A stretch of 64,000 nt of DNA from Desulfomicrobium macestii (lineage in GTDB: Bacteria; Desulfobacterota; Desulfovibrionia; Desulfovibrionales; Desulfomicrobiaceae): the NCBI RefSeq assembly GCF_014873765.1, contig NZ_JADBGG010000026.1, forward strand, positions 1 to 64,000, read 5' to 3'. Both the position numbers and the translations under genes were made by a program. Positions within the stretch are counted from its first letter, which is position 1, and the number at the start of each line of letters is the position of its first letter. Positions 1 to 64,000 of the stretch are shown here, piece after piece. The notes beneath the pieces are model-generated. The model saw only the letters and a program-made list of their open reading frames with translations. It made no database searches and was not told the origin of the DNA.

Positions 1-104
1 CCTTGGGCGGAAGCTTGCGTGCATCGGTGGTTTGCATGGATCCGAATGTACACAATTCTTCCACGAATGTTAACTATTTTATGCTCGGATTAATATTTTT
101 TGTG

Positions 105-1172
105 TTAGTTGCGAAGTCCAAGTTTGCATTTATTTGGCGCAAAGCGGAGGAAAACTTCTTTACCTGTTTCAATGGATTCGTAGATGGCTGTTATCAATTC
201 AAGGCTACGGCGCCCCTCCAAGCCGTCTACAAGCATCCGACTATCTTCGTTGAGGCAATTGATTACATGTTCATAGTAACTGCGATGGCCAAACCCATAC
301 ACATCGGGAGGATTGACAGAAAAGTGCTCTAAAACTTTTGAATCATCTGGATGCGCGGTGTTGAAGGCCCAGCTTTCGATTTTATTGACAGCGAATCCTC
401 CAATAACGACGTTTCCATTTTCTCCCAAGACGGACAACGATCCCTCAAGATCTTTGGGCCGAGTTGCGTTAGTGGCTTCTATAATTCCTAGCGCGCCGTT
501 GCGAAATTGTAGAATTGCCACTGCGGTGTCTTCGGCTTCAATATTCACTAACGCTCTTCTACTTTTTGCAAAAACGCTTTTCACATCTCCCATTATCCAT
601 TCTAGTAGGTCTAAATGGTGGCTCGCTTGATTTGCTAGTACGCCGCCGTCTAAAGCCCATGTTCCGCGCCAAGTGTCTTGATCGTAGTATGCCTGAGTCC
701 TGCACCACCGGACACGAACGGTTCCCATCACTAGGCGGCCGAATCTTCCTGATTCCAACGCTTCTCGGAGTTTAACAACCGGTAGGTTAAAGCGGTTTTG
801 TTTGATTACGAAGAGTTTGATACCGTTGACATCACAGGCATGAATCATGGCATCGGCATCATCGAGAGTCAGGGCCATGGGTTTTTCAACAATGATATGT
901 TTGCGATAAGGAGCGAGCTCTAACGTATGTCTGGCATGGTTGCCACTTTCGGTGAGAATGCTTACAGCATCAATATTATCACCTAGAGAGTGCATCATTT
1001 TGTGAAGATCTGTAAACCATGGTACGCCCCATTGTTTGCCTGCTGCTTCCGCGCGGTTGGAGCGTACATCACATACTGCGGCTAATTTTGCGCCCTTAAT
1101 GCTTCTGCTTCCAAGGAGTTCACAATGTCGTTTTGAGATTCGCCCGCAGCCTAGTAGCGCAATTTGTACCAT
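105..1172 (-). CDS. Gfo/Idh/MocA family NAD(P)-dependent sugar oxidoreductase
   Basis: A 355-residue oxidoreductase. It has an N-terminal Rossmann fold with a glycine-rich GCGRIS motif at residues 8-13, the family EKP motif at 96-98 (the lysine is usually catalytic), and a paired histidine in the C-terminal domain near 185. Members oxidise or reduce hydroxyls on sugars and nucleotide sugars, so a role in making a glycan precursor fits the glycosyltransferases to its right. The substrate cannot be read from sequence. The gene is distinctly less GC-rich than the block starting at 1993 and is separated from it by an AT-rich spacer. It resembles the N-terminal half of the fusion protein at 22437-24023. 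Confidence 0.88.
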   Translation of the reverse strand: MVQIALLGCGRISKRHCELLGSRSIKGAKLAAVCDVRSNRAEAAGKQWGVPWFTDLHKMMHSLGDNIDAVSILTESGNHARHTLELAPYRKHIIVEKPMALTLDDADAMIHACDVNGIKLFVIKQNRFNLPVVKLREALESGRFGRLVMGTVRVRWCRTQAYYDQDTWRGTWALDGGVLANQASHHLDLLEWIMGDVKSVFAKSRRALVNIEAEDTAVAILQFRNGALGIIEATNATRPKDLEGSLSVLGENGNVVIGGFAVNKIESWAFNTAHPDDSKVLEHFSVNPPDVYGFGHRSYYEHVINCLNEDSRMLVDGLEGRRSLELITAIYESIETGKEVFLRFAPNKCKLGLRN

Positions 1173-1992
1173 AATAGAAATTTACCTTTTCAATTAAAAA
1201 AGTTACTGATATTTATTAATTATTGTGTTTTGTGAATATAAAAAAATATGTGGCACGAAGTCATTTGCTTTTTTGCAAACTACTTTTTTTATATTTATAA
1301 ATTCGAATTTCGAACATTCTAGTAAATTTATATAAACATTTAGGCTTGAAAATGTGAAAATATGCTGAAATGATTCAAAAATTATTCGAAAATTGAAATA
1401 AGCAGTGACGCAGCATAAAATGCATTTTTCCCTAGTCAAAGCTACTCCGAGATTATCGCCGATGCGGCCTAAAAAATCATACCGCAAGCGCAGCTTTCTT
1501 TGCCTAGAACTGCCCAATCAACTTGATTCTTGCGATCACTTTTTGGAGTTTGCGATATTCATTCCTTGGCAGGCCTACGAGAACAACTATTGGTCACTTT
1601 GTGCTGCATTTGTCCGCCTCGGGCTACCCGTCTAGTGGACGGCTTGATTTTTCATGTTCAAGTAGCTTGAAGGCTTGAGTGAGGTATGGGCCAGTCCCTT
1701 ATGTTCAAGTCATTTGCAGTTTGCTGCAATTCACTTTGAAATTCTGATAGGATTCGTAAGGAATGACCTATATTCGAGTGCATATTGGAGATAGCTGACT
1801 TCACAATATCTTTGATAGCTTCTGATTAATGAATTATATCAGTCTTGAATAAGCGTTTTTATTATTAATTGTGCGAAAATTTCTATTTTTTGCGACGCCT
1901 TTCATAGTGATCTTTCTTTCAGTATGATTTTTTTGTGTTGTGAGTATGTTGATCAACATAATATAAACTATGAATATTCGCATGGTGAAGTT
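1173..1992. other. AT-rich spacer with no intact gene
   Basis: An 820-base AT-rich stretch between the divergent oxidoreductase and glycosyltransferase genes. The open frames in it lack convincing starts or protein-like composition, apart from a transposase-like remnant listed separately at 1462-1640. It must hold the promoters of the two flanking divergent genes, but I could not pick out convincing -35/-10 pairs because the whole stretch is AT-rich. The composition contrasts sharply with the GC-rich coding block that begins at 1993. Confidence 0.6.
1462..1640 (+). pseudogene. Possible N-terminal remnant of an IS5/IS1182-type transposase
   Basis: The frame starting MRPKKSY and running through a segment ending in GLPV resembles the N-terminal dimerisation region of IS1182/IS5-type transposases. 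In those the same order occurs: a MRPK start, a QLD-like segment, an IPW motif (here FIPWQ) and a G-x-PG-x-P end. About 58 codons remain before a stop, and no DDE catalytic domain follows. It would be the stub of a decayed insertion sequence at the left edge of the glycan locus. The match is from memory of family motifs and is tentative. Confidence 0.4.
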
Positions 1993-3132
1993 ATGAAAAT
2001 TGTATCTATCACGCCTGACATCGACAGCGGCGGTGCCGCCAAGAGCCTGTTCGTGCTCTCTAGGGCTCTGGCTGAAAAAGGCCACGCGCTGCGCATCATG
2101 ACCACCGCGAAGCCTTCGCGGACCAATCGTAAGGTGGAGGAACTCTCCGCAATGGGAGTCGAGGTCCATTATTTCGACATCCCCTATTTCCCCATCAGAC
2201 TTATCGTCTGCCCGATCCCGTTTTGGAAGAATGTCTGGCGGACCGTGGCCCGGCTCGGCGAGTTCCGGCGGTTGGTGGGCGAGGTGAACGCGTTCGGTCC
2301 CGACCTGGTTCACTACAACAGCTATACGACCCTTCATACATCCACCCTGCTAGGGGCATTTCCCTCCGTGCTCCATGCCAGAGAAGTGCTCGTGGAGCCC
2401 GCGCCGACGCTTCCCGGGTTGAAGGCACTGATGCGCTCCCGCATCAACGAGGTCATCGCCATTTCGCCGGAGGAGGGGGAGCAGGCCGACCGCCTTTTTT
2501 CCATTCCTGTTACCACGATCTTCAACTCCCCATCCAATCTCCTGCGCTACGAGCCGTTTCCCGAGGGGGAGCCGATTGTCTACGGTGCATTTTCCCACAT
2601 CACCCCAATCAAGGGGCAGTTGGAATTGGTTCGTGCCTGCGTGCGTGCTGCGGATGCTCTGCGCAGTGCCAACGTGCGGGTACGAATCTACGGCGGCGCG
2701 GTGGGGATTCATCAAGGATACCTCGACTCGGTTATCGATGAGATCGCGGTGAATAATCTGGGAGACGTCGTTTCGTTCGAAGGATTCACGGACCAGCCTG
2801 AGGAGGAGATGCGCCGGTGCCACCTAATTGTTCGGCCGGACGCCACGGGCCAGCCGTGGGGTCGCGATGTCATCGAATCCTTGAGCATGGGGCGGCCGGT
2901 CCTAGCCACGGGCTCCAGCCAAACCTTCATCAAGCCCGGGAAAAATGGGATGCTGATCCCGCCGCGAGATGTGCCAAGGCTCGCCGAGGCCTTGACCCGG
3001 ATGGCCGACCGTAGTGAGCTGGAGCGGATGGGCAGGGCGGCCTACGACTTTGCTTGCGAGAACCTTAATCCTGGTACGAACATAGCCCGGGTCATCGATA
3101 CCCTGGAGCGGGTGGCTAGGCAGCCCCGGTAG
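1993..3132 (+). CDS. GT4-type glycosyltransferase
   Basis: A 379-residue GT-B glycosyltransferase. The longest open frame starts at 1924, but its first 23 residues are AT-rich and unlike the family. The ATG at 1993 begins with the typical beta-strand MKIVSITPDIDSGGAA, whose glycine-rich loop contacts the donor. The C-terminal half carries the GT4 donor-binding segment (VRPDATGQPWGRDVIESLSMGRPVLAT) near residues 280-310, where a glutamate (in RDVIES) contacts the nucleotide sugar. It is the only glycosyltransferase of the locus on the plus strand and is convergent with the epimerase ending at 3136. The function is transfer of an unidentified sugar onto a surface glycan. Confidence 0.85.
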   Translation: MKIVSITPDIDSGGAAKSLFVLSRALAEKGHALRIMTTAKPSRTNRKVEELSAMGVEVHYFDIPYFPIRLIVCPIPFWKNVWRTVARLGEFRRLVGEVNAFGPDLVHYNSYTTLHTSTLLGAFPSVLHAREVLVEPAPTLPGLKALMRSRINEVIAISPEEGEQADRLFSIPVTTIFNSPSNLLRYEPFPEGEPIVYGAFSHITPIKGQLELVRACVRAADALRSANVRVRIYGGAVGIHQGYLDSVIDEIAVNNLGDVVSFEGFTDQPEEEMRRCHLIVRPDATGQPWGRDVIESLSMGRPVLATGSSQTFIKPGKNGMLIPPRDVPRLAEALTRMADRSELERMGRAAYDFACENLNPGTNIARVIDTLERVARQPR

Positions 3133-3135
3133 CGG

Positions 3136-4053
3136 CTATTCGTTCCGTCTAGCCTTTCGGCAGCGCACGAAAACCTCTATCGCCGTCTCATGGGCGGTGT
3201 ATTTTGGCTTCAGAATCTTCTTGAGCAACCCTACGTCGGCGATAAAGTCGCGCGTTCTGGGCGTCGCCTCGATTTCGTAGATCGGTTTCATGCCGAGGCT
3301 GGCGCCCATGAGTCCGGTCAGTTCCCGCAAGGAAAGCGGTTTCGGACCGGCGAGATTCAGACAACGGGGAAGGCGCGCTCCTACGAGCGCTTGTCCGCCG
3401 AGGTCGGCGAGTTGGGCAGCCGCGTCGTTGATGCAAAGCCAGGACAGCGCGAGGCCGCCGGTGTCGTATCCGACTCCTGAGGCGAGTTCCTCCGGGGTTG
3501 GCGCGAGCTTAATGGGTTCGCTCCGCCGTACCTTGTCCATGAGCACGGCCGCAAGTTTGGTTGTCTGCGTGGAGCCGTACAGACCGAACACCCGAAAGCA
3601 GCAGATCCGCATCGTTTCACATGCCATCAGGCCGAGAATCTCCTCGGCCTGCAGCTTGCTTAGGGCATACGGCGTGCTCCTGTCCAATAGGGCGTCTTCC
3701 GTAGACGGCAAGAAAGAAGGCGCATAGACATTGCCCGTCGAGGCGTAAAAAAACGCCTTGCATTTCGCCTTGAGTGCCGAGGAGGCGGCCTTGACCGCGC
3801 CCTGGGTATTGACGCCGAAAATAGCGGGAGCCGACTCCGGGAAATTGGCATAGCTTTCCGCCTGCGACAGGTAGTAGACCACGTCCGTACCTTCCGGGAC
3901 GGTCAGATCGCCTCTGGTGATGTCACAATGGATGAAGCCTTGGACTGCCCCAGTGGAGCGCCCGGTATACCGGACCGAGTGGCCGCGTCCGGCCAGTTCC
4001 TCGTATAGATGGGCGCCGAGAAATCCGGTGCCGCCGACAATGAGCACGTTCAT
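3136..4053 (-). CDS. NAD-dependent sugar epimerase/dehydratase (extended SDR)
   Basis: A 305-residue extended short-chain dehydrogenase. The N-terminal GGTGFLG motif (residues 7-13) binds NAD(P) and a YALSK segment supplies the catalytic Tyr-x3-Lys pair, with the matching serine in the YASTGNVY strand. Such enzymes epimerise, dehydrate or reduce nucleotide sugars; the precise reaction is not evident. It is the last gene of the minus-strand glycan cluster, 24 bases downstream of the asparagine-synthase-like gene, and so probably cotranscribed with it. Confidence 0.85.
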   Translation of the reverse strand: MNVLIVGGTGFLGAHLYEELAGRGHSVRYTGRSTGAVQGFIHCDITRGDLTVPEGTDVVYYLSQAESYANFPESAPAIFGVNTQGAVKAASSALKAKCKAFFYASTGNVYAPSFLPSTEDALLDRSTPYALSKLQAEEILGLMACETMRICCFRVFGLYGSTQTTKLAAVLMDKVRRSEPIKLAPTPEELASGVGYDTGGLALSWLCINDAAAQLADLGGQALVGARLPRCLNLAGPKPLSLRELTGLMGASLGMKPIYEIEATPRTRDFIADVGLLKKILKPKYTAHETAIEVFVRCRKARRNE

Positions 4054-4077
4054 ACCATTACTTCTTTTCGCTGCCGG

Positions 4078-6084
4078 TCATAGGGAATAGGTCCTATCCA
4101 CATAGTGGCGCTGCAACCATTCGAACACCAGCAGCGACCAAATGAGCAGCCTCCGGTTGTGCCAGCCGTGGAAGTGGTCTTGGAGCTTTTCCTCGACTAC
4201 GGCGGCGTCGAACCACGGGCGGCTTGTGGTCTGCCTGTCGAGTAGGATGCTTCTGATGTACTCCATGGTCGGGCCCCGGTACCAGTTTTCGTCCGGCGGC
4301 GAAAACCCTTGTTTCGGCTTCAGCGTGTATGTATTCGGCAGGTAGCGCTCCATGGCGCACCGGAGGATCAGCTTCCCGTCGGTGGTCAGGAATGGAAACT
4401 CGCCCCTTTCGGCTCGATTTTCGTTCATCTTGAGATTATACTCGGCGGGGATGCCCGCTGCTAGGTCGACCAGTTCATTGTCGAGGAACGGGACCCGAAC
4501 CTCCATGCCGTGTGCCATGCTGATTTTGTCCTCAATGGTAAGGAGACCGTGCAGGAAGGTATCGAACTCGAAATTCAGGATTTGCTGGAACAGCTCCTCG
4601 TTCGACCTGCGGTTCGGAGTGCCGGACTTTGCGCGTTCCAGCGCGGATTGGAAGCTCTCCCGGGCAGAGTAAAGGAGGTCCCCCATGCCAGGCGCGAACA
4701 GGGAACCTAGTTCGTTAGGCGGAAGGAGGCGGTGCCAGTAGGAGAAGTAGGCATCCTCGAAGCGTTTCTCCCCCTGCCACTGGAAGCACTTTTCATAGCG
4801 CCACGGATATCCCGCGAACAACTCATCCCCGCCGGTTCCGGAGAGACAGACCTTGACGAACTTACTGGCGAGTTTGGCCGCATACCAATTCTGATGGCAC
4901 ATGCCGACCCGTAGGTCGTCGACGTGCCATGTGATCCTTTCCAGGGCCGCCTGCATGTCGCCGGAATGGAGGACGACCTCGTAGTGCTCCGTCTGTAGGA
5001 GATGGGACAGCGCTTCCGATTCTTTTCGCTCGTCGAAACCTTGCTCAATGCCGAACACGTTCGACAGATCGAATCCGCAGGTGAATGTGTGCATTCGCGG
5101 TATGTGGGCGCAGGACGCGGCTACGATAGATCCGCTGTCCATGCCGCCGGATAGGTAAGCACCGACCTCAACGTCGCTCACCAGCTGCCTGCGGATACAC
5201 CGTTCGAACGCGTCAGCAACGCGTTCGCAGACGCTTTTGAAGCTATCACCTGAGAGATCGACGGCGGTTGCGCTCCGGTCGTGGTAGCGCCGGATCGCGG
5301 GCTCCTCGCCGGAGCCGACGTCGAGGGACAGGGTATGCCCCGGCTCTAAGAGCTGGATGCCTTGGAATAGAGTTCGGTCGGAATAGATATTCTGGAACGT
5401 GAAATATTCGCACATCGCGACGTGGTCGATGGTGGCGTCGAGCAGGCAGGAATGGAGTATGCCCTTGGGCTCGCTGGCCAGGAGGAGGTAATCGTCGGTC
5501 ACGGCGTAGTAGACCGGTTTGATGCCGTGGCGGTCCCGAAACAGGGTCGCGCCGCCCGTGGCGAGGTCGACCACCAGGGCCGCGAACATGCCGTTCAGCA
5601 TGGGGATACAGGCCTCGCCGTACTCCTCCCAGAGTTGGAGCAGGACCTCGGTGTCGCTCGTGCCCTGAAAGACTCTTCCGTTGGACTCCAGGTCGTTGCG
5701 CAACTCGATGTGGTTATAGATTTCACCGTTGTAGACTATCCAGAACCGGTTGTTCATCGTCGGCATGGGCTGGTGCCCGGTGGGGGCGAGGTCGATGATT
5801 GACAGCCGCCGGTGCGCCATCCCGACGGTGTACCCCATGCGCCCGAACTGGGATGCGAACAAATCGCCGCCAAAGGGCGCGATGTGCTGGTTCCGGTGCC
5901 GGAACGCGGGGTCGGTGAACACGGCGTAGCTCCCGCCCTTCCCGTTTCCGGCCGGACTGGAGTTTAGGAATGCGTATCCAGAATCATCTGGTCCCCGGTG
6001 GGCCAACGAGTCGTTCATGGCCTTTAGCGCCATCGGATTGACCGGCCTGCCGGTCCGGGAAATTATCGCTGCGATTCCACACAT
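4078..6084 (-). CDS. Glutamine-dependent asparagine synthase-like amidotransferase
   Basis: A 668-residue AsnB-type protein. It begins MCGI, so Cys2 is free to act as the glutaminase nucleophile after Met removal, and NGEIYNH and the RHG motif complete the class-II glutaminase domain. The synthetase domain has the PP-loop LSGGMDSGS near residue 312 and SGTGGDELFAGY downstream, so both ATP-adenylation and ammonia transfer sites look intact. In O-antigen loci, AsnB homologues such as WbpS amidate uronic acid carboxylates. With amino-uronic acid genes in the same operon, a sugar-amidating role is more likely than asparagine synthesis (inference). There are only three bases between it and the next gene upstream. 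Confidence 0.88.
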   Translation of the reverse strand: MCGIAAIISRTGRPVNPMALKAMNDSLAHRGPDDSGYAFLNSSPAGNGKGGSYAVFTDPAFRHRNQHIAPFGGDLFASQFGRMGYTVGMAHRRLSIIDLAPTGHQPMPTMNNRFWIVYNGEIYNHIELRNDLESNGRVFQGTSDTEVLLQLWEEYGEACIPMLNGMFAALVVDLATGGATLFRDRHGIKPVYYAVTDDYLLLASEPKGILHSCLLDATIDHVAMCEYFTFQNIYSDRTLFQGIQLLEPGHTLSLDVGSGEEPAIRRYHDRSATAVDLSGDSFKSVCERVADAFERCIRRQLVSDVEVGAYLSGGMDSGSIVAASCAHIPRMHTFTCGFDLSNVFGIEQGFDERKESEALSHLLQTEHYEVVLHSGDMQAALERITWHVDDLRVGMCHQNWYAAKLASKFVKVCLSGTGGDELFAGYPWRYEKCFQWQGEKRFEDAYFSYWHRLLPPNELGSLFAPGMGDLLYSARESFQSALERAKSGTPNRRSNEELFQQILNFEFDTFLHGLLTIEDKISMAHGMEVRVPFLDNELVDLAAGIPAEYNLKMNENRAERGEFPFLTTDGKLILRCAMERYLPNTYTLKPKQGFSPPDENWYRGPTMEYIRSILLDRQTTSRPWFDAAVVEEKLQDHFHGWHNRRLLIWSLLVFEWLQRHYVDRTYSL

Positions 6085-6087
6085 GGC

Positions 6088-7224
6088 TCACACTCCTTCT
6101 GACCGGTACGGCTGTCGCCCGGACTTGGCGGCAAAGGCCGCTTCATACCTGTCCAGCACCGTCCTGGCGACCTTGGCCGGGTCGTGCCACGCGTGGACGT
6201 AGTCCAGCGCTTTCCCGGCGGTGCGGCGTAGCTCCCCGGGGGTGTCGAAAATCGTGCGCAGCACCGGCTCAAGCGTATCCACGGTGACCGGGGAGAACAG
6301 CTCCCGGCAGTCGCGGGCCATGCCAGTAGGGATAAAACGCAGGTCCTCGTCCCTGATGAAGGAAAGCACGGGAACGCCCATCTTCATTGCCTCCACCGCG
6401 ATGGCTCCGTACCAGCCGACATAGAGCTGATCGATGAGCAGGTCCGCCCGCGCGTAGATTCTGAGCGCCTCGTCGTTGGAAATGTTCTCGACCAGCGTGA
6501 AGCGTATCCGCCCACCGGACTCGCGCGCCAACCGCTCCATCACGCCGATCACCGCCCCGCTTCCCTTGCACGCCCTGTTCGACGGCGCGTGGACGACGTG
6601 TAGCGGTCCGGACGCGGCGGGCGTCCGCTCCGCGAGTCGGTCCCAAGTGGAGATGGTGTAGGGGAGGAACTCGGTCCGTTCCGGTAGGGTCCAGAACAGG
6701 TCGGGATTCAAGGCGAAAATGAGGTCCGCGTACCGGTCAACCTTGCGTATCCGACGGGCCCGGTGCGCATCCCGCTTCCCGTCGTTGCAGACGCCGCCGT
6801 AGCAATCCTCTTGGTGGCAGGCGGAGTAATCGCACCGCCGCATGGTGGGATACTTCTGGCGGGCGTCGCACCCGTTGAAGGTGAAAACCTTGAGGCTGTC
6901 CCGTCCGTAGAAAGGAAGGTCGGCGAGGTTGCCGGTCCCGTGCGGATCGAGCAGTGTCGTCGCGAAATTGAAGTGGTAGACGTCGTAGGCGTCGCGAAGC
7001 CCGAGGAACTCCCTGACAAGATTGAGCCGCCGACCCCAGTAGACGAGCCGGTTGGCCGATGGGCCCGTGTACAGGGTCCTGTCGGCGGGAAACCCGAACG
7101 AACTGCCGAAGGCCACCAGAACGTCGGAGCGCAGCCCGTGGGCGCGCTCCCCGCGCGACAGCCCGTAGCCGTTGCCCCCAACTTCCGTGGGGAGGTGCAG
7201 TATTCTCCAGCCCTTAGCGACCAC
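6088..7224 (-). CDS. GT-B glycosyltransferase with a cysteine-rich insertion
   Basis: A 378-residue glycosyltransferase-like protein. The C-terminal half has the GT4-like donor segment IDQLYVGWYGAIAVEAMKMG, shared in form with the proteins at 7214 and 9777, so the three look like paralogues. The N-terminal half contains an unusual cluster, CDYSACHQEDCYGGVC, at about residues 130-145, with four cysteines and a histidine that could bind zinc or iron. The start overlaps the upstream gene by 11 bases, implying translational coupling. Donor and acceptor are unknown. Confidence 0.8.
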   Translation of the reverse strand: MVAKGWRILHLPTEVGGNGYGLSRGERAHGLRSDVLVAFGSSFGFPADRTLYTGPSANRLVYWGRRLNLVREFLGLRDAYDVYHFNFATTLLDPHGTGNLADLPFYGRDSLKVFTFNGCDARQKYPTMRRCDYSACHQEDCYGGVCNDGKRDAHRARRIRKVDRYADLIFALNPDLFWTLPERTEFLPYTISTWDRLAERTPAASGPLHVVHAPSNRACKGSGAVIGVMERLARESGGRIRFTLVENISNDEALRIYARADLLIDQLYVGWYGAIAVEAMKMGVPVLSFIRDEDLRFIPTGMARDCRELFSPVTVDTLEPVLRTIFDTPGELRRTAGKALDYVHAWHDPAKVARTVLDRYEAAFAAKSGRQPYRSEGV

Positions 7225-8398
7225 TTGGTTCTATTCCCATTTGCCTGTTGAGGCGGTCGAACAGTGCGCCGATAGCTTCCGTGGAGTGATGCTTTTCGGC
7301 GTATCCCCTGGACTTCCGGCCGATCTCCGCCAGCTCCGCCCTGTTCTCCACAAGGGAGCGGACCGTCTCCTTGACGTCCCGGTACGAGCACTGGACGATG
7401 GGGATCTCATCGGGCTCCACCAGCCCCGCGAAGGTGTAGAGATCCACCAGCTCCGGCCGCAGATAGCACAGCACCGGCCGGCCGGCCGCCATGCCCTCCA
7501 AGGCGAACATGGCGTACCAGCCCACCACGAGCTGGTCGGCGACGACGTCGCATTCGGCGATCAGCCGCTTGATCTCCTCGTTTGGCACCTTGGAGACCAC
7601 GACCAACTCCACGTCGACGCCCTCGTCGCGCAACTCCCGGATGGCCTTCTCGAAATACTTGGTCCCCTTGATCATCTGATGGTTCGGGGCGTGCAGTATG
7701 CGGATGGGGCCGTCGTGCCGTCCCGAGTTGAACTCCGCCCTGGTCCCCGTCGTGTCGATGGAGAAATGGGCCAGGGTCAGGACGTCCCAGTGGTAGGTGT
7801 AGTCCACCCAGTCGCAGCCGGAAAGAACGATGTCCGCATGCTCGGTCCACCGCTCGATCTGTCGGACGATGTGCGGCCGGCGCGTTTTCTGGAACAACGG
7901 GTAGTCGGAAACTAGCGCGTGTCGGAAGGCGTAGTTCGGGCACCGCGTCATGTCGTCCACGTCGCCGCCGTAGGGCATGACGAGCACCTTGATCCCCGCC
8001 AGCTTGTACAGGTACGGCTCAAGGCGCTTCAGGGGCGACCACGCCAGGGGACCTCCGTTGAAATAGATGTAGATGCACCGGTACCGGAAGAGCACCTTGA
8101 GCATCAGCTCCATGGAGGCCAGGGTCAGGTTCTTGCGGAGGCACTTCACGTCGAAGTCCTCAGTGATGTAGTAGACGTGGCTGACGAACGTCTCCACGGT
8201 GTACCCCATCTGCCGGAGGGCCTTCCTGTGGTAGATGTTGTTGATCATGGGCTCCGGCCCGAGGCCGACGTCGACGCTCCGCTTCGAGAACCGGGACACG
8301 GCGGCCGCGATGACGAAGCCGACGCCAATGGGGCCGCACGCGGCGACCAGGGCCCATCTGGACAATTTCCTTTTGATCGTACCGAGTATCCTGCTCAT
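7214..8398 (-). CDS. GT-B glycosyltransferase
   Basis: A 394-residue glycosyltransferase. After a short hydrophobic N-terminal stretch (roughly residues 12-35, possibly a membrane anchor) it has a GT-B architecture ending in the donor segment ADQLVVGWYAMFALEGMAAG around residue 285-300. The same block recurs in the 6088 and 9777 proteins. It lacks the cysteine cluster of its downstream neighbour. It is separated from the radical SAM gene upstream by a few bases and overlaps the next gene by 11 bases. Substrate unknown. Confidence 0.82.
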   Translation of the reverse strand: MSRILGTIKRKLSRWALVAACGPIGVGFVIAAAVSRFSKRSVDVGLGPEPMINNIYHRKALRQMGYTVETFVSHVYYITEDFDVKCLRKNLTLASMELMLKVLFRYRCIYIYFNGGPLAWSPLKRLEPYLYKLAGIKVLVMPYGGDVDDMTRCPNYAFRHALVSDYPLFQKTRRPHIVRQIERWTEHADIVLSGCDWVDYTYHWDVLTLAHFSIDTTGTRAEFNSGRHDGPIRILHAPNHQMIKGTKYFEKAIRELRDEGVDVELVVVSKVPNEEIKRLIAECDVVADQLVVGWYAMFALEGMAAGRPVLCYLRPELVDLYTFAGLVEPDEIPIVQCSYRDVKETVRSLVENRAELAEIGRKSRGYAEKHHSTEAIGALFDRLNRQMGIEPSGR

Positions 8399-8405
8399 GT
8401 CGCGC

Positions 8406-9755
8406 TCACCGTCCGACGTTTTGCACTTCTTCGTTGGCCTTTTCCACCATCGCCCTCAGGTCCTCGTCTGGGAAACGGCTCAGGTTCACCCACAGGCTCT
8501 GGGTCATGGCGTCGCGCAGCTGGAGCATGAACCCCTCCTCGTCCTGCAGCATTCCTTTGGCGCGTAGGCTTTTGTAGAGCCTCGTTCCGGGGAACGGGAG
8601 CGGATACTGGAAATACCCGGGGATGCCGAGCCGCTTCGCGGCCTCGATGGTCTTTCGCAGCGATTTGGCGTCGTCGCCGGGGAACCCGTAGAGGAGGCCC
8701 ATGTACGAGGGGGCCATCCCGTATTCCTTCAGCAGCGACAGGGCGTTGAACAGCTGCTCCGAGGTCACTCCCTTGCCCATCTCCTCCAGGATGCGGTCGT
8801 CGAACGACTCCACGCCGATGGAGATCTCATAGAAGTTGGAGTTGTTCATCTCCTCGATCACTTCCCTGTCGAGCAGGTCGGCGCGCGCGCCGCCCACCCA
8901 GAAATAGGTGTCCGGAAGCTCCTTCCTGGCCGTGCGGCAGAAGTCGAACAGCCATTTCCGGTTTGCGTTGAACGTCTCGTCGTAGAAAGCGATGTTGTTC
9001 ACGTTGAACCGCTTGCGGACGTACTTGATGTGCTCGACGACGTAATCGACGCTGTGCACGGTGACCTTGTTGCCGTAGTTGCGGTAGCAGAAGCTGCACT
9101 TGAAGGGGCAACCCCGCCGGGAGAACATGATGAAGTAGTTGCTCACGTCGGAGTGGGGAATCCCCCGCTGGTCGCAGTAGCTCAGCAGCGACGGGCGCTT
9201 GGCGGTGGCATTGACGTAATAGTCCATGTCAACGAGGTCGTAGCCCGGAAACGGCACGTCATCCAGGTTCTCCATGCGCCGGGCCGGGCCCTGCACGAAC
9301 TCGTCGCCTTTCATCCAGGCCACGTTGGGGATTCCCTCGAGGGAGCCCCCTGAGATCAGGGCGTTGCACAGCTCAACGATGCTCACCTCGCCCTCGCCGA
9401 CCATGACCACATCCAGGGGAAGGTACTTGAGCACCACGTCCGGGCAAGGGGTGGCAAAACTGCCGCCGCCGATAAGGCGCGCTTCGGGCTGGTGTCTGCG
9501 GACCACGTCGCATAGCCATTTGATGTAGTAATAGACTGTCGTCATGCCGCTGAAGCCGACGATCTTCGCCGTGTTCTTTCTGAAGAAGTCCTCGACCTCC
9601 TCCTGTGGCGGACGATGGACGTTCAGGTCCAGCAGGCGCACGCGTAATCCGGCGTCCTTAAGTATCCGCCCAAGGTACATCACGCCGAAGGGCGGGTCCG
9701 TGGCACGGAAGTTCTTCATGATCGGGGGGTAGACCAAAATAACGTCGTAATCCAT
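8406..9755 (-). CDS. B12-binding-type radical SAM protein
   Basis: A 449-residue protein. The first ~140 residues (DVILVYPP..., SGMTTVYYY, GGGSFATPCPDVVL, GEGE) form the cobalamin-binding-like domain typical of P-methylase/BchE-type enzymes. The radical SAM core follows, with RRGCPFKCSFCYRN near residues 217-230 supplying the CxxxCxxC cluster ligands. Members carry out methylation at unactivated carbon or phosphorus, ring formation and other radical reactions. The ATG at 9755 is preferred over an upstream TTG because AAGGAT sits just before it. In this glycan operon it may modify a sugar, lipid carrier or peptide; the substrate is unknown. Confidence 0.87.
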   Translation of the reverse strand: MDYDVILVYPPIMKNFRATDPPFGVMYLGRILKDAGLRVRLLDLNVHRPPQEEVEDFFRKNTAKIVGFSGMTTVYYYIKWLCDVVRRHQPEARLIGGGSFATPCPDVVLKYLPLDVVMVGEGEVSIVELCNALISGGSLEGIPNVAWMKGDEFVQGPARRMENLDDVPFPGYDLVDMDYYVNATAKRPSLLSYCDQRGIPHSDVSNYFIMFSRRGCPFKCSFCYRNYGNKVTVHSVDYVVEHIKYVRKRFNVNNIAFYDETFNANRKWLFDFCRTARKELPDTYFWVGGARADLLDREVIEEMNNSNFYEISIGVESFDDRILEEMGKGVTSEQLFNALSLLKEYGMAPSYMGLLYGFPGDDAKSLRKTIEAAKRLGIPGYFQYPLPFPGTRLYKSLRAKGMLQDEEGFMLQLRDAMTQSLWVNLSRFPDEDLRAMVEKANEEVQNVGR

Positions 9756-9776
9756 GATCCTTGCCAACCTTGCAGG

Positions 9777-12371
9777 TTAAAACGGGTAGTCGGGGAATTC
9801 TTCCAGGGGCACCACCAGCGTTCGCAAACCGTCCTTCCCGAAGCGGACTTCGTGGGAAAGCCGCGTCCTCCGGCCGTCGCCGTCGAGGCACACCATTTCT
9901 GCGACCGGGTCCGGGCCTGTCATGCAGATGCTCAGGCCCTGGCAGTCCTTCGGCCTAAGGTCGAGGCGGGCTCCCGACAGCACAAGACGAATCCCGGCCC
10001 CGGCGGGTTCGGTATCGATCCTGAGATCCTCGCACATGGCCTGATACGCCAGGAACCGGGAGAGCGGCGCGACCCAGATGCGCCCTTCGTGATAGCGGCG
10101 GGCGAGACGCTCCATGCCCTCGACGGCGTCGTCGGGAAAACACTCCGTCGCGCAGCACACGGCCGCGCCTTCCGCCGTCCTGTCGCATCCCATGTGCTGG
10201 TAGACGACGATGCCGCCCCCCAGGTCTTCGAGATGGGCCAGGTTGCTTTCCGAAAGCTGCCGCCCCAGGCTCCGGACGTCGGGAGCCTGGGGCCGGAGCC
10301 CCCTGAAGCGCCTGAAGCCGAGAACCCGCCGACCGTCGCGGAGGGTGTCATGCACCAGCAGCCGGTTGCCCCAGACGTCGTCCGGGTCGTCGCAGGCGAG
10401 GTCGTCGCGGTACCCGCTCCCGTCCCGGACGCCCAGGCAGAACTTGTTCGTGCAGAAACCGTCCAGCCAGTAGAAGCGGACCCCGGCCCTTTCGAGGAGG
10501 TCGGCATGGTACGCCGGGCTGCCCGGTAGATCCCCCGCCTGGTAGGGATTGGGCCACAGTCCGCCGATATTCTGGCGGTTGTTCGTGTTGCCGTGGTTCG
10601 ACCAGACCTCCATGCGCACGCCCACCCCTTCCAGCTCCCTCAGGGCCGCCTGCGCATGGGCGCGGGTGAACCCGCCCCGGATGTCGAACCCGCCGTAGGC
10701 GTGGATGGTGTCCAGGATGCCGAGGGAGACCAGCTCCCTGAGTTCGTCGGCGTGCTCCCCGTACCTCTCGTGATCCGTCCCGTGGAACAGGGAGAACCCG
10801 CCGTCCTCGTTTTCGTTGAAGAACCACAGGCTGTCGGACACGGGCAGGCCGAGTCCCGCGCCGAACGCCGTCTCGACCCCCCGGTTGTTCAGCCACCGGT
10901 GCAGCTCGCAGAAATGCTCCCAGGAAAAATACTCGCAGTCGTTGGCGAAGGCTAGCCCGGCAACGTACGGGGCGGGCCAGCGGCGGACCGTGAAGGACGA
11001 CCCGCTGCCGGGGACGGGGAAGGTCTTCTCCCGTTCCCCGCGGCCCCACTCCTCGACAAGGGCCAGCCACGCGTCCGGGCCCGGTCCGGCCAGGAGATCC
11101 ACCGAGCGGGAGAGGCGCTCCTCGGAGTACACCTCGCCGTACCACTTCGCGGCGGCCCGGCCCCGGGACTCAAGCCACGCCCTGTCCGTACAGGCCCTTT
11201 CCAGGGCCTGTACGATCTCCTCCCGGCTCTCCGCCTGGATGACCGGGGGACAGGAGGGGTAGCCGAACCGGTTGAAATTGCCGAGGTGGGTCAGGACCGG
11301 CTTCCCCAGGCACATGGCCTCGAAGGAAACCGAGCCGAGCGACCCCACCACGAACTGGTCGACGACCAGGTCGGCGGCGGACATGTAGTCGCGAAGGACG
11401 GGCTTGCTCACCGCCCCGTCCATGATGAGGACCTGCGACGAGATTCCCCGCGCTTCGATGAACGCACGGGCGGCGGCGTAGTCGTCCCCCCAGCCCGCGA
11501 CCACCAGCCGCAGTTCCGGGAACCGGAGGCAGACGTCGGCGAACGCCTCCAGGAACCGGTCGCTCCCCTTCCAGCGGTAGTTGATCCTGGACGGCAGGAA
11601 CGCCACGAGCGCGTCTTCCGGGACGCCCAGCTCGCGCCGGGCCCGGTTCGCGCCCGACGCCCGGGAGAACAGCGGGCGGTTGATGTTGGGCAGAAAGGCG
11701 TACCGGGACTTGCGGACCAGACCGTTCCGCTTCAGGACCCCGTGGATCTCGGCGTCGCAGCCGTACGCCTCGATGACGAAGGCGGGCGATTCCAGGATGC
11801 GCCGGAATAGCGCCGAGGCCACCGGGTCCGTTCCGCCCGCGTCGGCGAGGACCACGCGGATGTCGCCGCCATAGGTGAAATATGCCGTGGGAATGCCCGC
11901 CAGGTATGCGCAGATCGCCGCATTGAGGCCGAAGGCGATCATCGTGTCGTACCCGGAGGCCTCGCGGATGATGGCGGCAAAGCCCTTGGCCGCGCCCCGC
12001 AACAGCGCGACCTGTTCCCCGGGCCATTCCGCGCACAGGGAGGCAATGCGCTCCTCAAGCCAGGCCCAATGCGGCTCGTTCGCCTCCCGGCGCAGGTTTC
12101 CCGTGGCGCGGAGATGGCCGTTGTCCGGCAGGTGCTCGCGGGAAAGACCGGCCCAGTATTCGAGGCCCTGGCGCTGCCGCATGACGTCCTCATAGCCGAG
12201 CCGGAGGGAAACGGCCTCCCAAACGGGCTGCGAAAACGCGAACCGTTCGTTGTCGTCGAGAAACAGCGTCGCCTCGTATCCCAGCCTGCGCAGTTCGCAG
12301 GTCATGTTCCACGCGTTGTTGGCGATGTTGCCGAGCAGGGCGACGCGCGCCTTTCCCTTGCCGCCGCTCAT
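9777..12371 (-). CDS. Fusion of GT4-like glycosyltransferase and polysaccharide deacetylase-like domain
   Basis: An 864-residue two-domain protein. Residues ~1-440 are a GT-B glycosyltransferase, with a donor segment VVDQFVVGSLGSVSFEAMCLG related to the 6088 and 7214 proteins. From ~465 a NodB-like (carbohydrate esterase 4-like) domain begins, with an FANDCEYF segment near 480 in place of the usual TFDD metal-binding motif and SNHGNTNN near 590 in the position of the H-x3-H motif. A single polypeptide might add a sugar and then de-N-acetylate it, but the altered first motif leaves activity uncertain. The start overlaps the stop of the upstream gene by four bases (ATGA). Confidence 0.78.
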   Translation of the reverse strand: MSGGKGKARVALLGNIANNAWNMTCELRRLGYEATLFLDDNERFAFSQPVWEAVSLRLGYEDVMRQRQGLEYWAGLSREHLPDNGHLRATGNLRREANEPHWAWLEERIASLCAEWPGEQVALLRGAAKGFAAIIREASGYDTMIAFGLNAAICAYLAGIPTAYFTYGGDIRVVLADAGGTDPVASALFRRILESPAFVIEAYGCDAEIHGVLKRNGLVRKSRYAFLPNINRPLFSRASGANRARRELGVPEDALVAFLPSRINYRWKGSDRFLEAFADVCLRFPELRLVVAGWGDDYAAARAFIEARGISSQVLIMDGAVSKPVLRDYMSAADLVVDQFVVGSLGSVSFEAMCLGKPVLTHLGNFNRFGYPSCPPVIQAESREEIVQALERACTDRAWLESRGRAAAKWYGEVYSEERLSRSVDLLAGPGPDAWLALVEEWGRGEREKTFPVPGSGSSFTVRRWPAPYVAGLAFANDCEYFSWEHFCELHRWLNNRGVETAFGAGLGLPVSDSLWFFNENEDGGFSLFHGTDHERYGEHADELRELVSLGILDTIHAYGGFDIRGGFTRAHAQAALRELEGVGVRMEVWSNHGNTNNRQNIGGLWPNPYQAGDLPGSPAYHADLLERAGVRFYWLDGFCTNKFCLGVRDGSGYRDDLACDDPDDVWGNRLLVHDTLRDGRRVLGFRRFRGLRPQAPDVRSLGRQLSESNLAHLEDLGGGIVVYQHMGCDRTAEGAAVCCATECFPDDAVEGMERLARRYHEGRIWVAPLSRFLAYQAMCEDLRIDTEPAGAGIRLVLSGARLDLRPKDCQGLSICMTGPDPVAEMVCLDGDGRRTRLSHEVRFGKDGLRTLVVPLEEFPDYPF

Positions 12372-14434
12372 GCCTCATCCTCCCGACGACGTTGCAGGAC
12401 CGCCTCGCGCGAGGGCCACAGGTAGGTTCCGTACTGGCGCGAACGGCGCGTCACCGGAACGACCTCGGCATGGAACGACGAACCGGCTTCACGTTCCGGA
12501 AGGTCGAAGGACGCGCGGCACTCCCCGGTTTCAGCCGAAAGGACGACCCCTTGGGAGTCGCCCTCGTCGAAACGGAGCGCGGGATCGATCCGGCCGTACT
12601 CCCATCCCCTGGAGCGATTGCGGACGACGGCCCGGTACCCGATGACCGCGTCCTGCGGGTTCCCGGCGAGGACCGACGGGGTCCAGGCCAGCTCCAGGCG
12701 GCCGCCCGCATGCCCGAAGGCGGTTATTCGCGGCATCGACGGAAGAAGGCTCCCGGACTCCGGCGTGTAGCTGCCGGACACGGCTCCCCGCCGCTCGGGG
12801 GGCAGGGCGTCCACGTATCCGCGCACCTCGCTGCCGAACACCCCTCTCGACGGGGCGTCGCCGGGCAGGGTCATCCAGCCGGTCGGCGGAAAGCGGTCGA
12901 TGAGCCACGGTTCGCGCCGCACGTCGTCCAGCGTCGGCAGGGTCCCGGCCGGAGTCCTGGGCACGACGCCGTTCTTGAAGGCGTCCGCGTCCGCGATCAC
13001 CCACCTGCCGTCGACTAGCACCTCCGCCGCCACGTGGTTGTGCAGTTGCAGCAACCGTCCAGCGATCCCCGCGAGGCGGCACAGCTCGATGAGCAGCCGC
13101 GACACGTGGCCGCACCGGCCGCGTCCGACGAACAGGGTGCAGAGTGGGGAGGCCGGATCGCCGACCTCGTCCACGGGCTGGCAGATGGGATCGCGATACA
13201 CGGCCCGCTGCACGAATTCGAGAATCGAGACGAAGGCCCCCTCCTCGCCGGGGGCGGATTCGGCCAGGCTCCGAGCGAGGGCTTCGAGATAGCCGTCCCC
13301 GGCGCACCGGGCGCGGAACATGGCTTCGTCGTATAGCCGCCACGGCATGTGCCGTTGGTTGCCGTTGGCCAGGACGGCCCTGCGCGAACGCTCCACGTAC
13401 GCAGGGTTGTCGGCGGCGGACCTAGCGCGCTCGATGAAATATGATGTGCTCGGTTCGGCCCAACAGGTTTCCGGCTTGGTCAGGGTGCACTCCCACACGG
13501 ACAGCCTGCCGTCGTGAAGGTGCGGGTACTTCGGCTCCAGGCGCGGAATCTTCCAGTCCGCCACCAGAAGCCCTTCCCCGTGCCATTGGAAATCCGCCAG
13601 TCCGGCCCGGTCGGCAAGGGCCTCGAATTCTGCGGGCATGTAGGCGCGGGCGGTCTGGAGCGTCCGTTCGAGGTGCTGGGAGTCGGCCACGCACGTGGCC
13701 GCGTCGTACGCGAGGCGCGCCGCGTACTCCTCGCCGCACGTCTCCTGGACGGACCGGACTAGCTCCAGCCCCTGGGACGTCGAGGTGAGTAGCGCCAGGG
13801 CGGTCTGCTCCTCGGGCCGCCCGGTGAAGGGAAGCAGGGCCATGACGGGATTGAGCAGCCTGAGGGAGTCGTGAAGCCCCCCGGCGAAGGCCCGGTGCCA
13901 GTACGTCACGTAGAGGGTGTCCAGGCCGGCTTTCCGGATGTGGGGTTTCTCCCGGCTCATCACGTCCGCCAGGTAATGGCTCCAGCCGTCGGCGTTCAGG
14001 CAGCAGTACACGCGGCCGCCGGGCCTCAGCACCCGGGAGAACTCGGCCAACGCCCTGCCGACGTTCACGAACATGATAACCCCGTAGCAGAAGACGGCGT
14101 CGAACGATCCGTCGGCAAAGGGCAGGCTCTCGATGGAGGAATGGAGAAAATGCATGTTGCGGGCGCCGGCCATGTTGGCTATCCGGCGGGCCTTCTCCAG
14201 GCGGGGCGTGTTGATCTCGACGCCATGCACCGTGTCGAACCGCCGCGAAAGGGCGATGCCCCACTGGCCCATCCCGCATCCCGCGTCGAGCACGGACGAG
14301 CCCTCGAACATGAGCCGGTCCAGTCTGCCGAGATAGTAGTCCAGACCCGGGCCGAACTCCATTTCCATGAATTCCTTGTCGTAGTCCGAGTCGGCCAGCC
14401 CTTTCAGGACGTCGAGCGGGGGGAACTGCATCAT
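12368..14434 (-). CDS. Methyltransferase / transglutaminase-like / Ig-like domain fusion
   Basis: A 688-residue fusion. Residues ~45-175 are a class I SAM methyltransferase (VLDAGCGMGQ at 48-57, LRPGG near 137). Residues ~435-490 match the transglutaminase-like cysteine protease fold, with Cys441 in GRCGHVSRL, His465/467 in LHNHVAAEV and Asp482/484 in WVIADADAF. The last ~120 residues are strand-rich and resemble a fibronectin-type III or Ig-like module. No signal peptide is visible, so it should be cytoplasmic. It overlaps both neighbours by four bases. The association with two radical SAM proteins suggests stepwise modification of a peptide, amide-linked amino acid or glycan; this is inference. 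Confidence 0.75.
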   Translation of the reverse strand: MMQFPPLDVLKGLADSDYDKEFMEMEFGPGLDYYLGRLDRLMFEGSSVLDAGCGMGQWGIALSRRFDTVHGVEINTPRLEKARRIANMAGARNMHFLHSSIESLPFADGSFDAVFCYGVIMFVNVGRALAEFSRVLRPGGRVYCCLNADGWSHYLADVMSREKPHIRKAGLDTLYVTYWHRAFAGGLHDSLRLLNPVMALLPFTGRPEEQTALALLTSTSQGLELVRSVQETCGEEYAARLAYDAATCVADSQHLERTLQTARAYMPAEFEALADRAGLADFQWHGEGLLVADWKIPRLEPKYPHLHDGRLSVWECTLTKPETCWAEPSTSYFIERARSAADNPAYVERSRRAVLANGNQRHMPWRLYDEAMFRARCAGDGYLEALARSLAESAPGEEGAFVSILEFVQRAVYRDPICQPVDEVGDPASPLCTLFVGRGRCGHVSRLLIELCRLAGIAGRLLQLHNHVAAEVLVDGRWVIADADAFKNGVVPRTPAGTLPTLDDVRREPWLIDRFPPTGWMTLPGDAPSRGVFGSEVRGYVDALPPERRGAVSGSYTPESGSLLPSMPRITAFGHAGGRLELAWTPSVLAGNPQDAVIGYRAVVRNRSRGWEYGRIDPALRFDEGDSQGVVLSAETGECRASFDLPEREAGSSFHAEVVPVTRRSRQYGTYLWPSREAVLQRRREDEA

Positions 14435-15807
14435 CGGGCGTACCTGATCTCCGTGATCATATTGCGGACGACCTTGCCGGTCGGCTTGTCTTCCGTTTCA
14501 GCCACGTGGGCCATCCATATGTTGCACTTGTCGCACGCGGGCCACTGCCCGAGGTCGTTGCGGATGAGGGCGCGACGCAGGTCACTGAACGGCTTCCCCA
14601 GCCAGATTTCGGAAAGCGGGGTTTCAGGCACGTCGCCCATGCTTTGCAGGGAGGTGTGAGCCAGCCGTGAAAGGGTCTCACAACAGTAGAGGCACTGCCC
14701 GTCCGGCAGGATGTATATCTCCTGCCACGGGTTGAGGCAGGGCCAGCGTTTGCCGGATTCCTGGATCTTGTTCTGGGCCACGGCGTGTATGGAGGAAAAG
14801 GAGGTGCTGCCGCCGTTGTAGGTCCCCAGGTTGTAGAAGATGGCGCCGTCGGACGAGGCGCACCACTTTTCGGCAAACCGCTCCACCTCGTCCCGGTCCA
14901 GGCCGTCGTTCAGGACGCAGGAGGTGAAGACCGCGAAGTCGGGCGAGCGCCGCTTCGCCTTCTCGATGAACGACAGCACCTGGGACTCGACTTTGGCCAG
15001 GTCGCCGCCCCTGATGCGCGCATAGGTGTCCGGAAGGGCCGCGTCCAGGCTGATGTAAATGCTCGTCAAACCGGCGTCCAGGAGGGCGTCGGCCCGCTCC
15101 TCCGTCAGTAGGACGCCGTTGGTCGTGATGTGCGCCGAAGGACTCCCGGCCTCCCTGGCCCGGCGGATGAACTCCGCCATGTCCGGGTGCAGCAGGGGTT
15201 CCTCGATGTTGCCCACCTTGACCGGCGCGCCCAGGCGTCCCACGTTCCCGGCGATGGAGAACAGCAGGTCGCGATCCATGAACTCGGGCCTGGAGAAATA
15301 ATCCCTGGCGTGGGTGCTCCGGGCCTTCTTCCCGTGGTAGGGGCACATCACGCACGATAGGTTGCACCTGTTGGATACCACGACACTGACCTGCACCGGC
15401 CGGGCGCTCACCGAACCGAAATGGTCGACGAAGTAATGCTCCTGCTCCGTCATGCTCGCGCCCTCCACCCGGTGGAACACCACCCCGGCCTCTCGGCCCA
15501 GACGAAGCGGCGCGAAGGGACGCTTCAGCAGTTCCTCGCGGGGGACGGAGACATGGTCCGGCACCCAGATCATGAGCGGGTCGTATTTTGGAAGCCCGAG
15601 TTCGGAACTCACCGGGATAACCGGCACGAAATAGTTCACGGTGTCCGGCTTCAGCGAGCCGAAAAACGCGGCGATGCTGGTCGGATGCAACGGAGCCGCC
15701 TCCGGGCACAGCAGAAGCTCGCCGCCGAGCGACGACTCCCGTGCCGCCCGGACCAATTCCCCGGAGGGGACACTCTTCCCGCATGAGAGACGCATCATTC
15801 TTGCCAC
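14431..15807 (-). CDS. Radical SAM protein with C-terminal SPASM-like cysteines
   Basis: A 458-residue protein. An N-terminal region of about 140 residues without recognised motifs precedes a radical SAM core with CNLSCVMC near residues 147-154. The C-terminus carries further cysteines (CLNPWQ..., CLYCC, CDKCNIW) in the pattern of SPASM auxiliary cluster domains. SPASM enzymes usually act on peptides, proteins or sugars; no precursor peptide gene is visible nearby. The open frame starts with GTG at 15807; an ATG four codons later (15795) is an equally likely start. It overlaps the methyltransferase-transglutaminase gene by four bases. Confidence 0.85.
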   Translation of the reverse strand: MARMMRLSCGKSVPSGELVRAARESSLGGELLLCPEAAPLHPTSIAAFFGSLKPDTVNYFVPVIPVSSELGLPKYDPLMIWVPDHVSVPREELLKRPFAPLRLGREAGVVFHRVEGASMTEQEHYFVDHFGSVSARPVQVSVVVSNRCNLSCVMCPYHGKKARSTHARDYFSRPEFMDRDLLFSIAGNVGRLGAPVKVGNIEEPLLHPDMAEFIRRAREAGSPSAHITTNGVLLTEERADALLDAGLTSIYISLDAALPDTYARIRGGDLAKVESQVLSFIEKAKRRSPDFAVFTSCVLNDGLDRDEVERFAEKWCASSDGAIFYNLGTYNGGSTSFSSIHAVAQNKIQESGKRWPCLNPWQEIYILPDGQCLYCCETLSRLAHTSLQSMGDVPETPLSEIWLGKPFSDLRRALIRNDLGQWPACDKCNIWMAHVAETEDKPTGKVVRNMITEIRYAR

Positions 15808-15911
15808 CGACCTTCGGGCTACTCATTTACTGCGATCGCCAGGCGGCCGGGATCGGGCGCTGAGCCCATCCCTGTCAGCCCGGCAACATCCTTCATTCAC
15901 GGTGCAAATCA

Positions 15912-16680
15912 TCAAGCCGTTGCTCCACCCCGCATCAGCGACAACGGACGGACGGGCCGGACAATCCGACGGATCAGCCCGGCGCTCACCCTCCAGGCCG
16001 TCAGGTGGAGGTTGCGGTTCGGCGTGGTCCGCTTGATGCCGCCGAACCCGAGATCAGCCAGCCGGCGACCTCCTCGAAGGTGTGGAGGTCGTTGATGGTC
16101 GGCGAGATGGCGTCGAACCAGCCGTGCACCGCCCCTTCGGGGATATGCTCGCGGCAGTACTCCATTTTTTCCGAAAGGGACGTGGACATCGTGGCGAAGC
16201 GGTGCGTGGCGTACATGTTGGCCTCGCGGAACTCGTCGATGGTCCGGGGCTCGCCGTAGAGCATCAGGAACATGCCGCCTCCCGGCCTGATCAGCCGGCC
16301 AAGGGCCTTGACCCCGAGCCGGGTGTTCCCGGTGTGGTGCAGCACCCCGAAGGGCCATACGTAATCGAAGGACTCCTCCTCGAACGGCAGTCCCTGGAGC
16401 ACGTTGCCCTGAGCCGCCACGGCGTCCAAGACCCTCTTCCCCTTGAACCAGTCGGCGTCCAGTCCCGTATGGGCGACGAGATCGCCGTGTCCGTGGCCAG
16501 GAAGTCTCCGGTATTGAGCTGGTCCCACTGGGTGTCGAAGGACTCGGCGGTTTGCTCGACAAAGGCACCGTGTCCGGCCGACTCGGCGAGCAGCTGGCGC
16601 ACGGTTCGCCTCAACGCGCTGCATTCATTGAGAAGATAGCGGATGCATTCGTTTTTGAGAAGTTCCTTTGAATGATCCAT
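15912..16680 (-). pseudogene. Decayed SAM-dependent methyltransferase gene
   Basis: The reading starts at 16680 (MDHSKELLKNEC...) and runs to about 16495. It continues in a second frame through DWFKGKRVLDA and the methyltransferase segments FDYVWPFGVLHHTG and RLIRPGG, then shifts again near 16050 into the frame encoding DLGFGGIKRTT and LHLTAWR, stopping at 15912. Besides the two frameshifts, the VLDA strand is followed at once by a post-motif II segment. About 40-50 residues including the glycine-rich SAM-binding loop are therefore missing. Three lesions make sequencing error alone unlikely. It sits 5 bases downstream of the epimerase gene in the same operon. Confidence 0.85.
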
Positions 16681-16684
16681 CCGA

Positions 16685-17692
16685 CTACTCACTGATCTTT
16701 CGTTTGCGCGCTTCGACCGCTTCCTTGTGGTTTTGACGCCATTCGATGAGGGCTCGCAAACCCTGAGCCAACGGGACTTCCGCTTTGAAGCCGATCTCCC
16801 TGATCGCCTTTTCGGGGCAGCCGACGCGGTTCTTCACGAAGGTCAGGCCGCCGGGCAGGAACTTGATTTCCTGCTTCGAGTCGCGGATGTCCAGAATCAT
16901 TTCGGTTAATTCCTTAATGCTGGTTTTGATGCCGGTGCCGACGTTGTAGAAGGCGTCGGTCGCGTCGGACTGCATGGCGAGCAGGTTGGCGCGGGCGCAG
17001 TCTCCAACGTAAACGAAGTCGTAGGACTGGGAACCGTCGCCGTAGACGACCGGGGCCTTGCCCGCGTCGAGGTTGTCGAGGATCTTCATGATCACCGCGA
17101 TGTACTGGCCCATGTAGTCCTGCCTCGGGCCGTACACGTTCATGTACCGGAGCCCCGCGAAGTCGAACGCCTTGTCCGTGGTCTTGTAGCGGTGGTAAAG
17201 GGAGTGGCACATGGCCTCGCCCGCGATCTTCGTCGCTCCGTAGAAATTGTCGTTGTTTAAGGGATGGTCCTCGGTCATGGGTTCCTGCACAGCGTCGCCG
17301 TACACGGAGGCCGAGGAGGAGTAGACTAGCTTCTTCACACCGTTGTTGAGCATGGCCTCCAGCACGTTGAACGTGCCGCCAATGTTCACATCGAAGGCAG
17401 AACGAGGAAAGTCGTAGCAGTGGCGGAGCCACAACGCGGCGAGGTGGAACACGCCGTCGACGCTCTTCATGGCCGCGTCGAGGATGTCGCGGTGCATTAG
17501 CTCCCCGCCGAGCGGGAAGATCTTGACGCGTGGGTCCCTCAGCGCACCGGCCAGGTTCTCCTCCGAGCCCCGGGTGAAGTTGTCGAAAACGCGGATTTCC
17601 GCCACGTCCTCGCGGGTGAGAAGATCGACCAGATGCGAGCCGATGAAACCGGCACCGCCGACCACAAGAAACGTCTTTCCTTTGATATCCAT
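16685..17692 (-). CDS. NAD-dependent nucleotide-sugar epimerase
   Basis: A 335-residue extended SDR enzyme, starting at the ATG that gives MDIKGKTFLVVGGAGFIGSH. The NAD-binding GGAGFIG motif is at residues 12-18, the catalytic YGATK pair follows SSSASVYG, and the RYMNVYGPRQ segment is typical of UDP-sugar 4-epimerases. The 17 residues upstream in the open frame are Cys/Arg-rich and unlike the family. It probably makes a UDP-hexose, UDP-hexosamine or UDP-uronic acid for the glycan. It lies about 105 bases downstream of the second asparagine synthase gene and just upstream of the broken methyltransferase. Confidence 0.9.
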   Translation of the reverse strand: MDIKGKTFLVVGGAGFIGSHLVDLLTREDVAEIRVFDNFTRGSEENLAGALRDPRVKIFPLGGELMHRDILDAAMKSVDGVFHLAALWLRHCYDFPRSAFDVNIGGTFNVLEAMLNNGVKKLVYSSSASVYGDAVQEPMTEDHPLNNDNFYGATKIAGEAMCHSLYHRYKTTDKAFDFAGLRYMNVYGPRQDYMGQYIAVIMKILDNLDAGKAPVVYGDGSQSYDFVYVGDCARANLLAMQSDATDAFYNVGTGIKTSIKELTEMILDIRDSKQEIKFLPGGLTFVKNRVGCPEKAIREIGFKAEVPLAQGLRALIEWRQNHKEAVEARKRKISE

Positions 17693-17797
17693 AAGGTATG
17701 TCCTCTTGCTCGCGAACGAGCGGTATGTTCGGCAGCAGAACATTCTTTCACAACGGCCGGTAGGGATATTTTCCGCCCCCGGACTGCCGGACCCGCC

Positions 17798-19684
17798 TCA
17801 GCAGGGCCGGATGCCAAAAATTTCAAGCCACAACAGGTAGTTGAGCAGCCTCCACAGCCTCGCCGAATCGGCCGGTTCCCGCATTTCCGCCAGCAACAGG
17901 GCGCTGTCCCGGTCGATCATCCCCAGGTCGGCGCTCCCGATGCGTTCCTTGACCTGGCCCAGGCACCTCGACAGCCAGTCCCGTTCCGGGGTGGCGAATC
18001 CGATTTTGTCCCGCCGGTCGACGATCCCGTCGGGGACGATGCCGCGCATGGCCTCCCGGAGCACGGCCTTGCTGCGCCCCTGTCCGTCGATCAGGTATTC
18101 CTCGGGCAAAGAGAACAGGAACTCCGCCAGTTCCGCCGTCAGGAAAGGCACCCTGTTTTCTATGGAAAAGGTCATGGCGTTCCGGTCGCCGTGCCGCAAC
18201 AGGTTGGGCAGGTTCTCCCAAGACACGAAATTCGCAAGGGTCGTCCGGACGAGATCCGGGTGGGAATGGGGTCCGCGAAACGGCGGCGCAACAGATACAG
18301 CCAGTTCTCCCAGCTTCCGCCGGTCGAAGAGGGCGACGGAGACGGGAGACGTTCCGGTCCTCCCGAGCAGTTCGTTTGCCGTCCGCCTCATGAGGCGCGG
18401 GAAGCTCCGGGCGGGCCATTTCGATGCCCTGAACAGGAACTCGGCGGCCTGGAGGACGCGGCCGCGACGCGCGAGACCGACGGCCCGCTGCATGCAGAAC
18501 CCGTCGTAACCCGCGAGCAACTCGTCGGCCCCTTGCCCCTCCAAGACGACCTTCACGCCGCACCGACGGGCTAGCCGGAACATGCGGTACTGGGCGTAGA
18601 TCGACGTGCCGTTGAACGGTTCGCCCAGCCGCTCGACCAGCACGGGTAGGTCGTCGAGCAGCTCGCCGAAGCTGGCACCGGTGACGTGATTGACGAACCG
18701 GGCCCGGCCGTTGGCCATGGCCACCCATTCGGCCTCGGAAATGGCCGGATCGTCAGCCACGTAGCTGAAGGAATGGAACTCCCGTCCCGGCTCTAGGTGG
18801 CGGACGCAACAGGCGATGGACGAGGAGTCGATCCCGCCGGACAAAGCCACACCCAGGGGCGCGTCGCTGCGGAGATGCAGGCGGACCGAGTCGAGGAACA
18901 ACTCGCGCAGCCGCTCCGCCGCGTCTGCGAAGGAGAGGGCGCTACGCCGCTCCAGGTCGATGCCCCAATAGGGAACCGGCTCCGAAACTAGGCCCGAGTC
19001 GAGGCTGACTTTGAGGCTTTGGGCGGGAGGAAGCTGCCTGACCGAGCGGAACAGGGTGGCGTCGTTGGGCTCGATGGAGCCGTGCGCGAGGAAGTTGAAG
19101 ACCCGTTGCGGGTCCAGGTCACGCGGGACGCCGGGGAATCGCAGCAGCGCAGGGAGTTCGGAGGCGAACCGGAACCCGCTCGAAGTTGCGGCGTAGTAGA
19201 ACGGCTTGATCCCGAAACGATCGCGGGCGCAGAACAGGATGCGCCGCTCAAGGTCGGCGATGGCGAAACTGAACATGCCGTTGAATCGGGTCAGGCAATC
19301 CGGTCCCCACTGCATGTAGGCCTGGAGCAGCACCTCGGAGTCGGAAGTGCTCTCAAATGTGTGGCCAAGGGATTCGAGTTCCTCGCGTAGTTCGACGTAG
19401 TTGTAAATTTCGCCGTTGTAGGTCAGGTGATGGCGGCCGTCGCGGCTCGCCATGGGCTGCGCTCCGCCGGGCGTCAGGTCGATGATGGCGAGCCGGGTGT
19501 GTCCCAGGACGAGGCGCGTGTCGCCCTGTGGGCGGGGAGAGGGCACCAGCCCCTGCGAAAAATAGCGGACGCCGTTAGCATCTGGGCCGCGATGGCGCAG
19601 GGCTCGGAACAGACCATCCGTCACGCGTCCGCACGCTCCCTCATCCAGGCCGTTGATGTTGTGTATTCCGAAAATGCCGCACAT
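17798..19684 (-). CDS. Second glutamine-dependent asparagine synthase-like amidotransferase
   Basis: A 628-residue AsnB-family protein whose start is fixed at 19684 by the need for Cys2 (MCGIFGIHN); the open frame extends ten codons upstream. It has an NGEIYN glutaminase motif, a PP-loop LSGGIDSSS near residue 280, and EGQGADELLAGYDGF in the synthetase domain. It is only distantly similar to the copy at 4078 (different spacing and length), so the two are probably not a recent duplication. Two amidotransferases in one glycan operon suggest amidation of two different carboxyls, or an aminoacyl decoration (inference). Confidence 0.88.
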   Translation of the reverse strand: MCGIFGIHNINGLDEGACGRVTDGLFRALRHRGPDANGVRYFSQGLVPSPRPQGDTRLVLGHTRLAIIDLTPGGAQPMASRDGRHHLTYNGEIYNYVELREELESLGHTFESTSDSEVLLQAYMQWGPDCLTRFNGMFSFAIADLERRILFCARDRFGIKPFYYAATSSGFRFASELPALLRFPGVPRDLDPQRVFNFLAHGSIEPNDATLFRSVRQLPPAQSLKVSLDSGLVSEPVPYWGIDLERRSALSFADAAERLRELFLDSVRLHLRSDAPLGVALSGGIDSSSIACCVRHLEPGREFHSFSYVADDPAISEAEWVAMANGRARFVNHVTGASFGELLDDLPVLVERLGEPFNGTSIYAQYRMFRLARRCGVKVVLEGQGADELLAGYDGFCMQRAVGLARRGRVLQAAEFLFRASKWPARSFPRLMRRTANELLGRTGTSPVSVALFDRRKLGELAVSVAPPFRGPHSHPDLVRTTLANFVSWENLPNLLRHGDRNAMTFSIENRVPFLTAELAEFLFSLPEEYLIDGQGRSKAVLREAMRGIVPDGIVDRRDKIGFATPERDWLSRCLGQVKERIGSADLGMIDRDSALLLAEMREPADSARLWRLLNYLLWLEIFGIRPC

Positions 19685-19689
19685 GTGAG

Positions 19690-20487
19690 TTACTGTTTCC
19701 CGGGGGCGGTCCACAGGTTGTCGAAGGTCGAGAGGTCGAACTCTCGGTTCTTGTCGAGCAGGAAAACCGGAGCGGACTGGCAGTACAGCCTTTCCGCCAT
19801 GGTGTCGCCGACCGCGGCCGCAACCGGCGTCGGCTCGGGCAACACGAGGCCGCGGCCCTGCGCCAGGAGTTCGGCCCTGAACGCGTAGAGCGTCTCGTCG
19901 TTTATGTGCAGGTCTGGTAGGAACTGGCTGCCGGGGGCGTCGATTCCCTTCATGGTTTCCCGTAGTTCGGGGCAGAGGGTGTCAATGTTGTCGAACTGCC
20001 ACGACGAGCGGGCCGGCATGCGCCACCCCGTGTGGGAAAACCGGCCCAGTTCGAAAAAATGCGCGTTCCAGAAGGGATTGGCGACGCTCGGCAGCGGCAG
20101 GGTCGACACCGCATGGGCGCAATCGGCGGGCAGCGTGTCGAGGGTCTCCGCAAAGCGTTCGAGACGGGCGCGGGAAACGATGCTCTGGAGCGGACGCACG
20201 ACGACGATCCACTCGTCGGGCCGGAGGTCCCTTGCATCGATTCGTTCGGCGATGATCACGGCCTCTCCTTCCTTTCTTTCCCCCAATTCCGTCCAGTGGA
20301 TGGGCACGTCGAGCCAGCGGGGCATCTTGAACAGGACCGCCGCCAGCACCCCGCACAACCTGGCCCCGGGACATCCGTCGATGGCCCTGACCGTCTCCAT
20401 AAGAATGGACTCCCTCGTCTCGGGAGCGGCCACCAGGTCCTGCTCCACGGCGTCCCATTGTCCGACAGACATGTACGCGTACTTCAT
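19690..20487 (-). CDS. Protein of unknown function coupled to the NeuA-like gene
   Basis: A 265-residue protein I do not recognise. The start at 20487 follows a GGTGGAG Shine-Dalgarno sequence and overlaps the stop of the cytidylyltransferase-like gene by four bases, so translation is coupled. The segment NPFWNAHFFELGRF and the general length recall cytidylyltransferases, and it could be a degenerate partner of the upstream enzyme. However, no nucleotide-binding R-x-GS-K motif is present. No signal peptide or membrane segment is evident. It ends five bases before the AsnB start codon. A role as a non-catalytic subunit or a sugar-modifying enzyme is speculation. Confidence 0.75.
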   Translation of the reverse strand: MKYAYMSVGQWDAVEQDLVAAPETRESILMETVRAIDGCPGARLCGVLAAVLFKMPRWLDVPIHWTELGERKEGEAVIIAERIDARDLRPDEWIVVVRPLQSIVSRARLERFAETLDTLPADCAHAVSTLPLPSVANPFWNAHFFELGRFSHTGWRMPARSSWQFDNIDTLCPELRETMKGIDAPGSQFLPDLHINDETLYAFRAELLAQGRGLVLPEPTPVAAAVGDTMAERLYCQSAPVFLLDKNREFDLSTFDNLWTAPGKQ

Positions 20488-21248
20488 ATCTCCACCCCGA
20501 AGTCGTATAATCCCTTGGAAACCACCATTTCCGCGCACCGGAAGTCTGACTCGGTGTCGAGGTCGAGAAGTTCGAAGGGATTGTTCGCCAACTGGAAGTC
20601 ATAATAGAGGATTTCGCTCATGTTGACCCAACACCCGCTGAAACTCGAAACGATCTTCACCGGCACCTTGTTCGCGAACGCGGACAGGTCGACCATCGAG
20701 GACAGCCGCGTGCCCTTGTAATAGTAATTGTCGAACCGGCGCGATGGCGCGACGCAGGTGGCGCAGAAACCCGATTTCCTGAGCTTTTCAAGGCACTGCT
20801 TCATGCCCCCCAGGTTGCGGAACGGATTGACCGGATACATGTCGATGATGGCCTTTAGGGGGTATTCCTCGTCCATCAGATGTCGGATCGTGAAAAATCG
20901 GGAATAATATGGGCTCACGTTGTCGCCGGACAGCTCCTTGGGCCTGAGGAAGGGAACTTCCGCCCCCAGGGATTCCGCCAGGTCGGCGTAATCCCGGCCA
21001 TCTGTGCTGACGATGATCCGGTCCACGCCCATGGCCTTCGCCATGGTGATGGTGTAGGCGATCAGCGGCTTGCCGCCCAGCATGGCGACGTTCTTGTTCT
21101 TCAGGCGGGTGGACCCGGTACGTGCGGGGATGTGCACGACGACCTTGTCGCGCTCGCCGCGGAACTCCTCGGCCCACTTAACGTTGTCGTACTCCTGATA
21201 CTTGAAGTACTTCCCGATGATGTGCCTCATGAACTCGTCGGAACCCAT
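20484..21248 (-). CDS. CMP-sugar cytidylyltransferase (acylneuraminate cytidylyltransferase family)
   Basis: A 254-residue NeuA-family enzyme with an N-terminal extension of ~35 residues. The nucleotide-binding loop reads IPARTGSTRLKNKNV (usual form IPARGGSKRIPRKN), followed by IVSTDGRDY and MYPVNPFRN segments. The family activates sialic, legionaminic, pseudaminic or similar nonulosonic acids with CTP. A NeuB-type synthase is encoded in the same operon at 26606, so the pair could make and activate a nonulosonic acid. GGAGG lies five bases before the ATG. Substrate identity cannot be set by sequence alone. Confidence 0.85.
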   Translation of the reverse strand: MGSDEFMRHIIGKYFKYQEYDNVKWAEEFRGERDKVVVHIPARTGSTRLKNKNVAMLGGKPLIAYTITMAKAMGVDRIIVSTDGRDYADLAESLGAEVPFLRPKELSGDNVSPYYSRFFTIRHLMDEEYPLKAIIDMYPVNPFRNLGGMKQCLEKLRKSGFCATCVAPSRRFDNYYYKGTRLSSMVDLSAFANKVPVKIVSSFSGCWVNMSEILYYDFQLANNPFELLDLDTESDFRCAEMVVSKGLYDFGVEI

Positions 21249-21267
21249 CTCGCCTCCAGTCCCGGGC

Positions 21268-22437
21268 CTACCGGGACGCCGCCTTTTCGATGCAGCCGCA
21301 GATCATGTCGATGTCACTTTTGGACAGGTACGGATGCATTGGTATCGAGAACACTTCGCCGGCGGCGGCTTCGGCCGCCGGAAACGAGCCGGTCCCCAGC
21401 CCCAGGGACACGTAGGCCTTCTGCAGATGGAGGGGGCACGGGTAGTACACAACGCTCGGAACGCCGTCTCCCTTCAGGGACTCCTGGATCGCCTCCCTCA
21501 GGGGGCTGCGCAGGGTATACTGCGCCCAGGCGCTCGTCGTCGCCTCCGGCATGACTGGGAGCGTGAGCGTTCCGAGGGCTCCGAGCCTCGCACTATATAT
21601 CTCGGCCACCGCCTGCCGCCTGTCCAACTCGTCGGGGAAGATGGCCAGCTTGGGGAGAAGGGCGGCCGCCTGCAGCGTGTCCAGCCGGGCGTTCAGCCCA
21701 GTCCTGACGTTGTCGTACTTGTGGTCGCCCTTGCCGTGCACCCGAAGGGAACGGCAGACCTCGGCCAACGCGTCATCATCGGTGAACAGCGCGCCGCCGT
21801 CGCCTAGGCAGCCGAGCGGCTTGGCCGGGAAAAAGCTGGTGCAGGCGATCTGCGGTGCCGCGACAGCTCTGCGGCCCTTGTAAATGGCTCCGAAGCTTTG
21901 GGCGGCGTCCGCCACCACCGTCAGGTTGAACTCGTCCGCGACCGCGTTGATCGCGTCGTAATCGGATGGCTGGCCGTAGAGATCCACCGGGAGGACCACT
22001 CTGGGCGTCAGGCCTTCGCCTTCGAGCGCTGCTGGCGGCAGGGGGTGCCCGGCGGCGTCTCTGTCCAGGACCGCCCGGATCGCCGCTTCAAGCCGTGCGG
22101 GATCGAGGGTGTACGACCCGGCGTCGATGTCCACGAACACGGGCGTCGCGCCGATCAGGGAAATGACCTCGGCCGTTGCGATGAAGGTGAAGGGAGAGGT
22201 GAATACCGCGTCGCCCGGCCCTACGCCCAGCGCCATAAGCGCCATCAGCAGGGCGTCCGTGCCGGAGGAGCAGGTCACGCAGTGCGCGACGCCGGCGAAC
22301 CCGGTCAGTCCGGCCTCCAGTTCCGCGACCTCCGGCCCCATGATGAAGTTGCCGTGGGCCAGGACCGCGTCCATGCGCCGCCGGACATCCTCCTCGACCC
22401 GTTGGAACTGCGTCTTGAGATCAATGAATGGCATCAT
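21268..22437 (-). CDS. DegT/DnrJ/EryC1/StrS family PLP-dependent sugar aminotransferase
   Basis: A 389-residue sugar aminotransferase. The start at 22437 ([10 protein letters not shown]) overlaps the upstream stop by one base and follows a GGGAGG sequence; the open frame extends 38 codons further but into the neighbouring gene. SSGTDALLMAL binds PLP phosphate and TSFFPAKPLG carries the Schiff-base lysine. With the dehydrogenase-acetyltransferase fusion immediately upstream it matches the WlbABC/WbpBED set that converts UDP-GlcNAc uronate to UDP-2,3-diacetamido uronic acid. A WbpA-type UDP-GlcNAc 6-dehydrogenase is not in the window. Confidence 0.92.
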   Translation of the reverse strand: MMPFIDLKTQFQRVEEDVRRRMDAVLAHGNFIMGPEVAELEAGLTGFAGVAHCVTCSSGTDALLMALMALGVGPGDAVFTSPFTFIATAEVISLIGATPVFVDIDAGSYTLDPARLEAAIRAVLDRDAAGHPLPPAALEGEGLTPRVVLPVDLYGQPSDYDAINAVADEFNLTVVADAAQSFGAIYKGRRAVAAPQIACTSFFPAKPLGCLGDGGALFTDDDALAEVCRSLRVHGKGDHKYDNVRTGLNARLDTLQAAALLPKLAIFPDELDRRQAVAEIYSARLGALGTLTLPVMPEATTSAWAQYTLRSPLREAIQESLKGDGVPSVVYYPCPLHLQKAYVSLGLGTGSFPAAEAAAGEVFSIPMHPYLSKSDIDMICGCIEKAASR

Positions 22438-24023
22438 CACGCATCCCTCCCAAGTACGTCGTCCGCCATGGCCGCCCTGTTCGAGTATTCCTTTCCGCAG
22501 GCGGGGCACCGCCCGGCTTCGTCGAGCTTGTTGCCGCATTCGCACATCCATCCGCGAACCCTGGCAGGGTTGCCCATTACCAGTGCGTGGTCCGGCACGT
22601 CGGCGGTCACTACGGCGCCCGCGCCAACAAAGGCGTGCCTGCCAATGTTGTTGCCGCAGACGATGGTGCAGTTGGCGCCCAGCGTGGCGCCCTTGCCAAC
22701 GTGGGTCCTGCGCATCTCCTCCATGCGCCGGATGTTGGCGCGGGGGTTGAAGACGTTGGTGAAAACCATGGAGGGTCCACAGAACACGTTCTCCTCAAGC
22801 GTCACCCCGGGATACACGGAGACGTTGTTCTGGATCTTGCATCCGTCGCCGACGGATACGTCTTTGCCGACGAACACGTTCTGGCCGATGTTGACGTTTC
22901 GGCCGATGGTCGCGCCGGACATAACGTGGGAAAAATGCCAGATGTGGGAGCCGTGCCCGACGGATGCGCCCGCGTCGACGACTGCCGTTTCGTGGACAAA
23001 GGCGCTCTCCTGCGCGGATGTGTCGGCTTTGCCTGATAGAAAGATTTTCTTCCCTTCGGCGTTCAGCGATTGCTGACTGGCGTTCAGCACGCGGAGAACC
23101 TCCAGCCCTTCCCTGCCGTCCGTCCGGGGGGCCTTCCCCTCGGACGCGCATTCGATAAAATGGAGGCATTCGAGCTTGAGCGGTTCCGCGTCAGGCAGCT
23201 CGAGGCGGTAACCGTTGGCCTTGGCTGGGACCGGAACGTTGTTTTCCCAATTGATCTCATGCGGGTACAACAGCAGCTTTTCGGCCCACGGTAACGTGTC
23301 GTCGAACACCGCCATCTTCTTTTCTCCCACCACGACGAGCTTCTGCTCCTTGAACGGGTGGAGCCAGGAAACGAAGATGTGCGCCTTCATGCCCGAAGCG
23401 AATTCCATGTGCGTGGTCGTGACGTCGGAAATGCGCTGGTGCAGGTAGTTGGCCCCAGCCGTCATGACGGATTCAAGCTCGGAATCGGCGAGGGCGAGAA
23501 TCATGGATATGTCATGGGGGGCGAACGACCACAAGATGTTCTCTTCCCGCCGGATCTTGCCCAGGTTGAGGCGGTGGGAGCATATGTAGTTGATCTTGCC
23601 CAGTTCGCCTTCGCTCACCAGACGTTTCAGTTCGAGAAAGGCCGGATGATACTGTAGCAGATGCCCCACCATAAGAATGCGATGTCTGGAATCAGCAAGT
23701 TCAATGAGCTCTTTAGCTTTGTCCTCGTCAAGCACCAATGGTTTTTCTACGAATACATGTTTGTCTGCGAGAAGCGCTTGTTTCGCCTGATCATAGTGGG
23801 AAACTGCTGGCGTTGCGATTACAACTGCGTCAACTTCTGAATTCGAAATTAAATCGGAATAATCAGAATAAAATATAGATTTTGGATATTGCTTGCTAAA
23901 AATTTCTTGTGCGTCTTCATTATTGTCACAAATGCATGTGAGAACGCCTAATTCACTCATGTTTCGAACAAGATTTTTGCCCCAGTATCCAGCCCCAATG
24001 ACACCTACTCTAAGATGCTTCAT
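22437..24023 (-). CDS. Fusion of Gfo/Idh sugar dehydrogenase and left-handed beta-helix acetyltransferase (WlbA-WlbB type)
   Basis: A 528-residue fusion. Residues 1-~330 are a Gfo/Idh oxidoreductase ([10 protein letters not shown] at 8-17, EKPLVL near 94). Residues ~340-490 are hexapeptide-repeat turns of a WbpD/WlbB-like acyltransferase. The C-terminal ~25 residues hold a CECG...CPACG zinc-ribbon-like motif. The two enzymes act on either side of the aminotransferase step in UDP-diacetamido-uronate synthesis, so the fusion plus the DegT gene gives most of that pathway. Base composition changes sharply inside the gene near 23690: the first ~110 codons are AT-rich and the rest GC-rich, indicating recombination. 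Confidence 0.9.
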
Positions 24024-24047
24024 TTGCCAACTCTGTATGTTATTTGA

Positions 24048-24881
24048 TTACGGCTGAATTACGACAATATCGTCGTGGCTTGACCTCTTGGCGTGCAGTG
24101 ATATGCGCGCTTTGAGAACAAGTCGCTTCGATTCTTCCAGAAGATTTTTGAACTTTTCCGGGTGATGCAGCCCAACCTGCCTCTGAGCGTGGCTTCGGAC
24201 ACTGTAAAGTGTTTTGTTGATGTGAAGAAGTCGGGCGCCATTCAGCGCAAATCGTAGATAGCATTCATGATCATCTGCGTGTGAGTTCTCATCGTAATAA
24301 CCAAATGTTTCATGAAGAGAGCGCCTGTAGAGCGTTGAAACGCCACATAAATACCATTCGCAAAATGATTTTTCGAAACTGTAGTCTGGAAGTATGAATT
24401 CTCGGAGAATTTGGTGGTTGTCATCGATAATGAACATGTTAGAGTACACGAAGTCGGCTGCATTTTCATCAAGTGGTTTGGCCAAGGTGGATAGCATCTG
24501 AGGGTGAGTTATGTCGTCAGCAGCGACAAATGTGCAATACTCGCCTGTCGCAATCCGGAATCCTTTGTTGTATGTTGCGGTTGATCCGATGTTTTTGCTG
24601 TTTTTCTCGTATATAATTTTTCTTACGTTTTTATTGTATCTGTTATATATTGTTTTTATTAATTCGTCTTTTTTTTCGTCATATTTTGATATAAATGAAG
24701 TTGAGCTTGATTTTACGTTATGGATCCAATTTTTTATCACGCTATGTGAGTTGTCTATAGAGTTGTCATCAATGATAATTATTTCTATTTCTGGGTAGTC
24801 TTGGAAGTAAATAGAATCTAAGCACGCCTCAATGTATTTACCGTGATTATAGCTTGGGATAACGATTGATATTTGATTCAA
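24048..24881 (-). CDS. GT2-family glycosyltransferase
   Basis: A 277-residue GT-A glycosyltransferase. The N-terminal ISIVIPSYNHGKYIEACLDS is the family hallmark, IIIIDDNSIDNS carries the first nucleotide-binding aspartates, and FVAADDITH near residue 118 is the DXD-type metal site. No membrane segments are apparent. The gene is strongly AT-rich with matching codon use, unlike the GC-rich genes downstream, so it came from a different source. It overlaps the upstream glycosyltransferase by four bases. Confidence 0.88.
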   Translation of the reverse strand: MNQISIVIPSYNHGKYIEACLDSIYFQDYPEIEIIIIDDNSIDNSHSVIKNWIHNVKSSSTSFISKYDEKKDELIKTIYNRYNKNVRKIIYEKNSKNIGSTATYNKGFRIATGEYCTFVAADDITHPQMLSTLAKPLDENAADFVYSNMFIIDDNHQILREFILPDYSFEKSFCEWYLCGVSTLYRRSLHETFGYYDENSHADDHECYLRFALNGARLLHINKTLYSVRSHAQRQVGLHHPEKFKNLLEESKRLVLKARISLHAKRSSHDDIVVIQP

Positions 24882-25831
24882 TTTTTTTCTCCAATCGTCT
24901 GAAACAATATGTTTATCACTTTTTTTTCATTCCAAATCTCAGACATGAATTTCCTGCTTTCTGAATATCGTTTCATTTTTTTGTATGCATTGGTAGTATT
25001 TAATAGTATATTGCAGATGTTTTCTGGTTTGCAATCAATCCATGGTAGAGCGTCAGTTTCGAAGTATTCTCGTATATGGCTTTTATTCCAGTCATCTAAG
25101 TTTGCGATCACCGTGAGTCCTTGGCTTAAACCCTCAAGACTACTGATTCCATAATAGCCCTGAAGGTGATCGAATAATATATGGCTCTCGCGCTTTAAGC
25201 GCAGGCACTCCTTGTGCGGTGTGTTTTCAATGATCCGCATTTCAACGGGTATTGAGGAAATAATCATTAGCTCTTTTGTCGCAAGAATAAATTCCTCTGT
25301 ATTTTTCAGATCCTTGCGGGTCGGGGAATGGCAGATGATGATTGGCTCTTCGGGTTTATTCTCCAGTGGCGTATAAAGTGGATTGTTTACCGGAACCAGA
25401 TTTGGCTGCCACGTTGCCTCAGGCAGCAACTTTAGAAGATCCGGCGTACTCACCAGAAGATTTCTCCGCCCGCGTTCCTTGTATTTCTGCCGGTACTTTT
25501 CAGGATTCCCCCTGAAATCCGGATGCCCATGATGGTGATGGACAATGATCTTGCCCTTCATGAAGTCACGGGGGCGGAACGGCCCCAGTTCGATGTCTTC
25601 GTCGGCTGTCATGTGGAAATGGAAGACGTCGCTGGTTCTGAGCAGTTCCTCCACCTCGGCCCATCCTGCTTCGTCCAGCCAGGGCAGGTGCAGGTCCTTT
25701 TCGAACATGAAGTTGTATCGGATTTCCTTGGTGATCAGACGGCAGGAATGCTCGGTATACGCATTGATGGCCTTGGTGAATTCGATGGCCGTTCCTGCCG
25801 GGTCGTTGATGGCGATCATCAGGATGCGCAT
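24878..25831 (-). CDS. GT-B-like glycosyltransferase
   Basis: A 317-residue protein beginning MRILMIAINDPAGTA. It is a short GT-B type enzyme: VFHFHMTAD and IIVHHHHGHPDFRG in the N-terminal half, then ILFDHLQGYYGISSLEGLSQGL as the donor-contact region near residue 235, with Glu in the position of the GT4 E-x7-E motif. The first two thirds have intermediate GC while the last third is AT-rich like the following GT2 gene, so the AT-rich island begins inside this gene. Donor and acceptor are unknown. Confidence 0.8.
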   Translation of the reverse strand: MRILMIAINDPAGTAIEFTKAINAYTEHSCRLITKEIRYNFMFEKDLHLPWLDEAGWAEVEELLRTSDVFHFHMTADEDIELGPFRPRDFMKGKIIVHHHHGHPDFRGNPEKYRQKYKERGRRNLLVSTPDLLKLLPEATWQPNLVPVNNPLYTPLENKPEEPIIICHSPTRKDLKNTEEFILATKELMIISSIPVEMRIIENTPHKECLRLKRESHILFDHLQGYYGISSLEGLSQGLTVIANLDDWNKSHIREYFETDALPWIDCKPENICNILLNTTNAYKKMKRYSESRKFMSEIWNEKKVINILFQTIGEKN

Positions 25832-25944
25832 GTCATGTTCCGTGTCGAGTGTCGCAGTGGTGCCGCGCCGGACTCCGGGCGCACTTCGTCCCCGTCGGGG
25901 GATGCCGATTTTAAAACAAAACCTTTGTAAACGGACGTTTAGGT

Positions 25945-26439
25945 CTATTCGGGCTGGACTTGGTCCAGCGAGATCTCCACCGCCACGGCCTGCCCGATGG
26001 CATCGACCTTGAGGATCAGGCGGCTTGCTTTCCGCCCCTTGCTTATGGTCCCGGTCAGTCCGGTGAACGGGCCGGCGATGATGCGCACCTTCTTTCCGAC
26101 CTGGGCGAAATCCGCCAGTTCAAGGCCGATCTTGAGTTCGCAGACCTTGGCGATGGCCTGCAGTTGCGCATGCAATGCGTCCTGGCCCTTGACCGGAAGA
26201 GCCTGGGCCAGGTGCCCCGTCTGAATTATAGTCAGGCGTTCCTGCGCGTCGGCCTGGAAAAAAAGGTAGCCTTCGAAAAGAGGGACAATGGAGGTGCGCA
26301 TCCTGTCCCTGTTTTTCTGTGGCCGTGATACCAGCGGCAGAAAATAACCGATGCCCTTGCCGTGCAGGCTTCTGGCCAGGGCCTTTTCCTGCCGTGTGCG
26401 AGTGCGCGCCACCCACCAAGGATGTCCTGCATTCGGCAT
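25945..26439 (-). CDS. NusG/RfaH-like transcription antitermination protein
   Basis: A 164-residue NusG paralogue. An NGN domain (WWVARTRTRQEKALARSLHGKG, then YFLPLVSRP and LFEGYLFF) is followed by a KOW motif (GKKVRIIAGPFTGLTGTIS). The open frame begins at 26505, but the ATG at 26439 places the start just before the NGN domain, gives the length of RfaH (162 residues) and has GGAG nine bases upstream. Specialised NusG paralogues of the RfaH/UpxY/LoaP type let RNA polymerase read through long polysaccharide operons. Its position near the head of a ~25-kb one-strand cluster fits that role. No clear ops element was found. Confidence 0.88.
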   Translation of the reverse strand: MPNAGHPWWVARTRTRQEKALARSLHGKGIGYFLPLVSRPQKNRDRMRTSIVPLFEGYLFFQADAQERLTIIQTGHLAQALPVKGQDALHAQLQAIAKVCELKIGLELADFAQVGKKVRIIAGPFTGLTGTISKGRKASRLILKVDAIGQAVAVEISLDQVQPE

Positions 26440-26605
26440 GCTCCCTGGCTCCAGCAGCGTCTGTGGATGCATGGGAGGCGGGTTGTCTTTTAGGCTCAGG
26501 GTCATGGTGTTTCGTTAATTCATTGTGCGAACAATTACTGCGATGATGCCGCAATGCTTATCGCGCATCGCTTTGCCCAAAATTTTCGTAACAACTTCTT
26601 TTCCT

Positions 26606-27667
26606 TCAGGATCCCAATGCTTCGCCATGCAACTGTGCATCCTTGGCCAGGAAGACGGTGAGCTTTTTCCCGAGCACTTCGTCCCACAACAGCGGCGACA
26701 TTCCATCACCCGGGCTTTTGACTGCCAAATCTTCGGCTGTCAGGATCTGCCCAGCCGGTAAATCCCTGGCCGCAACGATGCTTTTGCGCAGCTTTAAGGC
26801 CGCTTGGCTCTCCTTGGCGAAAACTTGCTTGTCCGTGACCAGCATGGCCCGTTCCACTTCGCGGATCATGGTTACCAGTTCCCGCAACTGGCCGGGTTCC
26901 AGGGACACCTGGTGATCGGTTCCAGGGAGATTCTTGTTCAGGGTGATGTGCCGTTCGATGACGCAGGCCCCTCGCGCCACCGCCGCCAGGGTGGGGGCGT
27001 AGCCGCGTTCGTGACCGCTGTAACCCACGGGGAGCCCGTAGCGTGTGCGCATGACCTCCATCACCGGCAGGCCGATTTCTTCTTCGGGGCAGGGGTAGGA
27101 ACTGTTGCAATGCAGGAGGATGATATTGTCGTGAAAGGACCGCAGTTCTGTGACGGCTCTGTCGATCTGCTCCCAGGAGGACATGCCTGTCGAGAGGATG
27201 ACCGGAACGCCCATGGCTCCTATTTGTCTGAGCATGGGGATGTTGACCAGGTCCGCGGAACAGATTTTGGCCATATCCCAACCGATGTCCTGCATCTGGT
27301 CCACGCTGACATGATCCCAGGCCGAGGCGAAAAAGGTCATGCCCAGCTTGTGTGTCAGGGTCCTGAGCTCCGCCATCTGTTCGACGTCGAGTTCCAGCGC
27401 CTGGCGGTGTTTACCGTAGGTCGGGCCAAAGCTGTTCGGTCCTGTGTAGGGCGCGTTTTTGCCGTCTTCATTGAGCAGTGCATCAATGTTGCGCTTCTGG
27501 AATTTGACGCCGTTTATTCCGGCTTCGGCGGCGGCTAGCACCATCTCCTTGGCCAGTTCCAGCTTGCCCTGGTGGTTGTTGCCGATCTCCGCGACAAGAA
27601 AACAGGGGAGGCCGTGGCCGATTTGGGCGCCCGAGGGCAATTTGATGCTTGCAGTGCTCATATTCAC
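26606..27667 (-). CDS. NeuB-family nonulosonic acid synthase
   Basis: A 353-residue synthase. The N-terminal TIM barrel (VAEIGNNHQGKLELAKEM, GVKFQKRN, STGMSS, LLHCNSSYPCPEEE, YSGHERG, ERHITLNKNLPGTDH) binds metal and phosphoenolpyruvate. The last ~60 residues form the SAF/antifreeze-like domain (LRKSIVAARDLPAGQ...). It condenses PEP with an N-acyl hexosamine to give a sialic, legionaminic or pseudaminic acid-type sugar. The start codon overlaps the regulator gene by four bases. A NeuA-like gene lies at 20484, but no NeuC-type hydrolysing epimerase is in the window. Confidence 0.92.
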   Translation of the reverse strand: MNMSTASIKLPSGAQIGHGLPCFLVAEIGNNHQGKLELAKEMVLAAAEAGINGVKFQKRNIDALLNEDGKNAPYTGPNSFGPTYGKHRQALELDVEQMAELRTLTHKLGMTFFASAWDHVSVDQMQDIGWDMAKICSADLVNIPMLRQIGAMGVPVILSTGMSSWEQIDRAVTELRSFHDNIILLHCNSSYPCPEEEIGLPVMEVMRTRYGLPVGYSGHERGYAPTLAAVARGACVIERHITLNKNLPGTDHQVSLEPGQLRELVTMIREVERAMLVTDKQVFAKESQAALKLRKSIVAARDLPAGQILTAEDLAVKSPGDGMSPLLWDEVLGKKLTVFLAKDAQLHGEALGS

Positions 27668-28278
27668 AGCCTTGCGATGTTGAAGTGAAGCTTCTGGGCA
27701 AGTGGCGATATTTGATCGAGAATTTCTTTTTGTCGTGCAAAGGTCGTGATGATGGCGGCGTCGAAGGCAAGTTGCTCAAGGACCAGCGGAGGGGAAATGA
27801 TGTGCCCGTTAAAATTTTGCCCATGCTTGTTACGGTCGTTATCTACGATCGCCACGACCCGCAAATCCAGTTCGCGTATGGCCGAGAGCGCGATTTCGCA
27901 TGTCTCGGAGGCGCCGAAAAGAACGAAGCGGGTTTGTCCCTGCTGGACGAGAAGATTGATTTTGTCGCGGATGAGTTTTTTGAGCGCGCTGTAGAGCTGA
28001 ACGAGCTCCGTCGAGTATTCTTCAAAAAAAAGTTGTCTGGTTTGTTCGCCCAGGTCGGAGAGATGATAGGCAAAGCTCTTGCCGTTGACCGGAGTAACGT
28101 TCAGCATCTTGTTTTCGCGCAGTTCGTGAAGGTATTTGTTGACCATGGCTCCGCTGAGGGCGCATTTCTGTGCCAGTTCGGCCTGGCTCAGCGACGGATC
28201 GGAATTCAAATTTTCAAGCAACGCCAGGATTCTGCTTGGTTTGCTTGGTTTGAGAAATTTTTTATCGAGAACGATCAT
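27664..28278 (-). CDS. Winged-helix regulator with a C-terminal Rossmann-like domain
   Basis: A 204-residue protein. Residues ~15-75 form a winged helix (SQAELAQKCALSGAMVNKYLHELRENKMLNV) like MarR/ArsR-type DNA-binding domains. A linker helix precedes a second domain with FVLFGASETCEIALSA and RVVAIVDNDRNKHG near 110-140, a Rossmann-like nucleotide or nucleotide-sugar binding segment like those preceding PglD-type acetyltransferases. It is the first gene of the glycan operon and is coupled to neuB. It may sense a nucleotide-sugar-like ligand and control the operon (inference). Confidence 0.8.
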   Translation of the reverse strand: MIVLDKKFLKPSKPSRILALLENLNSDPSLSQAELAQKCALSGAMVNKYLHELRENKMLNVTPVNGKSFAYHLSDLGEQTRQLFFEEYSTELVQLYSALKKLIRDKINLLVQQGQTRFVLFGASETCEIALSAIRELDLRVVAIVDNDRNKHGQNFNGHIISPPLVLEQLAFDAAIITTFARQKEILDQISPLAQKLHFNIARL

Positions 28279-28937
28279 GCGCGGTTTCTCTTCAGGCTGT
28301 ACCGATCATTGACTGAGTGATTCAAAATGCCTGCTGGTTGGATTTTGTTTTTATGCCGAGAGTATTCCTCCCCGGTTGGCCGGGGGAAATTTGAACCACA
28401 TATTCGCAAAGTCGTTCCTGTGTATACGCGGTTAACCTCTTCTTGTCATCACTCAATCAGCCAAGAGGGCAATACATTCACGTCGACTGCTCGTTGCTTG
28501 ACTGACCTTCGAGGAAACGTTTTTTTGCTCACTGAGTGAATGATTTGAGGCCTATTGAGGTCTGACCACGGTAATCTCGTGTCATTCATCAACCTGCGCG
28601 ATATCCGAAAATTTGGTTTTCCGGCATTGTCCTTCGCCGAGCCACCGTATGCACTTTTTCTTAGCCACACTGATTGGAGACGTCTGTCCGATGATTTGCA
28701 CCGATGATGTTGACTCCGCTGCTGCCCGCGTGAACCTGGCGAAAGATTGCAGGCTACGCTCGCGGCATGAAGGAACACTTTTTCATTGCAAAGCAAATTG
28801 TTTGCCAAATGAAAAATCTTGCACAGTACCTGGGACACAAAGGAAGGAATAAAGGGCTGACAACATTATGTAAGGCAGGTCGCAGGTTAATAGATTCTAG
28901 GCGGGGTGGGGCTGGTCTATGGAACCGTCCCTCCCCC
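28279..28937. promoter_or_regulatory. Upstream region of the glycan operon with repeated TCACTCA-type sites
   Basis: A 659-base gene-free stretch that should hold the promoter of the minus-strand glycan operon. Three copies of a TCACTCA(G/A)T-like sequence occur at 28312-28320, 28449-28457 and 28531-28539; the last is a perfect odd palindrome, TCACTCAGTGA. They could be operators for the winged-helix protein encoded next to them. I saw no sigma-54 site with correct spacing and no convincing -35/-10 pair. A 129-codon open frame on the minus strand here lacks protein-like character. Confidence 0.35.
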
Positions 28938-29741
28938 TCATCCCCCCATCTGCTTGGCCGCGAACATCTTCATCTTCTTGGCTTCGACAAAGTCCGCGTT
29001 GACGGCCAGGGCGCGGTCGGCGGCGGCGATGGCGTTTTTCCAGCGTTTCATGTCCAGGTAGACCCGGCCCAGGTTGAAGTAGATGATTTCGTCATGGGCC
29101 TGACGCTCCAGGGCCTGGATGTAGAATTTCTCGGCTTCTTCGAGTCTGCCGGATTTGCGCAGGGCCATGCCGAGTTTGTTGAAGATGTGGGCCGAGTCCG
29201 GGTTGTCCGCGTAGGCTGCCTTCAGGTATTCCAGCGCTTCGTCGTATTTTCCGAATTCAAGGAAGATGTCCGCCACGGTGATTTTGAGTTCCGTGTCGGT
29301 TTTGGCCGCGTCGATGAGGCGTCCGCAGACCTGCTGGGCTTTGGCGGTTTCGTCGGATTCAAGAAGTTTTCTGGCCAGTTCCAGTTGCTTGAGCCGGTAT
29401 TCCGCCAGTGCGGCCAGGTGCGAGTTGGCTTCGTCGGCAAGATTTTCCTGCAAAAAGGTCAGGAGGGCGTAGAGGCTGGCAAGAAGTTCCCGCTCTTCGC
29501 CGGGCTTGTAGCTGATCTGGAGAGGGTAGATTTTTTTGAGCTCGCGGTCGTTGGCGAGGTGATAGGCGGCCTTGTCCAGGGACTCGGTGAAGGACTGCAT
29601 TTCGTGCTTCATGAGTTGGCCCTTGAGGATGAACCCGACCGCTTCGTGCAGATTGGCCACGGCGGCAAGGAGCTTGCCCTGTTTGAGCAGCATGTTGACT
29701 TCTCCAAGCTGTTTCTTGGCCTTGAGAATCTCTGCCGACAT
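28938..29741 (-). CDS. Tetratricopeptide repeat protein
   Basis: A 267-residue helical protein. The N-terminal half is helix-rich without repeats. From about residue 150 there are consecutive TPR units (for example FGKYDEALEYLKAAYADNPDSAHIF, GRLEEAEKFYIQALER, KRWKNAIAAADRALAVN). There is no signal peptide, so it is probably a cytoplasmic scaffold. An AAGGAG sequence lies just before the ATG. It is downstream of carA with a 35-base gap and may be cotranscribed, but shares no obvious function with it. Confidence 0.85.
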   Translation of the reverse strand: MSAEILKAKKQLGEVNMLLKQGKLLAAVANLHEAVGFILKGQLMKHEMQSFTESLDKAAYHLANDRELKKIYPLQISYKPGEERELLASLYALLTFLQENLADEANSHLAALAEYRLKQLELARKLLESDETAKAQQVCGRLIDAAKTDTELKITVADIFLEFGKYDEALEYLKAAYADNPDSAHIFNKLGMALRKSGRLEEAEKFYIQALERQAHDEIIYFNLGRVYLDMKRWKNAIAAADRALAVNADFVEAKKMKMFAAKQMGG

Positions 29742-29776
29742 GGGCGCTCCTTGCGCGACGTGCGCGATTTAGTTGT

Positions 29777-30913
29777 TTATTGGACCTGACCGGATTCGAC
29801 CATGCGCCTAAACCGGGCGAAAAAGTACTGGCTGTCGTGCGGTCCTGGGCCGGCTTCAGGGTGATGCTGCACGCTGAAGATGGGTTTCGTCTTGTGGCGG
29901 AAACCTTCCAAGGTCTGATCATTCAGATTGAGGTGAGTCAGCTCCAGGAACTCCAAGTTGGAAATGTCTACGCAAAAACCGTGGTTTTGTGAAGAAATTT
30001 CGATCTTTCGGGTAATATCGTCACGCACCGGATGATTGATCCCGTGATGGCCGAATTTGAGCTTGAAACTGGTTCCGCCCAGGGCAATTCCGAGGAGTTG
30101 ATGTCCAAGGCAGATGCCGCCCACCGGATACAGCTCGCAGAGTTCCCTGATGATGGCGATGGCCTCGGTTAGCGTGGCCGGATCGCCGGGGCCGTTGGAC
30201 AGGAAGATGCCGTTTGGCGCCAATTTCTTGACGAGTTGGACCGGGAAGGTCGGCGGCACGGCCAGAATGGTCAGGTTTTCCGCCGCCAGCAGGCGCAGGA
30301 TGTTCCATTTGATGCCGTAATCGTACACGATCACGCGCAGGCTGCCCTCGGAATTCTCGGGCCAAAGCGGCAGGTCCCCATCCATTGTCGCGGGCACGGG
30401 CCCTGTTCCATCCCAATAATATGGTTCCTTCGGCGCCACGAAATCGACCAGGTTTGCGCCTTCCATGGAGGGCAGGGCCGCCGCCTTGGCGACAAGCTCC
30501 TCCGGGGTCAGGTCGGCCGTGGAGATGATCCCGCGCATGGCGCCATGAATGCGCAGGTGGCGGGTCAGCGCGCGGGTGTCGATCCCTTCCAGACCCATGA
30601 TGCCGTGGCGTTTCAGATAGTCCGGAAGACTCTCCTTGGAGCGCCAGTTCGAGGGCTCCTTGCAGCATTCCTTGACGATGAGCGCCGGGCAATGGATGCG
30701 CGAGGATTCCACGTCCTCAAGGTTCACGCCGTAGTTGCCTATGAGCGGGTAGGTCATGCAGACCATTTGTCCGTAATACGACGGATCGGTCAGGATTTCC
30801 TGATAGCCGGACATGCCGGTGTTGAAGATGACTTCGCCGCCGGCTTCGCCGGGGCCGGTGAAGGACTGACCCGCAAACCAGGTTCCGTCCTCAAGGGCCA
30901 GAATAGCTTTCAT
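29777..30913 (-). CDS. carA: Carbamoyl-phosphate synthase small (glutaminase) subunit
   Basis: A 378-residue CarA, the usual length. The N-terminal domain has [21 protein letters not shown]. The C-terminal class I glutaminase has the nucleophile in [11 protein letters not shown] (Cys near residue 265) and the His/Glu pair in [10 protein letters not shown]. It hydrolyses glutamine and channels ammonia to CarB for carbamoyl phosphate in pyrimidine and arginine synthesis. carB is not adjacent. The start overlaps the end of kdsB by four bases, an unusual pairing of nucleotide and LPS genes. Confidence 0.97.
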
Positions 30914-31647
30914 GTATGATGTTCTCCTCTCATGAGTGCAATGACTGTTGGCAGATCTTCTGGGCGGTCCACGCCGTGGCTTTTGTGCCGCGTCAGGGAC
31001 ACGTGGATGGGGATGCCGGCTTCGAGCAGGCGCAGTTGTTCCAGTTTCTCCAGTTTCTCCAAATGACTCTCGCCCAAAGCGCTGAATTTTTCAAGGATGT
31101 GCATTCGCAGTCCGTAAATGCCGATATGTCCTATATATTCCGGAGTGTTGTCGCGTCCAAAGGGGACCTGGGCGCGGGAGAAATAGAGTGCCCGGCCGTC
31201 CGCCGCGCGCACTATCTTGACCCGATCCGCGGATGCGGCCTCCTCGGGGCTTATGATGTGCCCCAAGGTGGTGACCTGCACGAGCGGGTCGTCGAAGGGC
31301 CGGATCAGTTCGGTCAGCATTTCGGGATTCAGGGCCGGTTCGTCGCCCTGGACATTGACGATGACGCTGTCCGGGGCCGCGTCAAGGAGGCGCGCGGCCT
31401 CAAGCACACGGTCCGTGCCGCTGGCGTGGTCCTGGCTGGTCATGAGCGCGGTCATGCCCAGTTCCCGGGCTGCGCTGAAAATGCGCTCGTCGTCCGTGGC
31501 CAGCGCCACGGTGTCTATCTGCGGGCACAGGCTCGCGCGTTGCATGACGTGCCAGAACATCGGTTTGCCATGGATAATGGCCAGGGGCTTGCCCGGAAAG
31601 CGGGAGCTTTCGTACCTGGCCGGGATGATAGCGATAACCTCAGGCAT
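30910..31647 (-). CDS. kdsB: 3-deoxy-manno-octulosonate cytidylyltransferase (CMP-Kdo synthetase)
   Basis: A 245-residue KdsB, matching the usual ~250. The open frame extends 24 codons upstream, but the ATG at 31647 starts directly at [22 protein letters not shown], the nucleotide-binding signature. Also present are [22 protein letters not shown] and the HIGIYGLR segments. It activates Kdo with CTP for transfer to lipid A. It overlaps waaA by eight bases, and waaA uses its product. Confidence 0.97.
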
Positions 31648-32893
31648 GGGGACTCCGGTGAAGATAGGGGCGGATGAGTTCGATCGATGCGGCCGTGGCG
31701 CCCTGTCTGGCGTGTACATAATTCAGGGCCGCCTCCCGGACTTCGCTGCGCGGCGGGGCGGGGGTGAGCAGGAAGCGGGCGATTTCAGGGATGGATTCGG
31801 ATTTGAAAACCAGGCTGCCGAATATCTCATCGCCAACCCAGTCGAAGTTGCGGGTGTGCGGACCGACGCACGACAACACGCCCTGAGCCAGGGGTTCAAG
31901 GAAGTTCTGCCCCCCCAGCCGCGCCAGGCTGCCGCCCACGAAGGCGCGCCGCGCCAGGGCATAGGCTGGGTTCATTTCGCCGAATTTGTCCCAGAGCACA
32001 ACGCTCCCCGGCTGCGCCAGGCCGTCCGGCGTGCCGCGCAGGGCGAAAGGTATCCCGCTGCGGGAGAGCAGCCCTTGCCATGCGGGGATGCGGTGCATGT
32101 GCCGGGGGAAGAGGCCGATGACGCACTGTGCGTCGCCTGCGCGCAGCTGCCGGATCAGCTCCAGCACCAGCGCTTCTTCCTGTTCGCGCACGGAGCCGAG
32201 CACGATGAAGTTTCGCTCCGGGGGGATAAGCTTGGCCAACGGATTGTCGTCGCGGGTCATGAGCGGCGTGCTCATGGCGCGGTCGAACTTGATGTTGCCG
32301 GTGACAGTCGTGCATTGGGCCCCGAAGATCAGTCCGAAGCGCTGCGCGTCGGCCGGAGCCATGGCTCCGATGCATCGCGGCGCCCAGCGGCGCAGCAGGG
32401 GCCCAAGGAACAGGTAGCCGGCCAGGGATTTGGCCGTCATGCGAGCGTTGACCACCACCACGGGCACGCCCCTGGTCGCGCAGGCCATGAGCAGGCCCGG
32501 CCAGATTTCCGTTTCAAGGAGCACCACCACCCGTGGCCGTGCCCGGTCCAGCATCCGGCCCATGAGCAGGGGCAGGTCGAGGGGCAGCATGCGGGTCTGC
32601 AGGTCCGGCGAGTCCAGCCTGCCCAGTACTTCAAGCCCCTGGCTGGTGCAGGTCGTGGCCAGGACCGGGACGCCCCGCAGGTGCTCAAGAAGGCCGGCCA
32701 CCAGGGCACATTCCCCGGCCGAGGCGCCCTGTATCCAGATTTCGCAAGGGGCGGGGGCACCGATTCCAAGCCGCTGCTTCCAGCCCTGGCGCATTCTGGC
32801 CGAGAGAAAGGCGAACGGCCCGACCAGGCACCAGAGCAGGGTGTAAAGCGTCCCAAAGAGCAGGCCAAACGCCGGGGCAAGGCGCGGCATCAC
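31640..32893 (-). CDS. waaA: 3-deoxy-D-manno-octulosonic acid transferase (Kdo transferase)
   Basis: A 417-residue GT30 enzyme. A hydrophobic N-terminal anchor (residues ~5-25) precedes IWIQGASAGECALVAGLLEHL, where the glutamate is the catalytic base of the family, then LLETEIWPGLL, VLGSVREQEE and FVGGSLARLGGQNFLEPLAQG, the donor-binding region. It transfers Kdo from CMP-Kdo to lipid IVA at the inner membrane. It sits between ddl and kdsB with four- and eight-base overlaps. Confidence 0.96.
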   Translation of the reverse strand: MMPRLAPAFGLLFGTLYTLLWCLVGPFAFLSARMRQGWKQRLGIGAPAPCEIWIQGASAGECALVAGLLEHLRGVPVLATTCTSQGLEVLGRLDSPDLQTRMLPLDLPLLMGRMLDRARPRVVVLLETEIWPGLLMACATRGVPVVVVNARMTAKSLAGYLFLGPLLRRWAPRCIGAMAPADAQRFGLIFGAQCTTVTGNIKFDRAMSTPLMTRDDNPLAKLIPPERNFIVLGSVREQEEALVLELIRQLRAGDAQCVIGLFPRHMHRIPAWQGLLSRSGIPFALRGTPDGLAQPGSVVLWDKFGEMNPAYALARRAFVGGSLARLGGQNFLEPLAQGVLSCVGPHTRNFDWVGDEIFGSLVFKSESIPEIARFLLTPAPPRSEVREAALNYVHARQGATAASIELIRPYLHRSPHA

Positions 32894-33798
32894 AATTTTT
32901 TGCGCAGCCCAAGCTCGATGAGCCGGGTCAGGAGTTGCTCGAACGACAGGCCCACGGCCAGGGCCTCCTGGGGCAGGAGGCTGGTGGCGGTCATGCCTGG
33001 CAGGGTGTTGACTTCCAGCAGGTACGGCGTCCCGTCCGTCGCGACCATGAAATCCGAGCGGCTGTAATCGGCCAGCCCGAGGGCGTCGTGGGCGGCGCGG
33101 GCCGTGGACTGCAATTTCTCGGTCAGTTCGGCCGAAATCGGGGCAGGGCAGATCTCTTCCGTGGCCCCGGCCACGTACTTGCTTTCGTAGTCGAAGAATT
33201 CCCCGCTCTTGGGGCGGATGAGAATGGGCGGCAGGACGCAGCCTTCGAGCACTCCGCAGGTCAGTTCCTGGCCTTTGATGAGCGCCTCGGCCAAAAGATC
33301 CTGTCCGGCGATTTCAGGCTGGGCAAGGTAGCACTCCAGTTCTTCCTCGGTCCCGACAATGCCGACGCCAAGGCTTGAGCCGCCGGTGTTTGGCTTGACC
33401 ACCAGCGGGAAGGGCAGCAGTGGCCGCCACTCGGTCACATGGCTGGCCGGCACGAACTCCCAGGCCGGGGTGGACAGTCCGGCGGCTTCGAAGATCTGCT
33501 TGGACACGGCCTTGTTCAGGGCCAGGAGCGATGCGCGGGAGTCCGAGCCCTGGTAGGGCATGCCGATGCGTTCCAGCAGGCACTGGATCAGGCCGTCCTC
33601 GCCGGGGGAGCCGTGCAGGTTGATGAAGGCGAAGTCATGGCCTGCTGCCGCTTCGTAAAGCTCGCGCAGGTCGCGGACCGGGTCGAAGAGGGTGACGTGG
33701 TGTCCCAGTGCCAGGAGGCCCTTTTCGATCTGTCTGGCGCCGCTTAGGGCAACTTCCCGTTCACCGGACCAGCCCCCGGCGATCAAAAGGATATTCAT
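32890..33798 (-). CDS. ddl: D-alanine--D-alanine ligase
   Basis: A 302-residue ATP-grasp ligase. It has the N-terminal GGWSGEREVALSGA, LHGSPGEDGLIQCLLE in the first domain, VKPNTGGSSLGVGIV in the ATP-grasp domain, and EVNTLPGMT near the C-terminus contributing metal and substrate ligands. It makes the D-Ala-D-Ala dipeptide for peptidoglycan. The start codon lies 38 bases inside the 3' end of the HD-domain gene upstream, and the stop overlaps waaA by four bases. Confidence 0.96.
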   Translation of the reverse strand: MNILLIAGGWSGEREVALSGARQIEKGLLALGHHVTLFDPVRDLRELYEAAAGHDFAFINLHGSPGEDGLIQCLLERIGMPYQGSDSRASLLALNKAVSKQIFEAAGLSTPAWEFVPASHVTEWRPLLPFPLVVKPNTGGSSLGVGIVGTEEELECYLAQPEIAGQDLLAEALIKGQELTCGVLEGCVLPPILIRPKSGEFFDYESKYVAGATEEICPAPISAELTEKLQSTARAAHDALGLADYSRSDFMVATDGTPYLLEVNTLPGMTATSLLPQEALAVGLSFEQLLTRLIELGLRKKL

Positions 33799-34390
33799 GT
33801 ATATTTTCTCCTAAAATGGTGCTGAATAATTGTTCGAGTTCGCGCCCCTGATTGAAGGCGCGGGTGATCCATTCCCGGCTGCGGTCGGTGTGTCCGTAGC
33901 GGTCGAAGAGGTCCGCGAAGCGTTCCTCCATGCCGACGATGGCATCGTGCTTGACCCGTTTGTCCGCGTAAATGATGGCCAGGGGCAGAAAGTGCTTTTC
34001 AAGGTCGAGGGCACCCGGCCAATAGACATGGTGCATGACTCCCTGGGCGATGCGCGGATTGCGGATCAGATCCATGACCCAGGCCGCGCCGATCTGGCTG
34101 TGATTGCCGCCGTGTTCGATGGAGTAGGTCTTGCCCAGATCGTGCAGGAGGCCTGCCGCGCGCACCGATTGCACGAAGTCGTCTTGGCCGAGTCCGTCCG
34201 GATTGCCAAGCCCCTTTCTCACCGCGAATTCGGCCAGGGTCGTGGCCACGTCCGCCACCAGGCTGCTGTGGACTTTTATGTGCTCCAGCATGGCATACGT
34301 GTTCCACCATCCCCGGCAGTCCTCGTCGTTTGGGATTCGTCCCTGCGATGCGGTGGGGATGAGGGTCAGGGGGATCTCAAGTTGATTCAT
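33761..34390 (-). CDS. HD-domain metal-dependent phosphohydrolase
   Basis: A 209-residue HD-superfamily protein. The conserved residues are visible: His near 35 (YAMLEHIKVH), HDLGK near 80, HGGNHSQIGA near 92 and a later His/Asp in YADKRVKHD. Members hydrolyse phosphate esters of nucleotides or second messengers; the substrate is unknown. It overlaps ddl by 38 bases, so the two are expected to be cotranscribed, placing it at the head of the envelope operon ddl-waaA-kdsB-carA. Confidence 0.88.
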   Translation of the reverse strand: MNQLEIPLTLIPTASQGRIPNDEDCRGWWNTYAMLEHIKVHSSLVADVATTLAEFAVRKGLGNPDGLGQDDFVQSVRAAGLLHDLGKTYSIEHGGNHSQIGAAWVMDLIRNPRIAQGVMHHVYWPGALDLEKHFLPLAIIYADKRVKHDAIVGMEERFADLFDRYGHTDRSREWITRAFNQGRELEQLFSTILGENIHEYPFDRRGLVR

Positions 34391-34494
34391 TTTAGGGCCT
34401 TTGGGACCTGTCGGCGCGGGAAGAGTTCATTGACACAAAACACCCAGGGATTTAGCAACAGCGTTGACAAAAAGCAAAGCGGGAGATGTGTGCC

Positions 34495-34722
34495 ATGTGC
34501 CTAGCGATTCCAATGGAAGTGCTCAAGATTGAGGGACAAAGTGCCGAAGTGCAGGTTGGCGGGACGAGGCATGTGGTTCGTCTGGATGTGATTTCCGAAT
34601 TTCCGGAAGTGGGCGACTACGTCATCGTCCATGCCGGCTTCGCCCTGACCCGTCTGGATCGGGAGGAAGCCATCGCCACCCTGAAACTTTTCGAGGAAGG
34701 GCTGAACATTGAACTTGTTTGA
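34495..34722 (+). CDS. hypC: Hydrogenase maturation chaperone HypC
   Basis: A 75-residue HypC. The start at 34495 is chosen over an ATG three codons earlier because HypC must begin MCLAIP, with Cys2 binding the Fe(CN)2CO group during [NiFe] centre assembly; GGGAG lies about eight bases upstream. A TTGACA hexamer occurs at 34430-34435, but the matching -10 box is poor. The 3' end overlaps hypD by 14 bases. HypC works with HypD and delivers iron to the hydrogenase large subunit. Confidence 0.97.
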   Translation: MCLAIPMEVLKIEGQSAEVQVGGTRHVVRLDVISEFPEVGDYVIVHAGFALTRLDREEAIATLKLFEEGLNIELV

Positions 34723-35791
34723 CAATTTCAAGGATCCCCAGCTGTGCAAGACTCTGCTGGCTCGAATCCACGCCGAACTGGACGGGGAACTCAGGTTCAT
34801 GGAGGTGTGCGGAACGCATACGGTTTCCATTTTTCGCAGCGGGGTGCGCTCCCTGCTCTCCGAAAAGGTCGTGCACCTCTCCGGTCCCGGCTGTCCGGTT
34901 TGCGTGACCCATGACAGCGAAGTGGCGGCCTTCCTCGAACTGGCAGGCAAGAACGCCATCATCACCACTTTTGGCGACCTGATGCGCGTGCCCGGCCCGG
35001 ACAAGAAGACGCTGAAGAGCGCCCAGGCCGAAGGGGCCCGCGTCAAGGTTGTCTATTCTCCGTTTGACGCCCTGAAGATCGCCCAGGACAACCCGAACGA
35101 CAAGGTCGTCTTTCTGGGCGTTGGCTTCGAGACCACGGCTCCGGCCATCGCCGCCACTGTCAAGGTGGCCCGCGAGCAGGGCATCTCCAATTTTTCCGTG
35201 CTCTGTTTCCACAAGCTCGTTCCCCCGGCCCTGGACGCCCTGGTCGGGGACCCGGAGCTTCAGGTGCAGGCCTTTTTGCTGCCGGGCCACGTCTCGGCCA
35301 TCATCGGCGTGGAGCCGTACCGTTTCCTCGCCGGGAAACATGGCTTGCCAGCCGTGGTGGCGGGGTTCGAACCCGTCGACATCCTGCAGGCGCTCTACAT
35401 GTTCGTGACCATGCGCAACGAGGGCAAGATCGAGGTCGTCAACGCCTACACACGCGTTGTGTCCGACGAGGGCAACCCCAAGGCCATGTCCGTCATGAAC
35501 GAGATTTTTTCGCCCTGCGACGCCCTGTGGCGGGGCATCGGCCTCATCCCAGGCAGCGGGCTCGAGATTCGTGACGAATTCGCGGGCTATGACGCCATGC
35601 GTGTTTTCGACATGCAGCTGCACGACGTCCCGGAAATCAAGGGCTGCCGTTGCGGGGACGTGCTCAAGGGCAAGATGTCTCCGGACAAGTGTCCTCTTTT
35701 CGGCAAGGCCTGCACTCCGGCCTCGCCGGTGGGTCCGTGTATGGTCTCCACCGAAGGGTCGTGTGCCGCCTACTACAAATACAGGGTCTAG
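34709..35791 (+). CDS. hypD: Hydrogenase maturation protein HypD
   Basis: A 360-residue HypD with all family motifs: EVCGTHT near 32-38, GPGCPVCVT near 60, GFETTAPA near 145, and the C-terminal [4Fe-4S] ligand region (CRCGDVLKGKMSPDKCPLF, then ACTPASPVGPCM and GSCAAYY). HypC-HypD is the scaffold where the Fe(CN)2CO moiety of [NiFe] hydrogenases is built. hypE follows only after a 614-base stretch full of palindromic elements, so hypCD and hypE may be separately terminated. Confidence 0.97.
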   Translation: MNLFDNFKDPQLCKTLLARIHAELDGELRFMEVCGTHTVSIFRSGVRSLLSEKVVHLSGPGCPVCVTHDSEVAAFLELAGKNAIITTFGDLMRVPGPDKKTLKSAQAEGARVKVVYSPFDALKIAQDNPNDKVVFLGVGFETTAPAIAATVKVAREQGISNFSVLCFHKLVPPALDALVGDPELQVQAFLLPGHVSAIIGVEPYRFLAGKHGLPAVVAGFEPVDILQALYMFVTMRNEGKIEVVNAYTRVVSDEGNPKAMSVMNEIFSPCDALWRGIGLIPGSGLEIRDEFAGYDAMRVFDMQLHDVPEIKGCRCGDVLKGKMSPDKCPLFGKACTPASPVGPCMVSTEGSCAAYYKYRV

Positions 35792-35831
35792 GGGCGACCG
35801 GCGAAAATTGATTCTGGACTGCGCTGTTCGC

Positions 35832-35880
35832 CGTTTTTTGAGGGCTCGTGTAGTCGGCTACACATCGCCCTCCAAAAACG
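35832..35880. repeat. 49-base near-perfect palindrome downstream of hypD
   Basis: An almost complete inverted repeat: CGTTTTTTGAGGGC on the left pairs with GCCCTCCAAAAACG on the right, around GTGTAG-TCGG-CTACAC. Its layout (AT-rich arm, GAGGG block, short central hairpin) resembles the dispersed element at 37953-38092. It lies about 40 bases after the hypD stop and may end the hypCD transcript, although no U-run follows on the plus strand. Confidence 0.7.
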
Positions 35881-35930
35881 TCTCTCGCCTTGCCAGGACG
35901 ACACCGTAAAAAAGTCCCGAAAGAATCTGA

Positions 35931-36010
35931 GTGTCATTCCCGCGAAGGCGGGAATCCATTCTTAAGTAGTTAAAAGATGGATCCCCTTCTTCAAGGGGAT
36001 GACGAGCTTT
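35931..36010. repeat. REP-like paired hairpins
   Basis: Two short hairpins, one with CCCGCGAAGGCGGG preceded by GTCATT and one with CCCCTTCTTCAAGGGG followed by ATGACGAGC, in inverted arrangement. This is the repetitive extragenic palindrome layout common in proteobacteria. Related units occur at 62433-62690 and, in partial form, near 38788-38815. Confidence 0.75.
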
Positions 36011-36118
36011 TGCGGCGGGAACTCATTCTTTTCAAGTAATTACAAGGAATAGGTCCTTTGCTTCAAGGGGATGGCTCGGCGAGAAGCAGAAAAGTACTCC
36101 CGCCAGTGCCTCAAGGCT

Positions 36119-36285
36119 CGTTGTCGGCATGGCCCTCGGCCTCGTCGGCTGTCTGACTGAGCCAGGCATCGTTTGTTGAATCGTTGCCCGGCGTGCTGCC
36201 CGGATTTTTCGTTCGGCACGCAACGATTCAACTGTACGAGGCCCGTGAAGGAGTTCCGGCGGGGCCGAGGGCCATGCCGACAACG
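36119..36285 (+). repeat. Structured dispersed element, copy A
   Basis: A 167-base unit with perfect 23-base terminal inverted repeats (36119-36141 and 36263-36285) and an inner stem GTTGAATCGTTG/CAACGATTCAAC (36175-36232). Between the stems are two segments shared with copy B at 38604-38780, which is in opposite orientation. One is a 34-base identical block at 36149-36182; the other is a ~30-base block beginning GATTCAACTGTACGAGG. The terminal stems of the two copies differ in sequence yet each is self-complementary, which points to selection for a fold. It could be a structured RNA or a MITE-like element. Confidence 0.75.
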
Positions 36286-36405
36286 TGCCGCGTACCGTAT
36301 GCAGCATGCCTCATGCCGTATGCCTCATGCCCATAAATTTCGAATCTTCAGTTGTTTTTTTACTAGGATCAGTGGTTGAAAACGCGTCATGCAAGGGGGA
36401 AGCGA

Positions 36406-37407
36406 GTGGAAAGGGTTCTTCTTGATTACGGCAGTGGCGGCAAGGCTTCACACCGGCTCATCGGTGAGCTTTTTCTCAAATATCTGGGCAACGAGATTCT
36501 TGACCGCCTCGATGACGCGGCCTTTCTGCATATCGGCAGTCCCATCTCCATGAGCACCGACACCTTCACCGTGGATCCCATCTTTTTCCCCGGCGGCGAT
36601 ATCGGCTCCCTGGCCGTGCACGGCACGGTCAATGACGTGGCCATGCTCGGCGCGCGTCCGAAATACATGACCTGCGGATTCATCATCGAAGAGGGGCTGC
36701 CCATGGCCGATCTGGAACGCATCGTCGAATCCATGGGAAATGCCGCCCGCGAGGCTGGAGTCCTGGTGGTTTCGGGCGACACCAAGGTCGTGCCCAAGGG
36801 TACGGTGGACAAGATTTTCATCAACACCACGGGCATCGGCGAAATCTTCGTGGCCGAGGCTCCGAGCGGACACCGGGCGGCGCCCGGGGATGCGATCCTG
36901 ATCAGCGGCTTCATGGGCGATCATGGCCTGGCCATCCTGTCCAAACGCGAAGGGCTGACCTTCGAGGCTCCCGTGCTTTCGGACTGCGCCTCGCTCAATC
37001 ACCTCATCGTGCGTCTGCTTGAGGCCATCCCCGAGGTGCATGTGCTGCGCGACCCCACCCGGGGCGGTCTGGCCACGACCCTCAACGAAATCGCCGGACA
37101 GTCGGGCGTGGAGTGTCGGATTTTCGAATCGCAGATCCCGGTTCGCCCCGAGGTCAGCGGCGGTTGCTCCTTTTTGGGCCTTGATCCGCTGTATCTGGCC
37201 AACGAGGGCAAGTTCATCTGCATCCTGCCCCAGGAGCACGCCGAGGCGGCCCTGGCCATCATGCGTTCCGATCCGCTCGGCGCGGACGCGGTGCAGATCG
37301 GCAACGTCCGCGGCGAACACCCCGGCAAGGTCGTGCTGGAAACGCCCCTCGGCGGAACCCGGCTCATGGATATGCTCGAAGGCGAACAGTTGCCGCGCAT
37401 CTGCTGA
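36406..37407 (+). CDS. hypE: Hydrogenase maturation protein HypE (carbamoyl dehydratase)
   Basis: A 333-residue HypE starting at GTG 36406, preceded by AGGGGGAAG; the open frame extends ten codons upstream. The N-terminal LLDYGSGGKASHRLI and the phosphate-binding loops of the PurM fold are present. The chain ends in PRIC, the C-terminal cysteine that HypF carbamoylates and HypE dehydrates to thiocyanate, the source of the cyanide ligands. It is separated from hypCD by palindromic elements; hypF is not in the window. Confidence 0.97.
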   Translation: MERVLLDYGSGGKASHRLIGELFLKYLGNEILDRLDDAAFLHIGSPISMSTDTFTVDPIFFPGGDIGSLAVHGTVNDVAMLGARPKYMTCGFIIEEGLPMADLERIVESMGNAAREAGVLVVSGDTKVVPKGTVDKIFINTTGIGEIFVAEAPSGHRAAPGDAILISGFMGDHGLAILSKREGLTFEAPVLSDCASLNHLIVRLLEAIPEVHVLRDPTRGGLATTLNEIAGQSGVECRIFESQIPVRPEVSGGCSFLGLDPLYLANEGKFICILPQEHAEAALAIMRSDPLGADAVQIGNVRGEHPGKVVLETPLGGTRLMDMLEGEQLPRIC

Positions 37408-37408
37408 T

Positions 37409-37942
37409 ATGAACGCTTTCCCGGCCTACGTGGCCATCGACTTCGAAACGGCGGATTCGCGTCGCGACAGCGCCTGCGCCGTGGGCCTGACCAAGGTCCG
37501 CGGCGGCGAGATCGTGGACAGGCTCTATGGCCTGATCCGCCCGCCGCGTTCGCGCTTTTCGCCGTTTTGCGTGAACGTGCACGGCATCCACTGGTCCGAC
37601 GTAAAGGACGCTCCGCCTTTCCGGGAATTCTGGATTGAGCATGCCCAGTTTCTGGAGGATGCGGATTTTCTGGCCGCGCACAACGCCAGCTTCGATCGCT
37701 CGGTGCTCGGCGCGTGCTGCACCATGGCCGGTTTGCCCGCCCCGACCCTGCCTTTTGTTTGTACCGTGGATCTGGCTCGCAACCAGTGGAACCTGCGTCC
37801 GACCAAATTGCCGGACGTGTGTCGCTATCTGGGGCTTAATCTCAATCATCACCATGCCGGGTCCGACGCCGAGGCCTGCGCCCGTATCGTCATGGCCGCC
37901 GTGTCGCAGAATCCCCGGTGTCTGGCTCCTTTCGGAGTATAG
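37409..37942 (+). CDS. DEDDh-type 3'-5' exonuclease
   Basis: A 177-residue exonuclease of the DnaQ/epsilon superfamily. Exo I is AIDFETAD near residue 9, Exo II is AHNASFDRSVL near residue 92, and Exo III is HHAGSDAEACARI near residue 148, giving the full set of metal ligands and the catalytic histidine. The ATG is one base after the hypE stop, so translation is probably coupled. A stand-alone epsilon-like protein of this kind may proofread or degrade nucleic acid; a link with hydrogenase maturation is not expected. Confidence 0.9.
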   Translation: MNAFPAYVAIDFETADSRRDSACAVGLTKVRGGEIVDRLYGLIRPPRSRFSPFCVNVHGIHWSDVKDAPPFREFWIEHAQFLEDADFLAAHNASFDRSVLGACCTMAGLPAPTLPFVCTVDLARNQWNLRPTKLPDVCRYLGLNLNHHHAGSDAEACARIVMAAVSQNPRCLAPFGV

Positions 37943-37952
37943 CTGACTGTCG

Positions 37953-38092
37953 ATAAATTCAAAATGTTCAGGCTGTTCCAAAATGGTGAGATGCGAGGAA
38001 CAAAGAAAATCCAGGGCCGAAGCGTATTTTTCATACGTGAGGGTCTGGATTTTCAGCAGTGACGAAGCAGATCTCCGTTTTGGGGCAGCCTG
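37953..38092. repeat. Dispersed long-hairpin element, copy 1
   Basis: A ~140-base element that folds along its length: CAGGCTG/CAGCCTG ends, CCAAAA/TTTTGG, GAGAT/ATCTC, GAAAATCCAG/CTGGATTTTC, and a central CGTAT-TTTTC-ATACG hairpin. An inverted copy lies at 60809-60951. In that copy the paired bases differ together (CAGGCCG/CGGCCTG, TGTATGCGCAATACA), so base pairing is kept. It begins shortly after the exonuclease stop and may act as a terminator or be a mobile palindrome. Confidence 0.8.
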
Positions 38093-38104
38093 ATAGGAGA
38101 ACAC

Positions 38105-38572
38105 ATGTCTTTGTCCCAGGCCCAGATGCGGGCCCATATCTTCCTGATCATCCTCGATAAATTCTCCGGCAGCGCCGAACGACGTCAGGAAGCCCTGGCC
38201 GAGTATTTCATGGTGACCATGCCCAATGTCCCGGAGGACGCGGCGCGCCGTCTGGCGGAACTGATCCCGGATCTCATGCCCGAGCTGTATTCCAAATGGA
38301 TCGGTGAGTTTGCCGAGCGCCTTTTCGAGACGGTGCCTGATGAACAGCTGCAGCACCTGTGCGACGGCACTGTGGAAAACAACGCCGCCCTGGGCCTGGT
38401 TTTTCTCATGTTCATGGAATCGGAGCGCATGGAGAAGCAGACCGAGGACGATCTGCGGGAATACGCACGCAAGCATTCCGGCGCCGACGACATGGGCGAT
38501 CTGGTGGCGGAATATTTGCACGGAAAGGTCGCGGCCCTGCGGGCGGATGTAGGCGGGGAGAAAGTACAATAG
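38105..38572 (+). CDS. Conserved-looking protein of unknown function
   Basis: A 155-residue acidic, helix-rich protein with no signal peptide, membrane segment or metal motif that I recognise. AGGAG lies six bases before the ATG. The composition and codon use match neighbouring housekeeping genes, so it is probably real. It lies between a dispersed hairpin element and the inverted copy B element, in the same direction as hypE. No function is proposed. Confidence 0.75.
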   Translation: MSLSQAQMRAHIFLIILDKFSGSAERRQEALAEYFMVTMPNVPEDAARRLAELIPDLMPELYSKWIGEFAERLFETVPDEQLQHLCDGTVENNAALGLVFLMFMESERMEKQTEDDLREYARKHSGADDMGDLVAEYLHGKVAALRADVGGEKVQ

Positions 38573-38603
38573 AAGGCTGATGGGTGCTGGCTGGTCGGAG
38601 AGC

Positions 38604-38780
38604 GGTGTGTGGCGGTTGACCCGGACAGGGGCCGCCGAAACTCCTTCGCGGGCCTCGTAGAGTTGAATCATCGCTGCTGTCGGACACACACCGATTTTCA
38701 AGCGGCCAGCGCTGATTCAACAAACGATGCCTGGCTCAGTCAGACAGTCGGCGCCCCCTGCCCGGGCCAACCGCCACACC
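38604..38780 (-). repeat. Structured dispersed element, copy B (inverted relative to copy A)
   Basis: A ~177-base unit whose ends are complementary over ~30 bases (GGTGTGTGGCGGTTG... and ...CAACCGCCACACC). Its interior matches copy A at 36119-36285 on the opposite strand, including a 34-base identity at 38715-38748. The inner stem is GTTGAATCA/TGATTCAAC, extended by a different helix than in copy A. With copy A it flanks hypE, the exonuclease gene and the 155-residue gene in inverted orientation. The rest of the 38573-38969 gap holds a degenerate REP unit near 38788-38815 and the ppaC terminator. Confidence 0.75.
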
Positions 38781-38914
38781 CCGCAGTGACTCCTTCGCGG
38801 GAATGACGCGCAGATCCGCGGTTCTCTCTTCACCGTCCGTGTCACCCGCGAATGAATGCCTTTCGGCCGTGCTTCCCCGCGCACCAATACGGAAAGACAC
38901 GCCAGCCCCAAATC

Positions 38915-38947
38915 AAAAAGCCCGCCCAGGCGAACCTGGACGGGCTT
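38915..38947 (-). terminator. Rho-independent terminator of the pyrophosphatase gene
   Basis: On the minus strand, AAGCCCGTCCAGG and CCTGGGCGGGCTT form a 13-pair stem with one G-U-type mismatch position around a TTCG tetraloop, followed by a run of five T. It begins 23 bases after the ppaC stop. Confidence 0.92.
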
Positions 38948-38969
38948 CTTTCATTCAAAGAGCCAAGAC

Positions 38970-39890
38970 TTAGGCGAAAGCCTTTTCGAACTTGGGCACA
39001 ACGTCCTTTTTACGGGACATGACCTTGGGCAGCCATGCCTTTCCGTCCACGGGCTTGACGCCGAAGGCCTTCTCGACCACGGAGGCGTCGTCGGAGGCGA
39101 TCAGGATCTCGGAGCCTTCCTTCATGATGTCGGTCAGCAGCAGGAAGATGGAGTGGTTGCCCTTCTCGGCCTTCAGTGCGGCGATGTCGGCGGCCAGGTC
39201 GCCCTTGACGGCGTCGAGGATGGACAGGTCGACCACTTCCAGCTGGCCGATGCCAACCTTGGTGCCGTTCATGTTGAAGTCCTTGTAGTCGCGCAGAACC
39301 AGCTCGCGGGCCGGGGTGCCTTCAACGGCGGACTTGACCTTGAACATTTCCATGCCCAGGGCGGCCAGGTCGGAGATACCGGCGATCTTGCCCAGTTCGG
39401 CAGCTGCTTCCTTGTCGGCCGGGGTGCAGGTCGGGGACTTGAAGATGACGGTGTCGCTCAGGATGGCGCAGAGCATGATGCCGGCGATGTTCTTGGGAAC
39501 TTCGATGCCGTGGAACTTGTACATGGCGGTCAGGACGGTGGCGGTGCAGCCAACGGGCCAGATCCAGCATTCCAGGGGGCTGGAGGTGGTCAGATCACCC
39601 AGCTTGTGGTGATCGACGATGCCCAGGACTTCAGCCTGCTTGATGTCGTCAGGCAGCTGAGCCAGGTCGGAGGTGTCGACCAGGAAAACTTTTTCACCGG
39701 CATATTCGGTCTTCACGGCAGGAGCGGCAACGCCGAACTTGTCGAGGATGAACTTGGTCTCGGGGGCCAGTTCGCCCTGGGCGGTCGGGGTGCAGGCTAC
39801 GCCGAGCTTGCTCTTCAGGTCGGCCAGCGCGATGGCGCTGCAAACGGTATCGGAATCGGGATTCTTGTGACCAAAAACATAAACGGACAT
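38970..39890 (-). CDS. ppaC: Manganese-dependent inorganic pyrophosphatase (family II)
   Basis: A 306-residue DHH-superfamily enzyme. MSVYVFGHKNPDSDTVCSAIA supplies the first metal ligands, then VFLVDTSD and the DHHKLGDL signature near residue 97. The DHHA2-type C-terminal domain ends with the substrate-binding KAWLPKVMSRKKDVVPKFEKAF. Family II enzymes are typical of sulfate reducers, where pyrophosphate from sulfate activation by ATP sulfurylase must be removed. It has its own terminator and follows the PTS genes with a ~90-base gap. Confidence 0.97.
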   Translation of the reverse strand: MSVYVFGHKNPDSDTVCSAIALADLKSKLGVACTPTAQGELAPETKFILDKFGVAAPAVKTEYAGEKVFLVDTSDLAQLPDDIKQAEVLGIVDHHKLGDLTTSSPLECWIWPVGCTATVLTAMYKFHGIEVPKNIAGIMLCAILSDTVIFKSPTCTPADKEAAAELGKIAGISDLAALGMEMFKVKSAVEGTPARELVLRDYKDFNMNGTKVGIGQLEVVDLSILDAVKGDLAADIAALKAEKGNHSIFLLLTDIMKEGSEILIASDDASVVEKAFGVKPVDGKAWLPKVMSRKKDVVPKFEKAFA

Positions 39891-39980
39891 GGTATTCCTC
39901 CTACAAGGGTTTATTGGCGAACAAAGACATTGTGCGAAATATCACAATTATTCGCGGCTGCCAAGAGAGAACATTGGAGG

Positions 39981-40660
39981 TCACAGGCCAAAGATGACGC
40001 CAAGGACCACGCTGACGGCGGCCACAGCGTAGGCCTTGCGTACACGCAGGGCGAGAATGGCTCCGGCGCAGGCGGCTATCCAGAGCATGGTCCAGGTCGG
40101 CTGCGGGCCGCCTGAAATCCAGGGTTGAATTGCTTTCAATCCGGCCAGAAGCGGCACCAGGCAGAGCGCGAGGACTGAAAAATTGAGCAGCAGGATTTCG
40201 GCCAGGGCCCTGGCGGTGAGCCGGTGCGGTGCGAAGGTGTTTATGTTGCCCTTGCGGTTCCAGGTCAAAAGTTGGTTGTAGCCGGCATTCTGCCGTTTGC
40301 GGTAGAGTTGTTCGATCCACGCGCCAAGGTAGGCCAGGGGCAGGGTCGCGATGACGACAAGCACTGTGGTGCGCATGTCGGCATCCGGCAGGCAGGCCAG
40401 AATGGTCAGGGTGGCGATCAGCGAGAGAAGGGCCTGGGGCGGAATGTAGGTTCCGGCCGGAAACAGATCAAGCCAGAGCAGCTCGAAAAAAATGCCCGCG
40501 CTCAAGGCCGGCTGGAGTTTGAAGCTCAGTCCCGCCCAGAGCAGGGCGGCGAAAAGCGGACGATGAACGAAGCCGAGGTCTATGGCGACCCGGGTCAGGG
40601 ACAGGAGGGCAAAAAAAAACTTCCTCCGGCCAGCAGGATGAGATCGTGAGTGTCGATCAT
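39981..40660 (-). pseudogene. Mannose-family PTS EIIC, frameshifted at a poly-T tract
   Basis: The reading starts at ATG 40660 (MIDTHDLILLAGGSFF...) and should continue ALLSLTRVAIDLGFVHRPL into the 174-residue frame ending at 39981. However, a run of nine T (plus-strand A at 40611-40619) puts the two parts out of frame; ten T would join them. The joined product would be about 225 residues with several hydrophobic segments, like sorbose/mannose-type EIIC permeases, with NRKGNINTF conserved. It may be a real pseudogene, a sequencing error, a phase-variable site or a site of transcriptional slippage. EIIB and EIIA genes follow upstream and look intact. Confidence 0.8.
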
Positions 40661-40685
40661 GCCGATTTGGTTCGAGAAGTATTCA

Positions 40686-41150
40686 TCACAAGTTGATTTT
40701 GGTCGTTGCCGAAGGCACGCAGCGGAAATCGATCTCCACGCCGTGCTCTTTGAAATATTTCAGGCAGGAGCGGTCTTCCGCCCCCAGGGCGATGTGTTCG
40801 CACACCTGCTCCTTGCCCGGTCCGTAATGCAGATTGCCGATGTTGACCAGGGAAAAGGACTGCCCGGTCATGTGCGCGGCCTTGGCATCGGCGCAGTCGG
40901 AAAAGAGGATCAGGACATGCTGATCCGGATCGCTCTTGCGGACGTTGCGCAGCATCGAAGCGACCTCCGAGACTTGGCAGCACAAAAAGGAGATGCCGCT
41001 TGGCACTGCCAGGCTCATGATTTCCTGCCGCAATTCGTCGGCGGCGAGGTCGTCGTTGGCGACCAGCAGGGTCTTGGCCCTGATGTGCGGAAGCCAGGCT
41101 TCGATGATCTGGCCGTGCACGAGGCGGTTGTCGATGCGGAACCAGATCAC
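40686..41150 (-). CDS. PTS system mannose/fructose/sorbose family EIIB component
   Basis: A 154-residue EIIB. The N-terminal IDNRLVHGQIIEAW contains the phosphorylated histidine (His13), as in ManX/SorB. It accepts phosphate from EIIA and would pass it to a sugar or act in regulation. It is two bases from the EIIA stop and 25 bases before the EIIC start. In deltaproteobacteria these components sit with ptsN and rapZ and may be mainly regulatory. Confidence 0.92.
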   Translation of the reverse strand: MIWFRIDNRLVHGQIIEAWLPHIRAKTLLVANDDLAADELRQEIMSLAVPSGISFLCCQVSEVASMLRNVRKSDPDQHVLILFSDCADAKAAHMTGQSFSLVNIGNLHYGPGKEQVCEHIALGAEDRSCLKYFKEHGVEIDFRCVPSATTKINL

Positions 41151-41152
41151 GG

Positions 41153-41563
41153 CTAGGCCTCGGTGATTTTACGGGTCAATACTTCACCGGCGACAACGAT
41201 GCCTTGAATGGCCGCGTTCTTGGCGTCTTGGGCGAGCTTGGACAGATCCTGGGTGCGCATGCCCAGAACCCTGAGCAGCATGGGCAGGTTCGCTCCGGAC
41301 AGGACATCGACCTTGCCCGGCTGGAGCAGAGACAGGCTGATGTTGGACGGTGTACCGCCGAACATGTCGGTCAGGATGATGACACCGTCACCCGTTTCCA
41401 TCTGCTTGACTGTGTATTTGAGGTCCGAAAGCAGGGCGCTCATTTCCACGGTTCCTTCCACGGCTATGTGGGCGCACTGTTCCTGCGGCCCCAAAATCGT
41501 CTGGGCCGCTTCAAGCAGATATTTGCCAAACTGGCCATGGGTCACCACGATCACTCCAACCAT
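41153..41563 (-). CDS. PTS system mannose/fructose family EIIA component
   Basis: A 136-residue EIIA of the ManX type. The start at 41563 follows GGAGGAG and begins MVGVIVVTHGQFGK with the phosphorylatable histidine (His9); the longer open frame is a read-through of the rapZ 3' end. TDMFGGTPSNISLSL is a conserved family segment. It takes phosphate from HPr. It is 14 bases downstream of rapZ. Confidence 0.94.
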   Translation of the reverse strand: MVGVIVVTHGQFGKYLLEAAQTILGPQEQCAHIAVEGTVEMSALLSDLKYTVKQMETGDGVIILTDMFGGTPSNISLSLLQPGKVDVLSGANLPMLLRVLGMRTQDLSKLAQDAKNAAIQGIVVAGEVLTRKITEA

Positions 41564-41577
41564 TACTCCTCCAAAGA

Positions 41578-42465
41578 TTATCCAAGACTGAAATGCCGAT
41601 GTTCGACAGATACGTTGAAGCCCTGTTCGCGCAGATGTGCCAGAACGGCCTCGGTCACGGCCACGGACCTGTGGCGGCCGCCCGTGCATCCGAAAGCCAT
41701 GGTCAGGCGGTAACGCCCTTCCGACGCATAAAGCGGCAGGGTGAAATCAAGAAATTCCAAAAGCCGACGCAGGTATTCGTGCCCGGGGTTGCTGTCCAGC
41801 ACGTACCGGGCGATGGCTTCGTCTTTTCCGGACATGGGGCGCAGGGCCTCGTCGAAATAGGGGTTGGGCAGAAAGCGCAGGTCCGTGACCATGTCCGCCT
41901 CGGCCGGGGCCCCGTACTTGAAGCCAAAAGAGATGAGATGCACACGCATGCCCTGGCTGCGGGAAGAAAGGCTCTCCCACTTGTCCTGAATGACCCGTCT
42001 GAGATCGTGCACTGAATAATGCGACGTGTCGATGACCAGATCAGCCTGCGCGCGGATGGGTTCCAGTATTTCCCGCTCCCGTTCCAGCGCCCCCTCCAGT
42101 CCCAGGTTGCCCGAGGCCAGAGGATGCGGACGGCGCGTGGTGGCATATCTGCGCAGCAGGATCTGGTTGGAAGAATCCGTGAAAAGGATGGTCGGCCGCA
42201 CGGAAAACTTCTGGACATCAAGCAGCACTTCCTTCCACTGACCCACGAAGTCGGGCTGGCGCAGGTCCATGCCCATGGCCAGCCCGGGGTAGTCCTTGGC
42301 GGAGGAGTTGAAGAACAGTTCGATGAGCGCCGGAGCCATGCGCGCCGGAAGTCCGTCCACGCAGAAGAAGCCCATGTCTTCGAAGACCTTGAGCGCCGTG
42401 CTTTTGCCTGAACCGGACATGCCGGAGACAATGACCACGTTTTTCTGTTCAGGTTGAGGCTGCAT
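41578..42465 (-). CDS. rapZ: RNase adapter / nucleotide-binding protein RapZ (YvcJ family)
   Basis: A 295-residue RapZ. It has a Walker A GMSGSGKST near residue 14, DLRQPDFV, LFTDSSNQILLRRYATTRRPHPL, the SFGFKYG motif and the C-terminal FGCTGGRHRSVAV that forms the sensing and regulatory domain. In enterobacteria it controls glucosamine-6-phosphate synthase through small RNAs; in other phyla its role is less clear. GGAG precedes the ATG. It lies between ptsN and EIIA, as in many rpoN clusters. Confidence 0.96.
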   Translation of the reverse strand: MQPQPEQKNVVIVSGMSGSGKSTALKVFEDMGFFCVDGLPARMAPALIELFFNSSAKDYPGLAMGMDLRQPDFVGQWKEVLLDVQKFSVRPTILFTDSSNQILLRRYATTRRPHPLASGNLGLEGALEREREILEPIRAQADLVIDTSHYSVHDLRRVIQDKWESLSSRSQGMRVHLISFGFKYGAPAEADMVTDLRFLPNPYFDEALRPMSGKDEAIARYVLDSNPGHEYLRRLLEFLDFTLPLYASEGRYRLTMAFGCTGGRHRSVAVTEAVLAHLREQGFNVSVEHRHFSLG

Positions 42466-42489
42466 GGGAGTTCTCCGAATACGTTCTTG

Positions 42490-42939
42490 CTAGACGGTCT
42501 GCAGCAACTGCCACAACCCGTCCTGACCGGGGGAGTCGGCAAAGGCCTGACGGAACGATCCGTCTTTGAGCAGGCGGGAAACCGTGGCCAGGAGTTTCAA
42601 ATGCAGGCCCACCACGCTTGAGGGAGCCAGCACCGTGAAAAAGATGCTGGCCGGCTTGTGGTCCAGGCTGGCAAAATCCACGCCTTCGTGGCTGCGGCCG
42701 ACGATGACCAGAACCTGATCGATGCTGTCCAACTTGCCATGAGGGATGGCGATGCCGTCTCCGATGCCGGTGGTCCCGAGCATTTCCCGGTCCATGAGGA
42801 CCTGGGCCACGCGTTTGGGGTCAAGATCGGGATATTTGGCCGACAGCGTCGAAACGAGTTCGGCCAGGACCTCGGTTTTGGTCCTGGCCGAGAGGTCGGA
42901 GATGATCAAATCCTTGTCCAGGTATTCAGCAAGCTTCAT
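42490..42939 (-). CDS. ptsN: PTS IIA-like nitrogen regulatory protein EIIA-Ntr
   Basis: A 149-residue EIIA of the fructose/Ntr type. GIGDGIAIPHGKLDSI contains the phosphorylated histidine near residue 67, followed by VDFASLDHKPASIFFTVLAP. It is linked to rpoN and hpf as in E. coli. No PtsP or NPr gene is in the window. It begins three bases after the hpf stop, so it is likely cotranscribed. Confidence 0.95.
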   Translation of the reverse strand: MKLAEYLDKDLIISDLSARTKTEVLAELVSTLSAKYPDLDPKRVAQVLMDREMLGTTGIGDGIAIPHGKLDSIDQVLVIVGRSHEGVDFASLDHKPASIFFTVLAPSSVVGLHLKLLATVSRLLKDGSFRQAFADSPGQDGLWQLLQTV

Positions 42940-42942
42940 TCC

Positions 42943-43485
42943 CTATACCCCGGGGTCGATCAAACCGAAGTCGCCGGTTTTGCGTCGGTAAATGACATTG
43001 ATCCTTTCGCTTTCGGCGTTGAGGAACACGAGGAATTCGTTGTCCGTGCTTTCAAGCTGCAGCGCGGCTTCTTCAACGATCATGGGCTTGGGCGAGAAGT
43101 CGTCGGTCTTTTGGATGACCGGCTTGCGCTTTGCATCCGCGTCGTCCTCGAAACTCCCGGCGTCCATGCGGGTGCTGTCGCTGCCGCCTTTGCGTCGGCT
43201 CTTGTCCTTGTCGCGGACCTTGCGCATCTGGGCCTCAAGCTTGTCCCAGACGAGGTCGACGGTGGAGTACATGTCCTCGCTGTCTTCGCGGGCGGAGATA
43301 TGTACGTTCTTCCCCGTCAGCACTATATCGGCGATATGCCGGAATTTCTCCACTTCGAGATTGACCTGCAGTTCAGCGTCGGGGGTGCCGGCCGTGAATT
43401 TGGCGAGCTTGCCGAAGCGGTCTTTGGCGTATTTGCGCAGATGGTCGGAAGGATCGAAGTTTTTGAAATTGAAGGTAATCCTCAT
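42943..43485 (-). CDS. hpf: Long-form ribosome hibernation promoting factor
   Basis: A 180-residue long HPF. The N-terminal ~100 residues are the S30AE domain (MRITFNFKNFDPSDHLRKYAKDRFGKL...), the middle is a charged linker, and the C-terminal ~55 residues (KPMIVEEAALQLE..., NVIYRRKTGDFGLIDPG) form the dimerisation domain that lets one protein join two 70S ribosomes. It lies between rpoN and ptsN with a GGAGG Shine-Dalgarno sequence. Confidence 0.96.
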   Translation of the reverse strand: MRITFNFKNFDPSDHLRKYAKDRFGKLAKFTAGTPDAELQVNLEVEKFRHIADIVLTGKNVHISAREDSEDMYSTVDLVWDKLEAQMRKVRDKDKSRRKGGSDSTRMDAGSFEDDADAKRKPVIQKTDDFSPKPMIVEEAALQLESTDNEFLVFLNAESERINVIYRRKTGDFGLIDPGV

Positions 43486-43555
43486 GGAAGCCTCCTCGAT
43501 TGTTGAGGGTCAGCCCTTTTTGCCGTCCGGAAGGGGCGGCCCAAAGGGCGGGATG

Positions 43556-44983
43556 TCAAAAAACCTGTTTGCGCTTGGATGAGGAATCGATCCCCAGCAC
43601 TGCGCGATATTTGGCCACTGTTCGCCGGGCGATGTTCACGTCCAGCCGTTCTTTCAGCACCGCGGCGATTTTTTCGTCGCTGTAGGGGTGCTTCGGGTCT
43701 TCCTCGCTGACCATTTTCTTGATGATGGCCTTGACCGATTCGGATCCGACCTGAGTTCCATCATCCATTTCCAGCGCGGAATTGAAGAAAAATTTCAGTT
43801 CCACGATGCCGTGCGGGGTGGCCACGTATTTGTTCGTGGTGATCCGGCTGACCGTGGATTCGTGCATTTCAATGTCGTCGGCCACATCCTTGAGGATGAG
43901 CGGTTTGAGCTTGGTCACGCCGTGTTCGAAAAACCCCCGCTGAAACCTGACAATGCTTTCAACCACTTTGTATAATGTTCTTTGCCTTTGGTGCAAGCTC
44001 TTCATGAGCCACATGGCAGAGCGCATCTTGTCATGCAGGTATTCACGGTCCGGGCCTTTGACCGCGAGGTGCATGTCGTCCATGTAGTAGGGGCTCAGCT
44101 GCAGCTTCGGCAGGCCGTCGTCGTTCATGACGATGACGAAATCCCCTTCGTATTCGTACACGAAGACATCGGGGCTGACATATATGGTGCTCTCGCTGCC
44201 GTAACTGGCGCCCGGCATGGGGTCCAGGGACTGGATTATGTCCAGATAGGCCTTGAGGTCCTCCATCTGGATCTTGAACTTGCGCAGGAGCGGTTTGTAG
44301 CGGCGCTTCTCGATGTCTTCGAGATGATCCCCTACCAGGGAAAGCAGGATGGGATCGTCCTGGCCCAGCATTTCCAGCTGGATGAGCAGGCATTCCCGAG
44401 GAGACCGCGCGGCCACGCCCACGGGATCGAAGCGCTGCAGACGATGCAGCATGGACTCCACCAGGGCCAGGGGAGAGAGCGTCTCGGAGGCGATGTCCTC
44501 GGCGGTGCTCATCAGGTAGCCCTGGGAATCGAGGTTGCCGATGATGGCCTCGCCGATCATCTCCTCTTCTTCGGTGATGTTGGACAGACACAGCTGCCAC
44601 AGCAGATGACCGTCCAGGGAGGGCTTGCCCGAGAGCCTGGCCTCGTAGGACATCATCTCCTCCAGGGCCTCGGTCTCCTTGAACTGCACTTGCTTGGCGG
44701 TGCTTGAAAAATCGCCGAGGTAGTTTTCCCAGTCCGCGTTGCGCATCAGTTCCGCGTCTTCGTAGGAGACTTCCGGGCGTGTTTCGGCCGGAGCCTGGAT
44801 TTCGTGCTCCTCGGAAATTTCCTTGACCCCCTCCTCAAGCATGGGGTTCTCAAGCAGCTCCTGCTGAACGGCTTCGAGAAGCTCGAATCTGGAGAGCTGA
44901 AGCAGCTTGATGGCCTGCTGCAGCTGCGGTGTCATGACTAGCTGCTGCGTCAGCTTGAGGTTTTGTCGGAGTTCAAGGCCCAT
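43556..44983 (-). CDS. rpoN: RNA polymerase sigma-54 factor
   Basis: A 475-residue sigma-54. Region I is Q- and L-rich (LRQNLKLTQQLVMTPQLQQA), an acidic region II follows, the core-binding region is in the middle, and the RpoN box ARRTVAKYR lies near residue 460, preceded by a helix-turn-helix. It directs transcription from -24/-12 promoters with enhancer-binding ATPases. It lies ~100 bases downstream of lptB in the same direction, so it may be partly driven by the LPS operon. Confidence 0.98.
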   Translation of the reverse strand: MGLELRQNLKLTQQLVMTPQLQQAIKLLQLSRFELLEAVQQELLENPMLEEGVKEISEEHEIQAPAETRPEVSYEDAELMRNADWENYLGDFSSTAKQVQFKETEALEEMMSYEARLSGKPSLDGHLLWQLCLSNITEEEEMIGEAIIGNLDSQGYLMSTAEDIASETLSPLALVESMLHRLQRFDPVGVAARSPRECLLIQLEMLGQDDPILLSLVGDHLEDIEKRRYKPLLRKFKIQMEDLKAYLDIIQSLDPMPGASYGSESTIYVSPDVFVYEYEGDFVIVMNDDGLPKLQLSPYYMDDMHLAVKGPDREYLHDKMRSAMWLMKSLHQRQRTLYKVVESIVRFQRGFFEHGVTKLKPLILKDVADDIEMHESTVSRITTNKYVATPHGIVELKFFFNSALEMDDGTQVGSESVKAIIKKMVSEEDPKHPYSDEKIAAVLKERLDVNIARRTVAKYRAVLGIDSSSKRKQVF

Positions 44984-45089
44984 AATTGATTTGGTTTCAC
45001 CGTGTCAGAGGATTGCAGGCTAAAAAACTACCCAGTAACGAATCTGCCATAAAGCTTAGGCCCTGGCAATCCTTGGAAAATCGTGTCCG

Positions 45090-45812
45090 CTAGAGGCTGA
45101 ATCCTTCACCGAGGTAAACCTTGCGCGCGCCCGGGTCGGCGACGATCTCTTCCGGGCTGCCGTTCAGGATGATGCGGCCGTCGTGGACAAGGTATGCACG
45201 GTCGCAGATCTGGAGCGTTTCGCGAACATTGTGGTCGGAGATGAGCACGCCGATGTTCTTGTCGCGAAGGTCCCGGATGATGGCCTGGATGTCGTCCACG
45301 GCCAGGGGATCGATGCCGGCGAAGGGTTCGTCCAGGAGGATGAATTTCGGATTCTGGATCAGGGCGCGGGCAATTTCCAGCCTGCGGCGTTCTCCGCCGG
45401 ACAGAAAGGCGGCCAGCTGCCCTTCAAGGCGGGTGATCCCCAGTTCATCGAGCAGCCTGTCCGCCGTGCGCTTTTGCTCTTCCCGCGAGAATCCCGAATA
45501 TTCGAGAATCAGTTGCAGGTTCTGACGCACGGTCAGTTTGCGAAAGATGGAGCTTTCCTGCGGCAGATAGCTCATGCCCGCGCGGGCCCGTCTGTGCAGG
45601 GGCCAGCGGGTTATGTCCTGGCCGTCCAGAAGGACCTGCCCTCGCGTGGGCCGCACGATGCCCGCGAGCATGTAGAATGTGGTCGTCTTGCCTGCCCCGT
45701 TGGGCCCCAGGACGCCAACCACTTCGCCCTGGCTCACGTCAAGCCCGATGTCGTGCACGACATCCCTGGCTCCGTAGCGCTTGGCCAGATTCTGACCGGT
45801 CAGGGTGGTCAC
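45090..45812 (-). CDS. lptB: LPS export ABC transporter ATP-binding protein LptB
   Basis: A 240-residue ABC ATPase. Walker A is GPNGAGKTT near 36-44, the Q-loop is in LPQESSIFRKLTV, the signature is LSGGERRRLEIARAL, and Walker B is FILLDEPFAGIDP. The C-terminal EEIVADPGARKVYLGEGF is characteristic of LptB. It powers LPS extraction from the inner membrane with LptFG (not in the window). GTG start overlapping the lptA stop by four bases. Confidence 0.97.
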   Translation of the reverse strand: MTTLTGQNLAKRYGARDVVHDIGLDVSQGEVVGVLGPNGAGKTTTFYMLAGIVRPTRGQVLLDGQDITRWPLHRRARAGMSYLPQESSIFRKLTVRQNLQLILEYSGFSREEQKRTADRLLDELGITRLEGQLAAFLSGGERRRLEIARALIQNPKFILLDEPFAGIDPLAVDDIQAIIRDLRDKNIGVLISDHNVRETLQICDRAYLVHDGRIILNGSPEEIVADPGARKVYLGEGFSL

Positions 45813-46321
45813 TGCCCAAGCCCCTCTTTGCCGGCGGGAGTGTTGAAGATGGCCTCGACCCGTCCCTTGCCGCCCAGTACTTCGCTGCGGTTTTCCTTGA
45901 TGTAGAGCTTAATGACCTCGCCCTGGATCTTGTTGGCGCCTTCCATGAGCATGGGGCTGTCTTCCATGGTCAGAAGGTCCTTGTCGGCTTCATAGGTGGC
46001 CTTTCCGCAGGTGCCGGTGCGGCCCTTGTCCGCTTTTATGCGCACGTTGCCCTTGGCGATGATTTTCTTGATGGCTCCCTGCTCGTCGGGCACGCCCTGG
46101 GTGGCGTTCTTGGCGCCGTCCTTTTTTTCCAGCAGCACGGTCAGCGTGTCGGACCAGAGCTGGATGTCCTGGCGAATGACGTACACGGAGCCGGTGAAGA
46201 TCACCTGGTCCCCTTTCTGGGTGTAGGTCATGGTGTCGGAAGTGATCTTGACCGGGACGGTCTCGGCCGCCCAGAGAGGCGTCGCACAGGCGAGGAAGAG
46301 AAGAAGTATGAGTGAACGCAT
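45809..46321 (-). CDS. lptA: Periplasmic LPS bridge protein LptA
   Basis: A 170-residue protein. A signal peptide (MRSLILLLFLACATPLWA) is followed by an OstA-like beta-jellyroll (PVKITSDTMTYTQKGDQVIFTGSV, KIIAKGNVRI, KATYEADKDLLTM). LptA multimers bridge LptC and LptD for LPS transit. It contains an unusual cysteine in TGTCGKATY. Gene order lptC-lptA-lptB is canonical. Confidence 0.93.
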   Translation of the reverse strand: MRSLILLLFLACATPLWAAETVPVKITSDTMTYTQKGDQVIFTGSVYVIRQDIQLWSDTLTVLLEKKDGAKNATQGVPDEQGAIKKIIAKGNVRIKADKGRTGTCGKATYEADKDLLTMEDSPMLMEGANKIQGEVIKLYIKENRSEVLGGKGRVEAIFNTPAGKEGLGQ

Positions 46322-46336
46322 TTGGTAACCCGCTTG

Positions 46337-46873
46337 TCAGTTCATGATGACCTGGACGTTGCCTTGGGCCAGGAAGTCCCCTGTGTCCAGAAAATATGTC
46401 AGGGTGTCCGAACGGCCCTGCATGGATTCGCCAGTCAGTTCAACCGTGCCGCCGAGAACGAGTGTCCGGTTTTGTCCTGTGTAGTCAAGGGTCTCGGAGC
46501 GCATCACGTATTGGCCCTGGGTGCCGTTGACCCCGTCCCACATTCTGGCCCGGTCCTCTTTTTGCCAGACCTGGCCCCTGGGCGCCCGAACCTCGATGGG
46601 TTCCCCGCCTTCCTCGCCCCAGTAGACGATGATCGGGGCGGCGAGGGTGAGTTCATCGCCGTTTTCGGAGTAGTCGGCGCCGGTGGCGCTGAGGTTCCAG
46701 AGCTTCTTGCCGTCCTTGCCCTGGCTCAGGTTCACGCCTTTGAGGCTCAAGTCCACATCCAGATTCCGGATCGTCGGGTTGTCCAGGCGCTCGGGCCAGA
46801 GCAGCCGTTTTCCGAGCATTGCGATTCCAGCCAGAACGACAAGGGTCAAAAGCCCGACCAGCAGCCGCTTCAT
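46337..46873 (-). CDS. lptC: LPS export protein LptC
   Basis: A 178-residue protein with one N-terminal membrane anchor ([21 protein letters not shown]) and a periplasmic beta-jellyroll (DVDLSLKGVNLSQGKDGKKLWNL, YSENGDELTLAAP, YTGQNRTLVLGG). The start at 46873 is used because it begins right at the anchor and overlaps the kdsC stop by four bases. LptC receives LPS from LptBFG and hands it to LptA. Confidence 0.9.
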   Translation of the reverse strand: MKRLLVGLLTLVVLAGIAMLGKRLLWPERLDNPTIRNLDVDLSLKGVNLSQGKDGKKLWNLSATGADYSENGDELTLAAPIIVYWGEEGGEPIEVRAPRGQVWQKEDRARMWDGVNGTQGQYVMRSETLDYTGQNRTLVLGGTVELTGESMQGRSDTLTYFLDTGDFLAQGNVQVIMN

Positions 46874-47394
46874 TCCCGGACCCAGTCCTGCCAAAGAGCT
46901 TCGAGTTTGCCCTGGGCGCGCAGGATGAAATCTATGGCTTCGCGCACGGCGCCCTGGCCGCCCATGGATCTGGTTGTCCAGGCCGCAAGCTTGAGTATCT
47001 CGGGGCGGGCGTTGGGGACGGCGATGGGCAGTCCGACCAGGGACATGGGCGCCGCGTCGACCCAGTCGTCACCGACATAGGCCATCTGCGCCAAGGGGAT
47101 GCCCGTTTCTTCGGAAATCCGGCGCAGGATCGGGGCCTTGCGGTGATGGCCGGGATAGTAATGGCTGATGCCAAGCTCCGTGACCCGCCTGCGCACTGCC
47201 GGGGAATCAAGGCCGGTAATGACCGCGAACTCGATGCCGACCTGCGGGGCCATCTTGATGGCCAGCCCGTCCTGGACGTTGAAGCGTTTCATTACGCAGC
47301 CCGATTCGTCATAATAGAGGCCGCCGTCGGTGAGCACCCCGTCCACGTCCAGGATGATCAGGCGCACGTCCCGGGCGAGCAGTTCAGCATTCAT
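46870..47394 (-). CDS. kdsC: 3-deoxy-D-manno-octulosonate 8-phosphate phosphatase
   Basis: A 174-residue HAD-family phosphatase of the C0 type. [15 protein letters not shown] carries the nucleophile and acid/base aspartates, and [12 protein letters not shown] the metal-binding aspartates. It hydrolyses Kdo-8-phosphate to Kdo. The ATG at 47394 lies 11 bases inside the kdsA 3' end. Synthesis (kdsA, kdsC) and export (lptCAB) are therefore coupled in one operon. Confidence 0.96.
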
Positions 47395-48190
47395 TCGGGA
47401 TGCTCCAGATGGCCGCAAGCTCCGAAAGAAGAGTGCGGGCCTTGGCCAGGGGCCAGGAATTGGGGCCGTCGCAGAGAGCCTTGTCCGGGTCCGGGTGGAT
47501 CTCCATGAAGAGGCCCTGACAGCCGCAGGCCACGGCGGCCCGGGCCAGCGGCGGCACGAACTCGCGCTGGCCGCCGGAGGACATGCCCTGTCCGCCGGGC
47601 AACTGCACCGAGTGGGTGGCGTCGAAGATCACGGGGCAGCCGAACTGCTTCATGATGACCAGGGAGCGGAAATCAACGACCAGATTGTTGTAGCCGAACA
47701 TGGAACCGCGCTCGGTCAGCCAGATGCGGTCGAATCCTTCGGATCGGATTTTCTCCACCGGCCCCTGCATGTCCCAGGGTGCCATGAACTGCCCTTTCTT
47801 GATGTTCACGATGCGCTCGGTGCGCGCGGCGGCGAGCAGCAGATCGGTCTGGCGGCAGAGGAAGGCCGGGATCTGCAGCACGTCGGCCACCTCGGCCACC
47901 AGGGAGGCCTGGCGCGGCTCGTGGATGTCCGTGATCACGGGCAGCCCGGTGCGGCTCTTGATCTGGGCCAACCAATCGAGCCCCATGTCCAGTCCCGGTC
48001 CGCGGAAGCTCGCTCCGGCCGTGCGGTTGGCCTTGTCATAGGAACTCTTGAATATGAGCGGCAGGTTCAGATCACGCGCGATGGCCTGCAACTCGACGGC
48101 CACGGTCATGGCCAGATCCAGGCTTTCGAGGACGCAGGGTCCGGCGATGAGAAAGGGGCGTCCGGCGACCAGGGTGGAGCAGTCAATCAT
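47384..48190 (-). CDS. kdsA: 2-dehydro-3-deoxyphosphooctonate aldolase (Kdo-8-phosphate synthase)
   Basis: A 268-residue TIM-barrel synthase. [52 protein letters not shown] and [12 protein letters not shown] are the conserved PEP and arabinose-5-phosphate binding segments. It condenses PEP with arabinose-5-phosphate. The Cys in IAGPCVLES is in the position of the metal ligand of class II enzymes. It is six bases from the pyrG stop. Confidence 0.98.
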
Positions 48191-48196
48191 GTTTTT

Positions 48197-50157
<1,961 letters not shown>

Positions 50158-50967
50158 ATGGCTCAGGTCAAAACATTGGTAATTACCGGCTACGGGACGA
50201 ATTGCGAGCGGGAATGCGCCTTTGCGGCGGATCAGGCTGGTTCGGACCAGACCACCATCGCTTATTTTTCCGATCTTACGGCGGACAAGATCAGTTTGAC
50301 CGACTACAATTTTCTGATCCTGCCCGGAGGTTTTCTCGACGGCGACGATCTGGGCTCGGCCCAGGCCGCCGCGTTGCGCTGGCGGCACATGCTGACCAAG
50401 AGCGGCAAGTCCCTCATGGAGGAGCTCAAGCGCTTCCTTGACGCGGGCGGCCTCATCCTCGGCATCTGTAACGGCTTTCAGTTGCTGGTCAAGCTGGGTC
50501 TTCTTCCCGCTCTTGATGGCGCCTACTTCACCCGCCAGGTCTCGCTCAGCCACAACGACTCGGCCAAGTACGAGGACCGCTGGGTGACGCTGAAGATCAA
50601 CGCGGAGTCTCCCTGCGTCTTCACCAAGGGGCTCGATTATCTTTACGTTCCCGTCCGTCACGGCGAAGGCAAGCTCGTGCCCGGTGACGACACGACCCTC
50701 GCCCGTCTGCAGGAGCAGAATCTCATCGCCCTGCAATACGTGGATCCGCAGACCCGGGAGGTGACCCAGGAGTATCCGGCCAATCCCAATGGTTCGCCGC
50801 TTGGCATCGCCGGGCTGACCGATCCTTCCGGCCGGATTCTCGGGCTCATGCCCCATCCCGAGGCCTACAACCATCCCACCAATCACCCGCGTTGGACCAG
50901 GGGTGAGACCTCCACGCTGGGCACGGAACTGCTCAAGGGCGGGATCGAATACCTGAAGGCCAGATAG
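50158..50967 (+). CDS. Phosphoribosylformylglycinamidine synthase glutaminase subunit-like protein
   Basis: A 269-residue class I glutaminase of the PurQ type: VITGYGTNCERECAFA at the N-terminus, LPGGFLDGDDLGSA, GICNGFQLLVKLG with the nucleophile cysteine near residue 103, and MPHPEAYNHP with the catalytic His/Glu. It would supply ammonia to PurL in purine synthesis; a separate small PurS and PurL are not nearby. It is longer than B. subtilis PurQ (227 residues), matching the PurL C-terminal glutaminase in style. GGAGGGG lies directly before GTG/ATG, and either of these is a possible start. Confidence 0.88.
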   Translation: MAQVKTLVITGYGTNCERECAFAADQAGSDQTTIAYFSDLTADKISLTDYNFLILPGGFLDGDDLGSAQAAALRWRHMLTKSGKSLMEELKRFLDAGGLILGICNGFQLLVKLGLLPALDGAYFTRQVSLSHNDSAKYEDRWVTLKINAESPCVFTKGLDYLYVPVRHGEGKLVPGDDTTLARLQEQNLIALQYVDPQTREVTQEYPANPNGSPLGIAGLTDPSGRILGLMPHPEAYNHPTNHPRWTRGETSTLGTELLKGGIEYLKAR

Positions 50968-50981
50968 GGCGGCTTGAAAAC

Positions 50982-51554
50982 GTGTCCAAAGAGGATGCAA
51001 AGATCATTGACAGCACCCCCATGACTTTCTACTGTGCGCCTTCCCCGACGCCGGGACCGGATGACCTGCTGGCCTGGGAGCCCTACATGAACGAAGCCCT
51101 GCAGCTTGCATGTCTGGCGGAAGGGCGGGGAGACGTGCCCGTGGGCGCGGTGGTCATCGACGGCAACGGCCAGATTCTGGGCCGGGGCGAGAACAGAACG
51201 ATATTTGAAAACGACCCCACGGCTCACGCCGAAATCCTGGCCCTGCGCGAAGCCGGCGCCAAGGTGGGGAATCATCGTCTGACCGACGCCGTGCTGGTGG
51301 TGACCCTTGAACCCTGCATCATGTGTCTGGGTGCGGTCATCCAGGCCCGCCTGGCCGGAGTGGTCTACGCCGCCGCGGACTCCAAGGCCGGATGCCTGGT
51401 CAGCCGCATGGACGGTACGGCGCTGCCCTGGAGCAACCACCATTTCTGGTCTCTGGGCGGAGTTCTGGAACAGGAATGCAGCGCAAAACTGAGCGGTTTT
51501 TTCAAACAGCGCCGCCAGGAAAAGAAAATTTCAAAAAACCTCGCGGAGAGGTAG
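50982..51554 (+). CDS. tadA: tRNA-specific adenosine deaminase
   Basis: A 190-residue deaminase. HAEILAL and PCIMCLGAVIQAR hold the zinc ligands and the catalytic glutamate, and the N-terminal VPVGAVVIDGNGQILGRGEN is family-typical. It makes inosine at the wobble position of tRNA-Arg(ACG). The first ~35 residues extend beyond the usual core, so a downstream start is possible. The last three codons and the stop (51545-51554) lie inside the tRNA-Ser gene that follows. Confidence 0.95.
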   Translation: MSKEDAKIIDSTPMTFYCAPSPTPGPDDLLAWEPYMNEALQLACLAEGRGDVPVGAVVIDGNGQILGRGENRTIFENDPTAHAEILALREAGAKVGNHRLTDAVLVVTLEPCIMCLGAVIQARLAGVVYAAADSKAGCLVSRMDGTALPWSNHHFWSLGGVLEQECSAKLSGFFKQRRQEKKISKNLAER

Positions 51555-51640
51555 CGAAGTCCGGCCGTAACGCGCTCGACTCGAAATCGAGTTACCGGCT
51601 AATCCCCGGTACGTGGGTTCGAATCCCACCCTCTCCGCCA
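51545..51640 (+). tRNA. tRNA-Ser (anticodon CGA)
   Basis: A complete class II cloverleaf. The acceptor stem pairs GGAGAGG with CCTCTCC, followed by discriminator G and an encoded CCA. The D stem is GCG/CGC, the anticodon stem CTCGA/TCGAG surrounds loop CTCGAAA with anticodon CGA, the long variable arm is TACCGG/CCGGTA, and the T arm is GTGGG-TTCGAAT-CCCAC. It reads UCG. Its 5' end overlaps the tadA coding sequence by ten bases, and eight T follow the CCA directly. Confidence 0.98.
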
Positions 51641-52266
51641 TTTTTTTTCAACTATCACAAATAGTTGCGATATAAAAACGGCAGGAATCTCCAAGTCCGC
51701 ACGGATACACACGGCGGATACATAATCGGAGAAACCTGCCGTGAGTCGTTTTGAAGCCCAGCCTTAAGCCTCCGTCAATTCTGCTTCTTTAGGCAACCCG
51801 AACGGGAAGCCCTTCTGTACAATCCGTTCCCGTCTTTACTCCTCCATCTCCTGCCATTTGGAGCTGCAGTGGTGACTTTTTTGGGAGCCGTTGCTTTCCG
51901 GTCCAGCTTTCGGCAGGCTAATGCTCTTCGCACCGACCCGTCATATATCCCAGTTGCGGTATATGCGGCGGCTTCAGGCATAAGCCTCTTTTCTGCCGTT
52001 CCTAAAATATTGTTGTTTTTATCATAAAATCAGACTGTTATGAGGTGCTATCCGCAGGATCATCTTGGCGCAATCGTTGCTTGAGCACGGCGCTACCGAG
52101 CAGAAACGCTTTCTCCGGGATGACCTGACTGGGGATAGCGTCTTTGGATAAATTCTTCTTTTTTTTGCCAGTATGCAAACATGCTGACCACGGGGGATTC
52201 AATTCGCTTGAACGAACCGAATTTGCCATTTAAAGCCAGTTTGACACTGTATCAGGAGAGTCGCTT
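51641..52266. other. Gene-poor stretch with an apparent minus-strand transcript
   Basis: A 626-base region between the tRNA and the PagL-like gene. A strong minus-strand terminator at 51674-51742 implies a transcript entering from the right. The only candidate product is a 68-residue basic open frame at 51775-51981 (MPEAAAYTATG..., Arg/Lys-rich) with AGAGG before its ATG; I do not recognise it and cannot call it a gene. A small hairpin CAACTAT/ATAGTTG lies at 51649-51667. The transcript could instead be a non-coding RNA; no known RNA family was recognised. Confidence 0.35.
51674..51742 (-). terminator. Branched rho-independent terminator
   Basis: On the minus strand ACGGCAGG pairs with CCTGCCGT at the base, CTCC with GGAG above it, and TCCGC with GCGGA inside. 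The closing stem is followed at once by TTTTTATA. The size and inner helices are unusual for a simple terminator, so it may also be part of a structured RNA. No annotated gene lies upstream of it on that strand. Confidence 0.6.
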
Positions 52267-52941
52267 ATGAAGATGCTTCAACCAATCAGCGTGTTCATCG
52301 TCTGCCTGTTTTTGCTCCTGCCCTTTTTGGTTCATGCGGAGGACCTTGAGCCTGCCGCCGATTCTGCGCTCATTGCGGTGGACAGTTCACCTCCTGGGGT
52401 CACGGATATCTGGTCGGGCGCGGTGGGCCACGGCTTTCGCGCCGGGACGCAGACGTTTCGCCTCGGTGTCGGAATGGGATACGGAATCAAGATTTTCGGA
52501 GCTCAGGAGCGGCACGACCTCCTCCCGATGACGGTTTCTTACGGTCGTATGGTCGGCGATGTCGTGGGCGTCGGACAATGGTACGGAGGAAATTTCGAAG
52601 TGCGCGGGGAGGTCTTTCTCGCTCCGCAGGTCAATTCCGATGGCTACTGGACCGTCGGACTGACGCCCCATCTGCGCTATAACTTTGCCACCGGCACACG
52701 CTGGATTCCCTACGTCGATATCGGTATTGGCATTGCGTTCACCGAAATCCGGGCCCCCGATCTGGGCGCATCGTTTCAATTCAATGAACAAGCGGCGGTT
52801 GGAGTGAACTATTTTTTCACCGACGACGTTGCGGTCAACTTTGAGATTCACTTTCTTCATCTTTCCTCTGCCGGTCTGTCCAAACCCAACCAAGGGGTGA
52901 ACACGCTGGGGCCTTGCATAGGAGTGAATTGGTTTTTTTGA
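52267..52941 (+). CDS. PagL-like lipid A 3-O-deacylase (acyloxyacyl hydrolase family)
   Basis: A 224-residue outer-membrane beta-barrel. A signal peptide (hydrophobic to ~residue 23, LVHA/EDL cleavage) precedes alternating amphipathic strands and a C-terminal aromatic residue (GVNWFF). The C-terminal FLHLSSAGLSKPNQGVN resembles the PagL catalytic region, with His198 and Ser200 in H-x-S spacing. A glutamate at the usual distance is not obvious (Asn instead), so activity is uncertain. It would remove the 3-O acyl chain of lipid A at the outer membrane. GGAGAG precedes the ATG. Confidence 0.75.
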   Translation: MKMLQPISVFIVCLFLLLPFLVHAEDLEPAADSALIAVDSSPPGVTDIWSGAVGHGFRAGTQTFRLGVGMGYGIKIFGAQERHDLLPMTVSYGRMVGDVVGVGQWYGGNFEVRGEVFLAPQVNSDGYWTVGLTPHLRYNFATGTRWIPYVDIGIGIAFTEIRAPDLGASFQFNEQAAVGVNYFFTDDVAVNFEIHFLHLSSAGLSKPNQGVNTLGPCIGVNWFF

Positions 52942-53065
52942 GTTGCGGCGATGTTGTGCCGTCAGATTTCAACGGGCAATAATGAATTGGCCAGCTTTTA
53001 TTGAAACTTCAAAAAGTGCTGTAAAGTCTGCTCAGTCTTCTCCCATCCTCTTCCTCATTATTTAA

Positions 53066-53108
53066 AATCCCCCCTGCTTTCCTAAATCCAAGGAAAACAG
53101 GGGGGATT
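53066..53108 (-). terminator. Terminator of the desulforedoxin gene
   Basis: AATCCCCCCTG and CAGGGGGGATT form an 11-pair stem, extended by a TTTCC/GGAAA inner pairing, with TTTTAAAT after it on the minus strand. It lies 23 bases beyond the desulforedoxin stop. A short T-run on the plus side makes weak bidirectional use possible. Confidence 0.8.
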
Positions 53109-53130
53109 CGTTTTGAGGGGAGCTGACAGA

Positions 53131-53247
53131 TTATTGCTTGATCATGGGTTGATCGCAGCACACGAGTTCTCCCGCACCGCCTTCCTGCACGAGTACGACG
53201 GCACCACACGCTTCACATTTGTAAACTTCACCTTTTTCCGAAGACAT
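53131..53247 (-). CDS. dsr: Desulforedoxin
   Basis: A 38-residue protein with the desulforedoxin fold signature: YKCEACGAVV supplies the first two iron ligands (C-x-x-C) and ELVCCDQPMIKQ the adjacent CC pair, as in the Desulfovibrio gigas protein. Four cysteines per chain bind one Fe(III) in a rubredoxin-like centre, and the protein is usually a homodimer carrying electrons in oxygen or superoxide defence. AAGGAG lies six bases before the ATG and a terminator follows, so it is a complete monocistronic gene. Stand-alone desulforedoxin is rare; more often it is fused to desulfoferrodoxin. Confidence 0.92.
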   Translation of the reverse strand: MSSEKGEVYKCEACGAVVLVQEGGAGELVCCDQPMIKQ

Positions 53248-53613
53248 AGAATTCTCCTTGTTGAATGTTGTGGTGGATTATAATTTTTCACAAGGGGCAT
53301 GCTGCTTGGGCGTTGCGAACGCTTATGAGTAAGCAGCTTGAATCAGTGATGATATCGAGGAGGGGAGCGAACGCAGTGTTTCAGCAACCGGGGACCAATC
53401 CTGTATCTGTGATGATTCTACGGAATGTTGCGAATTGGGAAGACCATAACAGTGTGTCGGTTTTTGTGCAATAGCTCGGCCTTGAATGTGCGGGCGTTCT
53501 TTCTTTTGTGCTTTTTCCCTGTACTTGCAGGGGCTAAGGCCAGACTTCCCTTTCCTTTCGCCCATGCTTTCTTCGGTGCCCAGAACGGAGAATTTGCCCT
53601 GTGTTGGCGTTTT
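53248..53613. other. Gene-free stretch
   Basis: About 365 bases between the desulforedoxin start and the OmpA-like gene's terminator. The open frames here (79 and 76 codons) lack Shine-Dalgarno sequences and protein-like composition. The part next to 53248 should contain the desulforedoxin promoter. Nothing else is visible. Confidence 0.5.
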
Positions 53614-53658
53614 CTAAAAAAGTTGATCGGCCCTGGGCTTTGCAGCACAGGACCGATC
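53614..53658 (-). terminator. Terminator of the OmpA-like lipoprotein gene
   Basis: On the minus strand GATCGGTCCTG pairs with CAGGGCCGATC (one G-U pair), with GCTGCAAAGC-type inner pairing, followed by AAC and six T. It lies about 50 bases after the stop at 53709. Confidence 0.88.
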
Positions 53659-53708
53659 AGATGAGGAAGTGAGCCGGTCGCCCGGCCAAGGCCAGAGGGG
53701 GCAGGCCG

Positions 53709-54380
53709 CTAGTAGGGCTGCTGGCCGGTGTTCGGGTTGACGCGGATTTCCACGCGGCGGTTCATCTGGCGGCCTCCAGGGTTGTCGTTGGAAGCCACGG
53801 GCCGGGATTCCCCGTAGCCCACGGCGCTTATCCGGGCCGGACTCACTCCGCGTTCCGTGAGCAGGCGCTGCACGCTCCAGGCGCGTCGTTCGGACAGCCC
53901 CTGGTTGTAGGCGTCGGAGCCGGTGCTGTCCGTGTGCCCTTCAACCACGATGGTCGTTTGCGGGTATTTGACGAGAATCTGGGCGATGCGTTCGATTTCG
54001 TTGTACAGACCGGGCAAAACCACGTCGGAGTCCACGTTGAAGGTCACGTCTCCCTTGAGGGTCAGGGCCAGAAGGTCGCCCTCGCGCCGGATCGCTACCT
54101 CTTCGGACTGGGCCAGGGCCTGCCGCATTTCCGCTTCCTGGTTGTCCATCATGCGCCCGACTCCGGCCCCGGTCAGGCCGCCGATGGCTGCTCCGGCAGC
54201 GGCGCCGATGGCCGCGCCCTTGGCATCGCGGCCGATGATACCGCCCAATACCGCGCCGGCGACAGCGCCTCCGCCCGCACCGTACACGGCGCCCTTGGTG
54301 GTCTTGGACTGCTGGTCCATGGTGGCGCAGCCGGTCGCTGCGAACACGACGATCAATGCGATCATAAAGAATTTTTTCAT
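53709..54380 (-). CDS. OmpA-family lipoprotein with glycine-zipper domain
   Basis: A 223-residue outer-membrane lipoprotein. It begins MKKFFMIALIVVFAATGC, with the lipobox Cys at residue 18; the open frame upstream is not used. A glycine-zipper region (GAVYGAGGGAVAGAVLGGIIG..., residues ~33-75) resembles YiaD/PcsB-type proteins. The C-terminal OmpA domain (VVEGHTDSTGSDAYNQGLSERRAW, NRRVEIRV) binds peptidoglycan. It is monocistronic with a clear terminator. Confidence 0.93.
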   Translation of the reverse strand: MKKFFMIALIVVFAATGCATMDQQSKTTKGAVYGAGGGAVAGAVLGGIIGRDAKGAAIGAAAGAAIGGLTGAGVGRMMDNQEAEMRQALAQSEEVAIRREGDLLALTLKGDVTFNVDSDVVLPGLYNEIERIAQILVKYPQTTIVVEGHTDSTGSDAYNQGLSERRAWSVQRLLTERGVSPARISAVGYGESRPVASNDNPGGRQMNRRVEIRVNPNTGQQPY

Positions 54381-54512
54381 GGTGATGCCTTCCTTTGAGG
54401 CTGATGTTTTTGGCTGATTTTTAAATATAAATCTGTTCCCATGCATCGTCAACTTTTGCGCTGGCAACGCGATGCCCGATTATTCGAAACATAACGCAAA
54501 CAGCAAGCCATG

Positions 54513-55634
54513 TCATGTGGTCTGGCCTGAAAACAAGGGGTTTTGGCCGTAAAGAAGAAGGTCCCTGCCCATGGATTGGGCGCTGTGGTAGAAGGCGAAG
54601 AACTGCACGAGCTTTTGCAGATGAAAGCGTCTGGTCGCCCCTTCCTTGCGCAGTTCACGCAGTCTCGTTTCGGACTCGCTTAGACCCTTTGCCAGCAAAT
54701 CCGTTTGCGGCGTCCGGCCGGAAGCGATGTCCCGCATGCTCTCCACCGTGACGGAGGCGAGCTCGCGCAGTTCCCGGTCCATGAGGATCTCGTAGCCCTG
54801 TCCCTGCTCGCTGTTCAGGGCCTGGAGCATGGTTTGCAAGTGTGCGTGGCATTTTTCAAGCGTGCGGACCTTGAGGCCCAAAAGGTCGGTATCCTCGTGG
54901 TACATCCGTCGCTCATGGCGCAGCACCTTCTGGAAGAGGGCGCGGTCTTCCATGATATCGGTCTGGAACTGGTCCAGAAGGTTGGGGTCGAGCCCGGACT
55001 GCATGGCCAGGAAGGCGTTCATGATGGCTTCGTAATGCCTGGCGCAGTCTCCGAAGCGCATCATGAGCCTGGCCTTGAGGGCGGTGCCCGCGCGCACCGG
55101 CCACAGGGCGATGCTGACCAGGAAGGCCGCGGCCACGCCCACGCCGATCTCCACGACGCGGAGCATGCCGAAGACGATGCGGTCATCCTGGTCATACCCG
55201 GCCAGGACGACGACGCAGACGGTGATGGCCGCCATGCGGTATCTGGCGTTGTAGCGCGTCATGTATGCGCAGAAAGTCACCGAGAGGAAAAGGGCCAGAA
55301 CGGTCATGGGCTGCGTCTGGGGAAAGAGCAGGATGGCCGCCAGTCCGATGAGGGCTCCGACGGCCGTTCCGGAGAAGCGGTACAGGCACATCTGCACGGA
55401 GTCGGCGACATAGACCTGCATGACGATGACGGCGGATAATGCCGCCCAGTACCCGAATTTCAGATCGAGCAGGTATGCCGCGCCATAGGCCAGCACGGCG
55501 GCGATGCCGGTTTTCAGGCCATGGCGGATCATGGCCGGATGGGAATCCGGATCGATGAACGGCATGTCCGGTTTTTCCGAATGCGTCCGGGGAGATGGGC
55601 TCGGGTCAGAGGAATTGTCGGCGTTCGTGCTCAT
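54513..55634 (-). CDS. FUSC-family inner-membrane transporter
   Basis: A 373-residue protein. The ATG at 55634 (GGAG nine bases upstream) is preferred over a TTG five codons earlier. About six hydrophobic segments lie between residues ~30 and 175 (for example TGIAAVLAYGAAYLLDL, ALIGLAAILLF, VVEIGVGVAAAFLVSIALWP), followed by a helical cytoplasmic domain rich in charged residues. This is the layout of a half-size FUSC/aromatic acid exporter (YccS/AaeB-like). No MFP partner gene is adjacent. It is divergent from the formate dehydrogenase genes. Confidence 0.85.
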   Translation of the reverse strand: MSTNADNSSDPSPSPRTHSEKPDMPFIDPDSHPAMIRHGLKTGIAAVLAYGAAYLLDLKFGYWAALSAVIVMQVYVADSVQMCLYRFSGTAVGALIGLAAILLFPQTQPMTVLALFLSVTFCAYMTRYNARYRMAAITVCVVVLAGYDQDDRIVFGMLRVVEIGVGVAAAFLVSIALWPVRAGTALKARLMMRFGDCARHYEAIMNAFLAMQSGLDPNLLDQFQTDIMEDRALFQKVLRHERRMYHEDTDLLGLKVRTLEKCHAHLQTMLQALNSEQGQGYEILMDRELRELASVTVESMRDIASGRTPQTDLLAKGLSESETRLRELRKEGATRRFHLQKLVQFFAFYHSAQSMGRDLLLYGQNPLFSGQTT

Positions 55635-55822
55635 GCGTGTTTTCTCCAAGCCAGGGTCGAAGCCATGGCGTCATCCCCATCCCTTGGTCCATCCCGCCCG
55701 GAAAGTCCATTTCGCCCATTTCCGTCCAGCCCCGCGCCTTGGGCCAGCAGAACCGATTTGCGCATTGCCGCCCCCTGCATTATGCTTGCGGGCGTACGTA
55801 CCCATTCCACTTCAGCAAAAGC

Positions 55823-56302
55823 GTGACCCCATTGACCTCACTCACCCCGGAACAACTCGCCAAGGCAGACGCCGTCATCGCCGAACACCGCGACATCCCA
55901 GGCTCCCTCATCACGGTCCTGCGGCTCTGTCAGGATATCGCCGGATATTTTCCGCTCGAACTCATCCGGCATATCGCAGACGGGATGGAGCTGCCTGTGT
56001 CCAAGGTTTACGGAGTCGTCTCCTTTTATTCGACTTTTTCCCTCAAGCCCAAGGGCCGCCACACGGTGCGCGTCTGCACCGGAACGGCCTGTTATGTACG
56101 CGGGGTGCGGGAGGTTCTGGACCGGGTCGAACACCGTTTCGGGGTCAAGGCCGGGGGCACGTGCGAAAGCGGGCGCTTCAGCCTTGAGCCGGTGCGCTGT
56201 CTGGGCGCCTGCGGGCTGGCGCCGGTCATGGTCGTGGACCGCGACACCCACGGCGGGGTCACGCCCGATTCGGCCTGCGCCATTCTGGAGGAATACAAAT
56301 GA
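55823..56302 (+). CDS. NuoE-like [2Fe-2S] subunit of NAD-dependent formate dehydrogenase
   Basis: A 159-residue thioredoxin-like ferredoxin. An N-terminal helical part (LTPEQLAKADAVIAEH..., IAGYFPLELIRHIAD) precedes CTGTACYVRG and CLGACGLAPV, the four-cysteine [2Fe-2S] site. The GTG at 55823 fits family length; a TTG three codons later is an alternative and no strong Shine-Dalgarno sequence is present. It overlaps the NuoF-like gene by four bases. The order NuoE-like, NuoF-like, catalytic subunit matches FdsG-FdsB-FdsA. Confidence 0.9.
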   Translation: MTPLTSLTPEQLAKADAVIAEHRDIPGSLITVLRLCQDIAGYFPLELIRHIADGMELPVSKVYGVVSFYSTFSLKPKGRHTVRVCTGTACYVRGVREVLDRVEHRFGVKAGGTCESGRFSLEPVRCLGACGLAPVMVVDRDTHGGVTPDSACAILEEYK

Positions 56303-58137
56303 CCCCGGCCATGAAGCTTGACCGAGCGGGTCTGACGGCATTGCGGGACCGGGAGCGGGAACTTCTGAAGACGGCCGCTCCGCGCATATTCTGCTGCAGC
56401 GGCACGGGCTGCCACGCCACGGGCTCCATCCCGCTCATCGAGGCCCTGCGGGATGAGGCCGCGCGGCAGGGCGGCGGGGTGCAGGTCGTCGAGACGGGCT
56501 GCAACGGCTTCTGCGCCCTGGGGCCGGTGGTCGTCATGCAGCCTGGCGGCATCCTGTACTGCAAGGTGCGCGTGGAGGATGCGGCCGACGTGGTCGCCTC
56601 GGCCGGGGGCGAGCCCGTGGAGCGCCTGCTGTATCGCGACCCGTCGGGCACGGCCGTGGCTTCCATGGATGAGATCCCCTTTTTCGCCCTGCAACGGCCC
56701 CGGACCCTGCGCAACAAGGGCCGCATCGACCCCGAGAACATCGGCCACGCCATCGCCCATGACGGATACCAGGGGCTGGCCAAGGCCCTTTTCGACATGG
56801 ACCCGGCAGGCATCGTCGAGGAAATGCGCGCTTCCGGCCTGCGCGGACGCGGCGGGGCCGGTTTTCCCACTGGCCTGAAATGGAAGTTCGCGGCCGCCTC
56901 GCCCGGCGACGTCAAGTACGTGCTCTGCAACGCCGACGAGGGCGATCCCGGCGCGTTCATGGACCGCTCCATCCTCGAGTCCGACCCGCACGCCGTTCTC
57001 GAAGGCATGCTCGTCGCGGCCGTGGCCATCGGTTCCCGCCAGGGCTACATCTACTGCCGCTCCGAATATCCCCTGGCCATCAAGCGCCTGACCATAGCCA
57101 TCGGCCAGGCCCGGGAACTGGGCTTGCTGGGCGAAAACATCCTGGGCAGCGGTTTTTCCTTCGACCTCGAGATCTACCAGGGCGCGGGCGCCTTCGTCTG
57201 CGGCGAGGAGACGGCGCTCATGCGTTCCATCGAAGGAAAGCGCGGCATGCCCGTCCCCCGGCCGCCGTTCCCGGCGCAGCAGGGCCTGTGGGGCAAGCCG
57301 ACCATCCTCAACAACGTCGAGACCCTGGCCAATGTCGGCCGCATCATCCGTCTGGGCGGAGTGCGCTACGCGAGCGTCGGCACCGAGGGCAGCAAGGGCA
57401 CGAAGGTCTTCGCCCTGTCCGGCGACGTGAACAACATCGGGCTGGTCGAGGTGGACATGGGCACGCCTCTGTCCGTGCTGGTCAACGACATCGGCGGCGG
57501 GGTGCCGGGCAAGCGCAAATGCAAGGCCGTGCAGCTCGGCGGGCCTTCGGGCGGGAGCATCCCGGCGCACCTGCTGGACACGCCCGTGGACTACGAGGCC
57601 ATCAGCCAGGCCGGGGCCATCATGGGGTCGGGCGGGGTCATCGTCATGGACGACCGCACCTGCATGGTCGACATGGCCCGCTTCTTCATGGACTTCATCC
57701 AGGACGAGTCCTGTGGCAAGTGCACGCCCTGCCGGGAGGGGACCAGGCGTCAGCTCGAAATCCTGACCCGCATCTGCGAGGGCAAGGGCGTCCCCGGGGA
57801 CCTGCGCATCCTGGAGGACCTGGCCGCGGTCATCACCGACGCCTCCCTGTGCGGTCTGGGCCAGACCGCGTCCAATCCGATCCTTTCGGCCCTGCGCCAC
57901 TTCCGGGACGAGTTCGAGGCGCACATCAACGAAAGGCGCTGCCCTGCCAAGCGCTGCGTGGCCCTGCTCAGGTTCGAGGTCCGGGAGGATCTGTGCCGCA
58001 AGTGCGGGCTGTGTCACAAGGCGTGCCCGGCCGGGGCCGTGATCTGGGCCAAGAAGCAGGTCGCGCGCATCGACCGGGAAAAATGCGTGCGATGCCTGGC
58101 GTGTTTCCAGGCCTGTCCCTTTGACTGCATCGAATGA
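56299..58137 (+). CDS. NuoF-like NADH/FMN-binding subunit of formate dehydrogenase
   Basis: A 612-residue flavoprotein. An N-terminal thioredoxin-like [2Fe-2S] domain (CCSGTGCHATGS near 32, CNGFCALGP near 72) is followed by the NuoF core (GRGGAGFPTGLKW near 181 for FMN/NADH, NADEGDPGAFMDR), the [4Fe-4S] site ESCGKCTPCREG near 470, and a C-terminal two-cluster ferredoxin (CRKCGLCHKACP, CVRCLACFQACP). The fused N- and C-terminal cluster domains are those of HndC/HydB-type subunits of soluble hydrogenases and formate dehydrogenases. It links formate oxidation to NAD(P). Confidence 0.95.
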   Translation: MTPAMKLDRAGLTALRDRERELLKTAAPRIFCCSGTGCHATGSIPLIEALRDEAARQGGGVQVVETGCNGFCALGPVVVMQPGGILYCKVRVEDAADVVASAGGEPVERLLYRDPSGTAVASMDEIPFFALQRPRTLRNKGRIDPENIGHAIAHDGYQGLAKALFDMDPAGIVEEMRASGLRGRGGAGFPTGLKWKFAAASPGDVKYVLCNADEGDPGAFMDRSILESDPHAVLEGMLVAAVAIGSRQGYIYCRSEYPLAIKRLTIAIGQARELGLLGENILGSGFSFDLEIYQGAGAFVCGEETALMRSIEGKRGMPVPRPPFPAQQGLWGKPTILNNVETLANVGRIIRLGGVRYASVGTEGSKGTKVFALSGDVNNIGLVEVDMGTPLSVLVNDIGGGVPGKRKCKAVQLGGPSGGSIPAHLLDTPVDYEAISQAGAIMGSGGVIVMDDRTCMVDMARFFMDFIQDESCGKCTPCREGTRRQLEILTRICEGKGVPGDLRILEDLAAVITDASLCGLGQTASNPILSALRHFRDEFEAHINERRCPAKRCVALLRFEVREDLCRKCGLCHKACPAGAVIWAKKQVARIDREKCVRCLACFQACPFDCIE

Positions 58138-58147
58138 CGGGAGCGCC

Positions 58148-60808
58148 ATGGAACTGACCATCAACGACATCACCTGCACCTTCACTCCCGGCCAGACCAT
58201 TCTGGAGGTGGCCACGGCGCATGGCATATTCATACCGACCCTGTGCCACCTGCCGAACTGCACGCCCACCGGAGCCTGCCGCATCTGCGTGGTGGAGGTC
58301 CGGGGGGCGCGCACCCTGGTCGCATCCTGTGCGGCTCCGGCAGCCGAGGGCATGATTGTCGGCACCGACTCCGACCGTGTGCTCCGCGCCCGAAAGACCA
58401 TTCTGCGCCTCATGCTCGACTCTGGAAACCATGACTGCCTGCTCTGCCCGGCGGCGGGAGACTGCGTTCTGCAAAGCCTCGCGTTCCGTTACGGGGTTGG
58501 CACCGGCACCTTCGGGCGGCCCAAACCGCGCCATCGCCCCGAGACCGGCAATCCGTTCATTGTCCGCGATTTTTCCAAATGCATCCTGTGCGGCCGCTGC
58601 GTGCAGGCCTGCAACGAGGTGCAGGTCAACGAGGCCATCGATTACGGTTATCGCGGGGCCGCCACCAAGATCGTGGCCGGTTGCGACACCACCCTGGGCG
58701 AGTCGGACTGCGTTTTTTGCGGCGAATGTCTGCAAGTCTGCCCGGTAGGTGCGCTGAGCATTCATGATGCGCGTGGCAAGGCCCGGCTGTGCGAGACGCG
58801 TCCGGTACGCACCACCTGTCCGTATTGCGGCGTGGGCTGTCAGATGGACGTGCATGTGAAGGACGGGCGCATCCAGCATGTGCTGGGCGCCGTGGACGGG
58901 CATAACGAGGGCAGCCTCTGCGTGAAGGGCCGTTTTGCCCTGGATTTCACCGCGCATCCCGAGCGCCTGAGGGCTCCGCTGATCCGCCGCGACGGCGAGC
59001 TTGTCCCGGCCGGCTGGGACGAAGCCCTTGATCTGGTGGCTTCGCGTCTTCTGACCCTGCGCGAGGAGCATGGACCGCGCAGCCTGGGTTTTCTGGCCTC
59101 GGCCCGCTGCACCAACGAGGAGAACTATCTCTTCCAGAAGCTGGCGCGCTGCATGGGCTCCAACAACGTGGATCACTGCGCGCGGCTGTGCCATGCCTCC
59201 TCCCTGGAGGCGCTGGTGCAGGCCTTTGGCAGCGCCTCGCCGACCAATGTCATGGCCGATGTGGCCAACGCGGAGGTGATCCTGGTCACCGGCTCCAACA
59301 CCACCGAAACGCACCCCGTGTTCTCAAGTCGCATCAAGCGCGCCTCCCGCTCAGGCGCCACGCTCGTGGTCGTGGATCCGCGCGAGATCGGCCTGACCCG
59401 CCACGCCGATCTCTGGCTGCGGCCCAGACCCGGCACCGACATCGCCTGGATCAACGGCCTCATGCACGTCATTTTGAGCGAGGGTCTGGAAAACCGTGAT
59501 TTCATAGATCGCAGGACCGAAGGGTTCGAGGAGTTGCGCGAGGCCCTGGCCGTCTATACTCCGGCATACGTGCAGACCGCGACCGGAATTCCGGCCGCCG
59601 ACCTTGTTCGGGCGGCGCGTCTTTACGCCCGGGCGGGGGCGGCGACGATCCTGTACTGCATGGGCATCACCCAGCACACCTGCGGCACGGACACGGTGCT
59701 GGCCCTGGCCAATCTGGCCATGCTCTGTGGTCAGGTGGGCCGGCCGGGAGCGGGGATCAATCCGCTGCGGGGACAGAACAACGTGCAGGGCTCCTGCGAC
59801 ATGGGCGGATTGCCGGGCGTTCTGCCCGGGTATGGGCGGGTGGACGACGATGCGGCCCTGGGGCGGATTGAAGGCCTGTGGAAGATGTCCCTCTCCAAGA
59901 CTCCGGGCCTGACCGCCACGGAGATGTTCGCCTCCCCGGAGCTTCGGGCCATGTACATCATGGGCGAGAACCCAGCCCTGTCGGACGCGGACGCGTCGCA
60001 TGCGCAGGCTCGGCTCGCGGCCCTTGATTTTCTGGTCGTGCAGGACATCTTCCTGACCGAGACCGCGCGGCTTGCCGATGTGGTCCTGCCGGCCGCGTCC
60101 GCGCTCGAAAAGGACGGCACCTTCACCAACACCGACCGCCGCGTGCAGCGTGTGCGGGCGGCCGTGCCGTGCCCGGGAGAGGCGCTTCCGGACTGGCGCA
60201 TTCTGAATCTTCTGGGCCCGCGCCTGGGCGTCCCCATGGGCTATGACCGTCCCGAGGAGATCATGCGCGAGATCGCCTTGGCCGCCCCCATCTACGGCGG
60301 TATCGATTACCGGCGCATCAGGCGGGAGGGAATCGTCTGGCCCTGCCCGGACCAGGCCCATCCCGGCACCCCCATCCTGCACCGCGAGACCTTTCCCCGG
60401 GGCCTGGGGCGCTTCATCCCCACGCATCCGCAAGCACCGGCGGAGGTGCCGGACGAGGAGTATCCCTTTGTGCTCGGCACGGGCCGGGTGCTTGAGCATT
60501 ACCACACCGGCACCATGACCCGCAAAAGCGAGGGGCTGAATCGCATCGTGCCCGAATGTTTCGTGGAGATGAATCAGGAGGACGCCGCGCGCCTGGGGAT
60601 CGCGCATGGGCGGCGGGTGCGGGTGGCGTCCCGGCGGGGGGAGATTTCCGTCAGGGCCGAGGTCACGGACCGGGTGGCCAGGGGGCACCTCTTCATCCCG
60701 TTCCACTTCGCCGAAGCCGCGGCCAACGTCCTGACCAACCCGGCCCTTGATCCCCTGGCCCGGATTCCGGAGTTCAAGGTCTGCGCCGTGCGCGTGATCC
60801 CGGAATAG
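58148..60808 (+). CDS. Molybdopterin formate dehydrogenase catalytic subunit (cysteine form) with NuoG-like N-terminus
   Basis: An 886-residue enzyme, starting at 58148 after GGGAGCGCC. Its cluster sites in order are: plant-type [2Fe-2S] (CHLPNCTPTGACRIC, ~31), His-Cys cluster (HDCLLC...GDC, ~93), two [4Fe-4S] (CILCGRCVQAC, CVFCGECLQVC), and the catalytic domain cluster (CPYCGVGC, ~223). The metal ligand is Cys348 in DHCARLCHASS, so this is a non-selenocysteine form. It oxidises formate or reduces CO2, passing electrons to the two preceding subunits. There is no TAT signal, so it is cytoplasmic. A dispersed hairpin element begins at the base after the stop. Confidence 0.95.
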   Translation: MELTINDITCTFTPGQTILEVATAHGIFIPTLCHLPNCTPTGACRICVVEVRGARTLVASCAAPAAEGMIVGTDSDRVLRARKTILRLMLDSGNHDCLLCPAAGDCVLQSLAFRYGVGTGTFGRPKPRHRPETGNPFIVRDFSKCILCGRCVQACNEVQVNEAIDYGYRGAATKIVAGCDTTLGESDCVFCGECLQVCPVGALSIHDARGKARLCETRPVRTTCPYCGVGCQMDVHVKDGRIQHVLGAVDGHNEGSLCVKGRFALDFTAHPERLRAPLIRRDGELVPAGWDEALDLVASRLLTLREEHGPRSLGFLASARCTNEENYLFQKLARCMGSNNVDHCARLCHASSLEALVQAFGSASPTNVMADVANAEVILVTGSNTTETHPVFSSRIKRASRSGATLVVVDPREIGLTRHADLWLRPRPGTDIAWINGLMHVILSEGLENRDFIDRRTEGFEELREALAVYTPAYVQTATGIPAADLVRAARLYARAGAATILYCMGITQHTCGTDTVLALANLAMLCGQVGRPGAGINPLRGQNNVQGSCDMGGLPGVLPGYGRVDDDAALGRIEGLWKMSLSKTPGLTATEMFASPELRAMYIMGENPALSDADASHAQARLAALDFLVVQDIFLTETARLADVVLPAASALEKDGTFTNTDRRVQRVRAAVPCPGEALPDWRILNLLGPRLGVPMGYDRPEEIMREIALAAPIYGGIDYRRIRREGIVWPCPDQAHPGTPILHRETFPRGLGRFIPTHPQAPAEVPDEEYPFVLGTGRVLEHYHTGTMTRKSEGLNRIVPECFVEMNQEDAARLGIAHGRRVRVASRRGEISVRAEVTDRVARGHLFIPFHFAEAAANVLTNPALDPLARIPEFKVCAVRVIPE

Positions 60809-60951
60809 CAGGCCGCCCCAAAACGGCGATCTGCTGCGTCAGCGAAAAAATCCAGACCGCTTATGTATGCGCAATACACTGCGTGCCCTGAATTTTTTCC
60901 CTTCCTTGCATCTCACCATTTTTGATCGGCCTGCGAATTTTGAATTTTTGA
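60809..60951. repeat. Dispersed long-hairpin element, copy 2
   Basis: An inverted copy of the element at 37953-38092, starting directly after the formate dehydrogenase stop codon. Ends CAGGCCG/CGGCCTG, arms AAAAAATCCAG/CTGAATTTTTT and centre TGTATGCGCAATACA keep the pairing seen in copy 1 with different bases. It lies between convergent genes and may act as a bidirectional transcription barrier. Confidence 0.8.
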
Positions 60952-60966
60952 GTCAGATGGGCTGCG

Positions 60967-61971
60967 TCATTCGACGGCCACGAACCAGGCCCGGAACTCG
61001 CGCCCGGGTTTGAAGCCCACGCCGACCGCCCCCTTGTGCAGGTACAGGCAGTAGGCCCAGTCCGGCGAGTAGGCGCTGCTGGTCGAGGACCAGTAGGCTT
61101 CCTGCGGGTTCTCGAAGGGATGCCCGGCGGGCAGGGCCGGGTCGTGCCGCTCGGCGTCGACAAGGGACTCCAGTTCCCGGATGTTCGGCAGGCGCCAGCG
61201 CAGATCGCCTTCGCGGTGCCTCCTGGCCACCTCCAGCGCCTCCTCCCAGGTACACACCCCGCACAGGTCCGCCGAGCGCGTCCACAGCAGTCCCGTCAGC
61301 AGGTCGCGCACGCCCGCGTCCTCCGGCGCAAATCGCGGTTCGGGCCAGGCCGCGCCCTTGAGCAGCTCCGCGTCCTGCCCCGTCCCCTCGCAGCCCACGA
61401 CATTCCCGGACACATCGCGGCACGTTCGCTGCCCGGTCCGCGCCAGGAGCGGGCTTTCCCCGCGCACGGGCCAGACCATGGCGTCGCGCGTCTTGTCGCC
61501 GTAGAACATGCGTCCACCCTCCAGGTGCACGTGCCAGGCGTAGCCCGGCGCGCGGCTGGCCGTGGTCGAGGTCCAGTACCAGGTCTGGCTGACCGTGAAC
61601 GGATGCTGCGCGGGCAGGGCGGGGCGATGGTGGTTGTAGCTGATCAGGCTTGAAAGTTCCCGGCGATTGGGCAGGCGCCAGTCGGCATGGCCGAAGGCGT
61701 GTTCCTCGTTCATCCGGGCCACGGCCGAGAGCGCCTCGGGCCAGGACATGGGGAAGTCTCCGATGCTTGCAGTGCGGGGCCAGACGAGGCCCGTCAGGAG
61801 GTCCTGCGCCAGGAGGTTTTCCAGCAGTCTGAACCTTGGATCGGGCCAAGCAAGTCCGGTCCGAAACTCTCCGTCCTGACCGCTGCCCGCGCAGTCCACG
61901 GGGAGCCCCTTGGCGTTGAAACACACGGTCTGGCTGGTGGCCAGGATATGACGAACGGGGTGGGATGCCAT
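60967..61971 (-). CDS. Protein with two DUF1566 domains
   Basis: A 334-residue protein built of two similar halves. Each has a DLLTGL-(V/L)W segment, a (S/T)WEEAL-like helix, DWRLPNRREL or RWRLPNIREL, a W-x-ST(S/T) motif (WYWTSTTAS, AYWSSTSSA) and a final GYAWHVHLEGG or DWAYCLYLHKG strand. DUF1566 has a C-type-lectin or FGE-like fold and occurs in bacterial surface and adhesion proteins. Paired cysteines (CFNAKGLPVDC, CRDVSGNVVGC) recur in both halves. No signal peptide is visible at the chosen start. It lies a few bases downstream of the DksA-like gene. Confidence 0.85.
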   Translation of the reverse strand: MASHPVRHILATSQTVCFNAKGLPVDCAGSGQDGEFRTGLAWPDPRFRLLENLLAQDLLTGLVWPRTASIGDFPMSWPEALSAVARMNEEHAFGHADWRLPNRRELSSLISYNHHRPALPAQHPFTVSQTWYWTSTTASRAPGYAWHVHLEGGRMFYGDKTRDAMVWPVRGESPLLARTGQRTCRDVSGNVVGCEGTGQDAELLKGAAWPEPRFAPEDAGVRDLLTGLLWTRSADLCGVCTWEEALEVARRHREGDLRWRLPNIRELESLVDAERHDPALPAGHPFENPQEAYWSSTSSAYSPDWAYCLYLHKGAVGVGFKPGREFRAWFVAVE

Positions 61972-61978
61972 GCCGGGC

Positions 61979-62311
61979 CTACTCGGCGCAGTCCACGCAC
62001 CGCGTGGCTTCGGGCATGATCAGAAGGCGCCCGGCGGCGATGTCCTCGCCGCATTCGGTGCAGATCCCGAAATTGTCGTTGTCGATTCGGTCCAGAGCCC
62101 GTTCGAGGCGCATCAGCGTGCGCTTCGAATCGGTCAGGCGCTGGCCGCTGATGGCTTGATTGGCCATGGAATCCATGCGTGACAGCCGTCCGATGGGTTG
62201 GTCCAGGGAAACGGGCTTGGAGGTTTCCTCAAGTTGGGCGATGGTGATCTGGAGTTCCTGCATGCGCTTTTCGATGCGCGTCTTGATTTCCCGGCGCTGT
62301 TCAGGGGTCAT
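61979..62311 (-). CDS. DksA/TraR-type zinc-finger protein
   Basis: A 110-residue protein starting at 62311 (MTPEQRREIKTRIEKRM). An N-terminal coiled coil is followed by the zinc finger CTECGEDIAAGRL...RCVDC near residues 84-108. The coiled-coil tip motif that DksA uses in the RNA polymerase secondary channel (DxxDxA) is not obvious, so it may be a short DksA-like regulator with altered function. It is upstream of the DUF1566 gene in the same direction. Confidence 0.9.
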   Translation of the reverse strand: MTPEQRREIKTRIEKRMQELQITIAQLEETSKPVSLDQPIGRLSRMDSMANQAISGQRLTDSKRTLMRLERALDRIDNDNFGICTECGEDIAAGRLLIMPEATRCVDCAE

Positions 62312-62432
62312 TTTTGGTCCTTGAATAGGTTGGGCGGCCCCTCCTTTCCCTTGGAGAGGACGCGCGACGTGAACGCCCAGTATAGAAGCCAAAGCGATGC
62401 AGGGTCAATGTGTACGGAGAAATACGGGCATG

Positions 62433-62690
62433 AAGCATGGATTCCCGCCTTCGCGGGGATGACCTACGGGTAGTGCGAATGGTTCGAGATTTTTTTTTCC
62501 CACGTCGGCACTCGCAAACAACACGCGTGTCAGCACCACGTCATCCCCGCGAAGGCGGGGGATTCGACTAGCTCGGCGCTCTCCGAGTTTTTGGGTGACC
62601 GTCATCCCCGCGAAGACGGGGGGGCATGGCCGAGAGCGCCCCGTAGGCCCGGCTTCCTTCCGTCATCCCCGCGAAGGCGGGGATCCATGC
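62433..62690. repeat. Cluster of four REP-like palindromes
   Basis: Four units built on CCCGCGAAGGCGGG-type hairpins flanked by GTCAT, at about 62437-62470 (inverted), 62539-62566, 62600-62624 and 62661-62689. Spacing is irregular (roughly 35-70 bases) and intervening sequences are unrelated, so this is not a CRISPR array. They occupy most of the gene-free interval 62312-62795 between the DksA-like gene and the ferredoxin gene. Confidence 0.85.
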
Positions 62691-62735
62691 CTTTGATTGA
62701 GGAGCACGACCGCTTCACTTCCTGATCGCGCAATG

Positions 62736-62775
62736 CATGAACGGGTCGCACCCATCGGTATGCGACCCGTTCATG
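62736..62775 (-). terminator. Perfect 15-pair hairpin after the ferredoxin subunit gene
   Basis: CATGAACGGGTCGCA and TGCGACCCGTTCATG form a perfect 15-pair stem with a ten-base loop, 20 bases beyond the stop at 62796. There is no U-run on the minus strand, so it may stabilise the mRNA 3' end or act with Rho rather than as a classic terminator. Confidence 0.6.
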
Positions 62776-62795
62776 TATCGTTTTCAAGCCGTTTT

Positions 62796-63353
62796 CTATC
62801 CGGGCGTGCGGAAGTAGATGACGGACTGGGCGCTCATCTTCTTGACGATCTCCTTGCCCTCGGCCTGAAGCTCCATCTTCAGGATCTCCTTTTCTCCGAA
62901 GCGGATGGCGTCGGTCAGGCAGACCTCCGCGCAGACGGGCTTTTCGCCCACATGCACGCGCTCCCAGCACAGATCGCACTTGTGGGCCTTGTTTCTGGCC
63001 GCGTCGAACTGGATGACCCCGTACGGGCAGGCCTCGATGCAGTCGCGGCTGCCTTTGCATTTGTCGGCCATGATGCGCACGATGCCGGTTTCGGTGTCCT
63101 TGACGATGGCTTCGGCCTTGCAGGCCTTGATGCACGCGGCATTTTTGCAGTGCTGGCAGGGCATGACCCAGGACTGGATGGCGATGTCCGGGTAGGTCCC
63201 CTGACGATCGCTCTCGACGCGCAGATAATAGGGCATCATGCCGGGCACGGCCGAGGCGTGGTCGACCAGGCCGTGGTAGTTTCGACAGGCCGCCACGCAG
63301 GTCTTGCAACCGATGCAGCGTTCCAGATCAATGGCGAGACTGAGTTGTTTCAT
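62796..63353 (-). CDS. Four-cluster ferredoxin subunit of a molybdopterin oxidoreductase
   Basis: A 185-residue DmsB/PhsB/NrfC-type protein with four [4Fe-4S] ligand sets: CIGCKTCVAACR near 15, CQHCKNAACIKAC near 65, CKGSRDCIEACPYG near 97, and CDLCWERVHVGEKPVCAEVC near 123. It passes electrons between a molybdopterin subunit and a membrane partner. It is 12 bases downstream of the catalytic subunit. The real substrate (sulfur compound, DMSO, or other) cannot be told from the visible part. Confidence 0.94.
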   Translation of the reverse strand: MKQLSLAIDLERCIGCKTCVAACRNYHGLVDHASAVPGMMPYYLRVESDRQGTYPDIAIQSWVMPCQHCKNAACIKACKAEAIVKDTETGIVRIMADKCKGSRDCIEACPYGVIQFDAARNKAHKCDLCWERVHVGEKPVCAEVCLTDAIRFGEKEILKMELQAEGKEIVKKMSAQSVIYFRTPG

Positions 63354-63365
63354 GGCTTGCCTCCT

Positions 63366-64000
63366 TCATCGTTCCACGGTGACGCGGGTGGACACGTGCG
63401 ATTCCCCGCCGACAAGGTCCTGCCAGTCGAGCGTCATGCCCGAATCGGAAATGAGGACGTTGTCGCTGACTCCTTCGCCAAGCACAGCCACCCGGCCGAC
63501 GGTGGCGCCGAAACCGTGATGCAGGCCCAGACAGTCGGGGCGGATGCGTTCGGTGCGCTTGGCCCGGACTTTGATCCGGCCGGTGCGGGAGCGCACGGAG
63601 ACCACCGCCCCGTCTTCGATGCCGAGCTTCTTGGCGGTTGCCGTGTTGATGAGCAGCGGATTTTCCATGAGTCCGCCGACGGGATCGCGCAGCTGCGGAT
63701 TGTTGTGGGTCCACTGGCCCGAGCCCTGGTGGAAGATGGTCCGGTAGGAGATGAGAATGAAGGGGAATTCCCCTGTATCGGCCTCGTATTCAGGGGCCAG
63801 CCCCACGCGCGGCAAGGCCTGGTGCACGTCCTCCAGATCCTCCCAGTAGAGATGGACCTTCTTGCTCGGTGTGCCGAAGCCGCCGCGCTCATATTTCCGG
63901 AAACCGGTGGTCCCGGGCGACCAGAGACCGCCCATGGCCTGCAGCCTGTCCACCGACAGGCCAAGGCCCGCCAGTTGGATGTCGTAATATTCCAGGTCGT
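63366..64000 (-). CDS. Molybdopterin oxidoreductase catalytic subunit, C-terminal part (cut by window edge)
   Basis: The open frame runs from the window edge to the stop at 63366, about 211 codons. GEFPFILISYRTIFHQGSGQWTHNNPQLRD, NPLLINTATAKKLGIEDGAVVSVRSRTGRIKVRAK and the following GLHHGFGATVGR belong to the molydopterin dinucleotide-binding domain at the C-terminus of DMSO-reductase-family enzymes. The N-terminal cluster, any TAT signal and the metal ligand lie beyond 64000. With the ferredoxin subunit it forms a two-gene module typical of thiosulfate/polysulfide reductase-like complexes. Confidence 0.92.
   Translation of the reverse strand, partial: DLEYYDIQLAGLGLSVDRLQAMGGLWSPGTTGFRKYERGGFGTPSKKVHLYWEDLEDVHQALPRVGLAPEYEADTGEFPFILISYRTIFHQGSGQWTHNNPQLRDPVGGLMENPLLINTATAKKLGIEDGAVVSVRSRTGRIKVRAKRTERIRPDCLGLHHGFGATVGRVAVLGEGVSDNVLISDSGMTLDWQDLVGGESHVSTRVTVER

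Follow-up and report, generated by a model that had tools for sequence, protein, structure and literature searches.

Do six tightly packed genes in a 64,000-nucleotide stretch of Desulfomicrobium macestii DNA (the window) form an undescribed system of glycan modification, and what might such a system make? The initial annotation, which raised this possibility, placed the six open reading frames between 6088 and 15807, and all of them are present there on the minus strand (Table 1). The tight packing it described is evident: the SPASM radical SAM gene overlaps the gene for the methyltransferase-transglutaminase fusion (MT-TG) by 4 bases, MT-TG overlaps the glycosyltransferase (GT)-deacetylase gene by another 4, the next two gaps measure 9 and 7 bases, and the two GT genes overlap by 11. 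Pfam agrees with the domain make-up read for the SPASM protein, MT-TG, the GT half of the GT-deacetylase fusion, and the B12 radical SAM protein. GT7214 and GT6088, which match no Pfam family, are weak paralogs, as had been claimed (25% identity over 208 aa; E = 2e-17).

Two other arguments for the module as drawn fared less well. Shared high GC carries little weight because most of the neighboring 2-kb bins (0.59 to 0.65) lie in a range like that of the six genes (0.60 to 0.68). The edge at 6088 is arbitrary, given that the first amidotransferase gene starts only 3 bases beyond the end of GT6088; the boundaries were too narrow, and two amidotransferases and two epimerases belong to the unit, together with an exporter in other loci. 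Between 3000 and 18000, predicted promoters and terminators did not exceed their counts in shuffled sequences (1 versus 2.2 and 9 versus 11.3, respectively). An Rfam scan returned a single tRNA and nothing else.

Table 1 Features of the locus in the window
Feature	Coordinates	Strand	Basis
NAD-dependent epimerase/dehydratase Epi3136	3136..4053	minus	Pfam
First asparagine-synthase-like amidotransferase	4078..6084	minus	TIGR01536, 384.6 bits
Glycosyltransferase GT6088	6088..7224	minus	Relatives in L038, L039, L040
Glycosyltransferase GT7214	7214..8398	minus	Relatives in L038, L039, L040
B12-binding radical SAM protein	8406..9767	minus	Pfam B12-binding + Radical_SAM
GT4-like GT (N half) + polysaccharide-deacetylase-fold domain (C half)	9777..12371	minus	Pfam GT group 1; predicted fold
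MT-TG fusion	12368..14434	minus	Pfam Methyltransf_11 + Transglut_core
SPASM radical SAM protein	14431..15807	minus	Pfam Radical_SAM + SPASM
Broken methyltransferase gene between Epi16685 and the SPASM gene	16001..16624	minus	Pfam
NDP-sugar epimerase/dehydratase Epi16685	16685..17743	minus	Pfam
Second asparagine-synthase-like amidotransferase	17798..19714	minus	Pfam; TIGR01536, 416.6 bits
DegT aminotransferase	21268-22551	minus	Pfam
MocA dehydrogenase-hexapeptide acyltransferase fusion	22437-24023	minus	Pfam

Related clusters in distant phyla

Scanning genomes for the TG half by pattern led to four further loci, on contigs of metagenome-assembled genomes titled Thermoguttaceae, Planctomycetaceae, Nitrospirae, and Bacillota, the phyla of which rest on binning and record titles. 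Co-occurrence elsewhere had been set beforehand as a test of the proposed module, and the gene set is clustered in all four loci, across phyla: MT-TG is surrounded by relatives of the window's genes, the order of which is shared in part. Each of the four has both amidotransferases, both epimerases, the deacetylase domain, a SPASM gene immediately before MT-TG, and Wzm/Wzt (Pfam confirms Wzt_C in L038 and L040; L numbers denote compared loci). Such clustering in four of four loci found with the TG half is more than chance. Identity to the window's proteins in these loci is 43 to 57% for the first amidotransferase, 34 to 41% for the second, 26 to 42% for Epi3136, and 39 to 64% for Epi16685; the two amidotransferases are in swapped places in the window relative to the other loci. 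GT7214 and GT6088 are found in four of the five loci (GT7214, 49% in L038, 33% in L039, and 30% in L040; GT6088, 40%, 41%, and 34%, respectively), and the Thermoguttaceae stretch yielded neither. That locus spans two contigs, the ends of which have 141 identical bases in common. For the high-GC loci L026 and L028, an ORF was relied on only if its frame agreed with an alignment; in L026, an apparent fusion was discarded because the frames of the matches showed two genes. The loci differ in the B12 radical SAM gene, a formyltransferase, GT7214/GT6088, and Wzm/Wzt.

The cluster has apparently crossed phylum boundaries, because 198 other genomes of the order contain no GT6088 relative at an E value of ≤1e-15 and yet GT6088 is 34 to 41% identical to proteins of three distant loci. 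The order-wide search was not blind, since it recovered the 24% paralog GT7214. Weak GT6088 relatives (24 to 27%) are present in glycan loci of the order.

Mobile elements were also searched. One TG-profile scan of viral contigs gave 29 pattern stretches, none of them confirmed, and phage records did not match the GT-deacetylase protein. Among plasmids, the TG half of L039 had no match; the whole fusion matched 171 plasmid records, all below 60% identity and none covering 80% of the query, and the best 20 of the 171 match the MT part only. Matches in 182 of 199 genomes were not counted as evidence for MT-TG, the listed matches other than the window's own spanning the MT half only. A role in anti-phage defense was also rejected: the PADLOC matches (PDC-M51A, 29 bits; mad2, 76 bits, residues 42 to 183; pVip, 34 bits) are radical SAM or methyltransferase core stretches and were taken as generic.

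A methyltransferase-transglutaminase fusion with an invariant triad

MT-TG consists of an MT part (about residues 14 to 323), a TG core (385 to 483), and a beta-rich C-terminal part (about 570 to 681; strands from the model). The core matches Transglut_core (PF01841) at 32.5 bits against a cut-off of 23, which places it in the transglutaminase-like superfamily, and the triad C441, H467, and D482 is invariant across all five aligned fusions and kept in a stand-alone TG copy of L038. The best, and only, PDB sequence match of the TG profile is a weak one (E = 0.025) to peptide N-glycanase, a hydrolase. No signal sequence is evident by eye, and a SAM-dependent methyltransferase is present, so MT-TG should act in the cytoplasm.

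Structure prediction of both fusions had been proposed with the initial annotation. It gave a deacetylase fold for one (see below) and a methyltransferase fold match for the other (Z about 20), but the MT-TG model reached a pTM of only 0.45 with an uneven TG core, and its fold-match lists were filled by the MT part and bear on that part only. In the Thermoguttaceae locus, an 890-aa protein also joins MT and TG (Methyltransf_23, 32.8 bits; TG by tblastn, E = 3e-6, with an aligned triad), the Pfam score of its TG part being only 16.2 bits. A resemblance by eye of its first part to a deacetylase was not accepted, and the protein was left out of the deacetylases, because this part matched nothing in Pfam or among PDB sequences.

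A predicted deacetylase fold in the GT fusion

The predicted structure of the C half of the GT fusion supports a NodB-type polysaccharide-deacetylase fold (CE4 and relatives), with cautions. VIA-align matched the model to 3s6o (Z 13.7; rmsd 3.4; 223 residues aligned), 4dwe (Z 13.2), 3rxz (13.1), ArnD (10.8), and WbmS (8.8); GH57 enzymes are also in the list (Z 9.4 to 11.4). Mean pLDDT is 74.9, and the model is weak around residues 143 to 167, near the presumed active-site residues. Foldseek alone gave nothing at an E value of ≤0.001 and ranked other barrels first. At an E value of ≤5, Pfam found no family for the domain in the window, and none of the five members matched a deacetylase family; the PDB sequence search had no match better than E = 0.79. 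Residues D27, H106, H142, and H275 are invariant and are candidate site residues only. The fusion that had been described is thus real in the window, with the deacetylase assigned by predicted fold and not by Pfam; it is one protein in the window and in L037 and two separate genes in the other three of the five loci (L038 to L040). In L036, a deacetylase domain (35% identical to the window's; E = 3e-22) and an MT are joined in one protein.

Radical SAM proteins

The SPASM protein is a Radical SAM/SPASM member by its CxxxCxxC motif (alignment) and C-terminal SPASM domain (Pfam), and a conserved N-terminal region of ∼135 aa extends beyond any Pfam match. It is 46% identical to its counterpart in L039 and 41% to that in L040. 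A SPASM radical SAM gene immediately precedes MT-TG in all five loci, being of a different type, with SPASM first, in L038 and the Thermoguttaceae locus. In the 17 order-mates that match the SPASM profile (E ≤ 1e-25), no alignment starts before profile position 87, and nine of these 17 SPASM-core loci have a DegT, epimerase, MocA, NeuB, NeuA, or AsnB relative within ∼4 kb.

The B12 radical SAM protein has the domains of its class, with PF02310 (71.2 bits) before PF04055 (81.5 bits). It may use B12 or, like AprD4, not use it. By eye, the likelier start of the gene is the ATG at 9755. An ortholog, 55% identical, occurs in L037 only; with this gene in only two of five loci, the module as drawn is not supported in this respect.

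Sugar-nucleotide genes flanking the core

Both amidotransferases match the WbpS-related model TIGR03108 below its cut-off (372 and 332 versus 816.9 bits), and we infer a WbpS-like role for the first. DegT and the MocA-hexapeptide fusion would give the gene layout expected of the 2,3-diamino-uronic acid (Wbp) pathway; the UDP-GlcNAc 3-dehydrogenase model scores 171 bits against the MocA-hexapeptide fusion, with a cut-off of 450. In L038, DegT has a 49% identical relative and the hexapeptide part a 57% identical one; the dehydrogenase part is only 23% identical. No VimA-type transferase was recognized by Pfam or NCBIfam among the scanned genes, those at 19690-20538 and 24878-25831 having no family. 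In the broken gene between Epi16685 and the SPASM gene, the Pfam match is confined to the second half of the methyltransferase core, and by eye, further methyltransferase-like sequence can be read in a neighboring frame. Because O-antigen loci often contain amidotransferases, DegT enzymes, and epimerases, these are weak evidence for uronamides.

Proposed function and alternatives

At an even balance of confidence and doubt, we read the cluster as part of a modular locus, spread by horizontal transfer, for making and decorating a surface polysaccharide by way of uronamides, freed amines, and amide remodeling by MT-TG. The chemistry that we infer by analogy would run as follows. The sugar-nucleotide enzymes would make amino-uronic sugars, the uronic carboxylates of which the two asparagine-synthase-like enzymes would convert to carboxamides, like WbpS. 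The deacetylase-fold domain would strip an N-acetyl group to leave a free amine, as proposed for VimE, and the MT domain may methylate the sugar or its new amine. The TG domain, via a cysteine thioester, would use the carboxamide as acyl donor in either transamidation, with an amine as acceptor, or deamidation, with water as acceptor (like WbmE). The SPASM enzyme, with the B12 radical SAM enzyme in the window's genome, may alter the sugar carbon frame by oxidation, epimerization, deoxygenation, or C-methylation. The glycosyltransferases would assemble the unit, with Wzm/Wzt export in other loci.

The TG domain may instead be purely a deamidase or amidase that edits as WbmE does (PMC3507681) and forms no amide, with the MT acting independently at another position. 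The hydrolase nature of the TG profile's only, weak PDB sequence match fits this account. Conversely, the fusions of MT with TG and with deacetylase suggest a joint step, and undoing a uronamide that the cluster's own amidotransferase has just made in the same compartment would seem wasteful, which leaves this reading doubtful though worth keeping in view. It is tentative, too, and on the unlikely side, that MT-TG joins uronamide carboxamides to the deacetylase-freed amines by ATP-free transamidation, with the radical SAM enzymes preparing the linked sugar; as a variant, a methyl ester made by the MT would be the acyl donor. If so, surface polysaccharide units would be joined or decorated via amide rather than glycosidic bonds.

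SPASM enzymes often act on peptides. A SPASM enzyme could thus mature a peptide that the transglutaminase joins to an amino sugar. A full-length SPASM relative (43% identical, 98% covered) is encoded on a Calothrix plasmid, where a TOMM-type gene is 4 to 5 kb away and the gene immediately in front encodes a hypothetical protein in which the motif LI-x-(L/I)-F can be seen by eye to repeat; the 15 features listed at that site, in an incomplete gene table, include no glycan gene. The Wbp/Vim pathway, as far as passages of PMC7468200 describe it, also puts an amino acid on a freed amine. The window's six genes, however, leave no room for a precursor peptide, since they overlap or sit within 9 bases of each other, and the sugar-gene relatives near nine of the 17 order-mate SPASM-core loci also speak against attachment of a peptide or amino acid, which we consider unlikely. 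The peptide or amino-acid substituent and the radical-made C-C or C-methyl bonds envisaged at the outset thus remain conjecture, and the nearest chemistry points to uronamides.

WbdD of Escherichia coli O8/O9a adds a methyl cap that stops chain growth and is read by the C-terminal domain of Wzt. MT-TG might be such a terminator of an ABC-exported polysaccharide, with the TG domain editing the end residue, and all four other loci do encode Wzm and Wzt, with Wzt_C in L038 and L040. The window nevertheless has MT-TG without Wzm/Wzt in the cluster, and a search of its genome with L038 Wzm gave nothing at an E value of ≤0.001 (run without a positive control); we regard this role as improbable. Finally, O-antigen loci are mosaics, and variable members, partly shared order, and the weak GT6088 relatives in the order would suit common O-antigen genes gathered by chance with the TG fusion as a passenger, but this is very improbable given MT-TG, both amidotransferases, both epimerases, the deacetylase domain, and the SPASM gene in five of five loci of distant phyla, GT7214 and GT6088 in four, and the lack of GT6088 relatives at the above threshold in the 198 order-mates.

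Comparison with known systems

An already characterized pathway with this gene set, which had been named beforehand as grounds for refuting the proposal, was not found in searches of open-licence papers, and no description of MT-TG with deacetylase and radical SAM was found in open-licence PMC texts. The proposal of an undescribed, co-inherited glycan-modification module thus stands as regards clustering across phyla but not in its boundaries, the B12 radical SAM protein, or the GT-deacetylase fusion as drawn.

By analogy, the nearest precedents would be the Wbp/Vim pathway and Bordetella WbmE. The Wbp/Vim linking-sugar pathway of Porphyromonas gingivalis and Tannerella forsythia also has amidotransferase and putative deacetylase genes, as well as DegT and dehydrogenase/acetyltransferase genes of the Wbp type; according to passages of PMC7468200, the amidotransferase WbpS and the putative CE4 deacetylase VimE act in it, and loci of a related kind, combining deacetylase, GTs, and AsnB, occur in Nitrosomonas, Nitrosococcus, and Desulfovibrio vulgaris. 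Unlike the module, this pathway is linked to the attachment of type IX cargo (same passages), whereas the module has MT-TG, one or two SPASM enzymes, and, elsewhere, Wzm/Wzt, with no VimA-type transferase recognized.

WbmE of Bordetella bronchiseptica is likewise a TG-superfamily protein, which in excerpts of PMC3507681 deamidates uronamide-rich O polysaccharide chains. It is a periplasmic stand-alone deamidase, whereas the window's TG domain is C-terminal to a SAM methyltransferase in one protein and so lacks the stand-alone form of WbmE. The wbm locus brings together formyltransferase, aminotransferase, methyltransferase, and asparagine synthase genes (portions of PMC3507681, PMC12243275, and PMC3849452), and its WbmS (PDB 3hft) shares a fold with the window's deacetylase model; the term "radical SAM" is absent from the main text of PMC12243275 and PMC3849452. 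Caulobacter HvyA, also a transglutaminase-like Cys-His-Asp protein linked to surface polysaccharide, is a periplasmic capsulation regulator with a signal sequence, and the passages of PMC4241560 that were read mention no methyltransferase fusion. ABC-transporter-dependent O-antigen loci resemble the four other loci in having Wzm and Wzt; in the window's genome, the L038 Wzm query, run without a positive control, found no match.

The recurrence of a similar neighborhood with MT-TG in very distant bacterial groups suggests that sugar chains may be decorated or linked via amide bonds in a way not yet described. With a defined gene set in distant phyla, amide links in bacterial surface polysaccharides become directly testable, and the cluster offers new enzymes for sugar chemistry. 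Its distribution suggests that rare glycan modules pass as sets between distant phyla.

Gene Organization of the Cluster

The six genes lie on the minus strand at the positions given in the initial annotation, and the close linkage claimed there is borne out at the junctions: three pairs overlap, by 4, 4, and 11 bases, and the other two are 9 and 7 bases apart. Their Pfam domains are tabulated below. The last two of the six, the glycosyltransferases (GTs) GT7214 and GT6088, are weak paralogues (25% over 208 amino acids [aa]). Past position 6088, the row continues with an asparagine synthase-like amidotransferase (AsnB4078) 3 bases on and an epimerase (Epi3136) after a further 24 bases. GC content is 0.60 to 0.68 in the six genes and 0.59 to 0.65 in most adjacent 2-kb bins. 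The window also encodes a DegT aminotransferase and a dehydrogenase-acyltransferase fusion, of the type producing diamino-uronic acids. The placement of a NeuB-like synthase gene and a cytidylyltransferase and Kdo-transferase pair next to glycan genes suggests a lipopolysaccharide setting.

Coordinates of the cluster genes and of other features discussed in the text
Feature	Sequence	Coordinates	Strand	Observation
SPASM gene	Window	14431-15807	-	Pfam: radical SAM and SPASM
Methyltransferase-transglutaminase (MT-TG) fusion	Window	12368-14434	-	Pfam: methyltransferase and Transglut_core
GT-deacetylase fusion	Window	9777-12371	-	Pfam: GT group 1 domain
B12 radical SAM gene	Window	8406-9767	-	Pfam: B12-binding and radical SAM
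GT7214 and GT6088	Window	6088-8398	-	No Pfam family found
Broken methyltransferase gene	Window	16001-16624	-	In-frame remainder is part of the methyltransferase core; more methyltransferase-like reading in adjacent frame
Protein between amidotransferase and cytidylyltransferase-like gene	Window	19690-20538	-	No Pfam or NCBIfam match at thresholds used
NeuB-like synthase	Window	26606-27667	-	Beside glycan genes
Cytidylyltransferase and Kdo-transferase pair	Window	30910-32893	-	Beside glycan genes
Deacetylase-methyltransferase fusion	L036, order-mate's glycan locus	8803-10701	-	Adjoins GT7214-like gene
701-aa protein	L058, planctomycete	11724-13829		C-terminal transglutaminase-like domain
701-aa protein	L060, planctomycete	1694-3799		C-terminal transglutaminase-like domain
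SPASM relative	L094, Calothrix sp. PCC 6303 plasmid NC_019727.1	19028-21425		Full length, 43%

Distribution of the MT-TG Fusion

Among the matches listed from a set of 199 genomes (the window's genome and its surroundings), full coverage of the fusion is confined to the window's own match, and the remaining ones are limited to the methyltransferase half. The TG-half profile A2 (E ≤ 1e-10) was searched against phylum draws, each including its centre genome. It matched 1 of 297 genomes in the window's phylum (the window's own), 1 of 245 in the phylum of genome G487, 1 of 199 in that of G486 (a genome with two matches), and 3 of 392 in that of G488, where one match is strong (E 1e-189) and two are weaker (1e-25 and 6e-21, at profile positions 59-293 and 30-360 of 372). 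When the species-genome collection was scanned once by pattern with the TG half, 26 pattern stretches led to four loci, which by record title belong to Thermoguttaceae (L037), a Bacillota MAG (L038), a Nitrospirae MAG (L039), and Planctomycetaceae (L040); their fusions are 39 to 44% identical to that of the window. Within the genomes sampled, the MT-TG enzyme is thus of rare and scattered occurrence. No cluster of module genes was recognised around the two planctomycete 701-aa proteins.

Gene Neighbourhoods of the Distant Loci

The co-occurrence of these families elsewhere, raised in the initial annotation, was confirmed: relatives of the window's genes surround the fusion in all four distant loci, and the cluster is recurrent. 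L040 runs epimerase, amidotransferase, Wzm, Wzt (an ABC exporter of surface polysaccharide), deacetylase, SPASM, MT-TG, GT, formyltransferase, DegT, GT, GT7214, epimerase, GT6088, and a reversed amidotransferase. L039 is similar, with a hexapeptide-type stretch replacing the formyltransferase and a methyltransferase added. In L038, a second, stand-alone TG protein lies ahead of a radical SAM gene whose product carries its SPASM part at the N terminus. The L037 contig ends within the fusion; the rest of the locus lies on a second contig from that genome, and the two contig ends have 141 identical bases in common. In the Thermoguttaceae locus, the order is epimerase, amidotransferase, Wzm, Wzt, an 890-aa protein, SPASM, a second SPASM radical SAM protein of the L038 type, MT-TG, B12 radical SAM, GT-deacetylase fusion, GT, epimerase, and amidotransferase; the 890-aa protein has methyltransferase and TG parts, the latter below the Pfam cutoff.

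In all four loci, relatives of the window's two epimerases (Epi16685, 39 to 64% identity; Epi3136, 26 to 42%) and two amidotransferases (AsnB4078, 43 to 57%; AsnB17798, 34 to 41%) are present. GT7214 (30 to 49%) and GT6088 (34 to 41%) recur in L038 to L040, and neither was found in the Thermoguttaceae stretch. Gene order is common only in part, the two amidotransferases being swapped between the window and the other loci. The B12 radical SAM protein has an orthologue only in L037 (55%); the other three genomes yielded only matches of 24 to 29%, on other contigs.

Acquired Unit or Chance Assembly

The gene set might not be a strict unit. Composition differs between the five loci (B12 radical SAM in 2/5, formyltransferase in 2/5, GT7214/GT6088 in 4/5, and Wzm/Wzt in 4/5), and every locus other than the window's comes from MAG contigs. 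Against this doubt, GT6088 has no relative at E ≤ 1e-15 in the 198 other genomes around the window, whereas three distant loci contain clear relatives (tblastn E 6e-88, 5e-66, and 7e-56). The same search caught the 24% paralogue in the window (3e-17) as a positive control; weak relatives do exist in order-mates' glycan loci (24 to 27%, with E values from 7e-8 to 4e-13 against a small database).

The SPASM profile (E ≤ 1e-25) matched 18 of the 199 genomes. The 17 matches besides the window's own start at profile position 87 or later and lack the N-terminal part; in 8 of these 17 order-mate loci, the ∼4 kb examined contains none of the DegT, epimerase, MocA, Neu, and AsnB relatives, which weighs against the glycan reading. 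Full-length SPASM proteins occur in L039, L040, the Thermoguttaceae genome, and the Calothrix plasmid. Because, at these thresholds, GT6088 relatives and the full-length SPASM protein are missing in order-mates and present in distant genomes, the gene set looks, by sequence comparison, to have been acquired from afar rather than taken from the order's own O-antigen genes.

A sugar locus on Solidesulfovibrio carbinolicus plasmid pDCAR1 (L096) combines an ABC permease, DegT, a SPASM radical SAM gene, and methyltransferases; its ABC ATP-binding gene is annotated as two pieces, and transposase genes are interspersed.

Domains of the Fusion Proteins and Radical SAM Enzymes

Residues 1 to 320 of the MT-TG fusion adopt a class I methyltransferase fold in the predicted model (Z ∼20), with sugar N-methyltransferases among many matches; the model as a whole has a pTM of 0.45, with uneven quality across the TG core. 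The TG triad (C441, H467, D482) is invariant in the five fusions and retained in the stand-alone L038 copy, the 890-aa protein, and the two planctomycete proteins.

The half initially called a deacetylase keeps that name on its predicted fold and not on Pfam, where no match was found. It has no PDB sequence relative (best E, 0.79), and plain Foldseek did not single out polysaccharide deacetylases. A second look at the model (mean pLDDT 74.9, weak at 143-167) gave 3s6o at Z 13.7 (rmsd 3.4, 223 aligned), followed by 4dwe (13.2), 3rxz (13.1), PelA (12.6), ArnD (10.8), and WbmS (8.8), with GH57 enzymes interspersed (11.4, 10.2, and 9.4). MT is joined to TG in the window, the four loci, and the 890-aa protein, GT to deacetylase in the window and L037, and deacetylase to MT in L036; these fusions tie the activities together.

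The best PDB sequence matches of the B12 radical SAM enzyme are 9ccb and AprD4 (6fd2), and those of the SPASM enzyme include MoaA, cytosylglucuronate decarboxylase, tetraether synthase, and BtrN. The Calothrix SPASM gene directly follows the gene of a hypothetical protein in which, by eye, an LI-x-(L/I)-F motif is repeated, and it lies 4 to 5 kb from a TOMM-type gene, with no glycan gene among the listed features. This neighborhood favors a peptide substrate for the Calothrix protein, which may represent a peptide-modifying branch of the family.

Proposed Function

The most economical reading of the cluster is amide chemistry on amino-uronic sugars, each catalytic step of which we infer. The acyl donor of a transglutaminase is a carboxamide. 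WbpS-class amidotransferases produce uronamides in Porphyromonas gingivalis (PMC7468200) and Pseudomonas aeruginosa (PMC3684757), a putative deacetylase was proposed to free the amine in P. gingivalis (PMC7468200), and uronamide-rich O chains are deamidated by WbmE, a member of the TG superfamily (PMC3507681). Against this reading, the window's amidotransferases score under the cutoff of a WbpS-related model. Furthermore, the Wzm/Wzt exporter is present in all four other loci, whereas the L038 Wzm found no match in the window's genome. Given the acyl donor and the WbpS and WbmE precedents, the MT-TG fusion is proposed to act on amides: it would methylate and remodel uronamide-type amides, via transamidation or deamidation. 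In agreement with the initial annotation, none of the papers listed by searches of the open-licence PMC literature appeared to describe a pathway with this gene set, and we rate the cluster as a locus for surface polysaccharide that combines enzymes in a new way.
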